Source of the DNA: Myxococcota bacterium
Lineage (GTDB): Bacteria > Myxococcota > XYA12-FULL-58-9 > JALHOP01
Length of the DNA stretch: 64,000 nt
NCBI GenBank assembly: GCA_022842935.1
Contig: JALHOP010000003.1
Span: forward strand, 310,001-374,000
Direction of reading: 5' to 3'
Part shown: piece by piece, positions 1 through 64,000 of the stretch
How positions within the stretch are numbered: position 1 is the first letter of the stretch
Layout: every line of letters starts with the position of its first letter
Made by a program: the position numbers and the translations under genes
Notes under the pieces: generated by a model
The model's input: the letters and a program-made list of their open reading frames with translations, nothing else
Database searches by the model: none
Told to the model about the DNA's origin: nothing

Positions 1-627
1 GGGACGGACTTCTACGACCTGCCGGGTTACGTTGGCTGCCACCCGTATCCGCACTCGGCCTTCGGGCAAAGCGACGGTGAAAACTTCACCCGCCACAAGT
101 GGGAGATTGCCCTCGACGGCAACGACTACACGTCGGAGCTCGTGCAATACGGACGGGTGCACAACCAGGCCATGATCTACACCCAAAGCGGTGAGGTCAC
201 GTTCTACACCGACATCAACGCAGGGAATCCTGGCCCAAGTTTTTCGGCTCAGGCGCAACACAACACCGGCTACCACGCAAACTCCGCGTTGGTCTTCGGA
301 AACTGTCCGTGGTGGAACGCTCACCAGCACGAGCGACTCTCCGGGTTCATTCGTCGCATCAAAGTGTTCGCGTCAGCGCTCAGCGCCGCTGATACGTTGA
401 GCGAAGCCATGAGCGATTCGCTCGCGACCGGTAACGCCGCGGCCTTGTGGTGGAGCAAGATCGACTTCGCGACCGCCGACGACCTCCAGAGCGACTTCGG
501 CATCGCCAAGACCGCAGCCTGGATCGATGGCCATCGCGCTGAAGTCGTCGCGGGTACCGATCTCGCTCAGCATCCGGCGATGGCCGCACCAGGCACGATT
601 CAGCGTGTTCATCAGGAGCGCGGTTAA
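1..627 (+). CDS. C-terminal part of a LamG/concanavalin A-like lectin-fold protein (partial)
   Basis: The frame is open from the first base and closes with TAA at 625-627, so only the last 208 residues of a longer protein are visible. Roughly the first 130 residues have the alternating strand pattern of a LamG or concanavalin A-like jelly roll. This includes an 'ALDGND' turn, an 'ALVFGN' strand and a closing 'LSGFIRRIKVFASALSA' segment of the kind that ends such domains. About 70 further residues follow with no recognised fold. Proteins of this type are usually secreted or surface-bound and bind glycans, but the N-terminus, any signal peptide and any catalytic domain lie outside the window. 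The lectin-like call rests on pattern only and the ligand is unknown. Confidence 0.6.
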   Translation, partial: GTDFYDLPGYVGCHPYPHSAFGQSDGENFTRHKWEIALDGNDYTSELVQYGRVHNQAMIYTQSGEVTFYTDINAGNPGPSFSAQAQHNTGYHANSALVFGNCPWWNAHQHERLSGFIRRIKVFASALSAADTLSEAMSDSLATGNAAALWWSKIDFATADDLQSDFGIAKTAAWIDGHRAEVVAGTDLAQHPAMAAPGTIQRVHQERG

Positions 628-939
628 CCCGTCGACTCACCGCTCTCGCGCAGAGTGCGCCTTACGCGCCGTCCCACTGGGGCTGTGCTCTCAGTCACTC
701 GAAATCGTGACAGCGTGTCATCCATTTCCGAAACGCCTGGCCTGCGGCGCCGATAAGCCCTGTCATCAACGTGTTAGCCCAGGTGATCGACGTCATGGCC
801 TCCGGTACGCGAACAACTCCGCTTCCTGCACGCGACGAGCTCGCTAACCGCGAGGGGTTGCGGGTCTTTGCTCCCGGCGGCGACGGGCACCGCGGCAGGG
901 TGCCTTAGAAAACACATAGTCGAGCGGGCGGCTGCGACC

Positions 940-955
940 ATCGGCGGCCGCCGAT
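940..955. promoter_or_regulatory. 16-base perfect palindrome, candidate operator
   Basis: The sequence ATCGGCGGCCGCCGAT is a perfect dyad with eight-base half-sites. It lies about 200 bases upstream of the HD-domain gene start at 1153. A dimeric repressor could bind such a site, but no regulator is assigned. GC-rich palindromes also arise by chance, so confidence is low. Confidence 0.3.
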
Positions 956-1012
956 TTGGTGGGTGAGGGCGTCGGCGTTGGGTGGCGGCGAGGGTGTGGG
1001 AGTGTTGGTGGC

Positions 1013-1042
1013 CAGCGCGCCGGACTTGGGACCGGCGCGCTG
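1013..1042. other. GC-rich stem-loop
   Basis: CAGCGCGCCGG and CCGGCGCGCTG form a perfect 11-base-pair stem around an eight-base loop. No T-run follows on either strand, so it is not a classical intrinsic terminator. It lies between the LamG-like gene and the HD gene and could act in the 5' leader of the latter or as a factor-assisted terminator of the former. Confidence 0.4.
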
Positions 1043-1152
1043 CTCACTAAACCCAGTTGGCCCGTGCTGCTGCCTTCACGCGCCTACCATTCCCCGCATG
1101 TTCGCCCCCGTATCGACGCGGCGACACAGTCGGTGTTATTGCAGCCCAGCGC

Positions 1153-2415
1153 ATGATCGCGATTCACGATCCCATCCACGGCACCATCGAAGTCTCGGCC
1201 ACTGAGATCAAGCTAATCGACTCGCGTCCGTTTCAGCGGTTGCGTCACATCAAGCAGCTTGGTTTCTCGGAACTCGCTTTTCCAGGTGCGACGCATACGC
1301 GTTATGCTCACTCTCTCGGCGCCATGGCGATGGCGACGCGCATGGTCGAGCGCGCGCTCGCGGTGGTCGAGGCAACCGACGCCGAGAAAGCACGCCTGCG
1401 CCAAACCGTGCGGCTCGCGGTGCTCTTTCACGATTTGGGGCACGCTCCGATGTCGCATGTCAGCGAGCGCGTCATGCCCGATGCTGGCGAGCTCGCGCTC
1501 GGCGTTTGGGTCGACGATCCCAAACGCCAGGCCACGCACGAGGACTACACCGTTCTGCTCCTCACGCGCTCCGAGCTTACACAGCTCATCGACGAGCAAG
1601 TCGGTGCGATTGGCGTGACAGGGGCACGGCTCGCCGCGCTCGTCATGGGCACGCCTCCTCCCGGTGACGAGAAGGCCTTCGTCGTCGGCGGAGTCGATCT
1701 CTTGCCGCTCTTGCACCAGATCGTGTCGAGCGAGATGGACGCCGATCGCATGGACTACCTGCGACGCGACGCCTATTACGCAGGCGTCACCTACGGGAAC
1801 TTCGACCACCAGTGGTTGACGGCGAACATCACCGCCGTCGAGTGGGAAGGCACCTTGGCCATGGCGCTGCAGCATCGCGGCATGTGGGCCTTCGAAAACT
1901 TTCTGCTCGCGCGTTACCACATGTTCTTGTCGGTCTACTACCACTACACCCCGATCTGCTTCGACTCATTGCTCGGCCGCTTCTACGAGTCCGGTGAATA
2001 CAAGCTACCCGCTGACGCCGAGGGCTATCTTGCTACCGACGACGTCGAGCTCAACATGGCGCTGCGCCGCTCGAGCGACCCATGGGCGAAGCTCGTTGTG
2101 CGCCGAAGGCCCTACCGCATGCTCGTCGAGACGCACGAGTTCAGCGCCAAGGAAGCGCCGACCATCGATGCCAAGCTCAAGGACGCCGGGGTCGACTTCT
2201 TCCGCGCTACCAGTCGCGGTGTGCTCTCGAAGTACTTTCGCAAACGCGACGAAGCATTTCCGCTCTTGGTCATCGAGCCCGAGCGCAACCGCGTGAGCCG
2301 TATCGAGGACTACACGCCGTTGTATCGTCGCTTCGATGAAGCGGTGGCGGTCTCGCGTGTCTACTGCAAGCCCGAGCACCTCGAGCTCGCCAAGAAGGTG
2401 CTTGCGTCGCCTTAG
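1153..2415 (+). CDS. HD-domain phosphohydrolase (COG1078, dGTPase/SAMHD1-like)
   Basis: This 420-residue protein belongs to the HD superfamily of metal-dependent phosphohydrolases, in the group that includes dNTP triphosphohydrolases. The opening 'IHDPIHGTIEV' is typical of COG1078 proteins. The metal ligands are visible as His53 in 'RYAHSLG', His93-Asp94 in 'LFHDLGH', and an Asp-rich 'SEMDADRMDYLRRD' segment near residues 195-205. The frame is open further upstream, but the extension to 1057 does not look conserved, and the ATG at 1153 places the family N-terminus at residue 1. The likely role is nucleotide hydrolysis in the cytoplasm; the substrate cannot be read from sequence. It stands alone, facing a minus-strand operon downstream. 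Confidence 0.85.
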   Translation: MIAIHDPIHGTIEVSATEIKLIDSRPFQRLRHIKQLGFSELAFPGATHTRYAHSLGAMAMATRMVERALAVVEATDAEKARLRQTVRLAVLFHDLGHAPMSHVSERVMPDAGELALGVWVDDPKRQATHEDYTVLLLTRSELTQLIDEQVGAIGVTGARLAALVMGTPPPGDEKAFVVGGVDLLPLLHQIVSSEMDADRMDYLRRDAYYAGVTYGNFDHQWLTANITAVEWEGTLAMALQHRGMWAFENFLLARYHMFLSVYYHYTPICFDSLLGRFYESGEYKLPADAEGYLATDDVELNMALRRSSDPWAKLVVRRRPYRMLVETHEFSAKEAPTIDAKLKDAGVDFFRATSRGVLSKYFRKRDEAFPLLVIEPERNRVSRIEDYTPLYRRFDEAVAVSRVYCKPEHLELAKKVLASP

Positions 2416-2457
2416 CCTTCCGAACGTATCTGCATCGATCGCGGCGGCCCGTCGCGG

Positions 2458-2787
2458 CTACTTTCGGAATGCGAAGAACACAGCCGCCACCAGGCAGACA
2501 GCCGCGATCAGGTGGTTCTGCGTCAGCCGCTCGCGCATGTAGATAGTCGCGAAGACCGCGAAAACGGTCAGCGTCACGACCTCTTGAATGGTCTTGAGCT
2601 GCACTAGCGAGAACCTGCCGTAGCCGAAGCGATTCGCGGGAACCGCGAGGCAGTACTCGAAGAACGCGATACCCCAGCTCGTAAGAATGGCTAGCCACAG
2701 AGGTGATGTGCCTTGCTCGCGGAGGTGCCGATACCAAGCGAACGTCATGAAGACGTTCGAGGCAACGAGCAGGAGGATGGTGCTCAC
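2458..2787 (-). CDS. DUF486 family small membrane protein (DMT-like)
   Basis: This 109-residue hydrophobic protein has four predicted membrane helices and the strong DUF486/COG3169 pattern: 'ILLLVASNVFMTFAWY' at the start, 'WGIAFFEYCLAVPANR' in the middle and 'QLKTIQEVVTLTVFAVF' in the third helix. The length equals the family norm. The family resembles half-size drug/metabolite transporters of the inner membrane, but no substrate is established. The start is a GTG preceded by AGGGG six bases upstream, only nine bases after the stop of the HWEYG repeat protein, so it is probably the last gene of that operon. Confidence 0.9.
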   Translation of the reverse strand: MSTILLLVASNVFMTFAWYRHLREQGTSPLWLAILTSWGIAFFEYCLAVPANRFGYGRFSLVQLKTIQEVVTLTVFAVFATIYMRERLTQNHLIAAVCLVAAVFFAFRK

Positions 2788-2796
2788 CCGGAGCCC

Positions 2797-3246
2797 CTAA
2801 GCCGTGCTCAGGGCGGCAGCCATCAACGCGAGTGCCCAGGGCTCGGTCACGCCGGGACCGGAGCCGAACTCCCAGTGCGCCTTGCTCCCGCGACCCGAGC
2901 CGTACTCCCAGTGCACTTTGCTACCGACTCCCGCGCCATACTCCCAGTGCGTCTTGCTGCCGACGCCCGAGCCGTACTCCCAGTGCGTCTTGCTGCCGAC
3001 GCCCGTGCCGTAGTCCCAATGCGTCTTGCTGCCGATGCCCGTGCCGTAGCCCCAGTGCGTCTTGCTGCCGATGCCCCCGCCGAATTCCCAGTGGGTCTTG
3101 CTGCCGGGCCCGCTGCCATACTCCCAGTGGACCTTGGAGCCGGCAAGGCGACCGACCTCGGTTGGGAGGCTGCCCACGAATGGCTGGTCGGTGGCCGCGG
3201 CTGGCACGGACGCGGCGGAAGGGCCAAAGGGACGAACATTGGTCAC
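2797..3246 (-). CDS. Tandem 12-residue repeat protein with G-S-K-x-H-W-[EDG]-[YF]-G units; unknown function
   Basis: This 149-residue protein has a 35-residue leader without a signal peptide, eight adjoining 12-residue units (residues 36-131) and an 18-residue tail containing 'PWALALMAAAL'. Gly1, Ser2, Lys3, His5, Trp6, Gly9 and Gly11 of the unit are invariant. Position 4 is Thr, Val or Ala, position 7 is Glu, Asp or Gly, position 8 is Tyr or Phe, and position 12 is Val, Ile, Pro or Arg. The GTG start has a good AGGAG ribosome site ten bases upstream. Units differ at synonymous codons (for example three codings of Gly-Ser-Lys), which suggests selection on the peptide. It lies 83 bases behind an RlmN-type radical SAM gene on the same strand. 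I do not recognise the family; a structural repeat or a multi-core modified peptide are both possible. Confidence 0.75.
   Translation of the reverse strand: MTNVRPFGPSAASVPAAATDQPFVGSLPTEVGRLAGSKVHWEYGSGPGSKTHWEFGGGIGSKTHWGYGTGIGSKTHWDYGTGVGSKTHWEYGSGVGSKTHWEYGAGVGSKVHWEYGSGRGSKAHWEFGSGPGVTEPWALALMAAALSTA
2854..3141 (-). repeat. Eight tandem 36-bp coding repeats
   Basis: The eight 12-codon units of the HWEYG-type protein are encoded by adjoining 36-base repeats with no spacers. They are similar but not identical, and several differences are synonymous. They are therefore protein-coding repeats and not a CRISPR array. Confidence 0.85.
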
Positions 3247-3329
3247 GGTGCGAGAGCTCCTGCGGGGACCGCAGGAATATCGCTACGCCGTTCGCGGCCG
3301 TTGTCGAATTCTCTCCCCGAGCCTGAGGG

Positions 3330-4385
3330 TCAGGCTGACAGCCGCAGGCCAGCCAGCATTCCGCACGCCGCGTGTTTCGATTTACCACCGGAGTAGCGTC
3401 GGACGACCGGCGCCCTCAAGATCTGGAGGTTGTCCACGAAGCTGCGACGCTCTGCTTCGTTCGGCGGTCTATAACCGTTCTCCCGAGCATCGTTCACATC
3501 GATGAGATTGATGATGACCGGTACACCGGCGAGCAAGTCAGCGAGGGCGCGGGCTTCGTCGGCTCCGGTGTTGACCCCCGCCATCGCCACCCACGCGACA
3601 GTGACACGCGTCTTGCGAGCCAAAGCGTGCTCGCGCAAAGCATCGGCTACGTCGTTGAGCGAAAACTTCGAAGCGACCGGCAAGAGCTTCTCTCGCTTGT
3701 CTGCGATGGCGGATGTAAGCGAGACGATGAGCTTGTATCGGTGACCCTCGGCGGTGTAGCGGCGAATGCGAGGCACCAGGCCTACCGTCGAGATGGTGAT
3801 CGCTTCGGCTGACAAGCGGCAGCCGACGGGGTTCGCGATCATTTGGGCCGCGCGAATGACCGCGTCGTAGTTGTGGAAAGGCTCACCCTGACCCATGAAG
3901 ACGACGCTGGTGACGCGCCCGGCGCCCGTCTTTTGGGCCTCATCACGCACAGCAACCATCTGCGCGACGATCTCCCAGGGCTCGAGGTTCCGCATGAGCC
4001 CGAGGCGGCCGGTCGCGCAGAAGTCGCACTTCATGGCGCAGCCTACTTGCGACGACAGACAAACCGAAAACGTGCCTGGCTTGTGCAAAGGTATGCGTAC
4101 GGCTTCGGAGAGCGACCCGTCCGGGTGCTCGAAAAGGTATTTTACGAACCCATCGGCCTCGTCGGCGACACGCTCGAGCACAACGAGGCGACGATGGTCG
4201 AGGAGCCTTTCCGCGGCGTCTCGTATGTTCCGCGCGAGCGGCTTCTTCGCCGCGTCCGCGTCCGCACGGGGCGACAGCGCGTGCGAGACGATACGTGTCG
4301 CCTGGTCGTCCGTGATAGCGACGCCATTTTTGCGCATGTAGTCCGCTATCTCGGACGGAAAACTGCCGTACGGATGCGGAGCCAT
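3330..4385 (-). CDS. RlmN/Cfr-type radical SAM methyltransferase, divergent member
   Basis: The 351-residue protein has the radical SAM cluster motif at Cys116, Cys120 and Cys123 ('GCAMKCDFC'). The two cysteines that RlmN and Cfr use for methyl transfer are also present: Cys109 in 'FSVCLSSQVG' and Cys341 in 'HAACGMLAG'. 'VFMGQGEPFHNYDA' is the SAM-binding GEP segment. RlmN methylates C2 of A2503 in 23S rRNA and of A37 in some tRNAs, in the cytoplasm. The C-terminal signature before Cys341 ('RRYSGGKSKHAACG') differs from the usual RlmN form, so it may be a paralogue with another RNA target. It starts four bases after the lipoprotein stop and precedes the repeat protein. Known relatives act on RNA; action on a peptide would be new. 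Confidence 0.82.
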   Translation of the reverse strand: MAPHPYGSFPSEIADYMRKNGVAITDDQATRIVSHALSPRADADAAKKPLARNIRDAAERLLDHRRLVVLERVADEADGFVKYLFEHPDGSLSEAVRIPLHKPGTFSVCLSSQVGCAMKCDFCATGRLGLMRNLEPWEIVAQMVAVRDEAQKTGAGRVTSVVFMGQGEPFHNYDAVIRAAQMIANPVGCRLSAEAITISTVGLVPRIRRYTAEGHRYKLIVSLTSAIADKREKLLPVASKFSLNDVADALREHALARKTRVTVAWVAMAGVNTGADEARALADLLAGVPVIINLIDVNDARENGYRPPNEAERRSFVDNLQILRAPVVRRYSGGKSKHAACGMLAGLRLSA

Positions 4386-4389
4386 TGGC

Positions 4390-5205
4390 CTACTGCTGCG
4401 GCGCGGTCGGCGTTGCTTCGGGCGGAGGCTGTGGAGCCGGCGTCGGTGCGGGAGCGACTCCCTCGGCCGGCGCCGCTTGCGCCGCGAGGTGCGCCTGCAT
4501 GACCTTGGTGTCGCCGTATTCCTTCTTGGCGAGGTCCATGAGATCGGTCGCCGAGGCGTCCTTGTGATCGGTGAGCCAGCGCGCCTTGTTCAAGAGCTTG
4601 GCGGCGTCGACCTCACGTTGCTCGGAGACGAGCGAGCTGGTCAAAACCCAGGCGGTGCTGCTGCCGCCGAGGTTCACCTCGCTGAACTGGTCTTTGGTGC
4701 GCATGGCATAGACGAGAGAGCCGGCAGTGACCTTGCGCTTGGCGTTCAAGGCAAGGAGGTCCGGTCGGTCGAACGTCTTCGCTTCGTCGAGCGTGGTCGC
4801 CATCGTCACGCCCTGCGAAGGGAGTAGCGCGTCCTTCTTGGTCCAGCCTTCCTTCTCATCCGACGAGCGAACTTGCGCCCAGTCGCCCTCGACGCTCAGC
4901 ACCTGCACCTGCTCACCACGGTGCAGCGTCGTGATGTAGTTGTTGACCTTCTTGCCGGGCTTCTTCGGATCGTCGACCTGCTTGTCCTCGCTGTTGGCGC
5001 GGCGCACGGCCGTGACGCCTGTGACGAAAGCCTGCTCGCCAGCCTGGGACGGGCGTGGCTCCGAAGGCGCCAACGTGTTTGCCGCGGGCGGAGCGGTGTC
5101 CGGCGCGGGAGTCGCCTCGATAGCGGGGGCATCCTTGGTCTTGTCCTTGTCACAACCAACGATGCTGAGACCGACCAAGGCGGCAACACAGGCGATTCGC
5201 TTCAT
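4390..5205 (-). CDS. Lipoprotein with bacterial SH3-like domain
   Basis: This 271-residue protein starts with a lipoprotein signal ending in 'LSIVGC' (lipidated Cys18). A Pro/Ala-rich spacer follows, then a region near residues 60-125 with the pattern of bacterial SH3 domains: 'TAVRRA', 'LHRGEQVQVLSVEGDWAQVR' and 'EGWTKKDALL'. A second similar stretch around 140-200 may be another SH3-like unit. The tail is Pro/Ala-rich. Such proteins are often held in the cell envelope and bind peptidoglycan or protein ligands. The start at 5205 is preferred to an ATG at 5220 because GGAG lies nine bases upstream and the signal peptide then begins at residue 1. It heads an operon with the radical SAM and repeat-protein genes. 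Confidence 0.8.
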   Translation of the reverse strand: MKRIACVAALVGLSIVGCDKDKTKDAPAIEATPAPDTAPPAANTLAPSEPRPSQAGEQAFVTGVTAVRRANSEDKQVDDPKKPGKKVNNYITTLHRGEQVQVLSVEGDWAQVRSSDEKEGWTKKDALLPSQGVTMATTLDEAKTFDRPDLLALNAKRKVTAGSLVYAMRTKDQFSEVNLGGSSTAWVLTSSLVSEQREVDAAKLLNKARWLTDHKDASATDLMDLAKKEYGDTKVMQAHLAAQAAPAEGVAPAPTPAPQPPPEATPTAPQQ

Positions 5206-5252
5206 GCGGGAACTCTCCATGGCAAGCGCGACCTATGCCACACAGGCGCCCA

Positions 5253-8200
5253 TCAACGGAAGTCACCGAGGAGCGCGAAGGTGGCCCAGTGCGCGGGGTG
5301 CTCGAAAGCCGCGCGGGTCCATAGCTGGGCCGCCCTGAGGGCAGCGGCGCCGCCTTGGCGGCGTTCGCGATAAAAGCGCTTCATGAGGACGCCTGCCGCG
5401 AGATCCGAGACACGTTCTTGGCTTGCGACCAACGTCTGCGTGCCGCTCGCGAAGAACGCGCTTGAAACTGCGGCCCACGCCGCGTCGCTACCCCCAAGCG
5501 TACAGGCCGATAGAGTCACGAGCGGCGCTAGCGCCTCCATACCGAACACCTCGCGCAGCGTGAGGCGTCCATCGTCATCTTCGCCCTCCGCAAGAACAAG
5601 TCCGGCCCGCATGGGCTCGGCAGTCGCAACCTCACCGTGTACCGCCAGGTCGACGGCGTCGCCGCGCAGCGCTCGCACGGCCGCCTCGCTTGCCGCTGGC
5701 CCGAGGACGGCGCCAGAGCCGGCGATGGCGAGCGCCTCGAGCCGCGCGAAGGGGAGATCGGCGCCATGAGACACCGCGACCACCCGTTTCGGTGCTGGGC
5801 GTTGCGGCCTAGAGAGTGTGTCGACGAGTGCGGACGCGGATGGGGCATAACTCGTCGCGACACGGTCGACGAGCTGCGCACCTTGCCAGGGAAGCGCTGC
5901 GAAAGGGATACCGACCAAGGGGCCGTGTGGCACGATGACCAGGTGCTTGACGCCCAGCAGCGCGTCGCCCAGCGGATCGAGAATCGCGCGACCAATCTGC
6001 TCTCCGGTGGCGTCGACGCCACCGAAGGCGCGCAGGGCATCGCGATAGCCGTCTGCGATCTGCTTCAAGTCCGCTGGCTGAATCGGCAAAAGGACCGGTG
6101 TTAAGCTGCTCCTGCGGACGACGAGCGCGTTGGCCTGTTTGACACCGACGAGATAGAGCACGATGGCGGTGTCGTCCCGTAGCACCGCCTGCACTTCCGC
6201 GACCGAGCGTGGCGCTATCGTGAAGGCACGCGCGATGCCCGGGTAGCGGCTTCGCAACGTCGCAAGTAAGGTCGCGTGCGCCGCGCTGGCGTCGCGAGCC
6301 TGGCTGTCGTCGCCACCCATGCGTTTCTGGTCCCGCTCCGCCGCTAGGATGGCCTCACGTGCGCGACGCTCGCTCGCGACGAGCTGCCGCGCGTCGTCGT
6401 TCGGAAATGACACGTCGCTGGCCGCAATCACGTCGAGCAGGGCGCGCGCGTGGCGGCGCTCGATGAGGGCGAACGCCGTGCTGTCATCGCGCTCGACGAG
6501 CGCTAGTCGCATGGCGTCGGCATACAAGGTGTCGCGACTCTCTTCGACGCTGTCATCATCACCCGCTCGCGCCAGTCGCTCCGCCACCGTCAGCGCCGCG
6601 TCATACGCCACACGCGCCGCTTTGACGTCGCCGCTACTCTCGGCGATTCGGCCAGCGGCGTAAGAAGCCCTCCAGTCGATCTCGGGGATGGACAGCTGCA
6701 CCGCGAGGTCATGCGCGGCGGTGAAGCTCTGACTTGCCTCGTCGCGCCGGCCCGCCGCCAGCAGGGCGCGCCCGCGAACGTACAAACACTGGGCTTCGTT
6801 ATAGCGACTGCCGATCGAGCGCGAGATCTCGAGAGCACGGTCGACAGTCGCCAAGCTCTCTTGCGCCTTGCCACGGCGCTCGAGAACGGCCGCCAACGCT
6901 CGTAGATCGAATGCTTGTCCTTCGACGCCGTTCAGCTGGGTGTCGAGCTCGAGCGCCTCGCGGAAGCGAGCCTCGGCGGCCTCGAGGCGACCAGCGCGTT
7001 GGAGCACCGTGCCTAGATTGTTGAGCTGAGCAGCTTCCTCGCGGCGGCGTCCGCTACCACGGGCAAGGTCGAGTGCCGCGGTTACCGATTCGCGTGCGTG
7101 CGTAAGGTCCCCTCGGTTCATGGCGATGAGACCACCAAGGCTGAGCGCCTGGATCTCCTGAAAGTCGTTACGGTTGGCGCGCGCCAAGGTGAGAGCCGCG
7201 CTTTGCTGGTCGAGCGCCGCTGGATAGTCGCCGCGATACCACTCGATCTTAGCCGCTTCGAGCGCTGCCTCCGTACGGTCGGTGGTGTCGTTCTTGGGGA
7301 GGGCGGCGCGCGCTTGCGCGACCGCCTCTTGCGCTGCGCCGAAATCGCCACGAGCCCGGTAGGTGCGCGCCATGTCGAGGTGCAGTGTGGGGACCATGTC
7401 GGGCTCGGACATGCCCACTGCGTCCGCCAGAGCGCGCCGGTACTGCGCGAGCGCCTCGTCGTAGTCGTTGAGCGCCGTTTCATAGAGCAAGCCGAGGAAG
7501 CGACGCGGATAGAGCTGATTCTTGTGATTCTGGGCTGCGTACACCCCGATGGCCTGGGAGTAGGCTTGGCGGGCCTTTTCGTTCTCGAAGAGCCCACGGT
7601 AGGCCGAGCCGAGTCGTGACCGGCAGTCGCCCTCGATGAGCGGTAGTTTCTTGACGTGCGCGAGCTCGGCGCAGCGCGTGAGGACACGCTCGGCATCGCG
7701 GTTACGGTCGCCGTTCATGAAGGTCTTGCCCATGGCGAGTAGCTGCGCGAGCGCCTTCTCGTGGTTGCCGGCGGCGACATAGCTCTCGGCAAGCGCGTCC
7801 TGGATGGCCGCAGCCGCGTCGACCTCTCCCAACGCGAGTTTTGTCTGTGCGAGCTTGTCGCGCATTTCCAGTAGTCGCTGCGGCAGAGCCTTAGCGAGTG
7901 CGGAGGCACCGGCGCGCTTCGATGCCGCGAGGACCGGCACCGCTTCTGGCTCCATCAAGAGCTCGACGATGTTGACGAGAGCCGCGAAGTCGTCGTGCGC
8001 TCGCAGCCAGTCTTCACGTCGTTGCGACTTGGCAGCGGCTTGATAAGCGGGCCCCGCCGAGCGTGCCAGGGCGAGGAGTCGCACGAAGGCGAGATCGACG
8101 CGCTCTGCGAATGATAGTCCTCGATAGCCGACCACCATTGTGTTGACCCCGAGCTCGCCTGCTCGATGCGCCTTGGCTAGCAGCGCGCTCGCGGATTCGG

Positions 8201-11200
8201 TCGCAAGCCCACTCGCGAGGTCGTTACCGCTCTGCCCGACAATGACCGTAGGTACGCCAGCGAGCAGAAAAGCCTGGGCCAGCGAGCGCGTGATGCGAGG
8301 TGAGGGCGCCGCGGTGTCAATCCAGGCGACGGCGCTGCCAAGCGGCAGAGCGGCCAAACGATTCAGGTCGACGCTCTCGCTCTCGGGTGCGCCGTTGGGC
8401 TTCGCGAACGTGAGCTGCGCTGGACCTGGCCACGCGCTCGCCGCCTCCTCGCCGCTCACCGGGCTGGTGAAGCGCAGCAGCAAGCTACCACCACCCTCCG
8501 AAGCGAGACGTGTCACAGTTGGGTCGGCAAAGGTCACGGGCGAGCGCCGCGCGAGACTTGCGCTCTCGAAGGCCGCCGCAAGGTAACTCGCCGAAAGTGC
8601 CGCCGCTGGCTCGCCGAGGGCTCTTCCCTGAGACGTGATCGCCGTGAGCGGCGGGGCCGCGTGGCCACCAAAATCGATATACACGGCCGCTTCTGGTGAA
8701 CCCAGGAGCTTTGCAACGGCCTCGGGTAGCGCGGGCCCGGCCATCGGTTCGGTGCGCACGGCTTCCAGTCGCTTGCCGTCGATGATGAACCATGTCCACG
8801 CCTTGTCGTGCGTCGGGAACACTTGCAGCAGGGTCTCGCCTTCGGCGAGGGCGGCGCGCACCTCGGCAAGGGTTGCTGGCTTCGTGTCCAGCGTGCGCGA
8901 CAGAATCGGTCGCGTCGCAAGACGGCTCGCCACCGCCGCGCGACGCCGTGTCCCAGGATCGAGGTCCTCTAGACGTGACCGCTCGAGCAGACGCCAGGCA
9001 CGCTCGACGTCCCCCGCGTCGATGAGTGCACGGCTCGCAGCGTCGAGGAACACACGCCGTTCGGGAGCGCCCCTCCCACCACCATAGGTCTCGAATGAGT
9101 CGATGGCCGGCGCCAACGTGGTGGCGTCGAGCGTTCTCCGCGACGCAACAGCACTATCGAAAGCCGTACGCCACGAAGCGGCGGCGACTTCGGCAATGAG
9201 CATCGGTGGGCCAACGAGCTCGTCCGCCACCTGCACGGTGGCCTCGACGGGCGACCCAGCGTAGGCGCGCAGCGTATCGGTGAGCTGAAGGTCCTCGGGG
9301 ACGAGGCCCATGATGGCGTCGAGCTCGCTATTCATGGTGTCGAGGGCGTCGATGCGAGCCGCTAAGTTCGTCCCTACTTCGGCGACCGATGGCGGCGTGA
9401 ACAGCCCCGCGAAGCGCTCGAGCGCTAGCCATCGCGACAGCCGCAACGCCGTCGTCGCATCGCTCTGTCGGGCTACGTCGATCATCGAGTTCGCAAGAGC
9501 ACGCGCGCGCGTCGCGATTACGTCGTCACGGCTCTTGGGCTCGCGCGCCCAAAGAGCGGATAGCGACTCCAAGATTGTCACCAGCTCCGTGACGTAGCCA
9601 TTGGCCTGACAGATGGTTAGCGCTCGATTCCAAAGCGCCATCGCCTGGGTTGGGTTGCCGGCTTGCACTTCGATGAGCGCGCTCTCGTTCGCAGCGTGCA
9701 AGATCTCTGGTTGTATGCGGGAGGCCATGGCCTCGTCCTCGGCTGCCTCATCGATTAGCTGAAGCCGTCGCGTTGCGAAGCTCCGCGCCCGCGACAGGTC
9801 GCCGCGCTCGCGTAGCGCGCGGGCAGCAGCCGAGCGGGCCACTTCCTCTTCGAGGTCCGCTGGAAATCCGTAGGGCGCGCGCGTCACGTTCGTGGGGTTC
9901 GCGGCGATCTCGGGCGCAAGGAAGCCCAACAGAGGTTTGTCGGGTTCGGGTACGCCGATACCGCGGCTCGTTAGCTCGAGCAGTGCCGCGAAAGCGTCGA
10001 GGGCGGCGTCGTCGCGATGCAGGAAGCGCAACGCTAGCGCCTTGCCCCGCAGCATGGGGACGACGCGGGTCCAGTCTTCACGTTCGCGGTAGAGCTGCTC
10101 GGCGCGCTCGTACCAATCGACTGCTTCTTCGTGAAGCTTTGCCTGCAAGTAGATGGATGCCTGTAGCGCGGCGGCAGTGGCGAGGCGCGGGCGGCCGGGC
10201 AGCGACTTCGCAAAGACCCATTCTTGATGCGCCATGTCGAGCGCGACGTCGAGCTCGTCCATGCGCCAGGCGGCGCGCGAAAAGGACTCGAAGAAGAGCA
10301 AGCGGGTCAGTGGGTCGTCGAAGCGCACCGAAGACCCGTTCCGTGCCAGAAACCCAGCGAACGCGTCGTCGTTCTTGCCAAGACCAAGCAACGCGTTGGC
10401 GCGGTTGAGTTGCGCTGCCGCCCAGAGTTGCGGGTCTTCTTCGGGATCGACGAGCTCGAGTGCGGTTCGAAAGCTCGATTCCGCTCGGTCGAGCCAGTCG
10501 CGCCCCGGGCTTCGTTGCTCCCGCTGCATGCGCAGCCAACCCATGGTGAGATGCGCCGCAGCGAATCGCGGGTCGAGGTCGAGCGCTGCGCCAATCTCGC
10601 GCTCGGCGCGCGACAGATCGACCGTCGAAGCGAAGGTGAGGGCGTAGCCATAAGCGTATCGACTCACCGCGTCGCGGGGGCGGGCTCTCGCTGCTACTTC
10701 GTAACTCGCGAGGACAGCGTCGCTCTTTCCCAGGCGGGCCGACAGCGCGATGTAGCGCCGGTGAGCCAAGGCGTTGTCGCGCCGACCTTCGAGAAGGCGG
10801 GCGTAGCTCGCACGGGCCTCCTCGAGTCGTCCTTCAGCCTCCTCCTTGTCCGCTTTGGCGAGCGCAAGGCGTGTCACGCCTGCGCGTGCGCGTCCGCGGG
10901 TTTTGGGATCGCTTCCGAACTGACTGAGGAGTTGCTCGTAGGCTTCGAGCGCGATGCCCCGCTCTTCCTCGCGTTCGGCCGTCTCGCCCAACGCAATCAG
11001 GGCATCAGCGACTGTGCGCGTCGCGGTGGGGTACTTGCGTACGAGTCCTTGCCATGAGGCGATGGCGAGCCGCGGGTGACCATGCCGCGCTTGCTCGTGG
11101 CCGAGCACGTTCATGGCGGGCGCCGCGACTGGCGGCAGCTTCTCGTAGCGACGAACGATGTCTTCGACCGCCGCGGTCGGGTTCTCCGCGGCGGAGGCCT

Positions 11201-12815
11201 TGGCGGCGTCGAGCCAGGTACTTGCGCAGCGCTCGACGTAGAGCCGTTCGCCACCGAAGCGGGTAAGCAGCGCCGCGCACACGCGCTCGACAGCTTCTGC
11301 ATCGGCGAAGCGCGCGTAGAGTCGGCTTGCGTGATCGAGGGCGCGCGCGCCGTCTTCTGTCGAGACATCGGTAGGCGCGGCGATAGCCTCGAACCCGGCT
11401 AGCGCAGCCGCGTAGTGACCACGTGCAAGCGCAAGCTCCGCCAGCGTCGTCGCGAGCCGGTGCTGGACGGCTGGCGTCTCGGGGTGGGTCTTGGCGATTG
11501 CTTGCATGGACGTGGTTGCCTGCTCGAGGACGCGCGCGGGCGGCGGAGCGCCGCTGTCAAAGCGTCCGCCCAACACTTGCAAGACCGCCACGCGCTCGAT
11601 TTCGATCGCAGCCACACCTTGCAGGGGGTCCCCAACGAGCTCATCGACCGCGCGCGACAACTCGGCACGGGCCTCGGGTAGCTTGCCGCGTTCTTCGAGA
11701 TCACGCCCAAGCTCGTAGCGGGCACGACCACGCAACTCGGGGCTTGTCGCGGTGATATGACGAAGCGCGAGACGCCGGAGCGCGGCATCGGGTTCGGCCC
11801 GTGCTGCCTCGAGTACAGCGCTGCTATTCGCGTCGCGCTGTACCATGCCGTCTGCGGGAAGAGCGTAAATCTCGAGGTCCGCGTAGCCCGCCGCAGTGTA
11901 AGCGATCCAGTTGGGCGCGATCGCCGCAAGCAATTCCCCGCCCGCGCCGGGGGTGAGCGGCAGCGCTTCCGCTACTTGTCCGTTTTCGAAGACGCTCGGG
12001 TCGATGACCGTCGACCACAGGCTCGCTTCGTCGTCGCTGGCCACCCGCCCGTCGCCGGTACTGTCGTCGACGAAGCGGGTGAAGACGACCGTGGGCCGGC
12101 CCTCGAGCATTGCGAATCGAGGCAAGCCGTCCAGGTACACACCGTCCGTGACAGCCGCGACGCGACCGTCGGCGAGCCGCTTCGCATAGAGGCGCGGGGT
12201 GCCGGTCGTGTCCGCTGCGACGTAGACGAGGATCTTGCCGTCTGGCGACGGTGCCGGGTCCCAGGCGTTGGTGAGCACGACGGTCCGCTTGCGTCCGGAC
12301 AGCTCGATCGCGTCGATACGGGCGGGTCCTCCGTCGCCGGTGCGGGTGGTGAAGTAGATGAGCTTGCCATCGGCGCTCCAGGCTGGCGCGCTCTCGGATG
12401 CATCACGCTCGGTGAGCTGGGTCTTGTGCTCTCCCTCTGCGTCCATGATCCAGACGTCACCCTTCACGTCGTCGCTCTGCGCGACCCACGCGATGCGCTT
12501 TCCGTCGGGCGAAAAAGCGGGGTCGGTGTCGTCGGACGAGTGGGTGGTCAGTCGACGCACGAGACCGGTCGTCTGCGTCCTCACGAAGATGTCGAGGTTC
12601 CCGCCTTGTTTCGACACATACGCAATGAGCCCCGCCGTGCCGGCGAGGGTCGGCATCATGTCGTCTTCGGTATTCTCGACCAGGGGTTCGGCGGTGTTGA
12701 ACACGCCTGCCCGTGGTGGCCCGAACTCTGGGGACATGAGCGTCTCGGGCGCATCGTGGGCGCATGCCGTCGCTGCGAACGCGGCCGCAAGCACGATGTG
12801 GCGACGAGCTGTCAC
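5253..12815 (-). CDS. Giant exported lipoprotein: TolB-like propeller, TPRs, degenerate CHAT, TPRs, CHAT protease
   Basis: The predicted 2520-residue protein starts at a GTG sharing four bases (GTGA) with the preceding stop. A signal sequence ends in 'AATAC', suggesting a lipid anchor. Residues about 40-300 form a TolB/WD40-like propeller ('DPAFSPDGKRIAW', 'APSPDGKILVYV'). TPR helices fill about 340-1270 and 1630-2180. The C-terminal 320 residues are a CHAT caspase-like protease domain with His2393 ('LAVHGEV') and Cys2438 ('LSACTLGG'). Residues about 1300-1620 look like a second CHAT domain without the His-Cys pair. CHAT-TPR proteins are proteases or scaffolds in several signalling and defence systems; the substrate here is unknown. 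It is the last gene of an operon with a YdbL-like lipoprotein and an AsmA-like protein. Confidence 0.85.
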   Translation of the reverse strand: MTARRHIVLAAAFAATACAHDAPETLMSPEFGPPRAGVFNTAEPLVENTEDDMMPTLAGTAGLIAYVSKQGGNLDIFVRTQTTGLVRRLTTHSSDDTDPAFSPDGKRIAWVAQSDDVKGDVWIMDAEGEHKTQLTERDASESAPAWSADGKLIYFTTRTGDGGPARIDAIELSGRKRTVVLTNAWDPAPSPDGKILVYVAADTTGTPRLYAKRLADGRVAAVTDGVYLDGLPRFAMLEGRPTVVFTRFVDDSTGDGRVASDDEASLWSTVIDPSVFENGQVAEALPLTPGAGGELLAAIAPNWIAYTAAGYADLEIYALPADGMVQRDANSSAVLEAARAEPDAALRRLALRHITATSPELRGRARYELGRDLEERGKLPEARAELSRAVDELVGDPLQGVAAIEIERVAVLQVLGGRFDSGAPPPARVLEQATTSMQAIAKTHPETPAVQHRLATTLAELALARGHYAAALAGFEAIAAPTDVSTEDGARALDHASRLYARFADAEAVERVCAALLTRFGGERLYVERCASTWLDAAKASAAENPTAAVEDIVRRYEKLPPVAAPAMNVLGHEQARHGHPRLAIASWQGLVRKYPTATRTVADALIALGETAEREEERGIALEAYEQLLSQFGSDPKTRGRARAGVTRLALAKADKEEAEGRLEEARASYARLLEGRRDNALAHRRYIALSARLGKSDAVLASYEVAARARPRDAVSRYAYGYALTFASTVDLSRAEREIGAALDLDPRFAAAHLTMGWLRMQREQRSPGRDWLDRAESSFRTALELVDPEEDPQLWAAAQLNRANALLGLGKNDDAFAGFLARNGSSVRFDDPLTRLLFFESFSRAAWRMDELDVALDMAHQEWVFAKSLPGRPRLATAAALQASIYLQAKLHEEAVDWYERAEQLYREREDWTRVVPMLRGKALALRFLHRDDAALDAFAALLELTSRGIGVPEPDKPLLGFLAPEIAANPTNVTRAPYGFPADLEEEVARSAAARALRERGDLSRARSFATRRLQLIDEAAEDEAMASRIQPEILHAANESALIEVQAGNPTQAMALWNRALTICQANGYVTELVTILESLSALWAREPKSRDDVIATRARALANSMIDVARQSDATTALRLSRWLALERFAGLFTPPSVAEVGTNLAARIDALDTMNSELDAIMGLVPEDLQLTDTLRAYAGSPVEATVQVADELVGPPMLIAEVAAASWRTAFDSAVASRRTLDATTLAPAIDSFETYGGGRGAPERRVFLDAASRALIDAGDVERAWRLLERSRLEDLDPGTRRRAAVASRLATRPILSRTLDTKPATLAEVRAALAEGETLLQVFPTHDKAWTWFIIDGKRLEAVRTEPMAGPALPEAVAKLLGSPEAAVYIDFGGHAAPPLTAITSQGRALGEPAAALSASYLAAAFESASLARRSPVTFADPTVTRLASEGGGSLLLRFTSPVSGEEAASAWPGPAQLTFAKPNGAPESESVDLNRLAALPLGSAVAWIDTAAPSPRITRSLAQAFLLAGVPTVIVGQSGNDLASGLATESASALLAKAHRAGELGVNTMVVGYRGLSFAERVDLAFVRLLALARSAGPAYQAAAKSQRREDWLRAHDDFAALVNIVELLMEPEAVPVLAASKRAGASALAKALPQRLLEMRDKLAQTKLALGEVDAAAAIQDALAESYVAAGNHEKALAQLLAMGKTFMNGDRNRDAERVLTRCAELAHVKKLPLIEGDCRSRLGSAYRGLFENEKARQAYSQAIGVYAAQNHKNQLYPRRFLGLLYETALNDYDEALAQYRRALADAVGMSEPDMVPTLHLDMARTYRARGDFGAAQEAVAQARAALPKNDTTDRTEAALEAAKIEWYRGDYPAALDQQSAALTLARANRNDFQEIQALSLGGLIAMNRGDLTHARESVTAALDLARGSGRRREEAAQLNNLGTVLQRAGRLEAAEARFREALELDTQLNGVEGQAFDLRALAAVLERRGKAQESLATVDRALEISRSIGSRYNEAQCLYVRGRALLAAGRRDEASQSFTAAHDLAVQLSIPEIDWRASYAAGRIAESSGDVKAARVAYDAALTVAERLARAGDDDSVEESRDTLYADAMRLALVERDDSTAFALIERRHARALLDVIAASDVSFPNDDARQLVASERRAREAILAAERDQKRMGGDDSQARDASAAHATLLATLRSRYPGIARAFTIAPRSVAEVQAVLRDDTAIVLYLVGVKQANALVVRRSSLTPVLLPIQPADLKQIADGYRDALRAFGGVDATGEQIGRAILDPLGDALLGVKHLVIVPHGPLVGIPFAALPWQGAQLVDRVATSYAPSASALVDTLSRPQRPAPKRVVAVSHGADLPFARLEALAIAGSGAVLGPAASEAAVRALRGDAVDLAVHGEVATAEPMRAGLVLAEGEDDDGRLTLREVFGMEALAPLVTLSACTLGGSDAAWAAVSSAFFASGTQTLVASQERVSDLAAGVLMKRFYRERRQGGAAALRAAQLWTRAAFEHPAHWATFALLGDFR

Positions 12816-13345
12816 TTCTTCGCCCAGCCTTCCTGCCTCTCGACCCACTCACCAGGCTTTGCGCGCTCAGCGAGCAGACGGTGGTACATATCGATGAGCT
12901 GCGCGCGGCCCTTGCCAGTGAAGGTCGCGTCGCTCGTTGCCACCCAGTCGAGAATGGCTTCGCGATCGGCGTTCTCCTCGGCGAGGAGACGGTCGCGTCG
13001 TGTCGCATCGTCGCCGGTCGCGTCGCATTCGCGGGCGGCGAGCATGGCGTTCTTGGCTTCGCCCAGGCAGCCGCGTCTCTTGAGCTCGTCGACCTCGTCG
13101 CGATTGAAGACCTGACGTCGTCGGGCCGCCATGGCGTACGCTTGTGTTGTGTCTAGGCCCGTCAGCTCGGGGTCGGCGGAGGGCGCGCGCACCGAGGCCG
13201 CCAGTAGCTGCTCGTCCGAGAGTGGCTCGAGCTCGCCCATGAGCTGGCGCTCGAGCGCCGTCTTGGTGCCGATGTTCACCGGTCGCGTGGTGATCGTGCA
13301 GCTCAGTACGGCCGGCAAGAGGAGGACTGTCAGTCTATTTCGCAT
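12812..13345 (-). CDS. DUF1318 (YdbL-like) lipoprotein
   Basis: This 177-residue protein has a lipoprotein signal ending in 'AVLSC' (Cys16). The C-terminus 'RAKPGEWVERQEGWAKK' closely matches the end of E. coli YdbL, the type member of DUF1318. The segment after the lipid anchor ('NIGTKTALERQLMGELE') is typical of larger DUF1318 lipoproteins. In E. coli, ydbL lies with ydbH (an AsmA-like lipid-transport protein) and ynbE (a small outer-membrane lipoprotein). Here the gene overlaps the end of an AsmA-like gene by 11 bases, so the pairing is the same, and lipidation suggests it joins YnbE- and YdbL-like roles in one chain. That fusion idea is inference. Its end overlaps the CHAT gene start by four bases. 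Confidence 0.8.
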   Translation of the reverse strand: MRNRLTVLLLPAVLSCTITTRPVNIGTKTALERQLMGELEPLSDEQLLAASVRAPSADPELTGLDTTQAYAMAARRRQVFNRDEVDELKRRGCLGEAKNAMLAARECDATGDDATRRDRLLAEENADREAILDWVATSDATFTGKGRAQLIDMYHRLLAERAKPGEWVERQEGWAKK

Positions 13346-16300
13346 GCCATCCCAGAAGCGGCGCCACGGTTTTGTCGATGTGCGGCTGCAGGTGGAAATC
13401 CAGCTGCTCGCTCACCGAGTACCGGCGTAGGAGCTCGCGGTCGATGTTTGGAAAACCAATGTTGGTGAACGGGATACGCATGAAGGTGGTCACGTCGATG
13501 TCCATGTTCAGGTTCTCGTAGCGCATCCACATGGCGACGTTGTCGATCCGCACGAACTTGAGCTGACCCCGTGTGCGCTGCAGGCTCTCGTTCTTCTCCT
13601 CGGGGTCGAGGAGCTGCAAGAAGCGATCGAGCGTCTTGCTGCCGATCTTGGTGACGTTCATGTTGAAGTCGATGTCGCGGCGCTTCGGGGCGAAGACGAA
13701 GCTCATGTGCATGTCGGCGTTCATCTCCGAGTCGGGGCCCGGCGCGAGGTTGAGCATCGAAAACGTGCTCGCGTCGATGTTGGAAACCTTGAAGTCCATG
13801 TCACCCGTAAGCGAGCGATCCTTGCCGAGGCGGAAGTCCAGGTTGCCGACGATGTCGCCGCCAAGCAGATGCATGGCCAGGCGGTCGGCGCGCAGACGCC
13901 CGTTCGCCATACTGCCATCGAGCTCGAAGTTCTGGACGATATAGGGACCGCTCTGGATTCGTCTTATGCTCACGCCTTGCAGATCGCGGTAGTCGTGTAA
14001 GCGGTCGTAGTAGGCGGGCCGGCCGCCCAGGGCTGCGGTCGTATCCTCGGTGATGAGCCCGACCTCGCCGAAGGACAACCCGCGCGCGAGCGGTGTCGTA
14101 CCTGGGCGTCCGTCGAACGCAAGACGGACGTCGAATGGTAATGAGCCGGACAGCCCCTCCAATGCGTTCTCACCGATCTTGGCCGACAGCTCGTTGGCGC
14201 GAATGTCGCCGGTGATGACTGCGGTGCCGCCGGCCACCACGAAGCTCCCACGACTCGTCATCTCGCCGCCTATGGCGAGTCCTCCGGCACCCAGAGCGAG
14301 CGCCTCCCGATTGGCGACGCGTAGCTCGTAGGCGGCGTCGAGCGCGAGCCCAGGCAGGCCGGGCTGCTCCCAGCTCTTCACGATGGCGACGTCGAGCGGC
14401 GCCTTCATCGCGGCGCGCGCTTCGAAACGCGTGCCCAGGGTCGGTAGGCTTAAGCCGAATCGATCGATGACAACGTCGCCGCCCAGGTCGTAGCGGGCGC
14501 TCCCCTCGAACGCAGTGTTCTCGAGGGCGAGCGGCGAGCCGCTTTGCTTGGTGTAGCCGACGAGGCCGAGTAGCTTACTCTCGGCGTGGTCACCGACGAG
14601 CTCGGCGGTCCACTCCCATCGCATGTCGCGCACGGTTTGCGGCCGCATCACTTTCGCCATTTCCAGCAAGACGCGTAGCGACGGCCCATGCTCGGAGAGG
14701 GTCATGGTCGCGAGCATGTGTCCGCCGTCGCAGTCAGTGGCCTCATCGGTGTAAGCGACGTCACTCACTTCGAAGCTCATGTCGGCGCTGAAGGGAAGGC
14801 CCTGAATGAGACGCTTTGCCCAGCGGTTTGCAAAGCCACTATAGGCCGAGAGCGTCGCTCCCCAGACGTCGCCGCCGCGCGGGATCGCGGGCGCTTGCGC
14901 AAGGGCCGTCAGCTCCACGTAGGGAAGCGTGCCCTTCGCTTCGGCGTGCGCCTTCATGCTGCCGCTGATGACAGCAGGAGGCCGCGCCGCTTTCGGGAGC
15001 AGATTGATGAGCTCTTCGAGGCTCGTTGGCTCGAGATCGAGCGCGAAGCTCTTGATGCGTGGCGCTTGCGAGAGCGCCGCGTCGACCGAGGCGTTGCCAG
15101 TCATGCGCATGATGTTGCCGAGCTGCATCGACAAGGCAGGGATGGCGACGCTTTGACCGCGGCGCCTGACCGTCATGGCCGCCGTGAGTCGCGGCACCGT
15201 CATATCGCCTTGCGGTAGCGGCGTGGTCGCCGAGCCCACGCCCGCTTGCATCACCACGTCGACGACACTGGCCGCGAGGTCACCCTGGCTCACGTCACAC
15301 GAGAGGTTGATGTCGCGCGCGAGACTGCCCGAGGCAGTGACTTTACCGATGCCAACGACTGCGTTCGTTCGTAGCGGTGCAGTCGCCGGGAGGTTTCGTA
15401 ACATGCCGATCGGCCCGGTCGATTCGAGGTGCAGGGTGACTGCGTCCGCGCTGGCCGCCGGCGCTTCGGCGTGGCCGATGCGCATGTCACTTACCATCGC
15501 GAACATGCCCTCACCTTCGCCGAGCCATGGCGCGATTGGTGTGGTCAGCTCGAGTGTCGCCGCGAGCTGGTTTGCGGCACCTTGCGGGGCACTGGCCGAG
15601 CTCATGGTTGCGTCCGCCGACAATCCAACGATGCCGTCCGCCAAGCTCAATGCGGCGTTGGCGTCGAGATCGGTGATGACGTTCCCCATCGCGCTGACAT
15701 GTATGTTGGACGCTTTGGCGGATATGTTGCTGGAAACGTCCGTGGGCTTCGCGCCTGCTACGAGCTTCATGGGGGCCGCAGCCAGCTCGATGTGGCCGCC
15801 AACGCGGACGCCTGGTGCGAAAGCGCTGATGAAAGGCGAGAGCTCGCTCAGGTTCGAGCCACCAGCGAGCTTGTCGATGCTCACGGTGGGAGTGCCGAGC
15901 ATTCCGTGCACCGAGGTAGCGAGCTCGACCTTCGTGCCTTTGCCCAGTTGGAAGCTGGTGTCTATCAGGGTCGCGGTCTGCGCGAGCAGATTCATTTGTA
16001 GGCGCGCCTTGGCTGCCGACGCGAGCGCTGGAAGCTTTTGTGGCGCCGAGAGCGTCGTCACCGCTTCGACGTCGAGCAAAAGGTCGACGTCGCCGAATCC
16101 GCTGCTGCGAACGGTGAGCCCTCCGTGCTGGTCGCTGACGAGCGCGACACCGGACCCAGCATAGCTCGCCCGTGATCGGGTTGGTCCCTGATGGTCGCCG
16201 ACGCCCATCCATAGGTCGAGACTCATCGCGTCGCCTTCACCCTCGAAGCGGCCTTCGAGGCCGAGCCGGTCGAGCATCGCGCTGAGCTCCGGCGAAACCA

Positions 16301-16895
16301 TCTCGCCCTGGAGCTCGGTGAAGGAAATGCGAGACACGATGACGTGCACTGGCAGCCGCGGCTGAGCCAGCGGCTCTTTTGGGGGGGGCTCGGGGCGCTC
16401 TGGCTGCGGCTCGGGCTCGGCGGCAGGGGGGCGCGCGTCGCCTTGGATATTCGCGAGCAAGGCGTCGATGTTGGTGCCGCGTGCGTTCTTCTCCATGACC
16501 GCGGTGACGCCACGCGCCGACAGGTCGGGTACTTCGACGGTCTTGGAGAGCAGAGGCGGCAGACGCCACGCGAGATGCGCGTAGTCGACGACGAGCACGT
16601 TCCGGGTGAATCCGGGTGGCGGGCCAATGACGAAGCGCTCGATGGTCAGCTCGGAGGCTACGTCGAGGCTCAGGCCGCCGATGGTCACCGGCACTCCGAG
16701 CAGGGAGGTCGCCTGCTCCTCGGCGATGCGTCGCAGGCGATCGTCGGTGAAGACGACGGTGCGCGCGAACCAGACAATCGCGGTCAGGGCGATGAGCCCA
16801 AGGGTGGCGAGCAGAGCGAGCCGTCGCAGCCAGCGCCAACGCTTGCGCCGTGGTCGGGCTTCTTGCGGCCCTTCCTGGCCCGTTGGTTCGGTCAT
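13335..16895 (-). CDS. AsmA-like giant envelope protein (DUF748/YdbH-like)
   Basis: The 1186-residue protein has a basic N-terminus, one membrane helix at about residues 25-46 ('LALLATLGLIALTAIVWF') and then a long, mostly beta-strand periplasmic region. 'LLGVPVTIGGLSLDVASELT' and 'GTNIDALLANIQ' are typical of the AsmA/TamB/YdbH superfamily N-terminus, and the C-terminal 250 residues ('GGDIVGNLDFRLGKDRSLTG') have the AsmA C-terminal pattern. These proteins form long hydrophobic grooves that bridge inner and outer membranes and carry phospholipids. A Pro/Glu-rich linker sits near residues 155-175. The DUF1318 lipoprotein gene overlaps the 3' end, supporting a YdbH-like assignment. It heads the three-gene operon. 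Confidence 0.82.
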   Translation of the reverse strand: MTEPTGQEGPQEARPRRKRWRWLRRLALLATLGLIALTAIVWFARTVVFTDDRLRRIAEEQATSLLGVPVTIGGLSLDVASELTIERFVIGPPPGFTRNVLVVDYAHLAWRLPPLLSKTVEVPDLSARGVTAVMEKNARGTNIDALLANIQGDARPPAAEPEPQPERPEPPPKEPLAQPRLPVHVIVSRISFTELQGEMVSPELSAMLDRLGLEGRFEGEGDAMSLDLWMGVGDHQGPTRSRASYAGSGVALVSDQHGGLTVRSSGFGDVDLLLDVEAVTTLSAPQKLPALASAAKARLQMNLLAQTATLIDTSFQLGKGTKVELATSVHGMLGTPTVSIDKLAGGSNLSELSPFISAFAPGVRVGGHIELAAAPMKLVAGAKPTDVSSNISAKASNIHVSAMGNVITDLDANAALSLADGIVGLSADATMSSASAPQGAANQLAATLELTTPIAPWLGEGEGMFAMVSDMRIGHAEAPAASADAVTLHLESTGPIGMLRNLPATAPLRTNAVVGIGKVTASGSLARDINLSCDVSQGDLAASVVDVVMQAGVGSATTPLPQGDMTVPRLTAAMTVRRRGQSVAIPALSMQLGNIMRMTGNASVDAALSQAPRIKSFALDLEPTSLEELINLLPKAARPPAVISGSMKAHAEAKGTLPYVELTALAQAPAIPRGGDVWGATLSAYSGFANRWAKRLIQGLPFSADMSFEVSDVAYTDEATDCDGGHMLATMTLSEHGPSLRVLLEMAKVMRPQTVRDMRWEWTAELVGDHAESKLLGLVGYTKQSGSPLALENTAFEGSARYDLGGDVVIDRFGLSLPTLGTRFEARAAMKAPLDVAIVKSWEQPGLPGLALDAAYELRVANREALALGAGGLAIGGEMTSRGSFVVAGGTAVITGDIRANELSAKIGENALEGLSGSLPFDVRLAFDGRPGTTPLARGLSFGEVGLITEDTTAALGGRPAYYDRLHDYRDLQGVSIRRIQSGPYIVQNFELDGSMANGRLRADRLAMHLLGGDIVGNLDFRLGKDRSLTGDMDFKVSNIDASTFSMLNLAPGPDSEMNADMHMSFVFAPKRRDIDFNMNVTKIGSKTLDRFLQLLDPEEKNESLQRTRGQLKFVRIDNVAMWMRYENLNMDIDVTTFMRIPFTNIGFPNIDRELLRRYSVSEQLDFHLQPHIDKTVAPLLGWHAK

Positions 16896-17057
16896 CGTGG
16901 ACGGGTAAGCTGAATCCGGGGCAGTTCTGTCACGTCGAACGACGTCGATCCAGGGGCCAGCGTGGGTCGCCGGTCAGTCAAGCGATGTACCCAGCCGCAA
17001 AGCGGCGTAGGATGATGGTCGGGCGGCAAGCCCGATAGCCCACTGGAGGAGTTTTTC

Positions 17058-17816
17058 ATGCTGCGCGCCTTGGTTGTTACGGCCTTCACCCTTCTGACCG
17101 GCACGGCTTTGGCCGCCCCCGAGACCCTCGTGGTTCGCGGCCAGGACGGCAGCTTCATGCCGGGCGCCGCATCAAGCTGGAAAGAAGAGGGTGGGAGCGT
17201 CCGCTTCAACCTCGTCGACGGGGTCGAGTCCTCCGCGGTTGTCGCTGCCCTCTCGGAGCGCATCGCCGGCGCTCAGTTCAAGGCCGAGGCCAAGGCGGTG
17301 GTCGTTAGCGGGGTTCCCCTGGCGCGACTCCTCGAACAGGTCGCGAGCATCAACCTCGGGGGCGACCCCCTAGCTGGCATCGCGGGCATGCAGGGTACCA
17401 CCGTCGCTTTTGCGCAGCCCGAGGCGGGGGGCTCCATTCGCGCCACCAAGCCGCAACTCATCGAGGCGCTCGTACCCCATGAACCGACGGAGCGGCTCGA
17501 GGCCGAGGTCGTCGAAGCTCAGCGTGGCATATTCCCGGCCGTCGCCTTGAAGCTGCGTGTCCGCAGGCCGGCGAAGACCGGTCCATTTGCAAAGCAGCTG
17601 GCGGGCGACAAGGTCTTCACCGGCGTCGTGGCGTTCACGGGCAAGCAGACGGTCGATCTTGCTAGCGAGTCCAACCAGCGCAATGCCGGCGCGTACTACT
17701 TGCAGCAGCGCGACCGGGTGTTCGTGCACGTCAATCAGCTCGATGCCAAGGGCTCGATTGCTCGCATCGACTGGATCGAACGGACAGATGCGGCGGCAAA
17801 GGCAAAGAGGCCCTGA
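17058..17816 (+). CDS. Secreted protein of unknown function
   Basis: The 252-residue product begins with a clear signal peptide ('MLRALVVTAFTLLTGTALA', predicted cleavage before 'APETL'). A GGAGGA ribosome site lies eight bases before the ATG. The mature chain mixes short strands and helices, has no cysteine and no obvious catalytic motif. Residues about 60-120 ('AALSERIAGAQFKAEAKAVV', then 'GVPLARLLEQVASI') resemble the small secretin N-type modules seen in envelope proteins, but this is only a faint likeness. I do not recognise the family. It is divergent from the AsmA-like gene and convergent with the outer-membrane beta-barrel gene, so it is probably its own transcription unit. Confidence 0.75.
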   Translation: MLRALVVTAFTLLTGTALAAPETLVVRGQDGSFMPGAASSWKEEGGSVRFNLVDGVESSAVVAALSERIAGAQFKAEAKAVVVSGVPLARLLEQVASINLGGDPLAGIAGMQGTTVAFAQPEAGGSIRATKPQLIEALVPHEPTERLEAEVVEAQRGIFPAVALKLRVRRPAKTGPFAKQLAGDKVFTGVVAFTGKQTVDLASESNQRNAGAYYLQQRDRVFVHVNQLDAKGSIARIDWIERTDAAAKAKRP

Positions 17817-17822
17817 CCTGCC

Positions 17823-18704
17823 TCAGAGCTGGTAGCTGACCGCCAAGCGCCACACCGGTGCGGCAACGATCGAACGCGCGCGCAGGGCGCTTTCGAACGA
17901 GGCTGCGACCCCCAGGCCGTCGTAGAGACGGGCGTAGACTCTTACTTGATACGCCGTGTACGTCACCCCGTTACCCAGACCGACCGCTCCCGACGCGGCT
18001 TCGGAGCTGCTCGCGAGCGACTCGAGACCATAGAGCTTGGCGGAGAGCCACAGCCGATCGAGCCCGCGTTGTCGGGGCTGCGCACCAAACTCGATGAGAT
18101 ACGTCACCCCGTCGGCGATATCCTGCGCTACGCCAAAGACCTGGGTTTGCGTGCGCACCTGATAGCCCACCGCTGCTTGGGCGTAGTGTGTGAAGGGCCA
18201 AGCCGTCGGGCTCACTCCGATACCCCACCTTACTTGGGGTTCGAGGTCCCATTCTCCATCGCCAGTGGGTAGTGACCGCGCGATGAGGTTTGTGTCCGGG
18301 CTGTTTCCAGATGGCTGCGGGTCGCCGGTTGGGATCCCCAGCCAGAGGCCCACCGTAAGGCGAAAGGGCTCGGTCACAAGCCCGCTCCAGAAGCCAATTC
18401 GGGTGTCGCCGAGGCCGGTTGTCCGACCCTGTTCTGCCAGCTGGTTTCGTCGAAGCCACTCCGCCGCAACCGTCGTCGTTAGCCAGCGGTCGATGAGCCC
18501 AACCTCTGCGTAGCTTGCCACGACCAGCTGCGAATATGGCGTTGCGAGCGTCAGCTTGTTGAAGTCGGGGCCATAGATCGACCCACCAGCGACGTAGCCG
18601 ATGCTCGCGTCCACGTACGCCGACCCGGCTTCACGCGTCCAGGTCTGCGCGGCTAGGGGGCAGGTCCAGAAAACCCCAAGGAGCGCTGCGATGACGCCTC
18701 TCAA
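17823..18704 (-). CDS. Outer-membrane beta-barrel protein
   Basis: This 293-residue protein has a signal peptide ('MRGVIAALLGVFWTCPLAAQ') followed by alternating hydrophobic and polar stretches rich in aromatic residues, and it ends with 'VWRLAVSYQL', a terminal beta-strand of the kind recognised by the barrel assembly machinery. 'GLGDTRIGFWSGLVTEPFRL' and 'GLWLGIPTGDPQPSG' resemble the conserved segments of transporter-like barrels (MetA-pathway/DUF3187-like group), with 12 to 14 strands likely. Its role is probably passive transport or surface structure. The start shares ATGA with the stop of the DM13 lipoprotein gene, so the two are co-translated. Confidence 0.75.
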   Translation of the reverse strand: MRGVIAALLGVFWTCPLAAQTWTREAGSAYVDASIGYVAGGSIYGPDFNKLTLATPYSQLVVASYAEVGLIDRWLTTTVAAEWLRRNQLAEQGRTTGLGDTRIGFWSGLVTEPFRLTVGLWLGIPTGDPQPSGNSPDTNLIARSLPTGDGEWDLEPQVRWGIGVSPTAWPFTHYAQAAVGYQVRTQTQVFGVAQDIADGVTYLIEFGAQPRQRGLDRLWLSAKLYGLESLASSSEAASGAVGLGNGVTYTAYQVRVYARLYDGLGVAASFESALRARSIVAAPVWRLAVSYQL

Positions 18705-19174
18705 GGCGCCGCCATCTCGGCATAGGCGACGTCGACTCCGAATGGCTCACACCACACCCAGAATCCAGCCCTCCCCAGCTCGGCTTCGTCGAGCTGGATA
18801 GCGATGGGACCGCGATTGCTGGGGAGTGCGCCGATGCGAACATCGGCAGCCGCGAGCTCGCCACCGATGGACGGGCGATCGCTGAGCACGGCAACTGGCC
18901 CAGGGACCCCGCTGAAAACGACGTCAGGGCCGAGGAGCAACGTCGGTGACCCATCGACACGCTCAATGGTCACGGTGCCGCTTCCCTGATACCCTGCGGC
19001 GCCGCGCAGTGTCCCCCGTGCGAGCACCTCGCGGTCGGCGCCCGCCGCGGGCATCTCCACCCGTCGCCCTTCGACCGCGTCGTCATCGCTCAGATCGTCG
19101 AAACGCGCCGCGCAGGCGGCAAGGCTTGCGATCCACGTGACCCAAATCGTGTTTCGTAGCGTCAGCAGGTTCAT
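18701..19174 (-). CDS. DM13-like domain lipoprotein
   Basis: The product is 157 residues when started at the ATG at 19174, which puts a lipoprotein signal ('WIASLAACAARFDD') at the N-terminus; a longer frame to 19378 lacks a signal. Residues 50-157 fit the DM13 pattern: 'GTLRGAAGYQGSGTVTIERV', a 'PTLLLGPDVVFSGVPGPVAV' core and the closing 'FWVWCEPFGVDVAYAEM', where the Trp-Cys near the C-terminus is typical. DM13 domains are thought to have redox or electron-transfer roles in envelope proteins, but this is little tested. The stop overlaps the start of the beta-barrel gene (ATGA), which implies a common complex or pathway at the outer membrane. Confidence 0.7.
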   Translation of the reverse strand: MNLLTLRNTIWVTWIASLAACAARFDDLSDDDAVEGRRVEMPAAGADREVLARGTLRGAAGYQGSGTVTIERVDGSPTLLLGPDVVFSGVPGPVAVLSDRPSIGGELAAADVRIGALPSNRGPIAIQLDEAELGRAGFWVWCEPFGVDVAYAEMAAP

Positions 19175-19377
19175 GGAGGCCTTCGTCCGGCCGATTGCTC
19201 GGCGTTTGAAGGTTGTACGCCGAGCCATCGCAAAGGTTTCCGTTCCCCGACAGACCAGAAGGCCGCTACCCGACCCGTGCCACCGGATCCGAGGTCTGGC
19301 CCTGATGTGCGGACACCCTCTTGCGGCGCAACTCAGCGGGGAGTCTTGCCGAGCATTCTGGCTACTCCAGGGTAACA

Positions 19378-20829
19378 ATGTCCAACATCGAGCCTGCTAG
19401 AGCGCCGGGGCCGAACGCCTCGCGTGGGTCCATCATTCTCGGGGGCCCATCCCTCGGCGGGGCAAACGCGAGCGCCCAGACGCTGCGTGCGAACGCTCCC
19501 AAGATGCACAGCGGCTTGCGCGAGGTGACGGATCTCGTGGCTGTCAGGCCCGCCCTCGTCCATGCCGGCTTCGTTTCCACGGAGCACATGCTGCTCGGGA
19601 ACGCGGCAACCCGCAACGAGCGCGTTACTGAGCTGCGTTTCAAGGACGGCACCACATTGTCGTTTGGCGAGGTCGTGGCCTTGGCTGGCGACTATTTTGG
19701 GACAGTTGATGAGCTGCGCCAGCTGGTGGCGACCGAGGAGGGCCAAGCCGAGCTGCGCTGGTCGCGTTGGTTCGCCCTCGCTCGCAAGACGGAGCCCGAG
19801 CCTCCGGTACCTCAAGAGACAAAGCGGCGGGCCCTCGAGCGCTACGCTCGCCTCGTCGCTGACAACGCCAACCACTTCAGTCACGGCGGCACGGCGATAG
19901 AGGAGTACGAACGCATCCACGGCAACGCGCTTCGCAAGGCCTATCAAGCGGGCGCCACCGGCGACGATGCCTTGTTCGCGGCGGCGGTCACCGACGAGGC
20001 GTTCTGTCATCACTTCCTCTCGGACACCTTCGCGGCGGGGCACGTCCGAGCACCGGTGGCGGAGATCCGCGAGACCTACCGGCGTGAGCTGCCCGACGCC
20101 ATCGACCAGGCCCTCCGCTACATCATCCGCGTCATCATCCAACATCTCGACGCACGCGGCGATGTGCCCTGGTATTGGCCGCACTGGCTCATCGAGAAGA
20201 AGGCTATCGAGACCATTCAGGGCGCTGCGGGAACCATCATCGGCGCTTTCACGCTCGGCGACCTTGTTGCGCTGGCGTGGCATGATGCCGACGGTAAGGG
20301 TTTGAAAGCCATTTCGAGTGTCGATCCTTCGGGCGTGCCGGTCCCTGGCGGCTTTCGCTGGTGCGCTCCCGGCGACGGTCAGCTCAAACCCGGTACGAAC
20401 GGCTGGCGCATGGCGGTGGCTGCCATGCGCGTTTCGCGGGCCGAGCTCGACGCCGCGCGCGCGCTTGGCATGTCTGACCCGAAGGCTGCGGTCCCCTCGT
20501 GGTCGGCGGCGAAGCTGTTCATTCCGCGTGCCGACCCCGTGGCGAACCCGGTGTTCGAGTGGCGCTGGGGCGCCATGAACAACGCCATGGTGGACGCGGT
20601 GAATGCGGTTTTGCGCGACCTGGTGGTGCCCCAGCTCCGGAGCTTTCCACCCGACCCCGCGGTCCTGCGCTTCGACCGCTTGGGCAACCCCGACCCCAAT
20701 GGCGTGGTGGTCCTGCACGTCGGGGAGGCCTTCGAGGCCTTCGTTCGTGAGATCGAGGTGGACGGCATCAAGATGGTCGAGCGAGCCGTTGCCAAGAGTG
20801 CGACGCGTTCGAGAGCGTCAGGCCGCTAA
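19378..20829 (+). CDS. Zinc-dependent phospholipase C / S1-P1 nuclease-like protein
   Basis: The 483-residue protein has the metal-binding spacing of the phospholipase C/P1 nuclease superfamily: 'FCHHFLSDTFAAGH' gives H-x3-D-x5-H, as in Bacillus phospholipase C. Further candidate ligands are Asp in 'ALAGDYFG' and the histidines of 'NANHFSH' upstream. No His-x3-Glu pair follows at the usual distance, so the third zinc site may be changed. The N-terminal 60 residues are low-complexity and not a recognisable signal peptide, unlike secreted relatives. The C-terminal 200 residues are unassigned. Possible roles are phospholipid cleavage or a structural derivative. It is divergent from the DM13 gene and convergent with the TPR gene. 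Confidence 0.7.
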   Translation: MSNIEPARAPGPNASRGSIILGGPSLGGANASAQTLRANAPKMHSGLREVTDLVAVRPALVHAGFVSTEHMLLGNAATRNERVTELRFKDGTTLSFGEVVALAGDYFGTVDELRQLVATEEGQAELRWSRWFALARKTEPEPPVPQETKRRALERYARLVADNANHFSHGGTAIEEYERIHGNALRKAYQAGATGDDALFAAAVTDEAFCHHFLSDTFAAGHVRAPVAEIRETYRRELPDAIDQALRYIIRVIIQHLDARGDVPWYWPHWLIEKKAIETIQGAAGTIIGAFTLGDLVALAWHDADGKGLKAISSVDPSGVPVPGGFRWCAPGDGQLKPGTNGWRMAVAAMRVSRAELDAARALGMSDPKAAVPSWSAAKLFIPRADPVANPVFEWRWGAMNNAMVDAVNAVLRDLVVPQLRSFPPDPAVLRFDRLGNPDPNGVVVLHVGEAFEAFVREIEVDGIKMVERAVAKSATRSRASGR

Positions 20830-20832
20830 GGT

Positions 20833-23800
20833 CTAGACGTAGGAGATCTTGCTGCGCGAGGCCTTCTCCGCCTCGGTCTCGGTAAGCAACTCGTCGAGCT
20901 CACTGGTGACGTCGCTGCCACCTTCGCCGCGAGCGCGGCCAAGGCGCTCCTCGACATCGCGGAAGCTTGCGTCCCAGCTGTGAACCTTCTCGTAAAACTT
21001 GCCGGCCTCTCCGAAACGGCCGGTGGCTTCGTAGGCCACGCCGATCTCGTAGCGAAGGGCCATGGCCTGCTGCGCGGTCACCGACGGCGCGTTCAAGCCC
21101 CGCTGAAAGTACGCAAGAGCATGCTCGGTATCGCCGAGCTGGAGGGCGCATAACCCCATCATCGTGAGTGCTCCGATCGCCCGCGTTGGATCTTTCGCCG
21201 CGAGCTCGAATTCACGGATGGCGTCGGGGAGGAGATCCATCTCCTTGTAGGCGATGCCGAGGTCGTAGTGGGTTGCGTAGTCGGCTTCCTCGACGCTCTC
21301 GGCCACGCCCTTCTTGAAAGCGTCGAAGACGTCATCGAGCGACTCTTGCAGGTCGTCGTCCGCCGCAGCGGACTGGAGATCGGCCGCAATATCGAGACCC
21401 AGGTCGCCACCAATGAGCATCTCCGGCTCGGGCTCGTAGTCGAGCGCGGCGGCTGGCGGCAGGACCGGCTCCGCGGTGCCGTCGACCTTGGCCTTCATGG
21501 CGAGCAAGTCGGGGTGTGTCGGATGCTCGCGCAGGAGATTGGCGACCATCTCGCGCGCTTCGTCCTCGAGCCCCTGCTCGAGGTAGAAGCCGATTTCGGC
21601 TACCTCGCTGGCCAGATCGACTGGAGCGACTTCGGAGACTCCGTCGTTCGCTTTGGCGGCAGCTGCCGCAGCGTTGGCCGCCGCCTCGGTTTCGGCCGCG
21701 ACCCGCGCGGCTTGCGCCTTCTCTGCTTCGAGACGCTCGGCCTCGGCCCGGGCTGCCTCCGCCTTGGCCGCGGCTGCGGCCGCCAAAGCAGCCTCGTGAC
21801 GCTCGGCTTCCAGCTTTGCGGCGGCTTGGGCTGCCTCGAGCCGTTCGGCCTCGGCTTGCGCCCTGGCTGCCTCGTCGCGGGCTGCTTCCGCTTTAGCCGC
21901 TTCAGCTTTGGCGGCGTCTGCTTTGGCTTGCTCCGCCTTGGCGGCCGCCGCGAGTCGGGACTTGTCGGCTGCCGGCTTCGTTTCCTTGGGGCGCGAGGGG
22001 ACAGCGGAGTTGATCAGCGCGTCGAGATCGTCGTCGAGCTTGGTGGTCGTTCTGACCGGCTTGGCCTTTGCGGCGATCGGCTCTTCGGCACTCGGCTTCT
22101 CGGCACTCGGCTTCTCGGCGCTTGGCTCTTCGGCACTCGGCTTCTCGGCGCTTGGCTCTTCGGCGCTCGGCTTCTCGGCGCTCGGCTTCTCGGCACTCGG
22201 CTCTTCGGCGCTCGGCTTCTCGGCGCTCGGCTCTTCGGCGCTCGGCTTCTCGGCGCTCGGCTTCTCGGCGCTCGGCTTCTCGGCGCTCGGCTCTTCGGCG
22301 CTCGGCTTCTCGGCGCTCGGCTTCTCGGCGCTCGGCTCTTCGGCGTCAGGCGCTTTCGCCAACCAGTCCGTATCCGCTTCGTCTTCGACCTCGAATGTCA
22401 GCTCGAGTGTCGTCCCCGGCGCCGCCGTCTCGACCTCGATGCGAGGAGCACTCGTTTCGACGGTCGTCGGGGTGCTCTCGGCGAAGGTGAGCTCATCCAA
22501 CTTGCTGTGGGTAGGTGGCTCGTCTTCGAGCTCGACCGTGATGCCCACGGTGTCGTCGTCATCATCCCCAATGATGAGGCCGGCTATCGAGGGGGCGTCG
22601 ACGGCGCTCGTGGCGTCGAGGTCGGCGCCGATGATCGAATCGTCGTCGAGCTCCATCTCGGCGTGGGCGCCAATAAGCTCCTCGTCGTCCGCATCGAGAT
22701 CGATCTCGGCTGCTTTTTCGGACGGTTCGTACGAAAGCATGGCGGCGGCGGCCTCGCGCGGCGCGGCAATTGCCGGGACGTAGTCGTCGCTGACCATATC
22801 GTCGGTGATCGTCAGCTCGTCTTCGTCGAGCTCGTGCTCGAACGAAAGCGCCTCCGGGCCCTTGGCTGCCGCTGGGGCAAGCTTTGCGAGGAGGTCTTTG
22901 GCGCGTCGGTGGCCTGGCGTAAGGCTGAGCAGCTCCTCGAGGTCGCGGCGTGCGGTCTCGGTTTCGCCTTGCTCGACCGCTACCGCGGCCATGCCCAAGA
23001 GAACCTCGACGGCCTCTTCGTTGGCGCCGGTATCGATGAGGAGCGTCTTGTAGCGGGAGCGCGCTTCGCGGTGGTCGGGCGCTAGGGCGAAGATCTTGCG
23101 TAGGTGGTCGACGGCCTTCTGCTTCAAGCCGTATTTTATGTAGACCTCGGACTCGACCAAGATGCGCGAGATGGTCTCGCGCGTGTTGTCGCCGAGCCCC
23201 CCGCGCGTTGGCGTTGGCGCGACCTCGATGGCATCGGCGCTCGCGAGCTCTTGCTCGTCGAAGTCAGTCTCGATCTCGATTTCCTCGTCCGCATCGACTT
23301 GTGGCGGGCGACGATCGATCTCCTGCACCGGTGACTCGGGCCTTGCCTGCACGGCCTTCTGCGCCGGCACGATGCGACCGAGGGCGTTGTCGGGCAATTG
23401 CGAGGACTGCGCGAGCTGCGCTGGCGAGACCTCACCCGTGCCGCGACGCGCGGGCGCTGCTGGCGGGGATTGTTGCTCGGCGATGCCGCGCGCTGCGGCA
23501 ACCTGCGCCGGCGAGACCTCGCTGGTGCCTCGGCGTGCCGCGCCTTGGGCGGCGATCGCCTCCATGGCGGCGATCTGCGCCGGGCTGATTTCGCCCGTCG
23601 AGCGGCGCTGAGTCTGGTTCACCACCTGTTGCACCGCGGCGACCTGCTCAGGACTCATCTCGCCGGTGATACGACGCGTCGGCATCGCCAACGCTTGAGC
23701 GGACTGGACCTGGGAGGGCGACACCTCCATCGTGGGCCGGCGAGGTGGCGGCGTCGCGGGGCCACCTTGAGGTGTGCTTTGGCGTATCGGTGGCTGTGGC

Positions 23801-24699
23801 CTCGCCCCGGCACCAAGCGCCTGACGGGCTTCGACGTCGTCCGGGTCGATCGCCAGGATGCGCCGCATGATGCTCTGGAAGCTCGGCACGTCGTTCGCGG
23901 CTTCGTGGATGCGGGCGATTTCGCGATAGACCGAGATTGTCTTCTGCGGTTGCTCGAGGTCTTTGAATGCTGCCGCGAGCAGATTCAGCGTTTCAATGTC
24001 CTTGGGATTCGCCTTGAAGCAGACCTGCAGCTTTGCCAGGGCGCGTCGCGGGTCGCCCTTCTGAATGTAGATGTTGGCGAGCTCTTTGGTGGTGCGCAGG
24101 TCGTTCGGGTCGAAATGGATGATGCGCTCGGCGACCTTCACGTAGTCGTCGACACGATGATGCGACTTGAGAAACTGCGCTGCCTTGGTGAACTCGGCGC
24201 GCGCGTCCTCGAGCATGTTCTGCTTGGCGTAGACCTCGGCGAGCTTGATGCGGCTGGCGACGTTCTCGGGGTCGAGCTCGACCATCCGCTGCAGGACCTT
24301 GATGCTCTCCTCGACGCGGCCGCTCTGCTCGTAGAGCTGGCTGATCTGCCGGTATTGATTCGCGGCGTCCGACATCAAGCCAAGCTGATGATAGAGATCG
24401 GCCAGCTTGAGATTGACCTCGATGAGGTTGGGATCGAGCTTCAGGATCTGCTTGTAGACAGCGACGGCTTTCAGAAAGAAGCCCTGCTCCGAGTAGAACT
24501 GCGCCACCAGTCCGTAGGTGGTCGTGGCCTCGGAGTTCGCCCCGGTGCGCGTCTGCAGGTCGCCGATCTTGAGCAGCGTGCGGACGTCTTTGGGATCTTC
24601 TTCGACGAGGCGCTGGTACTCGCGGATCGCCTTGTCGATCTGTCCCTTTTGCAGGAACTTCTGCGCGGAAGCCCTGATTTTGTCCTTGTTGTTCGCCAC
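20833..24699 (-). CDS. Large TPR protein with low-complexity repeat linkers
   Basis: From the GTG at 24699 (protein '[20 protein letters not shown]') the product is 1288 residues. An N-terminal TPR solenoid of about eight units covers roughly residues 5-310. Next come five copies of a short motif ending '[11 protein letters not shown]', one more helical pair near 550-620, an acidic stretch, 17 copies of a five-residue [10 protein letters not shown] unit, an Ala-rich coiled coil rich in 'KAEAA', and a C-terminal TPR block ('[20 protein letters not shown]'). There is no signal peptide or membrane helix, so it should be a cytoplasmic scaffold. TPR proteins with this N-terminus are common in myxobacteria, but I cannot name a specific pathway. 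A start at 24777 is less likely because the extra residues look non-coding. Confidence 0.8.
22078..22345 (-). repeat. 15-bp coding repeat, about 17 copies ([10 protein letters not shown])
   Basis: Nearly identical 15-base units encode 17 consecutive PSAEK or PSAEE pentapeptides within the TPR protein. The Lys/Glu choice alternates irregularly, while the nucleotide sequence is otherwise almost constant, which suggests recent expansion by slippage or unequal exchange. Copy number is likely to vary between strains. Since 15 is a multiple of three, gain or loss keeps the frame. Confidence 0.9.
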
Positions 24700-24862
24700 G
24701 GCTCGCGTTGGACGATAGCACGCACCATGCCTGGCCGCCACGCGCGTGCGCATGTGTAGGCGTCCGTCGCACCCCAAGGCAGAAAAAAGCCCGCAGGGAC
24801 GCGGTACAGACGGAAGGGTCGGTAGACTCGGCCGTCAGCCCGACGGGGCCTTGATGGCGCGG

Positions 24863-25183
24863 TTAGGTGCCGGTCGCGCCCGGCTCGAACACGACGACGT
24901 TGGTCTGGTAATTCACCACGTAGACCGCGCCTTGGTCATCGACCATCATCGATGTGGGATTGGTGAGCCCAGTGGCAGCGCCTACGATGGTGCGCGACGG
25001 GCCGCTGAACGAACCGTCGGCGGCGATGTCGTAGACATCCACCGCCCGATCGAACTGGCTGACGATGTAGAGGTGGTTGCCTCCCGCCGCAGCGTCATTA
25101 TTGTTGCCGCCTCCGCCTCCGCCTCCGCCTCCGCCACAAGCCGCAAAAGCGATTGCGAAGAAAACCACGAGGTAGCGCAACAT
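24863..25183 (-). CDS. Short lipoprotein with poly-Gly tract and NHL/propeller-like fragment
   Basis: This 106-residue protein has a lipoprotein signal ('LVVFFAIAFAAC') whose lipidated Cys16 is followed by ten glycines and 'NNNDAAAGG', a spacer common after lipid anchors in this group. The rest ('HLYIVSQFDRAVDVYDIA', 'NPTSMMVDDQGAVYVVNY') fits one to two blades of an NHL or lactonase-like propeller. Full propellers need six or seven blades and about 300 residues, so this is either a truncated remnant or a very small relative. No continuation was seen in other frames before the next gene. The glycine tract is coded by a six-base repeat. It is separate from efp by 54 bases. Confidence 0.6.
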   Translation of the reverse strand: MLRYLVVFFAIAFAACGGGGGGGGGGNNNDAAAGGNHLYIVSQFDRAVDVYDIAADGSFSGPSRTIVGAATGLTNPTSMMVDDQGAVYVVNYQTNVVVFEPGATGT

Positions 25184-25237
25184 TCGATCCCCCAGGGGTT
25201 CGGATAGCCCCCGCGCCCCCGAGGGGCTCGCCGAGCG

Positions 25238-25795
25238 TTACGCCTTAGATGCGTATTCGCCGGTGCGGGTGTCGACCTTGATGACGTCGCCCTCGTTGAT
25301 GAACAGGGGGACTTTCACGGTCGCGCCCGTCTCGATCTTGGCGGGCTTGGTGACGTTCGTCGCCGTGTCGCCGCGCACGCCCGGCTCGCACTCGGTCACC
25401 TTGGCGATGATGAACGTCGCCGTCGTGATACCGATGCCCTTTCCGTTATAGAAGAGCACCTGGGCGTTGTCGTTTTCCTTGAGGTACTTGGCGTCATCGC
25501 CGATGGCGTCGGCGTCCACGAGCACCTGCTCGAACGTGTTGTTGTCCATGAAGGTCAGATGGTTTCCCTCGCGGAAGAGGTACTGCATCTCCTTCTCTTC
25601 GATGTCGGGCACGCCGAACTTTTCGCCCGACTTGAAGGTGGGCTCGAGTACGCGGCCGCTGATCATGTTCTTCAGGCGCGTGCGCGTGAAGGCGTTACCC
25701 TTGCCCGGCTTGACGTGCTGGAACTCGACGACAACGTAGGGCTCGCCCTCGTAGAGAATCTTCAGACCGTTGCGGAAGTCGGATACTTCGTACAT
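25238..25795 (-). CDS. efp: Translation elongation factor P
   Basis: The 185-residue protein matches EF-P over its whole length, with three beta-barrel domains. 'VVEFQHVKPGKGNAFTRTRL' holds the modification loop, where Lys32 lies at the position that contacts the peptidyl-tRNA acceptor arm. 'GDTATNVTKPAKIETGATV' is the conserved end signature. EF-P binds the ribosome E site and rescues stalling at polyproline, which is relevant here because many proteins in this window are Pro-rich. The ATG has GGAG eight bases upstream. A direct repeat of eleven bases separates it from aroQ. I see no lysine-modifying enzyme gene nearby. Confidence 0.97.
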   Translation of the reverse strand: MYEVSDFRNGLKILYEGEPYVVVEFQHVKPGKGNAFTRTRLKNMISGRVLEPTFKSGEKFGVPDIEEKEMQYLFREGNHLTFMDNNTFEQVLVDADAIGDDAKYLKENDNAQVLFYNGKGIGITTATFIIAKVTECEPGVRGDTATNVTKPAKIETGATVKVPLFINEGDVIKVDTRTGEYASKA

Positions 25796-25863
25796 GCGCG
25801 CTCTCCAGTAGAGGCGGGCCGACTACCATAGCGGGACGGCCGCTAGCTAGTCCTCGTCAGCCA

Positions 25864-26382
25864 CTAGTCCTCGTGGAGTAGCGCGCCCAAGGCGAGCTCG
25901 TAGGAGAGGGCACCGAACCCCACGATGACGCCGCGTGCGACATCGGCGAGCGCGGAGTGGTGCCGCATGGGCTCGCGTGCGTACACGTTGGTGAGGTGGA
26001 CCTCGACGAAGGGGATGCCAACGCCCGCCAGCGCGTCGCGCAGGGCTATCGAGGTGTGCGAGTAGCCGGCGGCGTTGATGACGATGCCGTCGCAGCGACC
26101 GAGGAGCGAATGGACGTGCTCGATGAGAGCGCCTTCACGCGCGCTCTGGAAGAAGGTGATCTGAGCGCCCAAGTCGTCGGCCAGGTCTTTCAGGCGGTCG
26201 TTGATCTGGTCGAGCGTGGTGGTGCCGTAGATGTGCGGCTCCCGCGTGCCCAGCAGATTCAAGTTGGGCCCGTGGATGACCGCGATGCGTCGCGGGGGAC
26301 GCGCGAGCTCGCCCTCCACGTCGGCTTCGTCGTGACCGGTGACGTCCGTGTCGCCGTCTTCGCGGCGTCGCTTGCGTGCCAT
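25864..26382 (-). CDS. aroQ: Type II 3-dehydroquinate dehydratase
   Basis: The 172-residue protein carries the type II dehydroquinase signature: 'HGPNLNLLGTREPHIYG' near residue 40, 'INAAGYSHTSIALRDAL' for the substrate pocket, and 'VEVHLTNVYAREP' with the conserved histidine. It catalyses the third shikimate-pathway step, removing water from 3-dehydroquinate in the cytoplasm. An N-terminal extension of about 30 charged residues ('ARKRRREDGDTDVTGHDEAD') precedes the core and is unusual; the catalytic part has normal length. The start codon overlaps the stop of the roadblock gene (TAATG), so the two are probably coupled. The fused aroK-aroB gene lies 1.5 kb upstream on the same strand. Confidence 0.95.
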   Translation of the reverse strand: MARKRRREDGDTDVTGHDEADVEGELARPPRRIAVIHGPNLNLLGTREPHIYGTTTLDQINDRLKDLADDLGAQITFFQSAREGALIEHVHSLLGRCDGIVINAAGYSHTSIALRDALAGVGIPFVEVHLTNVYAREPMRHHSALADVARGVIVGFGALSYELALGALLHED

Positions 26383-26942
26383 TACAGTCCGAGCTCTTTG
26401 CCGACCTTGGGGGCCGTGATGCGCAAAAGGTAGCGCGCTTTGCCCATGATCGCCGACGGTTTGAGGATGGCGGCAATGAAGTAGTCGCTACCGATCGGCA
26501 GCACGACAGTCATGAACTTGGGCGACCCGATGACCAGTTCGGAGACGCTGCCGCCGGCCACCGAGGCCGGGTCTTCGAAGGCGCGGCGAACCTGGTGAGC
26601 GACCGATGCGTATTCGGTCATCAGCGTTTGCATGTCGACCTCGGCACCTCCGACCTCGTAGCTGTCGACGGAGATGCCGTCGAAGCCCATGACGGTGCAG
26701 GCGAGGGCACCGGGAACCTGCTCGACGACGCGTTGAACGTGCTCGCGAAAGCCCATGGTCTTTTCCTTTGCGCCGGGGTTACCGGCTGCTGCCGCCTCGA
26801 GCTCGGCGAGACGAGCGCGCGCTTGCGCGTCGTCGGGTCGCTCGCGGACGACGTGACGATAAATTGCGATGGCGCGATCTGGCTGTCCCTGTTTCCAGTA
26901 CAGCTCCGCCATCGTCGGCGTTTCCCAATGTACGTTCGACAC
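26382..26942 (-). CDS. Roadblock/LC7 domain protein with N-terminal TPR-like segment
   Basis: The 186-residue protein has a short helix-turn-helix pair at the start ('AELYWKQGQPDRAIAIYRHV') resembling one TPR unit. A roadblock/LC7 domain follows at about residues 63-186 ('VPGALACTVMGFDGISVDSY' and 'YFIAAILKPSAIMGKARYLL'). Roadblock proteins such as MglB regulate small Ras-like GTPases in motility and polarity. No GTPase gene is seen nearby, so a partner must lie elsewhere. The start is GTG at 26942, which keeps the 'WETPTMAELY' segment often found in related proteins; an ATG ten codons later is the alternative. It is translationally coupled to aroQ (TAATG). Confidence 0.82.
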   Translation of the reverse strand: MSNVHWETPTMAELYWKQGQPDRAIAIYRHVVRERPDDAQARARLAELEAAAAGNPGAKEKTMGFREHVQRVVEQVPGALACTVMGFDGISVDSYEVGGAEVDMQTLMTEYASVAHQVRRAFEDPASVAGGSVSELVIGSPKFMTVVLPIGSDYFIAAILKPSAIMGKARYLLRITAPKVGKELGL

Positions 26943-27035
26943 AGTGTCCGTTCACGAGGCGTGCCTTCGTCGTCGCACAATGGCTGGACGGTCGCAACTC
27001 AGCACGTGATTGGGGCCTAGGACCCATCATGGGCT

Positions 27036-27881
27036 CTAGCTGCAGGTATCGAGATCCTCACACGCTACCGGACCGCCGGAGAAAGCGGCGCTGCAGACAT
27101 CGCCGAGGCGGCTCCCCTGCAGCCCGGAGCTGCCGTCGGGACATGTTACCGCCGTTGCTTGGCAGCTAAACAAGGTGACCGCCCCTGGGGCGACCCTAAC
27201 CGGGTAGCCAAACCAGTTCGAGCGAATGGTGCCCCCGTCCTGACGTTTGGCACGCGCGCGGACGTTGACGATGACAGTGGCCTCGAAGGCTGCAGGAAAC
27301 GTCCCCCAAGCGCCGTTGCGGGTTGCCTGGTTGGTTGGGTCGCCAAACTGTGCCGGGTTGGCAAGGGTGAAGGGGTCGAAAGCCGCGCCCCACAGAGCCT
27401 GCATTGCCCCGTGATCTAGCACCCGCACTAGCGTGCTCAGGGTTCCTTCGCCGGCCTCGACCGTCGCTGCCGAAGCGACGAAGCCGCGCTGCGCGTCCGG
27501 CAGGTCATCGCAGTCCACGAGCAAGCCCTCGCCCTTCGGGTCGTAGGCAGTCACGTCGGGGTCGTCCCCATCGTAGAAGCAGTAGTCGTAGCCGATGATC
27601 AGGGCATCGTTTGCGTTCGGCTTGACGTTCGGGTCGCCGGGTATGGCCGCCGGGTTTTCAACCGTGTTTGCCTGATTGCGAAGAAACAAGGTCAAGGCGA
27701 AACCATCCGAGCCGGTAGGGTCGTAAAGCCCGACGGATTGGTACAGCGTAGGTGTCGCGGGAACGGTGCAGTCGTCAGCGAACGCCGGCGAGCTCAAGAT
27801 CTGCAGCACCGCGCCTTCCTCCGAGCGACAGGCACCCAGCAGCGCAAACAACATCAACGTACAGAGCTTGGCCCGTTTCAT
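27036..27881 (-). CDS. Cys-containing lipoprotein of unknown function
   Basis: The 281-residue protein starts at an ATG preceded by a strong GAGGAGG ribosome site and sharing four bases (ATGA) with the end of aroK-aroB. The N-terminus is a lipoprotein signal ending in 'ALLGAC' (Cys18). The mature part is probably beta-rich, with 'SVGLYDPTGSDGFALTLFLR' near residue 55 and 'FEATVIVNVRARAKRQDGGT' near 210. Cysteines near residues 40, 110 and 130 and five more in the last 60 residues suggest disulphides. I do not recognise the family. Overlap with a shikimate gene implies shared transcription but not a metabolic role. Confidence 0.75.
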   Translation of the reverse strand: MKRAKLCTLMLFALLGACRSEEGAVLQILSSPAFADDCTVPATPTLYQSVGLYDPTGSDGFALTLFLRNQANTVENPAAIPGDPNVKPNANDALIIGYDYCFYDGDDPDVTAYDPKGEGLLVDCDDLPDAQRGFVASAATVEAGEGTLSTLVRVLDHGAMQALWGAAFDPFTLANPAQFGDPTNQATRNGAWGTFPAAFEATVIVNVRARAKRQDGGTIRSNWFGYPVRVAPGAVTLFSCQATAVTCPDGSSGLQGSRLGDVCSAAFSGGPVACEDLDTCS

Positions 27882-29692
27882 CTGGACCTCCTCGTAATGT
27901 ATTCCGTCAAAGCGGACATGGGCGCCGAGCGCAACTCGCAGGCGCCGATCGCCGTCACGATTGGGAGTCTCACCGTGCCACCAATGCGCTTCTTGTCGAG
28001 CTTCAATGCGTCGACGTCGACCTTGTAGTCGCGCCAGTTGGTCGGTAGCCCGATGGCGGCACATGCGGTTTTGAGCGTGTCGACGATGCCTTGAGGCGCT
28101 AGACGCTCGGTCTGAGCCCACTCCGCTTCAGCGATCATGCCCAAAGCGACCGCCTCGCCATGGGGAATGCCGTAGTCGGCACCGCGCTCGATGGCGTGAC
28201 CGATGGTATGCCCGTAGTTGAGTATGGCCCTGCGGTTCTTCTCGTGGCTGTCGGCCTCGACAACTTGGAGCTTGAGTTGCGCGGAACGACGCATGGCGCG
28301 CTCGGTGACCGCAGCCTCGAAGCCGAGGAGCGCTTCGGCGTTCTGTACGACGTCTTCAAAGAGCACCGCGTCGAGTGTCGCGGCCATCTTCACGACCTCG
28401 GCGAGGCCCGACGCATGCTCGCGCCGAGGTTGGGTCATCAAGTGGGCGCGGGCGATGAAGACGTGTCGCGGCATCGTGAAGGTGCCGACCATGTTCTTGG
28501 CGCGGTCAGTGTTGACGCCAGTCTTGCCGCCGAGGCTCGCGTCGACCGCGGCGAGAGTCGAGGTGGGCACCTGTACGCAGGCCACGCCGCGTAGGTACGT
28601 CGACGCTGCGAACCCTGCGAGATCGCCGACGACGCCACCGCCCAGCGCGATGACGCAATCCTCCCGGTCGAGCTCAGCCGCCTGCAGCGCATCGTATAGT
28701 GTTTCGACGACCGATAGGCGCTTCGCGTCTTCTCCAGCGGTTACGACGTGGGTGGTGACGATCTTGCCGTGCGCGCGGAGGTGCGCGAGGAGGGGGGCTA
28801 AGTGCAAGCGGGCGACGTTTGCGTCGCTGACCACTAGCGCGTTGCGACCGGGGCTCGCCTCCGCGATTGCCTTGGAGAGCTCGGGGCCGGCTGCATCGAA
28901 ATAGCTGACCGGGTGCGGGGGGCCGCTCCATACGGTGGCTTCGCCAAAGGTCACGTGTCGCATTGATTCTCGGCCATCGCCGCTCGGTGATCGGTTGTCC
29001 GCAATCGTTGACCGGCTCTCGGTCATTGCCAGTCGACCATCGCTCCGCGGAGATCGGCCTTCGCCTCTCATCTCTCGGACTTCGGTCCGGGGTCCACGCA
29101 GGCGGTCGAGCCCGAGCGCCCGGACGACGTTCTCGACGATCTGGGGCACCTCGAGATCGTCCGTGTGCACGGTCGTCTCGCTCTGCTGATACATCGGCGT
29201 ACGATCCTCGAGAAGCCGACGCATTGTTTTTTCTGGGTCTGGCCCACGCAGGAGCGGCCGCATGGCGCGCTGCTCGGGACTCCCCAGGCGTCTGAGCAAG
29301 GTGTCGGGCATGCCCGCGAGAAAGACAGTGCGCGTCCGCTGAAGCAGCCATTCGCGCATCTGCGCGTCCACGAAAGTACCGCCGCCGGTGGCGAGCACCA
29401 TGGGCTTCGGGTCGGCGAGCAAGCTTCGGAGCGCCTGTCGCTCACGCGCCCGGAAGCCAACCTCACCGAACTCGCGGAAGAGCTGTGCGATTGGACTACC
29501 TGCGGCTTCGGCGATGGCGCGGTCGAGATCGAGGAACGGGACACCCAAGCGCTCGGCCAAGGCTGCGCCCACGCTGGTCTTGCCAGCGCCCATGAACCCA
29601 ACCAGAGCGATGACGTCGCGAGGCGCGGCGACGGCACTTACGCGGGCTTCCCTCGGGCGGTCACCCAGTGGCGGTTTGGCGCGCTTCGACAT
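27878..29692 (-). CDS. aroKB: Fused shikimate kinase / 3-dehydroquinate synthase
   Basis: The 604-residue protein joins two shikimate-pathway enzymes. Residues about 25-195 are shikimate kinase, with the P-loop 'GFMGAGKTS' at 32-40, 'FRARERQALRSLL' for shikimate binding and 'RAMRPLLRG' in the lid. Residues about 245-604 are dehydroquinate synthase, with the NAD-binding 'GGGVVGDLAGFAASTYLRG', 'DASLGGKTGVNTDRAKNMVG' and metal ligands in 'NYGHTIGHAIE' and 'PHGEAVALGM'. The linker, about residues 199-243, is coded by a degenerate heptanucleotide array. aroK and aroB are separate neighbours behind pilQ-type genes in many proteobacteria, so this looks like a fusion of that pair. The start at 29692 has GGAG six bases upstream; an ATG at 29704 is possible. 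Confidence 0.93.
   Translation of the reverse strand: MSKRAKPPLGDRPREARVSAVAAPRDVIALVGFMGAGKTSVGAALAERLGVPFLDLDRAIAEAAGSPIAQLFREFGEVGFRARERQALRSLLADPKPMVLATGGGTFVDAQMREWLLQRTRTVFLAGMPDTLLRRLGSPEQRAMRPLLRGPDPEKTMRRLLEDRTPMYQQSETTVHTDDLEVPQIVENVVRALGLDRLRGPRTEVREMRGEGRSPRSDGRLAMTESRSTIADNRSPSGDGRESMRHVTFGEATVWSGPPHPVSYFDAAGPELSKAIAEASPGRNALVVSDANVARLHLAPLLAHLRAHGKIVTTHVVTAGEDAKRLSVVETLYDALQAAELDREDCVIALGGGVVGDLAGFAASTYLRGVACVQVPTSTLAAVDASLGGKTGVNTDRAKNMVGTFTMPRHVFIARAHLMTQPRREHASGLAEVVKMAATLDAVLFEDVVQNAEALLGFEAAVTERAMRRSAQLKLQVVEADSHEKNRRAILNYGHTIGHAIERGADYGIPHGEAVALGMIAEAEWAQTERLAPQGIVDTLKTACAAIGLPTNWRDYKVDVDALKLDKKRIGGTVRLPIVTAIGACELRSAPMSALTEYITRRSR
28965..29097 (-). repeat. Degenerate heptanucleotide array (GANNNCC) inside aroKB linker
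   Basis: Read on the minus strand, these 133 bases divide into 19 consecutive heptamers. Most fit or nearly fit GANNNCC, for example GAAGGCC, GATCTCC, GAGAGCC, GACAACC, GATCACC and GATGGCC. The reading frame turns three heptamers into seven residues with an R-x-P or R-x-x start ('GRSPRSDGRLAMTES'). It lies exactly between the kinase and synthase domains. Arrays of the same unit occur at 57488-57661 and 59052-59184. Confidence 0.75.
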
Positions 29693-29706
29693 CATGAGCT
29701 CCATGG

Positions 29707-29811
29707 TCAGAACGCGTCCAAGCGCTCACGGCAGCGCTGATAGTGTTCGGTGACCTCGGACAGTGTCTCACCGCCGAAGCGCTCGAGGAAAGCTGTGAGC
29801 GTGCGCAGCAT
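29707..29811 (-). CDS. Possible 34-residue small protein between pilQ and aroKB
   Basis: An ATG at 29811 opens a 34-residue frame ('MLRTLTAFLERFGGE', ending 'YQRCRERLDAF') in the 114 bases between the pilQ stop and aroKB. The composition is protein-like, with a predicted amphipathic helix and few rare codons. The stop lies two bases before an in-frame aroKB start at 29704, a spacing that allows translational coupling. No good ribosome site precedes it. It could equally be untranslated spacer, so I give it low confidence. Confidence 0.3.
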   Translation of the reverse strand: MLRTLTAFLERFGGETLSEVTEHYQRCRERLDAF

Positions 29812-29818
29812 GGGATGA

Positions 29819-32800
29819 TTAACCGCCCGACATGGTATCGCCGCCCGAGACCGTCGACTCCGAGCGGTTGACGATCTTCGGTGAGATGAAGATGAGCAGC
29901 TCGCTCTTGTTGTCACGATCCGTGCGGTTCTTGAACAGCCATCCCAGAAGAGGGATTTGCGATAGCACCGGTACCTGGCTGTACTGACGGGTCGTGTTGC
30001 GCGTGTAAATGCCGCCAATCACCGTGGTGTCGCCGTCGTTCACGAGTACCTCGGTCTGCGCTTCGCGACGCTCGATGGTTGGGTCGCCGAAGGCTCCGGT
30101 CCGCGCGAAGTTGGGCTCGTTGCGCGTCGCATGGATGCGCATCAAGATGGCTCCGTCGTTCGTGACGTGTGGCGTGACCTCGAGCTCGAGGTTCGCCGGT
30201 ACGAAGCGCGTATTGGCGCCCGCCGCGCTCGTGACGGTGATCGGGATGTCGACGCCTTGCGAGATCTTGGCGGTGCGGTTGTCCAAGGTCGCAACACGTG
30301 GCGACGAAATGATGCGTCCGCTACCGCGGCCCTCTAAAGCCGCGAGGCGAAGCTGCAAGAGCTGCGAGCCGCCAGCCGATCCGAAGACGAGACCAATAGC
30401 GCCGCCAGTGGTGATCGCCGCCGGCAGATTCACCGCGTAGCGACCTGGGCTGGTCACGCCGTCGGTTGCACCAGTGCCGTTCGCACCCGTCGCGATGATG
30501 TCGCCAGGAAACGAGAGACCGGTCGGGTTACCGGTGGCCGCGGTCGCCTGTGCCTGACCGCCCCATTGGACACCGAGGTCCTGGCTGAAGTTGGTCGAGG
30601 CCTCGACGATCCGTGCTTCGATGAGCACCTGCGGCGTTTGCTTGTCGAGACGACGGACGAGCTCGACCAGGCGATCGATGTTCGAACGCACATCTTCCAC
30701 AATGATGGTGTTGGTGCGCTCGTCGGTTTGAACGGTGCCACGCGTCGACAAGAGCGACTTCACCTGATTCACGACCTCGCCGGCACTCGCGTAGTTCACC
30801 GTGACGATCTTGATGACCTTTTCTTCGATCTCGATCTGGGACTTCTGGCGGGCGATCTCCGCGTCGCGCTCGCCTTGGATCTGCGCGGCTGGCGCAATGC
30901 GCAAGATGTTGTGCGAGCGCACCTTGTCGTAGCCTTTGCTCTTCAAGATGGTGTCGAGCGCGGTCTCCCAGGGGACGTTACGCAGACGCACCGTGACTTT
31001 GCCCTTCACGTCTTCGCTCGTGATGATGTTCTCGCCGGTGACGTCGGCGATGAGGCGGATGACGTTGACGATGTCGGCGTCCTTGAAGTTCAAGCTGACT
31101 CGCCGAGCGCGGCCCGACGCGGCACTCTGCGCTGGAATCGAGCGGGCAACGGCGGCGGCGGCGCTCACGTATCCGGCTGCCTGCGGAGTGCGCTGCGTGG
31201 CGACTTCTGGCTCGGACTTCTCCGCGATAGCAGGCTCTGGGGTGGCCTTGGTTTCACCCGTGATCTCCCAGGCAATCGAATTGCCGTCGCGTAGCAGTCG
31301 CTGCGTCGCTGTGCCCTGCAACTGCACGACGATATTGACGATCTGGGGGGCGCGCGAAGCCTGGTAGGTCGAGACCAAGCGGACGACGCCACCATACGCC
31401 GAGGTATCCAGAGACTTCTCGAGGGCGGCATCGACGTGTGTGCCAGTCAGCTCGAGTACCCAGGCTTTCTTCGAACGGTCGTCGACGCGAGTTTGGACGT
31501 CACCCGAGAGGGCGAGGGTGATGCGCGAAACTCTTCCGCTTTGGTCGAAGTCGACCTTGCGGAGTTGGGCCACAGCTCCTTCCTCGCCGGCCGGTCCTGC
31601 GGCTCGCTCACTCGCCACCGCGCTCTCTTCGCTCGCCTTGGATCTTGCCTTCACCTTGCGAACGGCAATGCGCACGCCGCGGGAGTCGCTCGTCACCGCA
31701 TGCTCGACGTCGGCGCTCGCAAGGTCGATCACGGCGCGGACCATTCCCTCGTGCTCGCCCAAGCGGACACGGCGGACGTTCGGCGCATCGACGCCGTAGC
31801 TCGTTCGCTTCACCTTGCGCTGTGCGCCGACGAGGTCGACCACCAGACGTGGTGGGTCATCGACGCGCTCGACGCGAGGCTCGACGTTGCCGTCGAGAGC
31901 CAGAAGCACGCCATCCCCGGCCCGCGATACGCCGGTGAGACCGACGGTCTTGAAGACTTGCTTGGGGGCTGCCGCGGAGATCAACGTAGGCTCGACGTCG
32001 GCGCGTGGTGTTTCGGCGAGCGCCACCGTGCGGGCTTGCTCGACCTTGGCCCGTGCCGCCTGCTGTTCGGCGGTGAGCTGAGCTTCGCGGGCGCTCAGCT
32101 GCGCCTGCATCTTTTCGAGGCGCACTCGCTCGCTGTCGAGCTGCGCCTTTTGACTCGCAACCTCGCGCTGGACGCCGGCGAGCGCCGCCATGGCCTCCTG
32201 CGCCTTCTTCTCGCGAACCGCGATAGCCTCGAGCTTGATGTCGGTGTCGCTGCGCGCTTTGTCTGCCTCGGCCTTGGCCTGCACGGCGAGCCGTTGAGCG
32301 GTGTCGGCATCTTTCTTGGCTGCGGTAGCCCGAGCGGTGGCCTCAGCGGCTTCGCGCTTCTCGCTTTGCGCCTTGGCGACCTGATCCTCGAGCTCGGCGA
32401 CTCGTACCTTGTGCTTGGCTTCCGCGAGAGTCGCGGCCTGAACAGCGTCCTTGCGAGCCTGCTCCGCTTGAGCGGCCTTACGGTCCGCTTCGGCTTGCGA
32501 TACGGCGAGCTTGGCCTGCGCGTCGTTGAGCTGCTGCAGACGCAGCTCGGCCCGCGCGAGTGCCTCGTTGGCCTTGGCACGATCACGTTCGACGGCTTCA
32601 CCCGCCTTCTTGCGCTGCTCCTCGGCGTCTGCTTTGGCGGCCTGCGCTTCCTTCTGTGCTTGCTTGGCCGCAGATGCGAGACGAGCGGCCTCCTCGCGCT
32701 CGCTCTTGGCGGTGTCGGCGGCGGCGTCCGCTGCCTTGCGTTCGGCGGTCGCTTTGTCGGCCAGGGCGGCAGCCTCTTTCTTGGCCGCTTCGAGTCGCTC

Positions 32801-33310
32801 CTTGGCGCCAAGGTCGGCCGGGGCGGCCGGTGGTGGCACGGCGCGCTCGATGTGCATGCCAGGGGTTCCGGCGCGCACGACGATACGGTTACCGTCGGCT
32901 TTGACGTCGTAACTGACATCGTGATTGAAGCCGACGATCAGGCGGCCGATGCTGAACCCATCGGAGTTGAACTGCTGCACCGCGACCTGCGTCACCACGC
33001 CGTCGTCGATGGTCACCGGGCCGTCGAGCTTCGATATGTCTCCGCCCGAGACGTCGATGACGACGCGCATCGGATCGGAGAGGCGAAAGACCGTGAAGGT
33101 CGGCTCGCTAGCCGTTTCGATGATGACGTCGCGCGTTTCGCCGCCGCCTGCGACGCGCACACCGCGCACGACGTTCTTCGGCGCGTTGCTGCGGCTCGAG
33201 GCCAAGGCCGGCATGAGGGTCAACGCTCCGAGGAGCAGGAGCGCTCCGCGCAAGCGTTGGCCGCCGTAGCGGCTAGAGACCCATGGTTTGGTCATCGCCT
33301 TCTCCATCAT
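29819..33310 (-). CDS. pilQ: Type IV pilus secretin PilQ with large coiled-coil insertion
   Basis: The 1163-residue protein has a signal peptide, an AMIN domain at about residues 45-155, and then an Ala/Lys/Glu-rich coiled coil at about 165-430. Further AMIN-like domains occupy about 445-700, secretin N modules follow from about 745 ('SLNFKDADIVNVIRLIADVT'), and a C-terminal secretin barrel carries 'VPVLSQIPLLGWLFKNRTDR' and 'ELLIFISPKIV'. PilQ forms the outer-membrane gate for type IV pili; AMIN domains bind peptidoglycan. The coiled coil makes it longer than typical PilQ proteins. The ATG shares ATGA with the pilP stop. It completes the pilM-N-O-P-Q operon. Confidence 0.95.
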   Translation of the reverse strand: MMEKAMTKPWVSSRYGGQRLRGALLLLGALTLMPALASSRSNAPKNVVRGVRVAGGGETRDVIIETASEPTFTVFRLSDPMRVVIDVSGGDISKLDGPVTIDDGVVTQVAVQQFNSDGFSIGRLIVGFNHDVSYDVKADGNRIVVRAGTPGMHIERAVPPPAAPADLGAKERLEAAKKEAAALADKATAERKAADAAADTAKSEREEAARLASAAKQAQKEAQAAKADAEEQRKKAGEAVERDRAKANEALARAELRLQQLNDAQAKLAVSQAEADRKAAQAEQARKDAVQAATLAEAKHKVRVAELEDQVAKAQSEKREAAEATARATAAKKDADTAQRLAVQAKAEADKARSDTDIKLEAIAVREKKAQEAMAALAGVQREVASQKAQLDSERVRLEKMQAQLSAREAQLTAEQQAARAKVEQARTVALAETPRADVEPTLISAAAPKQVFKTVGLTGVSRAGDGVLLALDGNVEPRVERVDDPPRLVVDLVGAQRKVKRTSYGVDAPNVRRVRLGEHEGMVRAVIDLASADVEHAVTSDSRGVRIAVRKVKARSKASEESAVASERAAGPAGEEGAVAQLRKVDFDQSGRVSRITLALSGDVQTRVDDRSKKAWVLELTGTHVDAALEKSLDTSAYGGVVRLVSTYQASRAPQIVNIVVQLQGTATQRLLRDGNSIAWEITGETKATPEPAIAEKSEPEVATQRTPQAAGYVSAAAAVARSIPAQSAASGRARRVSLNFKDADIVNVIRLIADVTGENIITSEDVKGKVTVRLRNVPWETALDTILKSKGYDKVRSHNILRIAPAAQIQGERDAEIARQKSQIEIEEKVIKIVTVNYASAGEVVNQVKSLLSTRGTVQTDERTNTIIVEDVRSNIDRLVELVRRLDKQTPQVLIEARIVEASTNFSQDLGVQWGGQAQATAATGNPTGLSFPGDIIATGANGTGATDGVTSPGRYAVNLPAAITTGGAIGLVFGSAGGSQLLQLRLAALEGRGSGRIISSPRVATLDNRTAKISQGVDIPITVTSAAGANTRFVPANLELEVTPHVTNDGAILMRIHATRNEPNFARTGAFGDPTIERREAQTEVLVNDGDTTVIGGIYTRNTTRQYSQVPVLSQIPLLGWLFKNRTDRDNKSELLIFISPKIVNRSESTVSGGDTMSGG

Positions 33311-33852
33311 TTGTCCGCCTGCTGCTGCTCGCCGATGATCTCGGTGTCCGAGCGTGGCAATCGCACGGTGATCGGCACGCGGATGCGTTCGCCTGTCGGG
33401 GCGCGAAACTCTTCGGTCACGATGATCTGGTCGACTGCGATACGAGTGACGCGTCCACCGTTCTTGCCTAGGCGGGCGCCGACGCGCACGACGTGGCCCA
33501 TGCCGTCCGGGTCCTCGACCATGGCTTGGGACTGGCTGGTGCCGGTCACGAGGCCGGTGAGACGGTACTGATCGAGCTCGAACTTCTCGGTGCTCTCGGG
33601 GCGGCGCACGTCCTCGGCGCGAGCGACCTCGCGGAGATCCGCGATATAGGAGCGGAACGGATCGCGTTTACCGACCGTCGTGTAACTGTAGCTGCTCGCT
33701 GCTTCTTGCCCGCTGTCGATAGCAGAGGGCACCGCGGCTGGGACGGATGGATTCTTGGGCGTTGGCGGCGGGATGACGACGTTCGGTTCGTCTTCGCCGC
33801 AGGCGACGACCGTTGCAAACGCGATGACAGACGTCAGGCGAGCCAGCTTCAT
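33307..33852 (-). CDS. pilP: Type IV pilus assembly lipoprotein PilP
   Basis: The 181-residue protein begins with a lipoprotein signal ('VIAFATVVAC', lipidated Cys18). A Pro-rich unstructured stretch follows to about residue 55, then 'TVGKRDPFRSYI', the conserved PilP motif. The C-terminal beta domain contains 'LTGLVTGTSQSQAMVEDPDG', 'VVRVGARLGKNGGRVTRI' and 'VPITVRLPR'. PilP bridges the PilN-PilO pair in the inner membrane to the N-terminal domains of PilQ. The stop overlaps the pilQ start and the start overlaps the pilO stop, both as ATGA, which points to strict co-translation. Confidence 0.95.
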   Translation of the reverse strand: MKLARLTSVIAFATVVACGEDEPNVVIPPPTPKNPSVPAAVPSAIDSGQEAASSYSYTTVGKRDPFRSYIADLREVARAEDVRRPESTEKFELDQYRLTGLVTGTSQSQAMVEDPDGMGHVVRVGARLGKNGGRVTRIAVDQIIVTEEFRAPTGERIRVPITVRLPRSDTEIIGEQQQADK

Positions 33853-34445
33853 TTGGCCCCCTGCGGCTTGGCGGGCGCGGTCTCGATGAAACGATACGCC
33901 TTGATGGTGAAGTCGCTTCGCACCACGACCTTCTGGTTCGCGGTGGTGGGCGCATCCATCTTGATGCTCATGATGTTGACGATGCGGTCGAGCTTGCCGA
34001 CCGAGTCGATGAACGTCGCGATCTCGTGGTAGCTGCCACGGACGTCCATGGCGAAGTTGATCTCCGCGTAGAAGTCCTTGGGCGTCTCACCCTTCGGTTC
34101 GAAGCGCGAGATAGCGAGGCCAGCCTGTCGCGCGCGATTGTCGAGCTGAGCGAGGAGCTGGGGCACGTCGGGGTCGTCGGGCAGCTGCTCACGCGCTTGG
34201 TTCAGGCTCTCCTGCAGCTCGTTCAAGCGCGCTTCGTATTTGGCGAGGTTGTCGACGTAGGCCTGCTTCTCGGCACGCTCGCCCTCGAGCTGGCGGTAGC
34301 GTTCTTCCAGCCCGGTGACGCGCATCGCCTGCTCGTCCCAGAGGAAGTACCAGAAGCCGCCAACGATGAGCACGAGCAGCACCGCGATGGCGCCGTAGCG
34401 CTCACGGGGCGCTGTGTTGGCGTAACGTTCGATCAGTTTATCCAT
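33849..34445 (-). CDS. pilO: Type IV pilus alignment protein PilO
   Basis: The 198-residue protein has a short cytoplasmic N-terminus, one membrane helix ('GAIAVLLVLIVGGFWYFLW', about residues 18-37), a coiled coil rich in Glu/Arg/Gln to about residue 95, and a periplasmic ferredoxin-like domain ('ISRFEPKGETPKDFYAEINF', 'YHEIATFIDSVGKLDRIVNI'). This is the PilO layout and length. It forms a heterodimer with PilN in the inner membrane and contacts PilP. The gene is separated from pilN by three bases and overlaps pilP by four. Confidence 0.95.
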   Translation of the reverse strand: MDKLIERYANTAPRERYGAIAVLLVLIVGGFWYFLWDEQAMRVTGLEERYRQLEGERAEKQAYVDNLAKYEARLNELQESLNQAREQLPDDPDVPQLLAQLDNRARQAGLAISRFEPKGETPKDFYAEINFAMDVRGSYHEIATFIDSVGKLDRIVNIMSIKMDAPTTANQKVVVRSDFTIKAYRFIETAPAKPQGAK

Positions 34446-34448
34446 CGC

Positions 34449-35006
34449 CTAGCCTGCCGCGTAGTCGGCTTGGCAGGTGATGCGCCACGCCAGGAGGGAT
34501 ACGCCATCGCGGGTCTTGGTCTCGACGAGCTCGAGCTTGACCTCGCGGAAGAACTTCGAGCGACGCTGCAGCGCCAGCTGGAAGTCGGAGATGTTCGAGT
34601 GCTCCATGGCCTCGCCTTCGAGGGTCATGGCGCCGTTCACCTCAGCGATGCGGGTGAGCCACACCTTCGGCTCGTCTGTGAGGATGGTGGCCAGATCGTC
34701 GAGCATGTGCGCTGGGCCGACCTTTTGCTTCTTGAGCTTGTCGATGACCTGAAGCTTCTGCTCGAGGGTTGCGGCCTTCTTCTTGAACTCCTCGACGCGG
34801 ACAACGTCTTTCTTGAGCGCGGCGACTTCAGCCGTCGCGGTGGCGATGCGGCCCTCGAGGGTGTCGACCTCGCGTCCCTGGTACCAGTACGCCCCGTAGA
34901 GAACGATGATGAGCACGAGAAAGCTCGCGACCACCATGTACAGCTCGTTCTTGGCGTTCGCCTGCTTCTTGCTGGCTTTGGTCGGTAATAGGTTGATGCG
35001 CAACAT
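34449..35006 (-). CDS. pilN: Type IV pilus assembly protein PilN
   Basis: This 185-residue protein opens with 'MLRINLLP', the conserved PilN motif that binds the groove of PilM. A membrane helix follows at about residues 24-43 ('VVASFLVLIIVLYGAYWY'), then a coiled coil and a periplasmic ferredoxin-like fold. PilN links cytoplasmic PilM to PilO in the inner membrane. The start codon overlaps the pilM stop by one base (TGATG), which indicates coupling and matched amounts. Confidence 0.95.
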   Translation of the reverse strand: MLRINLLPTKASKKQANAKNELYMVVASFLVLIIVLYGAYWYQGREVDTLEGRIATATAEVAALKKDVVRVEEFKKKAATLEQKLQVIDKLKKQKVGPAHMLDDLATILTDEPKVWLTRIAEVNGAMTLEGEAMEHSNISDFQLALQRRSKFFREVKLELVETKTRDGVSLLAWRITCQADYAAG

Positions 35007-36073
35007 CAGCCGTCACCCCCGAAGCGGAGGGCCAAACCCACCGCGACCGCCGCCGCCGGAGCGACCGAAGCTAGATACTCGCGGTCCTGACCACCGATCT
35101 GGATGTTGCGGAAGGGATCGGCGACCGTGACCTGTACGCCAATACGCTGCTGCAAGGCCTGCGAGAGGGCGCGCAGTCGCGCGGTGCCACCGGTGAGATA
35201 CACCTGCTGCGGTGAGGGGTCGGCGCTCGTGGCCGAGTAGAAGTCGATCGATCTCTGCACTTCGCTCGTGATGGTTTCGGCCACCCGCTGGATGGCCTCC
35301 TCGACGTCCTGTGGAATGACGTCGGTCGTCTCGGTGTCGCGACGCTTGTTCGACGGCGCGCCGATCTTCAAGGTCTCTGCCTCTTCGAACGAGACGCCCA
35401 TCGTCTTCTGGATCTCTTCAGTGACCGCGTTGCCACCGATCGTGAGGTCGCGCGTGAAGCTCGAGATACCCTTGGAGACGATGTTGATGTTGGTCTTGGA
35501 GGCGCCAACGTTGACGAGAGCGATCGAGCCGTCCGCCGGCACGTCGTAGTTGGTCTCGAACATATTCTGGGTAGCGAAAGCGTCCACGTCGCAGATGACG
35601 GGCTCGAGCCCCGCTTCGACGATGACACTCTGATACTCGTTGATGAGGTCTTTCTTCGCAGCGACGAGAACGACTTCCATCTGACCCGGCTGTGACTGCT
35701 CGCGGACGATCTGCACGTCGATATTCACGTCTGCGATGTCGAACGGGATGAACTGCTCGGCCTCCCACTGGATCGATTCTTCGAGATCTTCGGCCGACTG
35801 CTGTGCCATCGGGATCTTCTTGATGATCACCGAGTGACCGGAGACAGAAATCGCGACTTGTTTGTTCTTGATGCGGTGCGAAGCGATGAGCTCCTGCACG
35901 GCCTCGACGACCTTGGCCGAGTTCATCAATGCGCCGTCGACGATGGCTTCGCTCGGGAGCTGGACGATGCCGAAATTCTCCAGGATGTAGCCCTTCTTCG
36001 AGCCACGCAGCTGGCAGAGCTTGACCGCGCTCGCCCCAATATCGATGCCCACACACAGCTTTTCTCGGGCCAT
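35006..36073 (-). CDS. pilM: Type IV pilus actin-like ATPase PilM
   Basis: The 355-residue protein has the actin/FtsA-like ATPase fold of PilM. Visible motifs are 'VGIDIGASAVKLCQL' (phosphate 1 loop), 'ALVNVGASKTNINIV' (phosphate 2) and 'QVYLTGGTARLRALSQALQQ' (adenosine loop), with 'IPMAQQSAEDLEESIQWEAE' also typical. PilM is cytoplasmic, binds the PilN N-terminus, and is the first gene of the pilM-N-O-P-Q operon. The 100-base gap to the divergent beta-helix gene must hold its promoter; I saw no convincing sigma-54 (GG-N10-GC) element there. Confidence 0.96.
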   Translation of the reverse strand: MAREKLCVGIDIGASAVKLCQLRGSKKGYILENFGIVQLPSEAIVDGALMNSAKVVEAVQELIASHRIKNKQVAISVSGHSVIIKKIPMAQQSAEDLEESIQWEAEQFIPFDIADVNIDVQIVREQSQPGQMEVVLVAAKKDLINEYQSVIVEAGLEPVICDVDAFATQNMFETNYDVPADGSIALVNVGASKTNINIVSKGISSFTRDLTIGGNAVTEEIQKTMGVSFEEAETLKIGAPSNKRRDTETTDVIPQDVEEAIQRVAETITSEVQRSIDFYSATSADPSPQQVYLTGGTARLRALSQALQQRIGVQVTVADPFRNIQIGGQDREYLASVAPAAAVAVGLALRFGGDG

Positions 36074-36173
36074 TGGCTACGTCGCCTCTCTCAAGTTTGC
36101 GGACCTCGAGCCAGGAGCACAGTTTAGAACGGCCCCAAAAGCCCGCAAGAAATCGGCCGAAGTTGGAGAAGAA

Positions 36174-37553
36174 ATGAGACCCGTTTTAGCCCTTGGGCTC
36201 CTGCTGTTCGTGCTTCCCGCGCGCGCCGGTGTGATCGAGGTGACGCCTGCCGACGACCTCCGTGAGCTGCTCGCGGGAGCGGAGCCGGGTGACGAATACG
36301 TCCTATCAGCGGGCACTTACGACCTCGGCGCGGCACGAACGGTCATCTCGGTGTTAGCGGGACCGTCGGAGCCCGTGGTGCTCCGCTCTGCGGCGGGCGT
36401 CCGGGCCGTCTTGTTCCGGCCCACGACGGCGCGAGCCGTGCTCGACATCGAGAGCTCGAGCAACATCGTTCTGCGCGGCCTCGAGCTGGTCGGCGGCGCT
36501 CGCGGAATCGACATCATCTCCTCCGACCAGGTCGTGATCGAAGAGAGCATCATTCATGGCGCGGCGGGCGCCGGCGTGGCGGCGACGACGGGGAGCGGCA
36601 CGGTGGCGCAAAACACCTACGAGGGGCTTACCATCCGCGACAACGATATCTACGCGAACGGCGCTGGTGTCGTTTTGGGGTGTGACGGTGCCTTCATCTG
36701 CAGCGCGCCCAACGTCCGCGTAGAGCGTAACGACATCTATGCGTCGGCGACGGAGGGCGGCATCCGTCTAGGGCCAGGAAGCGTTGGCGCGGTGATTCGT
36801 GACAATTGGGTTCACGACGGCGTCGGTTTCGGAATCGCGCTGGCGGGTGATGCCCAGGGCGCCGTCATCGAGCGCAACGCGATGTGGCGTCTGACCGGCT
36901 TCGGGGTCGAAGTGACGCGCGGGGCATCGGTGCGCAACAATATCGTTATCGCCGCGGCCGACTTCGCCCTCCGTGCCGTCGTCGATGGAGCCGCGGTTAG
37001 CGATCTTCGCCTGGTCAATAATACCATTGTCGGCAATAGCGGACTCGCCATCGCGCAGGCCCAGAGCGATGTGGTGGTCGCAAACAACGCGATTTATGCC
37101 GACACGGCGTTCCAAGTCACCGGTAGCGTCACGGGCGTTACGTTCTCGGGAAACGTTGGTAGCGGCGCTCAGGTGGGGGTGGCGGGGCTGCTTGCCTCAG
37201 GTGGAACCGTCGCGGAAGCTTTTGTCAGGGTCTCGGCGGATGGCGGTTCACTCAACGCACATCTGCGCTCGACGAGCGTCCTCGTCGGCGCTGGCGACGC
37301 ATCCCTGCAACCAGCTGACGACTTCGATCGGAGGCCGCGCGGCACGTCACGCGACGTCGGGGCCTACGTCTTTGTGGAAGGTGACGACGATGAGCCGGGC
37401 GGGGGCAGCGGTCTCGGCGGCAGCCAGGCTCCGGGCGTCGGTGGGTCGCCTTTCAAACCCGGCCCAGCGAGGTCCGAGGAGGGCTGTGCCGCGCTACCGG
37501 CCGCGTGGCCCGTGCTGCTCGGCATGGCGCTGTACTTGCGGCGCCGTTGTTAG
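36174..37553 (+). CDS. Secreted right-handed beta-helix protein with MYXO-CTERM-like tail
   Basis: The 459-residue product starts at an ATG with GGAG five bases upstream, giving a signal peptide ('MRPVLALGLLLFVLPARA'). From about residue 60 to 370 it is made of parallel beta-helix turns with the usual Asn and hydrophobic ladder ('NIVLRGLELVGGARGIDI', 'VRVERNDIYAS', 'VRNNIVIAAADFALRAVV'). After a Gly-rich stretch the C-terminus is 'EEGCAALPAAWPVLLG' followed by a short hydrophobic run and 'RRRC'. That resembles the MYXO-CTERM sorting signal: a Gly-Cys pair, one helix and a basic end. Such proteins are anchored to or released from the surface after cleavage by a CPBP-type protease. The ligand or substrate is unknown. 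Confidence 0.82.
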   Translation: MRPVLALGLLLFVLPARAGVIEVTPADDLRELLAGAEPGDEYVLSAGTYDLGAARTVISVLAGPSEPVVLRSAAGVRAVLFRPTTARAVLDIESSSNIVLRGLELVGGARGIDIISSDQVVIEESIIHGAAGAGVAATTGSGTVAQNTYEGLTIRDNDIYANGAGVVLGCDGAFICSAPNVRVERNDIYASATEGGIRLGPGSVGAVIRDNWVHDGVGFGIALAGDAQGAVIERNAMWRLTGFGVEVTRGASVRNNIVIAAADFALRAVVDGAAVSDLRLVNNTIVGNSGLAIAQAQSDVVVANNAIYADTAFQVTGSVTGVTFSGNVGSGAQVGVAGLLASGGTVAEAFVRVSADGGSLNAHLRSTSVLVGAGDASLQPADDFDRRPRGTSRDVGAYVFVEGDDDEPGGGSGLGGSQAPGVGGSPFKPGPARSEEGCAALPAAWPVLLGMALYLRRRC

Positions 37554-37585
37554 TCTTTGCGCTGCCAGAGAATCTCGCTTATTCG

Positions 37586-38569
37586 ATGGGCTCGATGGGG
37601 CGTGAAGCCGAAGAACAGCTTCTCAGCGAGGTGGCTGGCCTCGCGGTCGAGGAGATCCTCGCCCTTTGCTACGCCTTCAAGGCCTCGACAGCGCGTCTGC
37701 GTCTGTACTCCAACGCCCTGCGTAAGCGCGGCGGCGAGCGTGCGCAATTTGCGAGCTGCCTTATCTGCTTCGATCTCGCGCGTCAGGGCGACGAGACCGC
37801 CCAGCTCGAGTTCCGTTTCCTCTCCGACACTATGCGCAGCCTCGCGACGGACAACACCCTCGTGACCTCGCTGGTCGGGACCGACGACTACCTCGTCTTC
37901 GTGTGGGAGCTATGCCAGGCGCAGCTCCAGGAGATGGACCCCCGGTTCGATGCGAGCACCGAGCCACTCACTCTCGAGACGACGCCCGTCGCCGAGGTCG
38001 ATCTACTCTCCGACGACGACTTCGACGATTTCGTCATCAGCGTCGACGACGCGCGCATGTGGCGGCGATTCGACGAAGCCGTCGAGACCTTCCTCGGCGG
38101 AACTGTTGGCGTGCCTGTTTACGATCCGACATCCGGTTTTCGCCTGCACAGTGGTCGCGACGTGAGCCGCGTCGAACGGTTCCTGCAAGAGCTGGACTCG
38201 CTACGCGAGTTCATTCCTCTCTCGCGGGGTTTCCGTGCCCTGACGCTGCTGTTTTACGGGACCCACATGCGCTCGAAGAGCATCTTCGGCTCAATCAACC
38301 AGCGCAAGCAGGCGGTGCTCCGCGAAGGCCTCGACGAGTTCACGAAGAGCGGCCCCGCGGTGTGGGAAATCATCGGCGTGCTGGGCCCTCTGCACGCTCC
38401 CGAAGATGTGCTCGAGCGCTTTGTCGATTTGGTGGCCGACTACATCAGCTGGCTAGCCGATAAACCCGAGCACGCGAGCCAGGGTGTTGCTGGCTACGAC
38501 CCAGTGTCGCGTCTTCTCGAGCGGACAGCGGCGCGCGGTGGCAATCGACGTCAAGGCAGCAGGTATTGA
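37586..38569 (+). CDS. Conserved-looking cytoplasmic protein of unknown function
   Basis: The 327-residue protein, from the ATG at 37586, has no signal peptide or membrane helix. It is mainly helical, with an acidic run near residue 143 ('DLLSDDDFDDFVISVDDARM') and a conserved-looking C-terminal part ('RGFRALTLLFYGTHMRSKSI'). No catalytic motif is evident. The upstream frame overlaps the end of the beta-helix gene, so the start at 37586 (or 37595) is more likely than one at 37505. No ribosome site is clear. I do not recognise it. It may be co-transcribed with the beta-helix gene 32 bases upstream. Confidence 0.65.
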   Translation: MGSMGREAEEQLLSEVAGLAVEEILALCYAFKASTARLRLYSNALRKRGGERAQFASCLICFDLARQGDETAQLEFRFLSDTMRSLATDNTLVTSLVGTDDYLVFVWELCQAQLQEMDPRFDASTEPLTLETTPVAEVDLLSDDDFDDFVISVDDARMWRRFDEAVETFLGGTVGVPVYDPTSGFRLHSGRDVSRVERFLQELDSLREFIPLSRGFRALTLLFYGTHMRSKSIFGSINQRKQAVLREGLDEFTKSGPAVWEIIGVLGPLHAPEDVLERFVDLVADYISWLADKPEHASQGVAGYDPVSRLLERTAARGGNRRQGSRY

Positions 38570-38633
38570 CCACGCGGTTTGAGTCCGCCGCAGGCACACG
38601 CACTAGCGGAGCGACACCACGGCTCTGCTAGCT

Positions 38634-40010
38634 CTAGATCTCGTCGGCGCGGATACCAGCGCGGTTGACGACGTGACCAATGGCGTCGAGGAAAGGACCG
38701 ATATCCTTGCCCGTACGACGCAGGCTCCAGAGGGATAAGCCGGTAGCAATGCCTGCGAACCCCGCGAGACCAACGCCGACGAAGGTCAGCAGGTTGTGTG
38801 AGTTCGGAATCGCCGCCGCGAGACCCGCAAGTCCGACAGCAGCGAACCACGGGGCGGCTCCGCCGGCGCCTGCGGCAGCGATAGCGGCGGTTGCCGGCGC
38901 CTTGGGATCTGGCTTGAGGTTGTTGGAGATAGTCGTGATAGCGGACACCGGCTGCTCGCTGACGTCGCGGAACAGGTTGTTGAGGCGTTCACCCCAACCC
39001 GCTGCAGTACGGCCGAGAAAACCGATCGTCGCTTCGTAGCGTGTGTTGTTGACGTCGACGACGCGCAATACGACGCCCATCTGGCGCGTGGCACCAAGGC
39101 CAAGCGCCTTGGATGGATCATTGAACGCGAGGTTCGCTTCGACCGAGAGATCCTTGAGCGTGCCTTCGTCACGTAGGCCAACGTAGAGCTCATTGTCGTC
39201 GCCGCGCACGTAGATGCGGTCGTAGCCGGTACGCGCGAACTGCTGCTCGTAGGCGTTGACGTTGTTGTTGAGGATCTCGCGCTGTTTGTCGCGCGGTTGA
39301 TCCTCGAACTTCTTGTTGTCGGGCAGGGCGATCTGGTCGAGGAGAGGCAGCTTGAAGACACGGTGGCAACGTACCCCGTGGCCCTCGAGGCTCCCGTGAT
39401 TGGTGAGGCCGCCGAGACCGGTGGTCATGTAGAGACGCAGTGCTTCGACGTTGCGCTTGGTGAAGGTCGGGTCGGCGCTTGCCTTGCGGAAGGGCTCGCT
39501 GGGCCTAAAACCTGGCTCACTTTGCTTGATGAGCTCGGCCCAGCCCGCGCGCAGCTCGCCAATGGTGAGGACACCCGCGGTATTCGACCCTCCGTAGCTG
39601 TCACTGATGACACGCGCGCATGCGCGGATGTCGTCGTGTTTGATGGCCTCGACTTTCATGGTCATCAGCAGCGGAACTTCGACTGCGACGGTCGCGGCGT
39701 GTGCGAGCCTCCTGTCGAGCTCTTGCAGCCGCGCGAGACCTTCGGGACCCGTGATCAGCTCGAGATCGCTCGGCTGCAACTTGTCGAGGGGGGTCGGCTT
39801 TCCCTGGGCGCGCTGCTCGAGCCACCCAAAGGTACGCGCCAGGGCCTCGGGAGTAAGGCGGTGAAGCGAGGGGTCGCTGACCCGGCGGGGCCTTTTCGCA
39901 GTATCGGCGGCGGTTTGGGTGACGCGTGCAGCTCCGTACAGGAGCGGATCTTCAATCGCCGTGATCGTGATGTGAGGGGCGGACGTCCGCCTAGCGGGCT
40001 TGGTTACCAT
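38634..40010 (-). CDS. Protein of unknown function with C-terminal hydrophobic helices
   Basis: The 458-residue protein has no signal peptide. Residues about 1-360 are soluble, with segments such as 'MKVEAIKHDDIRACARVI' and 'YDRIYVRGDDNELYVGLRDE', and no recognisable enzyme motif. Near the C-terminus are two hydrophobic stretches ('FAAVGLAGLAAAIPN' and 'LLTFVGVGLAGFAGIATGLS') that could form a tail-anchored hairpin in the inner membrane. The architecture is a large cytoplasmic domain with a C-terminal anchor. It sits alone between convergent and tandem genes. I do not recognise the family. Confidence 0.7.
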   Translation of the reverse strand: MVTKPARRTSAPHITITAIEDPLLYGAARVTQTAADTAKRPRRVSDPSLHRLTPEALARTFGWLEQRAQGKPTPLDKLQPSDLELITGPEGLARLQELDRRLAHAATVAVEVPLLMTMKVEAIKHDDIRACARVISDSYGGSNTAGVLTIGELRAGWAELIKQSEPGFRPSEPFRKASADPTFTKRNVEALRLYMTTGLGGLTNHGSLEGHGVRCHRVFKLPLLDQIALPDNKKFEDQPRDKQREILNNNVNAYEQQFARTGYDRIYVRGDDNELYVGLRDEGTLKDLSVEANLAFNDPSKALGLGATRQMGVVLRVVDVNNTRYEATIGFLGRTAAGWGERLNNLFRDVSEQPVSAITTISNNLKPDPKAPATAAIAAAGAGGAAPWFAAVGLAGLAAAIPNSHNLLTFVGVGLAGFAGIATGLSLWSLRRTGKDIGPFLDAIGHVVNRAGIRADEI

Positions 40011-40060
40011 GCGTCGTCAGGCAATATCGCCGCCCAAAACGCCCAGGTTGCTTGTCAGCG

Positions 40061-41299
40061 CTACTCCACGAGGGAAAGAAACCGCGCCAGGATGTCGCGC
40101 GCCACCGCGTCGAGCGATTCGCCCTTGCGGCCAGCCAGCCGTTTGAGGCGCTCCATCTGCTCATCGTTGAGGGTCACGAACAGGCCATCGGCCTCGACCG
40201 TGATGCTGTTGGTCGGGACTGGCACGACGTCATGGTTGGTGATGCCGCCGTTCGTACGCTCCATGGTCGAGCGTTTTCCCGAGCTTGCCGCCCTGCGTTT
40301 TCCCGAGCTTGCGGACCGGGAGCCAGAGGGCTGGTGGACGGCCGGCTCCCGACGGGACCGCCGCGCCTGCTCGGCCTGGATATCTTCCTTGTAGAGCTGC
40401 TTGAGGAAGTTCGACAGATGCACGTTCGATGGCGTGAACTCGTGACCCGCGAGAAACGTGTCGATGTCGTACTGCATGTCGAAGGCGGTCTGGTAGCGCT
40501 TCTTCCGGTCTTTCTCGAGCGCCCGCATGATGATGGCTTCGACCTCCGGCTGTACGTCATCGCGGAAGTAGGACGGCGGGTAGATCTTGCCGTCGATGAT
40601 GTTGTTCATGATGGCGAGGTCGTTGTCGCCGCTGAACAGCTTCAAGCCCGTGAGCGCTTCGTAGAGGACGACACCCAGGGAGAACACGTCGGAACGAGCG
40701 TCGACGGGTTTTCCCATCACCTGCTCGGGCGACATGTAGACGAGCTTCCCCTTCACCTCACCGGCCTTCGTCTCGTGCAGTTGTGTAGCGGCCTTGGCGA
40801 TACCGAAGTCCAAGATCTTCACGTTGCCGTTCCAGGCGACACGGATGTTTTCCGGCGAGACGTCGCGGTGGACGATGTGCAACGGGTTTCCGTGCGCGTC
40901 GGTCTTGGTGTGCGCGTAGAAGAGAGCCTCGCAAACGTTGCTAGCGATCTTGAGCGCGTATTCGACCGGGAAAGGGATATCGAGGGACTTGGCGCGCGGC
41001 ACGATGGACGACATGTCGCGGCCAGCGACGTACTCCATGGCGATGAAGTACGAGGCATCGATGAGGCCAAGGTCGTGGATCTGCACGATGTTGGGATGGG
41101 CGAGCTGGGCAGCGAGTTTCGCCTCACCCAGAAACATGGTCACGAAGGCATCGGTCGCCGACAGATGCGGCCGAATGCGCTTGATGACCACTTCCTTCTC
41201 GAAGCCTTCGACCCCAGCATGACGGGCGAGGAAGACCTCGGCCATGCCGCCGACTCCGATCTGCTCGAGGAGGGTGTAACTGCCGAAGAACTCGCTCAT
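40061..41299 (-). CDS. Ser/Thr protein kinase with C-terminal ribbon-helix-helix-like domain
   Basis: The 412-residue protein has a complete Hanks-type kinase domain: Gly loop 'IGVGGMAEVF', catalytic Lys40 ('VVIKRI'), 'HRDVSPEN' with Asp146, 'DFGIAKA' with Asp164, and 'YMSPEQVMGKPVDARSDVFS'. After residue about 290 comes a basic Ser/Arg-rich linker without any membrane helix. The last 48 residues ('GLFVTLNDEQMERLKRLAGR', then 'LDAVARDILARFL') have the strand-helix-helix pattern of ribbon-helix-helix DNA-binding proteins. A soluble kinase with such a domain could phosphorylate regulators at DNA or be controlled by dimerisation. The start overlaps the preceding lipoprotein stop by four bases (ATGA). 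Confidence 0.9.
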   Translation of the reverse strand: MSEFFGSYTLLEQIGVGGMAEVFLARHAGVEGFEKEVVIKRIRPHLSATDAFVTMFLGEAKLAAQLAHPNIVQIHDLGLIDASYFIAMEYVAGRDMSSIVPRAKSLDIPFPVEYALKIASNVCEALFYAHTKTDAHGNPLHIVHRDVSPENIRVAWNGNVKILDFGIAKAATQLHETKAGEVKGKLVYMSPEQVMGKPVDARSDVFSLGVVLYEALTGLKLFSGDNDLAIMNNIIDGKIYPPSYFRDDVQPEVEAIIMRALEKDRKKRYQTAFDMQYDIDTFLAGHEFTPSNVHLSNFLKQLYKEDIQAEQARRSRREPAVHQPSGSRSASSGKRRAASSGKRSTMERTNGGITNHDVVPVPTNSITVEADGLFVTLNDEQMERLKRLAGRKGESLDAVARDILARFLSLVE

Positions 41300-41862
41300 G
41301 GCGGAGGATTTTTCGGCTCGGCGGTCTTCTTGGACTTCTTCTTGGCGGGAGTCGCCGCGAGGGGGGGATCGCTGCCTGCGCCGGAAGGCACGCTCGCTTT
41401 TGCGGCTGGCTCGTTCTTGCGCGTCGAGGCGATGGTGCTGAAGCTATCGAGGTCGGGGAATTTGGGGTCGAGCGTCTTCAAGGTCTGCCAGGTGACGAGC
41501 GCGGCATCGATGTCGCCGCCGATCTGCTGGGCCCAGCCGAGCTCCCAGTAGGCCATGGTGTTGCGCGCGTCCTCTTTGACCGCTTCGGCGAACACTGCGG
41601 TTGCCTCGCCTGCGCCGACGCGTCCCTTGGTCTTGAGCAACGCGCGTCCTTTGGCGACGAGCTCCTCGGAGCGCTTTTGGGCTTCCTTGCTGGCCTTGGG
41701 GAAGTTTGCTGCGGCGCTCCCCGGAGGGGTCGCCTCGACACGGGGCTCCGGCGACGTCGGGACCGTGACTGCTTCGCCGGGACCGGGCCCAGGCGCGGTC
41801 TGGCTCTGCGACGAGCAGGCCGCGGCAGAGGCGACGACGATGATGGCCAAGACGCGGATCAC
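41296..41862 (-). CDS. Lipoprotein with TPR-like segment
   Basis: This 188-residue protein has a lipoprotein signal ('IIVVASAAACSSQ', Cys16), a Pro-rich spacer and then a helical part at about residues 55-135 with one or two TPR-like pairs ('AVKEDARNTMAYWELGWAQQ', 'DIDAALVTWQTLKTLDPKFP'). The C-terminus is Lys/Pro-rich. It lies between a histidine kinase and a Ser/Thr kinase and overlaps both by four bases, so the three form one tightly coupled operon. A sensory or scaffold role in the envelope is a reasonable inference, but no ligand can be named. Confidence 0.75.
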   Translation of the reverse strand: MIRVLAIIVVASAAACSSQSQTAPGPGPGEAVTVPTSPEPRVEATPPGSAAANFPKASKEAQKRSEELVAKGRALLKTKGRVGAGEATAVFAEAVKEDARNTMAYWELGWAQQIGGDIDAALVTWQTLKTLDPKFPDLDSFSTIASTRKNEPAAKASVPSGAGSDPPLAATPAKKKSKKTAEPKNPPP

Positions 41863-43088
41863 GATGACTCCCGTGGGAGTGGTACCTGGATGTAGAGCGT
41901 CGTGCCATGTCCCGCCACTGATTCGACGCTGATCGAGCCGTTCACCATGGAAGCGCGCTCTCGGATGCTGGCGAGCTTGAGCTCGTCGTGGGGGCCAGCG
42001 TTGCGGTTCAGGTCGGGGCTGTCGAAACCAGCGCCGTCGTCTTCGACGATCGCGAGTACGTTATCGGAGTTACGGCGCAGGACCACGCTAACCGCGGAGG
42101 CGCGCGCGTGCTTGATGACGTTGGTGAGCGCTTCCTGCACCATACGGTAGAGGTGCTGCTCCACGGGCTTGGGCATGCGCCCACGGCTCGAGAACCCGTT
42201 CATGTGGAGATCGACGTGCAGCACCTCCGCACGGTTGAGCTCGCCAATGTGCATCTCGATGGCGGCCGGAAAGCCGAGGTCATCCAGCGTACCGGGCCGC
42301 AGGCCCCGTGCCAGGCGTCCGACTTCGCGGACACTCTGTGCCGTGATCTCGCGCAGTAGGCGGACCTGCTCGCGTGGCTCCCCATCGCCGAGATCTTCCT
42401 CGAGCGCCTTCAGGCCGACGAGAAGTGTCGCGAGCGATTGGCCGAGCTCGTCGTGCAGCTCGAGCGCGAGACGCCTACGCTCCTCCTCCTGGGCTTGGAT
42501 CGACTCCTCGATGACGCGGGTGCGCAGGGCCTCTGCCTGCTTTCGCGCCGTGATGTCCTGGCCGACGCCAATGAGCGTACCGTCGGAGAGGCGCATGTTG
42601 TTCCAGGCCGTGTTGAGCTTCACGCCGTTTCGCGTGGTGACCACGTTCTCATGCCACGTCCCTGGCGCTTCCTCGAGCTTCTCGTAAACGAGCGCGCTCT
42701 CGGCCGCGTCGGGGTAGAAGAGCGGAACTCCGTCTTTGTTGCGAATCTCCTCGAGCTTGTAGCCAAGGACCCGCTCGAACTCGCGATTGACCCAGGCGAT
42801 GGTGCCGTCGGGGTTGAATACGTCCATCATGACGGGGGCGTTGTCGAAGAGGGCCTGAATGAGCTCGCGTTGCTTCCCTTGCAAGCCCGCGACTGGCGAA
42901 CCAGCCCCCTCGGCAGCCCAACCGGCACGTCCGGCTTCCTCGAGGACGTAGACGATGAGACAGCCTTTGTCCGCCGTCGCGCACGGAGGCTCGCTGACCA
43001 CGCGGACGTCGAAGCCCGCCTCGCGCAGCTCTCGTTCTTGGGCTGTGACGTCCTGGTCAGGACGCGCAACCACGTATGCTGCTCTCAT
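41859..43088 (-). CDS. PAS-domain sensor histidine kinase (NarL/DesK-type, HisKA_3)
   Basis: The 409-residue protein lacks membrane helices. Residues 1-60 resemble a degenerate receiver-like module. Residues about 78-185 form a PAS domain ('PVMMDVFNPDGTIAWVNREF', ending 'GVGQDITARKQAE'). The dimerisation/phosphotransfer helix is 'ERRRLALELHDELGQSLA' with phospho-acceptor His212, as in HisKA_3 kinases. The ATPase domain at about 300-405 shows 'QEALTNVIKHARA' and 'DDGAGFD'. Such kinases usually pair with a NarL-type regulator, and none is encoded nearby, so the partner is elsewhere. It starts the operon with the lipoprotein and the Ser/Thr kinase. Confidence 0.9.
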   Translation of the reverse strand: MRAAYVVARPDQDVTAQERELREAGFDVRVVSEPPCATADKGCLIVYVLEEAGRAGWAAEGAGSPVAGLQGKQRELIQALFDNAPVMMDVFNPDGTIAWVNREFERVLGYKLEEIRNKDGVPLFYPDAAESALVYEKLEEAPGTWHENVVTTRNGVKLNTAWNNMRLSDGTLIGVGQDITARKQAEALRTRVIEESIQAQEEERRRLALELHDELGQSLATLLVGLKALEEDLGDGEPREQVRLLREITAQSVREVGRLARGLRPGTLDDLGFPAAIEMHIGELNRAEVLHVDLHMNGFSSRGRMPKPVEQHLYRMVQEALTNVIKHARASAVSVVLRRNSDNVLAIVEDDGAGFDSPDLNRNAGPHDELKLASIRERASMVNGSISVESVAGHGTTLYIQVPLPRESS

Positions 43089-43137
43089 ACGCGCTCGTCG
43101 ATGCGTTCACGCACTTCTCACGTGCGTTGTTGGATGG

Positions 43138-43227
43138 CGGAGCAGGGGGGATTCGAACCCCCGATAGAGCTTTTGACCCTATGCAGGTTTAGCAAACCTG
43201 TGCCTTCAGCCACTCGGCCACTGCTCC
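43138..43227 (-). tRNA. tRNA-Ser (anticodon GCT)
   Basis: On the minus strand the 5' end GGAGCAG pairs with CTGCTCC, followed by discriminator G and an encoded CCA (43135-43137). The D-arm 'GCCGAGTGGCTGAAGGC', the anticodon loop TTTGCTAAA and the T-arm 'GGGGGTTCGAATCCCCC' are intact. A long variable arm is present, as expected for a class II serine tRNA. It decodes AGC and AGU. Its upstream side is a highly structured inverted repeat. Confidence 0.96.
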
Positions 43228-43228
43228 A

Positions 43229-43319
43229 CAGGAACGCGGGCGCTAAATATCGATCGAGGGTTGAAATTGCAAGCGAGGGGGCTAGAGGAGATCGCTTGCC
43301 CGCGTTCCTGTGGTTTTTT
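43229..43319. other. Nested inverted repeat upstream of tRNA-Ser(GCT)
   Basis: CAGGAACGCGGGC (43229-43241) pairs perfectly with GCCCGCGTTCCTG (43298-43310), and inside it GCAAGCGA (43269-43276) pairs with TCGCTTGC (43292-43299). TGG and six T residues follow on the plus strand at 43311-43319, giving a terminator-like shape although no plus-strand gene precedes it. It abuts the palindromic element at 43314-43702 and must overlap the promoter region of the tRNA on the minus strand. Confidence 0.6.
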
Positions 43320-43702
43320 GCCCCTTGTTCCACGCCCTTCGGGCGTGGCGGGGCCTTTGGGTTCCGCAGAGGCAACGCGGAACCCAAATGCCAGGTTCGC
43401 ACAGCTCCGAACGGAGGTTCGTTGCGGCTACGGGGTGGTTCGGGCGGGGGTCGGCCCGCCCTCCACTTGCTTGGCGCTTCGCAAGCTCGCGGCGCTTCGC
43501 AAGCTCGCGGGCGCTTCGCATGACGCGGTGGCCTCGTCCGGAGATCCCAATAGCAAGCGGAGGGCGGTACTCCGCCCGAGCCACTCGCAGCCGCAACTCC
43601 CGCGCCTTCGAAGTGGGGCGCAACTGGCATTTGGGTTCCGCGTTGCCTCTGCGGAACCCAAAAGCACCGCCGCGCCGCAGGCGCGGAACAAGGTGCAAAA
43701 AA
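43314..43702. repeat. Large palindromic element between two tRNA-Ser genes
   Basis: The left arm (43314-43471) and right arm (43551-43702) are imperfect reverse complements along their whole length of about 150 bases, starting with TTTTTTGCCCCTTGTTCC on the left and the matching GGAACAAGGTGCAAAAAA on the right. Within each arm GGGTTCCGC and GCGGAACCC form a smaller nine-base stem. The 79-base centre holds two exact 18-base direct repeats (43473-43490, 43491-43508) and a third degenerate copy. No open frame is convincing. It may be a non-autonomous mobile element, a structured RNA, or a bidirectional terminator; no target-site duplication was found. Confidence 0.75.
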
Positions 43703-43729
43703 CCGTGTTTTCCCTACGGGAAAAACACG
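43697..43729 (-). terminator. Intrinsic terminator of tRNA-Ser(TGA)
   Basis: On the minus strand, directly after the tRNA acceptor stem, GTGTTTTTCCC and GGGAAAACAC form a hairpin with a GTA loop and one bulged base. GG and six T residues follow (43697-43702). This is a standard intrinsic terminator, partly overlapping the outer edge of the palindromic element. Confidence 0.8.
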
Positions 43730-43814
43730 GAGCAGGAGGGATTCGAACCCCCGGTCGACTTTCGCCGACTTCGGTTTTCAAGACCGACGCCTTAAACCAC
43801 TCGGCCACTGCTCC
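43728..43814 (-). tRNA. tRNA-Ser (anticodon TGA)
   Basis: The minus strand shows the acceptor stem GGAGCAG/CTGCTCC with discriminator G, the D-arm 'GCCGAGTGGTTTAAGGC', the anticodon loop CTTGAAA, a long variable arm and the T-arm 'GGGGGTTCGAATCCCTC'. It decodes UCA and, by wobble, other UCN codons. Unlike the neighbouring tRNA-Ser(GCT) no CCA is encoded, so the end must be added by CCA transferase. A terminator hairpin starts at its 3' edge. Confidence 0.95.
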
Positions 43815-43861
43815 AATCGGCCGCAGGATATACGGGGTTCGGTCCCCGGCTGGCAATCACG

Positions 43862-44614
43862 TCATTCTCCGTCTCCAAAGCCACACAGCGGGCTCCCAGC
43901 CCACGTCTTGGCGGGCAACAGACTGCTCAAGCGCACGGTCCTTTTGCCGGTGTGCCCTTCGACCCGCGTTGAAGCGAGCTTCAGGTTGCAGCAGCCGCCT
44001 CCGCAATCATGCACCGCGGTGAGGTAGAGGTCCCAGCAACCCGTGAAGAACGGGTCGTACTCCCAGGCGCCAGTTTGCACCGTGAGATCATACGCTGGCC
44101 CTTCCACCTCGAAGGTTCGGGAAGCGCCAACCGGGAGACTGTCGGGCTCGCACGACGCGTCACCGTCGGTGAGTAGCTCCGTCTCGTCGACCGTCAAACG
44201 CACCAAGGTGTTTAAACGTGACCAGTTTCCATCCGTGTCTTTCGCTCCAGGAAGATCGTTCACGATCTCGAGCGTTGCTGGCCCCCTCTCCCCGTCGCCT
44301 GCGACGCCGAACTGCGCCGTCGTTGTCAGGTCGCCGTCGATGACGACGCTGGTTTCGGCGTCCTCACTCGACAATCCTCCGCTAAAGCGTATGAAGGCGT
44401 TACCGCTGGAGGGCCGCGCACGCAGCAACACATGGTCGCCGGCTGCATAAGCCGGACGATCCGGCACCAAGGACACCGAGCCGGACCCCGCTGGGCTGAC
44501 GAAAGCGAGGATGCGATAGCCCGCTTCGTCATTCGTCTCGGCGGGAGCACTCCCGCATGCCACCACCGAGATCGCCCCGAGACCCAGAACCGTGCGCCAA
44601 TGTCGCTGCTGCAT
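43862..44614 (-). CDS. Lipoprotein with bacterial repeat (InlB-B-like) domain
   Basis: The 250-residue protein has a lipoprotein signal ('LGLGAISVVAC', Cys20). Residues about 35-105 ('GSVSLVPDRPAYAAGDHVLL', 'AFIRFSGGLSSEDAETSVVI') match the divergent beta-grasp repeat found in many bacterial surface proteins. Residues about 110-250 form a second, Cys-containing beta domain ('AWEYDPFFTGCWDLYLTAVH', 'CGGGCCNLKLAS'). The likely location is the outer-membrane surface; the ligand is unknown. The gene is monocistronic, divergent from the FG-GAP gene. Confidence 0.75.
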   Translation of the reverse strand: MQQRHWRTVLGLGAISVVACGSAPAETNDEAGYRILAFVSPAGSGSVSLVPDRPAYAAGDHVLLRARPSSGNAFIRFSGGLSSEDAETSVVIDGDLTTTAQFGVAGDGERGPATLEIVNDLPGAKDTDGNWSRLNTLVRLTVDETELLTDGDASCEPDSLPVGASRTFEVEGPAYDLTVQTGAWEYDPFFTGCWDLYLTAVHDCGGGCCNLKLASTRVEGHTGKRTVRLSSLLPAKTWAGSPLCGFGDGE

Positions 44615-44890
44615 GCGCGCCTCCGCTGCATGGCTAGTTCAAGCGGCGTGCCGAAGGGGGAGGGGCGTAAACGTGCTGGAAGAGGCGGATGGGACGCGGC
44701 GCGGAGTAGCAGTGTCGCAGAACGCGACGTGAAAATTACTTGGGGTGCGCCGGCGATTGGGCCTGTGGATTTTCTCGAGCGGGTCTACTGCGGGCGAGAG
44801 CGAGCAATGTCGACCGCCGCCAGGCTTGTTGGCACCACCGCGGCAAGGTTTTCTTGAGCGGTGAACGGTGCTGTGCCACGCCTAAGGTAC

Positions 44891-47800
44891 ATGCGCTTTC
44901 GTCTTTGCTGCGCGGTGTTGGTGCTCGCGAGCAGCTGCTCGGTCGACCTCGCGGTACCCGATGACGTCTTGGTCACCTGCGAGTCCGACGCGGACTGCCC
45001 CGACGATTCGCAGTGCAATCCACTCACCAAGACCTGCGCCAAAGGACAGGGGAATCTCGCGCCCGACGTCAGCGCCGCCGAGCCAGACCGCGCCCTACGG
45101 GAAGTCGAGCTCGACCTGTTGGTGCGCGACGGCAACGCTGCACCCTTCGGGGACGACCGCGTGTCGCTCGCTATCGCATATTCGCTCGATCAAACGACCT
45201 GGTGTCCGGCAAGCTCGGTGACTGGGGTGAGTGACCTCGAAGCATCGAGTGCCGGTGTTGGCTACCTTGCGACCCTCGATTTGCTCGGCGAGCTCGCCGG
45301 CGGCTGCGGCCTGGTGGCTCGGCAAGCAGACACCGACGGCGACGAGATCGGTGATCTCGACCTCGTCGCCTATGCGCCGGCTTTCGCGGCCAGGCTCACG
45401 CCGATTGACGACGGCTCTCCCGCGCTCGAAGGCGCGGCGTTCACGACCTCGGTGATCGGCGTTGGCAATGACGCGCCGGTGGCCGCCCTCGAGCTCGAGG
45501 ACCGCATCTTCCGCGGCGACCTCCCCATCGCCTTCCAGGTCACCGACTCCGCCTTCGACCCCGCCGGTATCCAGGTGCAGTTCCAACTCAGCGACGCCGA
45601 CCCATGGCAAGACGCTCGCTTACGCGTCGGTGTGGTTAGCGACATCGCAACCGACGGGCGGGAGAACGTCGTCGTCTGGGACAGCGCCGCGCCCACCGCC
45701 CTGGGCGGCATCGGAGCCCGCAACATCCTCGACGTTGGCCTGCGCCTGCGCGCCTACGACGAGATTGGTGGTGTCCGTGATTACGGACCGTGGTCGACGA
45801 CGACGGTTGCCATCGACAATCAGACCGCGCCGGTCGTGCAAGGCATCTTCGCGCAAGGCGGTGTCGCGGACCCCATCTCGGGCGTCGTCACCATCGAGTA
45901 TCGGCTCGCCGACGAGGAGAACGACCTCACCGACATCGCGGTTGAGTTTGTCGTCGACGACGAAGTCAACTGGACCCCTTGCACCGAGTACCCCGACGAG
46001 CTCAGTCACGGACGATACAATCTTTCGACGCTTGCTGGGCCCGGCGTCCGCCACGTATTTCGCTGGGACAGCATCGCCGATCTCGGTAACGGCCAGCCCA
46101 ACATCGTGCGGCTGCGCATCCAGGCGAGCGATGGCTTGAACACGCCGCTGCCGGCGACCAGTGGCGCGGTTTCCGGACGCGTAGGCATTCTCCTTGGAAG
46201 TGGTGGTGGCTTCGGGCGCGATGCCCTCGACGACGCCGGCGCCAACGAGAGCGCCGCGGTCGGTGACTTCAACGGTGACGGCTTCGCGGACACCATCGTC
46301 CCGACCACGGCCGGTTTGTCGGTGCGGCTGGGTTCCATGGCTGGGGCGAGCAGCGCCGACATCCTGGCTGTTTCGACGGACCGGGCGCGTGTCGTCGTCG
46401 GTCGACTCAACGCCGACAACGTCGACGACGTGCTCGTACGCATCGACGGCACCCAGATCCGCCCGTACTTCGGCGTGCAGGGCGCGACTGACGGCGGCGC
46501 GACGTTCACCTTCGGCGGCACCACCAACATCTCCTCGACGCCCGACCGTGACCTCGCGGTCGGGGACTTCGATGGCGACGGCGACCGCGATTTCGTCTTC
46601 AACGACTCCCGCAACGTTCGCATGTACGTCAACAACGGTGCGGGCGTGTTTATCGCCGACCCAAACACCTACGCTTTGCCGACGGACATCTTCGAGATGG
46701 CGGCCGGCGACCTGGACGGCGACGGCTTCACCGAGCTCGTCACCGCGTCCCGTGGACCCGACGATGTCGCGGCTCCGCTCATGGTTTGGTTCGGACGCGC
46801 GCGCGTCTCCGGTGGCTCGGCGCTCGAACCGCCGGTACAGGTGACGACCCTTCCGTACTACCGCGACCCCGATGCGTCGTTCGACGAAGAACAAGGCATC
46901 GTCCTCGCCATCGGCAGGGTGAACCAAGATGCCTTCGCCGACCTCGGTGTCAGCACGGTCCAATTCGTGGAGAATGGACGTACCTCGCTTTTCCTGGGCA
47001 ACGCGGGCCGCGTTTTTCCCAGGGTTTTCGGCAACACTGTGGACGGTCGCGCCACCAGCGCGACCTTCGGCGACACTGACGGCGACGGCCGCGCCGAGCT
47101 CATCGTCTCCACGGACAAAGAGCTCATCAGCATCGAGCGCGTCGTGGACAACGGTGAGCCTCTGCTTCAGCGGACAGCGACGCTGGACGCGACCTGCGTG
47201 GGGCCGTATCCCATCGCGATTGCGGCGGGCGATGTCGATGGCGATCGCCGCGCCGACGTTTTGGCGGCGCGTCGGAGCTGCAGCGATTCGCTGTTGTTCC
47301 GGCCGCAGCCGCACCCGCCCGTCGCGAGCGGCGCCTTCGGCCGACAAGTGACGAACTCCGCGACCGAGGTCGCCGACGAGCTCGAGGTCGCGGACATGGA
47401 CAGCGACGGCCTCTACGACGCCGTGTGGGTAAGCCGCGAGAGCGACGCCGTCTTCGCCTTCGAGGCCTCGGGCGATCTCACGCGCGCGACGGGGCTCATG
47501 CGGCTAGGGGGAGGGGCGATCTTCGACAACGACATCGGCACCGGGCTTCGCCGGCCATACATCGCCGACATCGATGGTGACGGTGTGCTCGACGGCGCAA
47601 GCTACGACAGCGACTCACAGCTGCGGCAGATCCTGCTCCGGTCGGCCACCAGCGATGGCCTCGCGACGTTCGGGTTCGAGCCTCGCTTGGAGATGCAAGG
47701 TCCGGCGTTTCAACCCGACGGTGGCGACCGCTTCGACGCGCTCGACCTCGACGACGATGGCATCCCCGAGCTCGTCGAGATCGTCGGTGGCGTCTTGAGC

Positions 47801-49192
47801 GTCCATCGCCCGACCCTCGTCGACGGAGTTTGGCAGGGGAGCTACACCCGACAAGCGGTGACCACGGGTCTGCCTTCGTTCAGTCCGCGCATTCATTCCG
47901 CCGACCTCAACAACGATGGTGTTCGCGATTTGTTGGTCGCCGGCAACAACGGCACGACCAGCACCTTCCAGTACGTCATCGCGAGCACGAGCGGCGGCTT
48001 GCCCACTGGAGCGTTCACAGTCCCGTGCGCGACGCCACCGACGCTGACCGGCCAGCACTTCGGGTTGGCGGTGGCCGACGTCAACGAGGACGGTCTACAA
48101 GATCTGATCGTGCCGCGCGTCAGCAGCGGCAGTACGTTTTTGCGCGCCTACAACATCACCCTCACCGGCCCCTGCTCCCTGGCCGGCTTGGGCGTCGAGC
48201 TCCAGTACACCGCAGAGACGGTGAGCTCGATGGTGGTCGGCGACGTCAACCACGATGGTGTCGTCGATGTGCTCGGCGTCGCTGGCAGTGGGGCGACACG
48301 CTCGGTACGGGTCGCGACGGCCCTGAGGAGCCAGGACAAAGGGACCGGCGGCTTTTCGGCCTTCGCCAACATGGGCACGGCGACGCGCGCGACGCTGGCG
48401 CGTTTCGCCGATGCCAATCGTGATGGCGTCGGCGACCTCTTTCTCGCCAACGAGTTCGACGTTGCCATCGGGGTCTCGCCTGGCAACCGTACCAGCGCTT
48501 TCGACGCGTGGACCCGCGGCCTTGGCCCGCAGAACCTGCTCGGCGCCGCCGTGGCGCTGGGGAGCGACCGTTTCGGGAACCCGAAGAGCTATCGCCTCGT
48601 CTATCGCAACTACTCTGACGCGAGGCCGCACCTCACCAATGTGCACAGCGATTTCATGAGCGAGCTGCGTGCCTCGCGCCTACCGAGCGTGAACAACGCG
48701 AAGCTGCGTCCGCTATCGCGTGCGACAGAGCTCGCGGGAGATATCTCCCTGGGCAGCGATCCGGAGGATGAGCGCCGTTATAAGATCATCCACAAGCTCG
48801 GGGTGCCGGAAGCTCCTGGCCTCTCTCTCGACGACCCGACGCTGCCGCGCGGTCTGGCGGTGACGCTACCGGTGATGCAAACGCTGTCGGGGGTGCCGCT
48901 CGTCGGGGCCGGTGCACGACCGGTTCTCGTCTATGTTCGTAGCACTGACTGGGTTCGCGCGAGTGAGTGGCCCTCCGACCCGCTCTATCAGGATCCGCGT
49001 GGCGACGACCTCTTGCCGCTGAGTAGCGGACGCGCGGTGTTTCGCGAGATCACGCGCTGGGAGTACATTCCGGCCGACGACGACGGCGATATCGCGACCG
49101 GCTCGGGCCCGCGCTTCGTGGTGCGGCCGGGCTTCATCGACGTCGCCCTCGACACGCTGGGTGTCGTCCAGGTCTTCTACATCGCGCCTTAG
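44891..49192 (+). CDS. Giant FG-GAP/VCBS repeat lipoprotein
   Basis: From the ATG at 44891 (TAAGG upstream) the product is 1433 residues. It starts with a lipoprotein signal ('LVLASSCSVD', Cys16) and a short Cys-rich stretch ('CESDADCPDDSQC'). The first 400 residues are beta-rich with fibronectin-like segments. From about residue 440 a long series of FG-GAP units follows, each with a calcium-binding D-x-[DN]-x-D-G core: 'VGDFNGDGFADTIVP', 'VGDFDGDGDRDFVFN', 'AGDLDGDGFTELVTA', 'FGDTDGDGRAELIVS', 'VADVNEDGLQDLIVP' and others, about twelve in all. These build one or two integrin-like propellers. Adhesion or scaffold work at the surface is likely. Confidence 0.85.
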   Translation: MRFRLCCAVLVLASSCSVDLAVPDDVLVTCESDADCPDDSQCNPLTKTCAKGQGNLAPDVSAAEPDRALREVELDLLVRDGNAAPFGDDRVSLAIAYSLDQTTWCPASSVTGVSDLEASSAGVGYLATLDLLGELAGGCGLVARQADTDGDEIGDLDLVAYAPAFAARLTPIDDGSPALEGAAFTTSVIGVGNDAPVAALELEDRIFRGDLPIAFQVTDSAFDPAGIQVQFQLSDADPWQDARLRVGVVSDIATDGRENVVVWDSAAPTALGGIGARNILDVGLRLRAYDEIGGVRDYGPWSTTTVAIDNQTAPVVQGIFAQGGVADPISGVVTIEYRLADEENDLTDIAVEFVVDDEVNWTPCTEYPDELSHGRYNLSTLAGPGVRHVFRWDSIADLGNGQPNIVRLRIQASDGLNTPLPATSGAVSGRVGILLGSGGGFGRDALDDAGANESAAVGDFNGDGFADTIVPTTAGLSVRLGSMAGASSADILAVSTDRARVVVGRLNADNVDDVLVRIDGTQIRPYFGVQGATDGGATFTFGGTTNISSTPDRDLAVGDFDGDGDRDFVFNDSRNVRMYVNNGAGVFIADPNTYALPTDIFEMAAGDLDGDGFTELVTASRGPDDVAAPLMVWFGRARVSGGSALEPPVQVTTLPYYRDPDASFDEEQGIVLAIGRVNQDAFADLGVSTVQFVENGRTSLFLGNAGRVFPRVFGNTVDGRATSATFGDTDGDGRAELIVSTDKELISIERVVDNGEPLLQRTATLDATCVGPYPIAIAAGDVDGDRRADVLAARRSCSDSLLFRPQPHPPVASGAFGRQVTNSATEVADELEVADMDSDGLYDAVWVSRESDAVFAFEASGDLTRATGLMRLGGGAIFDNDIGTGLRRPYIADIDGDGVLDGASYDSDSQLRQILLRSATSDGLATFGFEPRLEMQGPAFQPDGGDRFDALDLDDDGIPELVEIVGGVLSVHRPTLVDGVWQGSYTRQAVTTGLPSFSPRIHSADLNNDGVRDLLVAGNNGTTSTFQYVIASTSGGLPTGAFTVPCATPPTLTGQHFGLAVADVNEDGLQDLIVPRVSSGSTFLRAYNITLTGPCSLAGLGVELQYTAETVSSMVVGDVNHDGVVDVLGVAGSGATRSVRVATALRSQDKGTGGFSAFANMGTATRATLARFADANRDGVGDLFLANEFDVAIGVSPGNRTSAFDAWTRGLGPQNLLGAAVALGSDRFGNPKSYRLVYRNYSDARPHLTNVHSDFMSELRASRLPSVNNAKLRPLSRATELAGDISLGSDPEDERRYKIIHKLGVPEAPGLSLDDPTLPRGLAVTLPVMQTLSGVPLVGAGARPVLVYVRSTDWVRASEWPSDPLYQDPRGDDLLPLSSGRAVFREITRWEYIPADDDGDIATGSGPRFVVRPGFIDVALDTLGVVQVFYIAP

Positions 49193-49217
49193 TGAAGGGC
49201 TATCAGCGGCCCGGGTG

Positions 49218-54567
<5,350 letters not shown>

Positions 54568-54568
<1 letters not shown>

Positions 54569-55386
54569 CAGTCGTCCTGGTCGTGAAACCTGCGCTTCAG
54601 CTGCTGGTACTGGTTGTACTGAGCAGCGAGCGCGGCTTCGTTGTGTTTCAGGTCACGAACCGAGATGTGGAGCGCCTTGAGCAGGCGCTTGAGCGCCTGT
54701 TGTTGCCCCGGCTGCTCCTTTGGCGTTTCGCGCTGCGTGCCGGGTTCGGGATCGTATTTGCGCTTGAGGTCGAGGTAGGTGCTGTAGTCGTCGAGCGTCT
54801 TGAGATCGGCGACCAGCACGTCGGCACCGTCGATGCGAATGATGCTCGCGCGTTCGAGCCGAGCGACGACGTCACGTGCCTCGGTCGAGGAGATCCCCGC
54901 GTGGGCGGCGATATCGACGAGCGTCGTATTCGCGGAGAGCCGAATGTATTTTCCCGCGGCGACACCATTGGGAAGGAGCCAGCGCAGCACTTCGACAGCG
55001 CGCCCAACTCCGCTTTCGAGAAGCAGGTGCTGAAGTCGCCGATCGAGCTCGCGCACGCGCGATGCAAGCTTCCGCATGATGCGCACCGCGATCTCGACGT
55101 TGCCCCTAACCATCTCCTCGAAGGTGCGCTGATCCACCTCGACCAGCTCGGAGTCCTCGACTACGGTGGCCGTGGCCGAGCGCGGCAAGTTCTCGAGCAA
55201 TGCCATCTCGCCGAAGAACTCGCCCGGTCCAAGGACTGCGAGAACGATTTCATGCTCGCCGTTGTGGCGGGCGATTTTCACCTTGCCACGCCGGATGACG
55301 TACATCCGCGAGCCAGGATCGTACTCCTCGAAGAGCACGGTGCCTGCCGGGTAACTTCGCGTAAGCGCCGCAGTGGCCTCGCTCAT
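54568..55386 (-). CDS. Crp/Fnr-family transcription regulator with C-terminal coiled coil
   Basis: The 272-residue protein has a cyclic-nucleotide-binding-type beta-roll at about residues 5-120 ('YPAGTVLFEEYDPGSRMYVI', 'GPGEFFGEMALLENLPRSA'), the dimer helix, and a winged helix-turn-helix at about 165-205 ('TLVDIAAHAGISSTEARDVV'). The 'GEFFGEMALLENLPRSA' stretch retains residues that bind cAMP or cGMP in family members. After the wing come 70 residues rich in Gln/Lys that should form a coiled coil, which is unusual for the family. The frame runs on upstream through the CPBP gene, but that part is not coding. ATG at 55398 is an alternative start. It is coupled to the TPR giant (TGATG). Confidence 0.88.
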
Positions 55387-55523
55387 GTCTCCACGCATAG
55401 CACCCGCCAGCCCTCCGACGCGACTTTCGAGCCCACTCCCGGGCTCCAAAGTCTCCGACGCGCCCTTGGCGACTAGGTTGCCTTGGGCAAAACACGGCGG
55501 TGTGCTTCTTCGAAACGTTTCTC

Positions 55524-56282
55524 CTATTGGTACAGCGTATAGAGCAGGGCGCCAAAAACGTTGCAGAGCGCATGGAAACAGATCGATCCGAAAATCGACC
55601 CGGTCGCGTTGCGCAGCCATGCGAAGGCAAGCGCCGGAAAAAAAGGCCCTAATCGCAAGGGGTTCCACTCTCCGAGGTAGTGACCCAAGGCGAAAAGTAG
55701 GCAGGAGATGATGGCCGCCTTGCCCAGCGCAACACCGAAGACGCGTGTCTTGGGAGGGTAGAGGTGCTCGAGCTGCGGCTGCAGGTAGCCACGATAAAAA
55801 GCCTCCTCGGGTAGCGCCACGCCGATGAGGTGTGTCGCGACGGTCTGCGCTAGCCACCACACACTCGCCATCGCCGCAACGGCGTCGGCGGGCCAATGCC
55901 AAGCAAAGCTCCTCGCTGGGATGTGACGTGCGAGCGTGTGCATGCCGAAAAGCTCGAGGACCCCGTGCGTCTGCGTTACCAAGAGATGATACGCTATGGC
56001 GTACAGAGGCAGGGTGATGGCTGCGAAGACCGCGACGTACCCGAGGTCGCGCTTCCATGTGCGAAGGTGCAACCCTACCCAGGATACGTCTCCGCCGTTC
56101 TTCTCGGCGCGACGAATCGGAAGATAAAGCTGCAGAACCGCCGCTGCCGTAGCAGCCGCGACCCCGATGAACGCAATCCCCGCAATCGGCTTCACCACCG
56201 TCAGCGCGAGCAACACCACCCCAGCAAGCTTCAAGGCGGTTTTTGGCTCGACGAATGGAGCGGTCGTGCGCGGCGAGTCCAC
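55524..56282 (-). CDS. CPBP-family intramembrane glutamic protease
   Basis: The 252-residue protein has six to eight membrane helices and the CPBP (CAAX/Abi) signature: Glu159-Glu160 and Arg164 in 'LPEEAFYRGYL', His201 in 'LLFALGHYLGEW', and His237/Asn241 in 'FHALCNVFG'. Relatives include Rce1, and some myxobacterial members cut MYXO-CTERM tails (myxosortases). A MYXO-CTERM-like protein is encoded at 36174-37553, so that role is possible, but other CPBP genes may exist in the genome. The start is a GTG at 56282. The gene follows recA by 28 bases and is probably co-transcribed with it. Confidence 0.88.
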   Translation of the reverse strand: MDSPRTTAPFVEPKTALKLAGVVLLALTVVKPIAGIAFIGVAAATAAAVLQLYLPIRRAEKNGGDVSWVGLHLRTWKRDLGYVAVFAAITLPLYAIAYHLLVTQTHGVLELFGMHTLARHIPARSFAWHWPADAVAAMASVWWLAQTVATHLIGVALPEEAFYRGYLQPQLEHLYPPKTRVFGVALGKAAIISCLLFALGHYLGEWNPLRLGPFFPALAFAWLRNATGSIFGSICFHALCNVFGALLYTLYQ

Positions 56283-56310
56283 GCACGCGAGCTATCACGA
56301 GGACGGGGGG

Positions 56311-57327
56311 CTACGCTGCTTTCTTCACATCGACGACCTTGCCTTTTTCGATGATCTGCTGCCGGACCATGGCCGCGAGCTTGATGTCGTTTTCGAGCGC
56401 CGCCGCGGTCCGCTCGCGTCCCTGCCCCAACTGCTTGTCGCCGTGCGCGATCCAGGCCCCCGTCCGCGTTAGCACACCCGACTCTAGCCCTTGATCGACG
56501 AGGTCCCCCGGTGCCCAGAAGCCGCGCCCGTACAACACGTCGAGCTCCACTTCGCGGAATGGTGGCGCCAGCTTGTTCTTCACCACCTTCACGCGCGTGC
56601 GGTTGCCGATCACCTTGTCGCCGTCTTTGATGGGGGACATGCGGCGCACCTCGACACGCACTGACGCGTAAAACTTCAGCGCGTTGCCGCCAGTCGTGAC
56701 CTCTGGGTTGCCGAAGACTACGCCGATCTTCTGGCGTAGCTGATTGATGAACAACATGGTCGTGCGGCTCTTGTTGGCAACACCCGTGAGCTTCCGCATG
56801 GCCTGGCTCATGAGGCGAGCCTGCAGGCCCATGTGCGCATCACCCATCTCGCCTTCGATCTCGGCGCGCGGCACCAGGGCTGCGACAGAGTCGAGGACGA
56901 GAATGTCGATCGAGCCAGAACGCACCAATGTCTCGCAGATCTCGAGCGCCTGCTCACCACTGTCGGGCTGCGACACCAGGAGCTGATCGAGATCGACACC
57001 GAGCTTCTTTGCATAGCTCACGTCGAACGCGTGCTCTGCATCGATGAACGCGCAGATGCCGCCAGTCTTCTGCGCTTCCGCGATCGCGTGTAACGCAAGT
57101 GTGGTCTTACCGGACGACTCGGGCCCGAAGATCTCGACGATACGCCCGCGAGGAAAGCCGCCGACCCCGAGTGCGAGGTCGATGCCGATGCTTCCGGAGG
57201 GAATGACCTGGGTAGGCTCGAGCGTCTCACGCTCACCCATCCGCATGATGGAACCCTTTCCGAACTGCTTCTCGATGGCGCTGATCGCCTCTTTCACAAC
57301 CTTCAACTTGTCACCGACGCTGCTCAT
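56311..57327 (-). CDS. recA: Recombinase RecA
   Basis: The 338-residue protein has all RecA hallmarks: '[13 protein letters not shown]' at the N-terminus, Walker A 'GPESSGKT' at 68-75, '[20 protein letters not shown]' for Walker B, '[20 protein letters not shown]' for loop L2 and '[21 protein letters not shown]'. It binds single-stranded DNA, drives strand exchange and triggers the SOS response. The ATG at 57327 has a near-perfect AAGGAGGT site; an upstream ATG at 57369 is rejected. The acidic C-terminal tail typical of E. coli RecA is short here. A 15-base palindrome lies 101 bases upstream. It heads the group recA, CPBP, Crp, TPR, serS. Confidence 0.98.
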
Positions 57328-57427
57328 GTCCGACCTCCTTTTGCGGGACGTTCGCAATAGCGGTGCCAAGAGGGGAAGGCTGCGCCAAGTCGTGTGCGCG
57401 GGTCCGGCCGTCCTAGGGGCAAGCGAT

Positions 57428-57442
57428 GTCGCGATTCGCGAC
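57428..57442. promoter_or_regulatory. 15-base palindrome upstream of recA, candidate operator
   Basis: GTCGCGATTCGCGAC is a perfect dyad (seven-base arms around one T) 101 bases upstream of the recA start. Damage-response regulators often bind symmetric sites upstream of recA, but this sequence does not match the E. coli or Bacillus LexA boxes. It could be a lineage-specific SOS operator or an unrelated site. Confidence 0.35.
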
Positions 57443-57487
57443 GCGTTTTTCGGGGGGGCTGGCGGGAGAAGGGGGGGAAGCTTAATC

Positions 57488-57536
57488 GGCCATCGGCCAT
57501 CGGCTTTCGGAAATCGGCTTTCGGAAATCGGCCATC
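57488..57536 (-). repeat. Degenerate heptanucleotide array, minus orientation
   Basis: Read on the minus strand the stretch is exactly seven heptamers: GATGGCC, GATTTCC, GAAAGCC, GATTTCC, GAAAGCC, GATGGCC and GATGGCC. It faces the plus-orientation array 20 bases away, so the two could pair partly as an imperfect hairpin. Confidence 0.85.
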
Positions 57537-57556
57537 GACATCAGCTGCTGCCAACC

Positions 57557-57661
57557 GAGAGCCGAAGACCGAGAGCCGAAGACCGAGATCCGAGATCCGA
57601 GATCCTAGATCCGAGATCCGAGATCCGAGATCCGAGATCCGAGATCCGAGATCCGAAAACC
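57557..57661 (+). repeat. Heptanucleotide tandem array, plus orientation
   Basis: Fifteen consecutive heptamers on the plus strand: GAGAGCC and GAAGACC alternating twice, then GAGATCC nine times plus one TAGATCC variant, and a final GAAAACC. The GAGATCC part is nearly perfect and must be the youngest; the remainder follows the GANNNCC consensus. It lies 64 bases upstream of the dnaG start. Confidence 0.9.
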
Positions 57662-57725
57662 CGATCCCCGCCGCCCCCTCGGACTGCCTGCTGTCGCTCG
57701 CCTCTGCTAGGATACGCCCGCATCC

Positions 57726-59657
57726 GTGGTCGAGAACGAGAAAATCGAGCAAATCCGCGCCCGCGCCGATATCGTCCGTATCATCGGCGCGCACGTGCAG
57801 CTTCGTCGTCAGGGCCAGCGCTTTACCGGCTTGTGCCCCTTTCACGGTGAGAAGAGCCCTAGCTTCTCGGTCTCGCCCGACAAGGGCCTCTTCTATTGTT
57901 TTGGCTGCCACGCCCGCGGCGACGTCTTCAGCTTCGTCGAGCAGATGCAGGGACTCGATTTCCTTTCGGCAGCGCGCTGGCTCGCCAAAGAGGTCGGCGT
58001 CGAGCTCGAGCCCGAGTCCCCGGCCGAGGCAAAGAAGCGCAAGCTCGAGAGCGGTGTCGCCGAGGTCAATCGTTACGCGCTCGCGTTCTTCCAGCACGAG
58101 CTGTGGGCCAAAGACGGCGCCGCCGCGCGCAGGTACCTCGATGACCGCGGCATTCCCGAAGAGCAAGCGCGCGAGCGTGGTTTGGGCTTCGGGGGCGCGC
58201 CGGGCAGGCTGCTGGCCTTCCTCCAGGCCAAGAAGGTCGCGAGCGAGGGCGTGCGCGCGGCAGGGCTACTCAACGACCAAGGTGACCGCTGTCTTTTCGA
58301 CGAGCGTCTCATTTTTCCGATCGTCGATCAGAACGGCCGCATCGCCGGGTTCGGCGGGCGGTGGCTCGGGGACACCAAGATCGATGGCGAGCGCACCCGC
58401 CCGAAGTACGTCAACACGCGCGAGAGCCCTCTCTTTAGCAAGCGCACGCTCCTATACGGTTGGGACGTCGCCCAGCCCGCCGTCCGCCGCGCCAAGCGCG
58501 TGACGATCTGCGAGGGTTACACCGACGTCCTCGCGTGCCAGCGGGCCGGTATCGAAGACGCGGTGGCGGCTCTCGGCACTGCCTTCACGTCCGAGCACGC
58601 AAGCCTCGTCAAGCGACTCGCAAGCGACGCTATCATCTTGCTCGACAGCGACGCGGCGGGTGAGCGCGCGAGCAAAGAAGCCGCGGAAAAGTGTATCGCC
58701 GCCGGCCTGAAAACTCTGATCGCACCTTTGCCGGCGGGTGATGACCCCGACAGCGTGGTGAAGAAGAGCGGAGCCAAGACGCTCGGTCACTACGTCAACA
58801 ATGCCAAACCCGCCGTCGAGCATTTCATCGACCGCGCCTTTGCGGACGCGGGCATGGGCGTCGAAGACAAGGCGCGCGCGGCTCTCGCGCTCTGGCCACT
58901 CTTCAAGGCCTTGGGCCCGAGCCTCGAGCGGGACTTGTATCTCGCGCAGCTCGCCAACAGAGTCGGCATCGATCAGGCCCAGCTCGAGAAGAGACTCGCG
59001 GCACAAGAGCAAGACGATCGACGCGCGGCCCGGGCCGAGCGCAAACCAGGCGATGGCCGGGGGCCGCTCCGTGATGGCCGATGGCCTGGCGCCGATGACC
59101 GACATCCGACCGCCGGCAAGCGAGCGCCGATGGCCGATGGCCGATATCCGAACGCCGATCACCGAGAGCCGATCGCCGAGGGCCGGGCTCCGGCGCCCGA
59201 GAAGCCTCGGCCTCCGCCGCAGCCCACCGACGACGAGCTGCGCGCGGTCACCGAGCTGCTGATTTACCCTCCCCTGCGCAACCGTCTCACCGAGCTATCG
59301 ACCTTTGCATCGCCGCCTCTGCTGCCCATCTTAGAGGCGCTGGTGGCTTCGGCCGATCCCGCCCACGAGATCCTCGCCCGCCATGGGGTTGGGCCCCGCT
59401 GGGTCAAGCTCGCCGAGAAGGCGGCGGCGGTGGTCGTGGCCACCCCGGCCGATGACGATGCCAACCAAGAAGAGCGACTCCAGAAGACGTTCGGGGACGT
59501 TTTGCGTAACTTCGAGCGCAGGCACGTTGGCGTGCGCAAACAGGCAATAGACCTAGCGATTCAGGAAGCCAAGGCGCGTGGAGAGCCCACCAATGAGCTG
59601 GAAATTCAGCGCAGAGACTTGACGTTGCGCCAGCGCGAGCTAAAACCGCGCGATTGA
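57726..59657 (+). CDS. dnaG: DNA primase
   Basis: The 643-residue protein has the zinc-binding domain (Cys37, His40, Cys58, Cys61; 'GLCPFHGEKSPSFSVSPDKG', 'FYCFGC'), the RNA polymerase core with 'FDERLIFPIVDQNGRIAGFG' and a TOPRIM fold ('TICEGYTDVLACQRAG', 'DAIILLDSDAAGERA'). The C-terminal helicase-interaction domain begins after about residue 495. DnaG makes RNA primers at the replication fork and docks on DnaB. The linker of about residues 440-493 ('MADGRYPNADHREPIAEG') is coded by a degenerate heptanucleotide array. The start is a GTG at 57726. rpoD follows on the same strand, as in the classical macromolecular-synthesis operon. Confidence 0.97.
   Translation: MVENEKIEQIRARADIVRIIGAHVQLRRQGQRFTGLCPFHGEKSPSFSVSPDKGLFYCFGCHARGDVFSFVEQMQGLDFLSAARWLAKEVGVELEPESPAEAKKRKLESGVAEVNRYALAFFQHELWAKDGAAARRYLDDRGIPEEQARERGLGFGGAPGRLLAFLQAKKVASEGVRAAGLLNDQGDRCLFDERLIFPIVDQNGRIAGFGGRWLGDTKIDGERTRPKYVNTRESPLFSKRTLLYGWDVAQPAVRRAKRVTICEGYTDVLACQRAGIEDAVAALGTAFTSEHASLVKRLASDAIILLDSDAAGERASKEAAEKCIAAGLKTLIAPLPAGDDPDSVVKKSGAKTLGHYVNNAKPAVEHFIDRAFADAGMGVEDKARAALALWPLFKALGPSLERDLYLAQLANRVGIDQAQLEKRLAAQEQDDRRAARAERKPGDGRGPLRDGRWPGADDRHPTAGKRAPMADGRYPNADHREPIAEGRAPAPEKPRPPPQPTDDELRAVTELLIYPPLRNRLTELSTFASPPLLPILEALVASADPAHEILARHGVGPRWVKLAEKAAAVVVATPADDDANQEERLQKTFGDVLRNFERRHVGVRKQAIDLAIQEAKARGEPTNELEIQRRDLTLRQRELKPRD
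59052..59184 (+). repeat. Degenerate heptanucleotide array (GANNNCC) inside dnaG linker
   Basis: The 133 bases split without gaps into 19 heptamers. Examples in order from 59094 are GATGACC, GACATCC, GACCGCC, GGCAAGC, GAGCGCC, GATGGCC, GATGGCC, GATATCC, GAACGCC, GATCACC, GAGAGCC, GATCGCC and GAGGGCC. The frame reads GAN-NNC-CGA-NNN-CCG-ANN-NCC, so each 21 bases give a seven-residue D-x-R-x-P-x-A pattern. The same strand, phase and length (19 units) are seen in the aroKB linker. Confidence 0.88.
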
Positions 59658-59736
59658 TCGCCAAAACAGCACGTACGGCGTAGGCAGCGGCAATCGGCTG
59701 TGATACGTGCGGCCCCCAATTTTCATGTCCGAAAGT

Positions 59737-59754
59737 GCGCGCCAATTGGTGCGC
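59737..59754. promoter_or_regulatory. Imperfect inverted repeat upstream of rpoD
   Basis: GCGCGCCAATTGGTGCGC is symmetric apart from one base pair and centred on CCAATTGG. It ends 18 bases before the preferred rpoD start at 59773. It would lie in the leader or promoter of rpoD if that start is used, but would be coding if translation began at 59725 or 59707. Confidence 0.3.
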
Positions 59755-59772
59755 CAAAGGCTTGTGACAACG

Positions 59773-61830
59773 ATGGCAGCAAAGAAGCCGGTGAGCAGCA
59801 AAGGCAAGAGCGTCGCCAAGCCCGCGCCAGAGAAGCGCACAGCCAAGACCAAGCCCGCCGCGTCTGCCAAGACGTCGCGAAAGCTGCACAACGCGAAGGC
59901 AGCCAACGACGATGATATCGCGGCTGACAGCGACACCCCCAAAGCCGGTGGCAAGGCTGCCCGTGGTAAGGGCAAAGGCGCCTCCGGACGCGGCAGCGAT
60001 GCAGGGAAAGACGTGAGCACATCCTCCCAGGGCGGGGCGTCGTACGCCGACGACTCTGAAGGCCTCTTCGAGTCGAGTCCCACTGCGGGCAACAAGCTCG
60101 TCGATCGCAAAGAAATCAAGACTCTCCTCTCGAAGGCCAAGAACAAGGGCTTCGTGACGATGGACGAGGTCAACGAGGCGCTTCCCGACGAAGCCATGTC
60201 CTCGGATCAGCTCGATGAGGTGCTCGAGCTGTTTGCCAAGTCGGAGATCGAAGTCGTCGACAAGGGCAAGCCCACCTCGCAGCGCGCCGCGGTGAAGAAG
60301 CCGTCCAAAGCCAAAGCCGCCGACGACGAAGCCAACGTCAAGTCGAGCGATCCCGTGCGCATGTACCTGCGCAAAATGGGCTCCGTTCCGCTCCTCACGC
60401 GCGAGGGCGAGGTCGAGATCGCCAAGCGCATCGAAGAGGGCGAGAAAGAGGTCCTCGGGGTCGTCATCAGCTCGAGCATTGCCATCCAGGAGATCATCGA
60501 TCTCGGCAACCGCCTGACCAACGACAAAGTGCGCGTGCGCGACGTCGTGCGTGACTACGACGAAGAGTCTGCAGACATCGCGGTCGAGGACTCGCGCAAA
60601 CAGCGCATCCTCCGCAGCATCGACAAGATCACCAAGCACCACGAGCAGAACGTCAAGCTCGTCGAGCAGATCGTCGGCAAGCCCGAGGGTGACAAAGGCC
60701 GAGTCAAGGCGCAGGCGCAACTCGACAAGAATCTCGGCGAGATGCAGACCGCGCTCGAAGAGGTGAAGCTCTCGAAGAAGCAGATCGACCGCATCGTGCT
60801 TCGCTTGAAGTCGCTCATCCGCCGTGTCGAGAAGGCGGAGAACGAAGTACGCAGCGTCGAGCGCACCATGGGCGTCGACGGCAAAGAGCTCAAGCGCCTA
60901 CTGCGCGAAGCCAAGAAGACGCCAAAAGACGAGAAGCGAGTCGCCAAGCAGCTTCACGTCGGTATCGAAGAGCTCAACGAGACCGAGCGCGTGCTCTCTT
61001 CGGCCAAGCGCAAGGTCGAGCGCATCGAAGAAGAAGCGCACGTCCCGATCGATGAGCTGCGTTTCACCTACGACGCCATCGTGCGGGGCGAGCGCAAGGC
61101 CGAGCGCGCCAAAGACGAGCTCGTCGAAGCGAATCTCCGTCTCGTCGTCAGTATCGCCAAGAAGTACACGAATCGCGGCCTGCAGTTCTTGGATCTCATC
61201 CAGGAAGGCAACATCGGTTTGATGAAGGCGGTCGACAAGTTCGAATACCGCCGAGGTTACAAGTTCTCGACCTACGCCACATGGTGGATTCGTCAGGCCA
61301 TCACGCGCGCTATCGCGGACCAGGCCCGCACCATTCGTATCCCAGTGCACATGATCGAGACCATCAACAAGCTCATCCGCACCAGCCGCTACCTGGTGCA
61401 AGAGCTCGGTCGCGAGCCAACGCCAGAAGAGATCGCGGCCAAGATGGAGCTGCCGATCGACAAGGTCCGCAAGGTCCTGAAAATCGCCAAGGAGCCCATC
61501 TCCCTCGAGACGCCCATCGGTGAAGAAGAAGACTCGCACCTTGGTGATTTCATCGAGGACAAGGCGGTCATCAACCCCGCCGACGCGGTGATCTCGTCGA
61601 ACCTCGCCGAGCAGACCCGCAAGGTTCTGGCGACGCTGACCCCGCGCGAAGAGAAGGTCCTTCGCATGCGCTTCGGCATTGGCGAGAAGTCGGATCACAC
61701 CCTCGAAGAGGTTGGTCAGGACTTCGAGGTTACGCGCGAGCGTATTCGTCAGATCGAAGCCAAGGCGTTGCGCAAGCTCCGCCATCCGTCGCGCAGCAAG
61801 CGGCTCAAGGCGTTCGTCGACGGCGGGTAG
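59773..61830 (+). CDS. rpoD: RNA polymerase primary sigma factor RpoD
   Basis: The product from the ATG at 59773 is 685 residues. The first 100 residues are a Lys/Ala-rich tail. Region 1.1 ('[20 protein letters not shown]'), region 1.2 ('[20 protein letters not shown]'), a large helical non-conserved insert, region 2 ('[20 protein letters not shown]', '[20 protein letters not shown]'), region 3, and region 4 with the helix-turn-helix ('[20 protein letters not shown]') all follow. This is the vegetative sigma factor that reads -10 and -35 elements. Alternative starts at 59725 and 59707 would add up to 22 residues; neither has a ribosome site. It follows dnaG on the same strand after a gap of about 115 bases. 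Confidence 0.96.
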
Positions 61831-61868
61831 TCGTTGATTCGCACGTTGCCAAATGAGGAGTCCGTCGC

Positions 61869-62117
61869 ATGAACGTCGACGGCATCGACATTCGTTCGCG
61901 TAGCGACCTCGCAAAACTCGTCGAAAAGCTCGCCAATGATTTCAAGGCGAACCCCGAGCTCTGGGAAAACAAGACGGTGGACGACTACCTCGAGGCGCTC
62001 GGCCGCTGGATCGAGGACATGGACGGTTACTACGCGAACATCGGCGTCGAGATGCCGAGCTCACCGACCTGGTCCGTCGTTGCTGACATGTTGCTGGCTG
62101 CTAAGTTCTACGAGTGA
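61869..62117 (+). CDS. DUF7660-like small protein
   Basis: The 82-residue protein is acidic and helical: 'SDLAKLVEKLANDFKANPEL', 'WENKTVDDYLEALGRWIEDM' and 'SPTWSVVADMLLAAKFYE'. The central 'W-N-x-T-x-x-x-YLEAL' pattern is that of DUF7660, a family of small cytoplasmic proteins without known function that I recall in several phyla. A GAGGAG ribosome site lies nine bases before the ATG. It follows rpoD by 38 bases and is convergent with the immunity-type gene. Confidence 0.8.
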   Translation: MNVDGIDIRSRSDLAKLVEKLANDFKANPELWENKTVDDYLEALGRWIEDMDGYYANIGVEMPSSPTWSVVADMLLAAKFYE

Positions 62118-62144
62118 ACACGCGCTGCTGACGGCGCTGAACCC

Positions 62145-63170
62145 TCAGGGCTTGACCGCTAAAGCAAACTCTTTCATCGACTTCGCGAGTGTCATGAAGC
62201 GTCGCGGCTGATAACCGATCTCGTGGGAGCGATAGACAACGGCGCCATCGTCATCGAGGTCGAGCAAGAAATGGTTACCCTCACCGTCGAAGCCAAAGAC
62301 GCGATAGCGGTCAGGTTCGAAGCCTGGCCAGTCGTCTGGGTTGTCCTCGTAGGCGTCGAGCCAGCTTCCGTCGTCGCCGCGCCGGTAGGGGCAGCGGAGC
62401 TTATCGCCCAAGTACGAACCATGGGCTGGCGCTAGCGCGAGCCACGCCGCTGCTTGCGCGGCGCTGGCACGTGGACGCGCGGGGGCGCTCGGGATCGTAA
62501 GCTCGATGGTCTTACCCTTTTCGTGATGGTGCTCATAGAGCGCGCGCACGCGCTCGAAGAGCGGCGTGCCCTTCTTGTCGTTCTGCCAATCGGGGTGGTG
62601 GTACAGCGGCTCGAGACGCACGCCCGAGAAAGCGTTCTTCGAGAGAGCCTCGGCGACGTCAAGGCGCATCATCACGAGGTCCTCGCCGTAGCGCGGCAAG
62701 CGAAAGAGTGGTCGGTCCGGGTCGTGCGCGAACTCCAGGCGCTCGATGCTCTCGATCTCGTCGGGGTCGATGATGTCGTCGCGCACGGCACCAGAGGCCG
62801 CTTCGTCGAGACACTCCGGGCGATTGAGGAAGTGCACCAGAAAATAAGCGACATCGAGCGGCTTACCATCGAGCTCGAGCGTGACTGGCAAGAACTCGAC
62901 TTCGCTCGCGCTGGCGGCGATGAGCGCGTCCTTGAGGCGTGCCGAGACCACACGCGCGCGCGACGTATTCAAGAGCGAGTCGGCGAGGGCTGGCTTCTTG
63001 GGGTTGCCGTCTTCGAGAGTAACCTTGGCCCCTTGCCAGCGGTCCGCGAGCGACGCTCCGCTATCGAGCTCGTACATCGCCACCTCGCCGTGCGGCTCGA
63101 TGTCGTCGATCGCGTAGGTGCCGGTCGTGCTGGTCTGCATCCACCACACGTAGCGCTGGGATAGGTCCAT
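62145..63170 (-). CDS. Composite immunity-type protein: Imm11/DUF1629-like plus SUKH-like
   Basis: The 341-residue protein (ATG at 63170) has two parts. Residues about 60-200 match the Imm11/DUF1629 (MXAN_0049) immunity family: 'VEFLPVTLELDGKPLDVAYF', 'HFLNRPECLDEAASGAVRDD' and 'MMRLDVAEALSKNAFSGVRL'. Residues about 240-341 resemble SMI1/KNR4 (SUKH) proteins: 'GDDGSWLDAYEDNPDD', 'YRVFGFDGEGNHFLLDLDDD', 'AVVYRSHE'. Both families neutralise polymorphic toxins of neighbouring cells. No toxin gene is seen here, so it may be an orphan antidote or have another role. An upstream ATG at 63224 is less likely. Confidence 0.72.
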   Translation of the reverse strand: MDLSQRYVWWMQTSTTGTYAIDDIEPHGEVAMYELDSGASLADRWQGAKVTLEDGNPKKPALADSLLNTSRARVVSARLKDALIAASASEVEFLPVTLELDGKPLDVAYFLVHFLNRPECLDEAASGAVRDDIIDPDEIESIERLEFAHDPDRPLFRLPRYGEDLVMMRLDVAEALSKNAFSGVRLEPLYHHPDWQNDKKGTPLFERVRALYEHHHEKGKTIELTIPSAPARPRASAAQAAAWLALAPAHGSYLGDKLRCPYRRGDDGSWLDAYEDNPDDWPGFEPDRYRVFGFDGEGNHFLLDLDDDGAVVYRSHEIGYQPRRFMTLAKSMKEFALAVKP

Positions 63171-63296
63171 CAGAGCATCTCCGTTGTGGGACCGAGCGTT
63201 ACGCGAGCCCCCAAGGCGCGTCAATTGTTACAGGGTCCCCTTAGCAAGCTCGCACGATCAAGCCAGCCAGCAGGACTGTATCACCCGCTATAGCGG

Positions 63297-63962
63297 CTAG
63301 GGGTGGGTCCTTAGGAACGAGCGCAGAGCCTCGTACGAGATGATGGGCTCAGCCGACGCCGCGTCGACGACCTGATAACTTCCTCGCGCTGGTGGGGACA
63401 TTGGGACCGCGGTGAGGCGGCCCAAATAGATCCGCCCATGCTGCGCCAATGCATCATTGACGTCGCCCGGGTTCAGGCATTGGCGGGTCGCGGGTTGCGG
63501 CCCCGGTGGTGCAGGTAGCTCTGTAGGCTCGACAGCGAAGCCCCAGCCGCTATCGCGGACACTCTCGGCGAGCTTGCGGAGGCGCGCGAGCTCGTCTTGC
63601 GGAGCCTGCGAGATTCGCTCGCGAAGGGCTGCGAGCCGCTGGGGGTCATCGTGCGCAAGCGGTTCCGCGTTTTCGTCCGGCGCGACGACCTCAGAGCCAG
63701 CTTGAAAGCTCTTGCGGCCGCCCGGCGCGAACGCGGCGATTCGCCCGGTGTGGAGCAGGACCGCGATCCCAGCGTGAACGGCGAGGGCAGAGGGCGTGAC
63801 CACGTAGGGCGGTGGCAGGGCTGCGCCGCGAGCGCGGTCAACCGAGCGGCGGCGGGCAGGCTTGAGCGCGGGCGCCTGAGCCTCGGGCAGAGCCGCCGGA
63901 GACGCGGGAGCGATCGGAAACGAAACCGCAGCGGCTTTGCCGCCTACGCCTTCGACGCTCAT
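63297..63962 (-). CDS. Protein of unknown function
   Basis: The 221-residue protein lacks a clear signal peptide. Its first 45 residues are Ala/Pro-rich and basic. There is one hydrophobic segment at about 54-80 ('YVVTPSALAVHAGIAVLLHT'), then a helical stretch ('RLAALRERISQAPQDELARL') and a C-terminal part with one cysteine ('TRQCLNPGDVNDALAQHGRI') ending in 'YEALRSFLRTHP'. No family was recognised. A minus-strand promoter would lie in the last bases of the window or beyond. It is separated from the immunity-type gene by 126 bases. Confidence 0.6.
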   Translation of the reverse strand: MSVEGVGGKAAAVSFPIAPASPAALPEAQAPALKPARRRSVDRARGAALPPPYVVTPSALAVHAGIAVLLHTGRIAAFAPGGRKSFQAGSEVVAPDENAEPLAHDDPQRLAALRERISQAPQDELARLRKLAESVRDSGWGFAVEPTELPAPPGPQPATRQCLNPGDVNDALAQHGRIYLGRLTAVPMSPPARGSYQVVDAASAEPIISYEALRSFLRTHP

Positions 63963-64000
63963 CTCTGCACAACTCCGAGACTTTTCATGAAACTGTGGGA

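Follow-up and report, generated by a model that had tools for sequence, protein, structure and literature searches.

The question raised by this locus is whether a single, very large bacterial protein carries, in front of the CHAT protease domain at its C-terminus, a second CHAT domain that has lost its catalytic residues, and what such a domain could do for its active-looking partner. The gene is located in a 64,000-nucleotide stretch from a Myxococcota bacterium (contig JALHOP010000003.1, positions 310,001 to 374,000), which we call the window and whose coordinates are used throughout. A preliminary description, made from the sequence alone, had proposed a pseudo-protease followed by an active protease, each behind TPRs, and had suggested that the pair arose by internal duplication.

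The gene and the parts of its product

The gene, on the minus strand at 5253-12815, lies in an open frame (5253-12848) whose natural start is the GTG at 12815. This GTG overlaps the TGA stop of the upstream gene (GTGA), and for that reason the gene boundaries 5253-12815 and the residue number Cys2438 given in the preliminary description are right. Residue numbers in the present analysis count from 12848, and the earlier numbers are obtained from ours by subtracting 11 (our Cys2449 is the earlier Cys2438). The sequence motifs quoted in that description could all be located in the protein: EGETLLQVF... at residues 1336-1355, VYIDFGGHAAPPLTAI at 1389-1404, AWIDTAAP at 1508-1515, FLLAGVPTVIVGQSGN at 1527-1542 and LSACTLGG at 2446-2453.

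The product, 2520 amino acids from GTG 12815, is an exported-type protein in which a beta-propeller, a TPR region, a pseudo-CHAT domain, a second TPR region and a CHAT domain follow one another, all encoded on the minus strand. A lipoprotein-like signal peptide (12762-12815), read by eye and with a simple pattern, has a Cys (residue 29) at its end. It is followed by a PD40/TolB-like beta-propeller at approximately residues 76-345 (11814-12623), which matches PD40 with an E of 1.9e-21 and a TolB model with an E of 6.9e-22. We considered membership of the TolB family and rejected it, as the score of 77.9 bits compares with an equivalog cut-off of 343 and the likeness is confined to the propeller. 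An N-terminal helical, TPR-like region (approximately residues 350-1100; 9549-11801) is conserved in relatives and matches TPR-type models at residues 574-651 and 671-778. The pseudo-CHAT domain, delimited by profile comparison and a predicted model, covers approximately residues 1310-1577 (8118-8921), and the second TPR region, found with TPR_12 and other Pfam models, approximately residues 1650-2105 (6534-7901). The C-terminal CHAT domain, delimited by Pfam and a predicted model, covers residues 2205-2531 (5256-6236) and has its catalytic dyad intact.

The hydrophobic stretch ending in a Cys just ahead of the propeller is present in all 14 proteins for which the start region is available (the window protein and 13 relatives); the simple pattern caught 5 of the 14 and the remainder were read by eye. 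The protein is probably exported and anchored in the outer membrane as a lipoprotein.

A second CHAT domain in the middle of the protein

The Pfam matches in the window protein are PD40 repeats near residue 97, TPRs mostly at about 1790-2090, and one CHAT at 2280-2529, which matches PF12770 with an E of 4.5e-43 (148.2 bits against a cut-off of 24). There is no convincing Pfam match at residues 1100-1640; at the curated cut-off the middle segment does not match PF12770, the middle regions of five distant relatives give no Pfam CHAT match even at an E of 5, and the window genome contains no second CHAT at an E of up to 0.001. Since Pfam recognizes the C-terminal CHAT only, a plain domain search overlooks the middle copy.

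Profile comparisons gave a different result. When 14 middle segments were compared with 13 C-terminal CHAT domains using hhalign, the two sets matched with a probability of 98.7% (P 2.4e-16) over 285 colinear columns, and reversed-profile controls (0.2-1.1% probability, n=8) and other-domain controls (0.1-0.3%, n=8) were clean, so that the resemblance exceeds what chance would give. Smaller sets agreed: the middles of the taxonomic order to which the window genome belongs matched the C-terminal CHATs of the same order at 94.6% (P 7.2e-8), the middles of the more distant group matched all C-terminal CHATs at 98.1% (P 8.4e-14), and the lowest value among eight true comparisons run alongside the controls, for the order's middles against the C-termini of the distant group, was 40.3% (P 2.9e-4). 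The middle profiles of the two main groups match each other at P 3.3e-17. An HMM built from middle segments alone found the window's own C-terminal CHAT (E 1.0e-15, 57.9 bits) and also stand-alone TPR-CHAT proteins, and a PDB sequence search with the middle profile returned a chance coiled-coil match and nothing else.

The statement that each CHAT stands behind TPRs also held, as the first and second units of TPR, linker and CHAT align in order over 526 columns (P 4.2e-15). The helical parts that precede the two CHATs match at P 1.3e-7 in the distant group and barely in the order (P 0.004) when compared alone. The helical repeats taken by themselves are little proof, because a control comparison of the second pre-CHAT part with the N-terminal TPRs reached P 6.6e-5.

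The preliminary description had named a predicted structure of the middle segment lacking a caspase-like sheet as the outcome that would count against it, and the model did not turn out that way. We modeled residues 1225-1665 from ten sequences, and the model matched from residue 1225, with a helical lead-in. The model (pLDDT 76.7, pTM 0.69) resembles Csx29/Craspase (Z 14.5, 311 residues, rmsd 6.5), separase (Z 14.4, 314 residues, rmsd 5.3) and DdvA (Z 11.1, 282 residues, rmsd 7.9), and unrelated structures score about Z 6 and lower. It is a rough model, since Foldseek gave one convincing match, to Craspase (E 1.2e-4, TM 0.37), with no other below 0.001, and the rmsd values are in the range of 5-7 A. 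The model of the C-terminal domain has a pLDDT of 85.6 and a pTM of 0.85, with Z scores of 31.8 to Csx29/Craspase, 29.5 to separase and 22.5 to DdvA. Strands and helices succeed one another in the same way in both models, except that one helix of the N-terminal half is absent from the middle model and from the middle copies of the order. Profile comparison and predicted fold both identify the middle segment as a CHAT domain.

The joint alignment places the catalytic residues of the C-terminal CHAT at His2404 (5637-5639) and Cys2449 (5502-5504), and the corresponding columns of the pseudo-CHAT hold Pro1463 (8460-8462) and Ala1513 (8310-8312), all on the minus strand. The column of the catalytic Cys contains Cys in 13 of 13 C-terminal domains and in none of 16 middle domains, which share neither a substitute nucleophile nor any other residue at that position. 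The catalytic His is likewise present in 13 of 13 C-termini but in only 2 of 16 middles (L012 and L016). The alignment register of the second of these is doubtful; in the first (L012, from genome G006) an Ala-His-Gly falls exactly in the His column, the Cys being lost, and looks like a relic. The absence of His-Gly from the middle copy, as first described, is therefore true of the window protein but not of this relative. The C-termini of two members of family f7 and of L046, which are outside the count of 13, have the His and a Ser-Ala/Thr-Cys at the expected places. Read from these alignments, the middle CHAT is catalytically dead, with the Cys missing in every relative examined, and the C-terminal CHAT is an active-looking protease with an intact dyad. 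The proposed succession of a dead and a live-looking CHAT is thus well supported; the duplication proposed along with it is only possible, and an old fusion fits equally.

Distribution, history and conservation

A search of 97 genomes (the window genome and its relatives) found the middle segment in the window genome and in six more, and all seven belong to one order. Five of the six have end-to-end homologs of 2527-2728 amino acids with 30-40% identity; in the sixth (G001), where the middle segment was found by BLAST, the gene is cut by a contig end and its probable C-terminal part is on another contig (L046). A scan of contigs for homologs gave nine loci, of which four were on contigs already known and five came from more distant Myxococcota/Deltaproteobacteria, in which the parts follow one another in the same way, in frames of 2664-3157 amino acids. 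Among 195 genomes of the phylum, a profile built from ten middle segments matched 25 at an E of up to 0.001; by our reading, 14 of the 25 matched strongly in the middle segment proper, and the rest were stand-alone CHAT or TPR proteins or weak matches. A third family, f7 (G008 and G029), gave weak matches to the middle profile that were confirmed by reading the sequences. All 13 full-length members have the middle domain, as do the three members truncated by contig ends that reach this region. Family f8 also has stand-alone TPR-CHAT proteins (L042, L054, L055 and L056), in open frames of about 1040-1120 amino acids.

A maximum-likelihood tree was built from 14 middle, 14 C-terminal and 8 stand-alone domains (36 in all). 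The 14 middle domains form one clade (support 100/99) that was recovered in all 200 bootstrap trees and has both main groups inside it; the middle copy therefore had a history of its own before these groups diverged and, on the simplest assumption, was dead by then. Judged from these sequences, the middle domain is an old, retained pseudo-enzyme, kept as one lineage. The middle clade is joined to the tree by a long branch and falls outside the C-terminal copies as well as the stand-alone CHATs, which are placed on the C-terminal side, and some rows are very long or of odd composition, with branches of up to 2.6 changes per column. For these reasons the tree does not distinguish duplication from fusion. 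Internal duplication of a TPR-CHAT unit is possible. The two CHATs may instead have come together by fusion of two different TPR-CHAT proteins, with no internal duplication and the same working mechanism, an origin to which we would give somewhat less than an even chance: the stand-alone TPR-CHATs of f8 have the next-best scores with the middle HMM after the double-CHAT family itself (66, 62 and 61 bits), a little higher than those of the C-terminal CHATs in the double-CHAT proteins, and the position of the middle clade in the tree points the same way. Against this, the C-terminal CHAT of the window protein comes close to these values (the 57.9 bits given above), and the long branch makes that position unreliable.

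The middle domain is among the least conserved parts of the protein. Mean identity within the order is 28% for the middle domain, 26% for its lead-in and 40% for the C-terminal CHAT, and within f8 it is 35% for the middle domain and 56% for the C-terminal CHAT. Such low conservation fits relaxed constraint after the loss of catalysis, and it would be compatible also with a role as a spacer. The middle domain would then be a degenerate leftover, a rigid connection between two TPR solenoids that neither regulates nor binds anything, and the long branches and the helix lost from the order's copies could be read in the same sense. We think this unlikely, since the domain has been kept in every full-length member and in the truncated members that reach it, the two main groups remain alike in their middle profiles, and the motif around FLLAGVPTVIVG is still readable in most middle copies.

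Genomic neighbors, known systems and a proposed mechanism

The CHAT gene follows two other minus-strand genes with which it forms an overlapping cluster; the two upstream genes occupy 12812-16895. The nearer one (12812-13345) encodes a lipoprotein-like protein with a DUF1318 (YdbL-like) match over the cut-off (E 1.5e-7), and the farther one (13335-16895) a DUF748/AsmA-type (YdbH-like) protein of 1186 amino acids with a weak Pfam match (20.3 bits against a cut-off of 50). All three genes are present in seven of eight genomes of the order, the eighth (G003) having none of them, and adjacency of the two upstream genes to the CHAT gene was seen in six order relatives. The Pfam assignments in relatives are weak: of five scanned for DUF1318, three are below the cut-off of 27 (24.2, 19.7 and 26.4 bits) and two have no match, and the DUF748 matches are likewise sub-threshold, with a second protein at 25.8 bits and a third without a match. 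The ORF upstream of the f7 gene in L058, which Pfam does not call, is 41% identical to the window DUF1318 protein. A minus-strand gene for an SH3-domain protein (4390-5220, Pfam), 32 bases past the CHAT gene, has no match near the CHAT gene in the loci of relatives.

Other features of the window were recorded along the way. A divergent plus-strand gene (17058-17816) for a 252-amino-acid protein without a Pfam match stands beside the cluster in six order relatives. A 15-base tandem array of 18 copies (22071-22345) lies inside a minus-strand frame (20833-24777) and encodes Glu-Lys/Glu-Pro-Ser-Ala repeats within a large TPR-like protein. A minus-strand radical SAM gene (3330-4385) resembles RlmN-type 23S rRNA methyltransferases, with scores below the model cut-offs.

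The neighbors in f8 are of another kind. An MCP gene is directly upstream of the double-CHAT gene in six of six members examined (L023, L024, L025, L026, L027 and L059), a count that leaves out L060, which starts at a contig end, and G030, where the gene is split over contigs. The downstream ORF was scanned at five f8 loci, and in three it is a convergent, minus-strand glycerol-3-phosphate acyltransferase gene (L023 12380-15100, L024 12369-14687, L025 12402-14996); the ORFs scanned at the other two gave no such match. Because the genomic neighbors differ between groups, a link to lipid transport cannot be general. These sensing and lipid-transport neighbors, together with the lipoprotein-like start and the fast-changing middle sequence, could also suggest that the middle CHAT has been recycled as a sensor that binds a ligand (a lipid, a peptidoglycan fragment or a peptide) through its old substrate cleft and is no partner of the active CHAT. 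We regard this as improbable, as no conserved group of cleft residues is apparent in the invariant columns.

The closest structural match of both models is Csx29, in which TPRs are likewise followed by CHAT. According to the available part of PMC10028731, Csx29 has a CHAT1 pseudo-caspase half ahead of an active CHAT2 and is switched by a TPR activation region, whose movement is induced by RNA. It contains one CHAT unit made of two half-domains, whereas the window protein has an extra, complete, dead TPR-CHAT unit. Csx29 is CRISPR-linked, while the window protein looks exported and none of the ten neighboring ORFs scanned with Pfam was Cas7-11, Csx30 or any CRISPR gene. Csx29 is a cytoplasmic protein. 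We also considered and set aside a link to CRISPR or to a catalogued defense system, for which PADLOC matched only a general TPR model.

Separase is the second likeness, through a common fold with a His-Cys dyad that is suggested by the Z scores of both models. The window protein differs in its two complete CHAT units and its bacterial context, and separase has one PPD/APD pair and is not known to have a propeller, an export signal or a second TPR-CHAT unit. The resemblance of TPR-CHAT to separase is noted in the available portion of PMC9729208, and a figure legend in PMC10003635 describes a pseudo-protease domain (PPD) before the active protease domain (APD), behind a TPR-like region. This contrasts with PMC4626109, whose authors, in the part of the paper available, were unable to find an inactive caspase-like domain in separase.

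DdvA (PDB 8rot and 8rw5), by its title a transmembrane anti-sigma factor with a CHAT domain, is a membrane-linked CHAT protein, as the window protein probably is too. Among solved structures it is the one whose sequence matches the C-terminal CHAT best (E 2.7e-7), with His-Gly and Ala-Cys in the alignment. It differs, as far as its title and entry go, in having 991 amino acids, one CHAT and a membrane-spanning character, and no anti-sigma domain was found in the window protein. The two upstream genes are arranged like those for YdbH and YdbL in the E. coli YdbH-YnbE-YdbL locus and resemble them, with a DUF748 match below the threshold and a DUF1318 match above it, although no separate YnbE was identified in the window. 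The accessible part of PMC12977461, which describes YdbH as an AsmA-type intermembrane lipid bridge, mentions no CHAT gene at the E. coli locus. Our literature searches for tandem, double, inactive or pseudo CHAT domains returned only unrelated neurobiology or scallop neurotransmitter-enzyme titles; those combining the CHAT domain with periplasm, Myxococc-, tetratricopeptide or lipoprotein gave nothing on point among the matches listed, and a search for the DdvA structure found no paper.

The reading we prefer, with a probability of roughly 0.6, is that of an exported propeller/TPR lipoprotein in which the dead CHAT serves as regulator or substrate holder of a live CHAT that cuts an envelope protein. 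The propeller and TPRs would sense something in the envelope. The dead CHAT would act as a non-catalytic partner, either by holding on to the substrate or by restraining the active CHAT until the TPR solenoid moves, and it is by analogy with separase and Csx29 that we infer such an autoregulatory or substrate-holding role, which the preliminary description had also suggested. Once freed, the active CHAT could cut an envelope protein, in this order plausibly one of the upstream DUF748/DUF1318 lipid-bridge-like module; that choice of substrate, and with it a connection to lipid transport, is a suggestion for this order. A more elaborate version, which we offer as speculation with the odds well against it, is a self-contained envelope signaling protease, where the propeller and first TPR region would feed the dead CHAT, which would gate the live one through the second solenoid; a cue would then lead to cleavage of the AsmA-type lipid bridge of the same operon or, in f8, the protein would work with an MCP-type receptor.

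On this more elaborate version, the protein would be a separase-like protease acting outside the cytoplasm and controlled by its own pseudo-enzyme twin. Separase and Csx29 pair dead and live half-domains within one CHAT unit; in the window protein, which is apparently exported, it is a whole TPR-CHAT unit that has become a pseudo-enzyme and has long been kept beside a live-looking one. Other proteins may contain dead CHATs of this kind that have gone unnoticed, given that Pfam does not detect the middle copy at all. How a protease is controlled by a dead twin could be studied in this naturally occurring double-CHAT protein, which also suggests that CHAT proteases have a function in the envelope of Gram-negative bacteria, with lipid transport to the outer membrane as one possibility.

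Follow-up and report, generated by a model that had tools for sequence, protein, structure and literature searches.

A heptamer array in the interdomain linker of a fused AroK-AroB enzyme is probably a copy of a dispersed, S23/IVP-associated CCGANNN repeat

In a Myxococcota bacterium, the linker that joins the two domains of a bifunctional shikimate kinase/3-dehydroquinate synthase is coded by a tandem array of degenerate heptamers, which raises the question of where this DNA came from and whether it had a part in joining the two enzymes. The gene, aroKB, lies directly after a pilQ-type secretin gene in the window, by which we mean the whole analyzed stretch of 64,000 nucleotides from a genome of 6.28 Mb (G000). 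The synthase part also contains the Pfam matches DHQ_synthase (residues 320-430) and DHQS_C (residues 433-572). The coordinates of the features discussed here are collected in Table 1.

Table 1. Positions of the aroKB gene, its domains, and the repeats discussed in the text, numbered along the window unless a locus or contig handle is given.
Feature	Position	Strand	Support or detail
aroKB ORF, bifunctional shikimate kinase/3-dehydroquinate synthase, 608 aa	27878..29704	-	Pfam, TIGR01357
AroKB shikimate kinase domain, aa 38-197	29114..29593	-	Pfam SKI, PF01202, E=1e-40
AroKB 3-dehydroquinate synthase domain, aa 278-593	27926..28873	-	TIGR01357 aroB, E=3.8e-99
Degenerate CCGANNN heptamer array, 18 units	28960..29085	-	codes AroKB linker residues 207-248
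Intergenic heptamer array between divergent recA and dnaG	57483-57538	CCGA on minus	
Second recA-dnaG intergenic heptamer array, inverted, 17 bases away	57555-57659	CCGA mainly plus	
CCGANNN array in dnaG (ORF 57726-59657), aa 442-493	59050..59203	+	
Loci of PIAER/PIAEx/PNAEQPKPDDRQ repeats	L077:3946-5748 (C3:163946-165748); L095:4599-7556; L244:5500-6300		

The seven-base period of the aroKB linker, which the initial annotation had proposed from the sequence alone, proved to be highly significant. Identity at lag 7 was 0.48-0.49 against a mean of 0.257, a value not equaled in any of 20,000 shuffles of the same codons. The consensus is CCGANNN, with C2, G3, and A4 each kept in 16 of the 18 units; its score of 56 was likewise not reached in 2000 codon shuffles, the best of which scored 19. 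The array is thus real, although it had been counted as 19 heptamers (133 bases) and came out at 17-18 units (119-126 bp) under the four scoring settings used. The peptide had been read correctly, with R-x-P or R-x-x recurring every seven residues (TEVREMRGEGRSPRSDGRLAMTESRSTIADNRSPSGDGRESMR).

A second array had been described in dnaG, where it lies between the primase core/DnaB-binding region and the C-terminal domain, and the two had been thought to have the same number of units. They do not: under all four settings, the 17-18 units of aroKB compare with 22 units (154 bp) in dnaG. The common codon phase that had also been remarked on carries no information because 7 and 3 are coprime and all three frames are used, so that every sense-strand heptamer array yields the same heptapeptide; the strand common to both genes, with CCGA in the sense direction, is a real coincidence. 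The suspected kinship of the two arrays was confirmed, as both belong to one repeat family.

Did the repeat create the fusion? According to the initial annotation, the array may have bridged two formerly adjacent genes, and it does sit exactly at the junction between AroK and AroB; moreover, some members of the phylum have aroK and aroB adjacent but unfused. The comparison with sister taxa that had been suggested as a check, however, turned up fusions with unrelated linkers, the very outcome named beforehand as speaking against such a role. Four other families of the order also have AroK fused to AroB (G001, G005, G003, and G002); their linkers are short or unrelated, with no CCGANNN array found in them, and at locus L011 the linker is of similar length but unrelated sequence. 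In G002 the genome is full of CCGANNN arrays, while its own AroKB linker is very short and free of them. Fusion ORFs also occur further out in the phylum, and bridging could be rescued only if all these fusions were independent events, which makes it most improbable as the origin of the gene. From these sequence comparisons we infer that the fusion predates the array or, at any rate, does not depend on it.

The array is one member of a dispersed family. A profile built from ten sequences gave 120 matches in G000, which group into some 40 strong loci and additional weaker ones; as the aroKB array was among the ten, its own match is not independent evidence. Across the order, for which eight genomes were compared (G000 to G007), the profile matched 140 times in G002, and the six other genomes had none or two weak matches. 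With a search for four copies of the pattern, 4 of 97 relatives matched, nearly all matches falling in G000 and G002. Within 450 kb of contig 3, every strong period-7 array had the CCGA core. The idea that CCGANNN arrays are peculiar to this clade was rejected because the motif is present in many phyla.

By a simple codon-based gene finder, 31 of the 41 scored arrays of G000 were classed as non-coding (9 of them at contig or stretch ends) and 10 as lying in predicted coding sequences. Arrays are therefore overrepresented in non-coding DNA, even though the window is 94% coding. About ten contig ends of G000 (C3, C5, C6, C9, C10, C12, C15, C23, C24, and C25) lie within approximately 400 bases of an array, indicating that the arrays, or longer repeats adjoining them, break the assembly and that their number is underestimated. 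The orientation of the arrays fitted the local GC skew in 15 of 26 cases, which gives no signal of a replication-strand bias.

Several further observations were made on these repeats. The inverted arrays of the recA-dnaG intergenic region could fold into a long hairpin; a similar inversion is seen in the arrays on the two sides of PF05635 genes in other places. A stretch of about 70 bases that is not heptameric (GTGCGAGCCGTTACGAAAGACTTGCTGCGAG...) recurs between arrays on several G002 contigs (L100 6310-6400 and L103 8330-8420). A contig labeled 'Myxococcota bacterium Arabian9_MAG_24' (L179) equals G002 contig C451 in the positions of its arrays and genes.

True period-7 arrays account for seven of the ten cases within coding sequences, the other three being in-frame repeats of 15 or 36 nt. 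The seven genes code for DnaG, DnaX, RecG, AroKB, a DUF2339 membrane protein, a weak SprT-like protein, and an unassigned protein. In DnaG, AroKB, and DnaX the array lies between domains (in DnaX, between domain III and the tau C-terminal region), and in RecG and the DUF2339 protein it codes for an N-terminal segment ahead of the recognized domains. In dnaG of six relatives, the linker was found to have no CCGANNN array. In six of the seven genes the sense strand carries CCGA and specifies [AST]-[DE]-x-R-x-P-x, a charged, Pro/Gly/Ser-rich heptad; judging from this composition, the interdomain linkers coded by the arrays are probably disordered. All seven genic arrays are open, as required, whereas 18 of the 31 intergenic arrays, in a comparison from which the 15- and 36-nt repeats were left out, have stop codons in all three frames of the CCGA strand.

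The in-gene 15- and 36-nt repeats (PIAER, PIAEx, and PNAEQPKPDDRQ) occur in a Ser/Thr kinase, a response-regulator/DUF4388 protein, and a TPR protein, and they look like CCGANNN heptamers with one base added per two or five units, which makes them divisible by three. Two unrelated tandem repeats in the window, a 36-nt repeat at 2863-3129 (7.4 copies) and a 15-nt repeat at 22071-22345 (18 copies), are also divisible by three and overlap predicted coding regions.

Within the genes, substitutions follow the codons. At the positions that specify Arg (CG of CGA) and Asp/Glu (GA of GAN), 3 of 110 were mismatched against 11.2 expected when phases were shuffled within arrays (P=0.0002), the DUF2339 gene being omitted as its units are recent 21-nt copies. 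For aroKB alone, the figure was 0 of 24 against 2.7 expected (P=0.013). Selection thus acts at present on the encoded protein, as would fit a charged spacer. One might go further and suppose that selection for a repeated peptide linker set the period, with the DNA repeat as a by-product, given that the same heptapeptide recurs in several proteins with its Arg and Asp/Glu codons protected. The DNA, however, repeats every 7 nt and not every 21, and non-coding regions are filled with the same repeat, in which every sense frame is often interrupted by stops; a peptide-first origin is accordingly very unlikely.

The arrays might instead be selected as DNA, as nucleoid or regulatory binding sites, three units making 21 bp or about two helical turns. 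A conserved core with the other positions free would suit such a role, as would the clustering of the arrays: pairs no more than 3.5 kb apart numbered 5 against 0.78 expected by random placement (P=0.001). Yet conservation in genes tracks the codon phase and not the DNA core, and gene contexts and orientations are varied, with no common regulatory position. We consider binding sites an improbable explanation.

A different lead came from the genes that lie between arrays. In G002, repeated segments of 0.8 kb between arrays code for two divergent PF05635 proteins (23S_rRNA_IVP/S23, TIGR02436 four helix bundle), a family for which the sole sequence relative found in the PDB was 2GSC, XCC0516 of Xanthomonas campestris. 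G000 has two PF05635 genes and G002 has 15; there was one sub-threshold match in G006, and none was found in G001, G003, G004, G005, or G007. Clear PF05635 genes in the order are therefore limited to the two array-bearing genomes, a correlation of two against six genomes in which the placement of G002 is poorly supported (two-protein tree). The two genes of G000 form a single divergent pair (C1:1280-1956) between arrays at C1:883-1021 and C1:2123-2458, and most G002 copies also lie between arrays of the motif dispersed in that genome. Both genes of G000 being on contig 1, the aroKB array has no PF05635 gene beside it and is a solo copy.

The association extends beyond this order. Among 30 PF05635 loci from diverse phyla, in genomes chosen for holding a CCGANNN array somewhere, 18 had a period-7 array within 400 bases and 19 had one of any period from 6 to 8. 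Each had its own motif, often inverted across the two sides; of the repeat segments around these loci, 45 had period 7 and 5 had any other period between 4 and 12. GGGACCN heptamers lie on both sides of a PF05635 ORF in Xanthomonas codiaei. Among 28 Myxococcota loci drawn without selection for arrays, 19 had arrays of period 6-8 (13 of period 6 and 9 of period 7). Among the controls, flanking arrays were present at 1 of 29 aroB loci, at 0 of 6 dnaG loci, and, for period 7, at 0 of 150 shuffled loci. Arrays of 6-nt units lie beside PF05635 in the Myxococcota loci L314, L316-L320, L326, L327, L329, and L332. The unit length beside PF05635 genes seems to be lineage-specific.

In all three genomes checked (G000, G002, and G209), the motif flanking PF05635 is also the genome's dispersed motif; in G209 this is CTACCGG, with 35 matches there and one match in 17 other genomes. 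Of 50 genomes with arrays, 42 encode PF05635; among 193 Myxococcota the number is 55, and among 14 control genomes it is zero. This comparison is only suggestive because the groups differ in taxonomy. The idea of a PF05635 gene near every heptamer array was rejected, as one was present in the retrieved flanks of only 2 of 119 array loci. Against a link to S23/IVP genes stand the roughly one third of PF05635 loci that have no array of 6-8 nt at the threshold used, and the many unrelated bacteria with isolated CCGANNN arrays and no PF05635 in the retrieved flank. In the open-access literature, subscription papers and preprints aside, we found no report of a general association between PF05635 and short arrays.

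Plain replication slippage could also account for much of this, heptamers being seeded by chance and expanding where they are tolerated, in intergenic DNA and linkers, with PF05635 a bystander or inserting there. Units are homogenized locally, runs of CCGATTG for example giving way to runs of CCGATGA, so slippage must at least contribute; besides, many bacteria have heptamer arrays, and several genomes have an excess of heptameric SSRs (PMC4692102). Chance seeding does not sit well, however, with a CCGA core common to all the strong arrays of contig 3 surveyed, with genome-specific motifs equal to the array beside PF05635 in three genomes, or with the lack of arrays in most relatives that have had similar opportunity. 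As the whole explanation, slippage seems to us rather unlikely.

With a probability of roughly 75%, then, the aroKB array is a copy of a dispersed, S23/IVP-associated CCGANNN repeat that arose in or entered the linker of an already fused enzyme and was kept as a spacer. The fusion would have come first, an order of events that we infer; the array would later have arisen in, or entered, the tolerant interdomain linker. It could have been kept there because the CCGA sense strand is free of stops in the frame used and reads as the hydrophilic, charged, and probably disordered heptapeptide [AST]-[DE]-x-R-x-P-x. From then on, selection would have preserved the codons for Arg and Asp/Glu as the remaining positions of the array decayed. 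Whether the S23/IVP module actively makes or spreads arrays, instead of living in them, is the least certain part, and we regard an active role as possible but doubtful. Equally tentative is the wider proposal that S23/IVP proteins belong to a widespread class of elements, each a gene with arrays of 6-8 nt and a lineage-specific motif, whose arrays are dispersed and captured as linkers of essential genes such as dnaG, dnaX, and aroKB.

We know of no agreed cause for the heptamer families of Xanthomonas, cyanobacteria, and Beggiatoaceae, nor, to our knowledge, has a clear role been assigned to S23/IVP proteins other than those of rRNA intervening sequences. A tight and recurrent link between PF05635 and arrays, if true, would make both questions testable. 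In aroKB and dnaG, DNA of a non-coding type, whose unit is not a multiple of three, has become selected protein sequence in essential enzymes.

Several known systems resemble parts of this picture. Avd of diversity-generating retroelements is a homologous four-helix-bundle family (PMC10053308), but no RVT_1 match was found in G000 or G002; the arrays are hence not part of such a retroelement, and a similar route would be one without a visible enzyme. In Coxiella burnetii, the S23p ORF of the 23S rRNA intervening sequence is preceded by tandem GACAGAT heptamers whose number varies among strains (PMC4990558). There, too, a PF05635-type ORF adjoins heptamers, although its site is within 23S rRNA and the repeats number two or three, whereas here a divergent gene pair lies between long arrays of a genome-dispersed motif. 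The heptameric repeats of Xanthomonas (GGGNATC/GGGANTN) and Nostoc (GGGGA(C/T)T), for which the study describing them reports no general link to mobile elements (PMC4692102), share with CCGANNN a 7-nt unit, a fixed core with free positions, many loci, a mostly non-coding location, and a clade-restricted distribution. They differ in that CCGANNN has no run of three or four G, its core CCGA/TCGG offering only GG and so no obvious G-quadruplex as far as the motif tells, and in that its arrays lie in linkers of essential genes and bracket S23/IVP genes. The TAACTGA direct repeats of Beggiatoaceae and others are also genome-wide heptamers, with in-gene copies tolerated mainly at the protein periphery (PMC4679880); unlike CCGANNN, they are invariant and contain in-frame stops, and they occur mostly as two to six copies and mostly just upstream of start codons. 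Borg tandem repeats create amino-acid repeats in disordered regions (PMC9879509); the genic CCGANNN arrays also give amino-acid repeats, in segments that, by composition, may be disordered. Borg units within ORFs, however, are nearly perfect and all divisible by three, while all unit steps within the aroKB array are 7 nt and its unit is degenerate and common to many loci. Heptamer families and repeats turned linkers are thus each already known (PMC4692102, PMC4679880, PMC9879509), and a heptamer unit, not divisible by three, that is selected as protein in the linkers of essential genes is a variant of these known cases.

Follow-up and report, generated by a model that had tools for sequence, protein, structure and literature searches.

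The window, by which we mean the whole 64,000-nucleotide stretch of Myxococcota DNA analysed here, contains the DNA primase gene dnaG between a divergent gene, which we take to be recA from its sequence, and a gene for a primary sigma factor (Table 1). Inside dnaG lies a degenerate heptanucleotide array. As the original prediction had it, its 133 bp divide without a gap into 19 heptamers on the forward strand, of which 15 fit GANNNCC; by column, G1 is found in 18/19, A2 in 15/19, C6 in 17/19 and C7 in 18/19, and the window shuffled 40 times under a Markov-1 model gives best 19-unit stretches with only 2–3 such fits. Read in its other phase the array is CCGANNN, with a CCGA chain at 59078–59203 in which 13 of 18 cores are intact, and CCGA-NNN is the better notation for the unit. 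The same unit had been claimed at two other loci in the window and was indeed found there, in the gap between recA and dnaG, as two arrays of opposite orientation. Folding of this region as RNA (57480–57660) predicts a hairpin of -79.2 kcal/mol (z = -6.0), in which the two arrays can pair with each other. Two further tandem repeats were seen in the window: an 18-copy repeat of the 15-bp unit CGGCGCTCGGCTTCT (22071–22345), which is of coding type, contains one CCGA per unit and is unrelated to the heptamers, and a repeat of a 36-bp unit at 2863–3129 (7.4 copies, 84% matches).

Table 1. Genes and heptamer arrays at the dnaG locus (window positions) and at the dnaX locus of the same genome.
Feature	Position	Strand	Basis and remarks
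recA, divergent from dnaG	56311..57327	-	ORF and sequence
CCGANNN array, recA-dnaG gap	57483..57531	-	7 units, 7/7 cores; inverted relative to 57555-57659
CCGANNN array, recA-dnaG gap	57555..57659	+	15 units, 14/15 cores intact
dnaG, DNA primase, 643 aa	57726..59657	+	Pfam Zn_ribbon_DnaG, DNAG_N, Toprim, DnaB_bind; array peptide is residues 443-493
Heptamer array in dnaG linker (GANNNCC / CCGANNN, 19 units)	59052..59184	+	15/19 fits, shuffles at most 3
Primary sigma factor (rpoD-like), 3' of dnaG	59773..61830	+	ORF; named by conserved sigma-70 region 2-4 sequence
dnaX (DNA polymerase III gamma/tau), L034	G000:C1:31182-32936		array 32407-32518

In the protein, the residues encoded by the array follow the Toprim core and precede the C-terminal domain. 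They had been placed between the primase core and the helicase-docking domain; the position after the core holds, whereas the Pfam DnaB_bind match (residues 365–417) comes before the array and not after it. The coding argument was correct: 21 bp are seven codons, and in this frame the NNN triplet is the only one that can become a stop. DnaG homologues are present in seven other genomes of the order. The linker is 76 residues long here as against 29–41 residues, free of any array, in five of these relatives (a sixth sequence is incomplete), and the relatives' linkers are short, unconserved and unrelated in sequence, so that conservation of the linker at the amino-acid level in the absence of heptamer DNA was not seen among them. 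A single scan of contigs for further DnaG relatives yielded just two matches, both discarded: a distant Parcubacteria copy, and a match of the linker peptide in Lapillicoccus that is due to chance and comes without an array. The dnaG array has no gene of its own and is in this sense a solo array.

The array belongs to a family dispersed over the source genome (G000; a draft of 6.28 Mb in 46 contigs), as judged by pattern searches of the genome and an 864-kb sample. Runs of the unit had been expected genome-wide and are far above chance, with 429 five-unit CCGANNN matches versus 13 for a control with the reversed pattern. No tetramer but CCGA/TCGG is strongly enriched at period 7 in the sample (121 five-unit starts; the runner-up has 21 and shuffles 0), where CCGA recurs only at period 7 and its multiples save in the 15-bp coding tract. 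The lengths of intergenic chains are bimodal, with eight dimers that represent background, no chains of 3–5 units and nine of at least six. Using a simple home-made gene caller on the source genome, by which about 90% of it is coding, we placed 28 of 32 arrays between genes, often no more than tens of bp from a stop codon or gene 3' end and with no strand preference relative to the neighbouring genes. The arrays thus resemble dispersed heptamer simple sequence repeats in occurring at many loci above chance and mainly in intergenic DNA. Because heptamer arrays lie at the ends of many contigs (among them L087, L092, L095 and L096) and copies of the element have been collapsed, the counts of arrays and elements in this draft are lower bounds.

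What is conserved in these arrays is the core. Over all arrays 94% of CCGA cores are intact, and neighbouring units differ per position by 2–7% in the core versus 54–60% in NNN, a contrast that is repeated in G002, a second genome of the order, except for 12% at the first C, and that is partly built in since arrays were picked by CCGA; the tetramer enrichment test is free of that bias. The NNN triplets come in blocks (CAG CAG CAG ACG TTG CTA CTA CTA CCA CCA CCA AAA...), indicating that duplication of units is at work, and higher-order periods of 14–42 bp are present within arrays. Adjacent triplets that differ have often changed at 2–3 positions while the core stayed intact, which, in arrays picked by CCGA, argues against pure slippage combined with uniform point mutation. 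Two-unit words are no more commonly shared between different arrays than after relabelling; three-unit words are shared in excess in the source genome (13 versus a mean of 2.0), mostly owing to the element end described below. The G-tracts of the TCGG core are two long, with longer ones only by chance within NNN, rather than the three or more of a potential G-quadruplex.

Four arrays of the source genome lie in coding sequence: in DnaG, in DnaX, in the stretch before a DUF2339 domain and in one frame without Pfam matches. Two replisome proteins, DnaG and DnaX, therefore carry a CCGANNN array. That of DnaX occupies residues 409–446, past the end of gamma/tau domain III at residue 366, and that of the DUF2339 protein residues 117–168, ahead of the domain that starts at 193. 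In the latter none of the 8 in-frame triplets is a stop whereas 11 of the 13 off-frame triplets are TAG, TGA or TAA, which makes the permissive coding phase visible; many intergenic arrays contain stop triplets. The most damaged cores are those in dnaG and dnaX (12 of 16 intact in the latter), as would be expected if purity, and hence slippage by 7 nt, were harmful in essential genes. The fourth frame (L046, G000:C1:262893-264854, minus strand) holds its array in antisense orientation; in it a membrane-anchored protein is apparently fused to the signal peptide of a second protein, and the frame may be two genes. The idea of a repeat family in the linkers of core genes is accordingly borne out as to the family, which is genome-wide and reaches the linkers of DnaG, DnaX and the DUF2339 protein, but a preference for coding linkers is not seen, given how many arrays are intergenic.

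Within the order, abundant arrays occur in two of eight genomes, the source genome and G002 (456 matches, of another family), the rest having 0 or 1; in 50 further genomes of the phylum there are essentially no CCGANNN arrays. The same two genomes have matches above cut-off (33.8 bits) to PF05635, the family of 23S rRNA intervening-sequence (IVS) proteins, or IVP/S23 four-helix-bundle proteins: two genes in the source genome, scoring 67.1–68.1 and 61.2–62 bits, and 15 matches in G002, one of them below cut-off. The other six genomes have none. This co-occurrence (Fisher p = 0.036) rests on two draft genomes whose contigs are broken by arrays, and the adjacency of arrays and IVP genes is stronger evidence than the two-genome coincidence, itself weak. 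Three arrays of the source genome (C1:2130-2458 and the ends of C10 and C15) lead into one common sequence containing a GC-rich hairpin, a PF05635 gene (68.1 bits), a second IVP gene in inverted orientation and a further array; contig ends cut two of these three junctions. All 16 IVP genes measured in the two genomes have an array within 0.9 kb, at a median distance of 29 bp, as against 2.5% of random 3.3-kb windows in the source genome and 0 of 70 on four G002 contigs picked without regard to arrays.

Elsewhere in Myxococcota, PF05635 genes lie beside arrays with other cores, namely ACCTGG/CCAGGT (G010), GACGTN (G060, G139), GGTCGN (G073, G020) and TCGANNN at period 7 (G027). In 20 regions picked for IVP alone (34 genes, mostly convergent pairs), arrays of period 6 cover 7.1% of the bases within 300 bp of an IVP gene versus 0.17% beyond 2 kb, a ratio that is partly an intergenic preference because the far zone is mostly coding; under a strict detector, with thresholds of our own, 12 of the 34 genes have such an array within 300 bp and others somewhat farther away. 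The clearest case is G073, whose assembly is one contig of 5,277,990 bp. Here an array-IVP-IVP-array unit of 1.66 kb (query 1611–3271) exists in copies that are 90–92% identical, similarity stops at the outer array ends, and at the orthologous site in G072 these flanking matches are 176 bp apart, with neither element nor array in between. The unit thus behaves as a mobile element, being repeated, having defined ends and facing an empty orthologous site, and at this locus arrays and IVP genes have been gained or lost as one. As in the source genome and G002, the gene pair is bracketed by outer arrays in direct orientation. Across the genus to which G072 and G073 belong, IVP copy number tracks array count (Spearman 0.81, n = 9): genomes without IVP have 0, 0, 0 and 55 array matches and those with 1–8 IVP genes have 10, 146, 44, 1048 and 1271. 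The 55 (CGACCN)5 matches are those of G072, which has no PF05635 match; perhaps they are relics.

IVP genes on plasmids in four phyla outside Myxococcota are mostly flanked by short degenerate arrays of 7–8-bp units, usually inverted. The hosts are cyanobacteria (Nostoc, Calothrix, Anabaena, Pseudanabaena, Aulosira, Geminocystis and others) as well as Riemerella, Gemmatirosa and Azospirillum. For 23 non-redundant plasmid loci, a set biased toward cyanobacteria, both the periodicity of the flanks (p = 1.6e-14) and their inverted similarity (p = 1.2e-7) differ from same-locus controls. An array was undetected at some IVP genes, including two on plasmids (L288, L324) and many of the 34 Myxococcota genes. 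Three of the array-flanked genes on cyanobacterial plasmids reside in CRISPR operons, two of type I-D and one of type III-B (L279, L287, L284). On plasmid AZO_p2 of Azospirillum lipoferum (L283) an unannotated IVP gene has GGA/GAC-type heptamers at its flanks, and by eye we recognise the surrounding DNA as 23S rRNA, presumably making this an IVS in a plasmid-borne rRNA gene. PF05635 gave one distant match in viral contigs and none in phages. Viral contigs with CCGANNN carry mostly homogeneous runs, presumably of independent origin, and six pattern units alone are consequently not diagnostic. Heterogeneous CCGANNN arrays on both strands were seen in just a few, among them L131/L146 (IMGVR_UViG_3300036987_000093) and L188, which are classed as viral and are possibly chromosomal fragments.

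Related systems are known for each of the two components. Avd, the accessory protein of diversity-generating retroelements, is homologous to IVP, and both are small four-helix-bundle proteins of one superfamily; unlike in those retroelements, no reverse transcriptase or template/variable repeat was seen among the frames around the element of the source genome. The closest parallel to the arrays is offered by the heptamers (GGGANTN)n / GGGAATC of Xanthomonas, with 186 (GGGANTN)n arrays in Xanthomonas campestris, and GGGGA(C/T)T of Nostoc (Rehm et al. 2015, PMC4692102), which share the 7-bp unit with a conserved four-base core and variable rest, the intergenic location (89–93% in theirs), the proximity to the upstream gene's 3' end, the frequent inverted pairs and the avoidance of divergent gaps. 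CCGANNN has a different core and three free positions, and as its G-tracts stay below three, the quadruplex explanation put forward for those repeats is not transferable and is weakened. The IVP family is represented in Xanthomonas campestris too, by XCC0516, whose structure is known (PDB 2gsc); we found no link between IVP and such arrays in the open-licence literature, including PMC4692102. In the 23S rRNA IVS of Coxiella burnetii the S23 frame is preceded by tandem GACAGAT heptamers whose number depends on the strain (PMC4990558). IVSs, which sit in 23S rRNA genes and are removed from the transcript by RNase III, have an IVP gene with terminal inverted repeats; the arrays seen here are inverted at most plasmid IVP genes and direct around the gene pairs of the source genome, G002 and G073. 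The elements described here differ in lying between protein genes, in their long degenerate arrays, in often having paired IVP genes and in the presence of solo arrays even in coding linkers, and none of the loci read from this order was located in a 23S rRNA gene. Mainly intergenic direct heptamers of patchy phylogeny also occur genome-wide in Beggiatoaceae, cyanobacteria and Bacteroidetes, with the unit TAACTGA (PMC4679880), and in Calothrix, with three tandem heptanucleotides (cited in PMC4692102); they are nearly invariant and have no gene linked to them. Archaeal Borg elements have tandem DNA repeats within genes that give rise to disordered protein segments (PMC9879509); these are on other replicons, perfect and of longer units, with neither a fixed core and free centre nor IVP.

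One or two IVP genes between arrays, array-IVP(-IVP)-array, make up elements that are present here and, with different 6–8-bp cores, in other lineages. We propose, at a probability of about 0.6, that the degenerate arrays are the terminal, cis-acting part of small selfish IVP elements and that solo arrays are by-products tolerated in linkers. Such an element would have one or two IVP/S23 proteins as its only genes, and the dnaG array would be a solo copy of its CCGA-fixed, NNN-free repeat. A factor in trans, most simply IVP itself or something that IVP recruits, would read the core alone, as DNA or as hairpin RNA, which would account for a core that is kept while NNN drifts; copy number would change by unit-wise slippage or recombination. 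Solo arrays may arise when recombination between the flanking direct arrays removes the IVP core, as in solo LTRs, or by seeding without the gene. For dnaG, arrival without the IVP core or growth in place is favoured, since a 1.1-kb core inside the gene should be lethal. In every seven codons just one can turn into a stop, and such stops are purged, for which reason arrays in proteins would survive only in disordered linkers; in DnaG the array may have added ~40 residues to the linker and then lost purity. What counts against the IVP-element reading is that solo arrays far outnumber IVP copies, that an array was undetected at some IVP genes and that G072 has arrays without IVP, besides the two-genome basis of the link in this order and the expected lethality of a core in dnaG.

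The main competitor, which we consider a serious but clearly weaker candidate, is that slippage arrays came first, growing by a polymerase-favoured 7-bp step in neutral intergenic DNA and linkers, with IVP elements merely landing there. The blocks of identical triplets, the higher-order periods and the presumably independent homogeneous runs on viral contigs fit this, as does the over-representation of 7-bp repeats among bacterial simple sequence repeats, with a polymerase footprint as a proposed cause (PMC4692102). It leaves unexplained, however, why one tetramer is fixed per genome while NNN is free, and why most close relatives that lack IVP have few or no arrays; moreover, the orthologous site in G072 is free of arrays, the arrays and IVP having been gained or lost together. 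A host function, in which CCGA at its 7-bp spacing is bound by a nucleoid, regulatory or RNA-processing protein and selection keeps the arrays as regulatory or terminator-like sites, would be in keeping with core conservation, with the frequent location near gene 3' ends and with the stable hairpin predicted for the recA-dnaG gap. We regard it as improbable, because the arrays show no strand preference relative to their neighbours, the position in dnaG is not conserved, arrays occur in coding linkers and related genomes use different cores.

Selection at the protein level for a seven-residue D-x-R-x-P-x-A linker could be suspected from the peptide rhythm common to DnaG, DnaX and the DUF2339 protein, yet this rhythm is an automatic outcome of the DNA unit, most arrays are intergenic, many with stop triplets, and the DnaG linkers of relatives are short and unrelated; we give it very little credence. 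Finally, dispersed intergenic repeats, some of them inverted, are known from REP/RAYT systems; on this reading the arrays would be of the REP kind and owe their spread to a Y1 transposase of the RAYT/IS200 type. PF01797 is found in all eight genomes of the order and is rarest, with one weak match each, precisely in the source genome and G002. We rejected this explanation, the least probable of those considered, as the distribution of Y1 transposases does not track that of the arrays.

If the IVP-element reading is extended, the elements could represent a widespread, unrecognised class of minimal mobile element with one or two IVP genes bounded by degenerate arrays of 6–8-bp units with a lineage-specific core, in which IVP acting in trans on the core seeds and spreads the arrays, every orphan heptamer repeat of Myxococcota, Xanthomonas and cyanobacteria stems from this system, and solo arrays remodel linkers, including those of two replisome proteins. 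This extension is tentative, and we would sooner bet against it in its full breadth than for it. So far the heptamer arrays of cyanobacteria, Xanthomonas and Beggiatoa have lacked an agent, while for the IVP/S23 'four helix bundle' proteins, abundant as they are, there has been no function outside rRNA. The association described here ties these two orphan features of genomes together, and since they are neighbours in Myxococcota, Cyanobacteriota, Bacteroidota, Pseudomonadota and Gemmatimonadota, the question of agent and substrate can be tested directly. A selfish repeat may also be a route by which essential proteins, DnaG and DnaX among them, gain longer disordered linkers.
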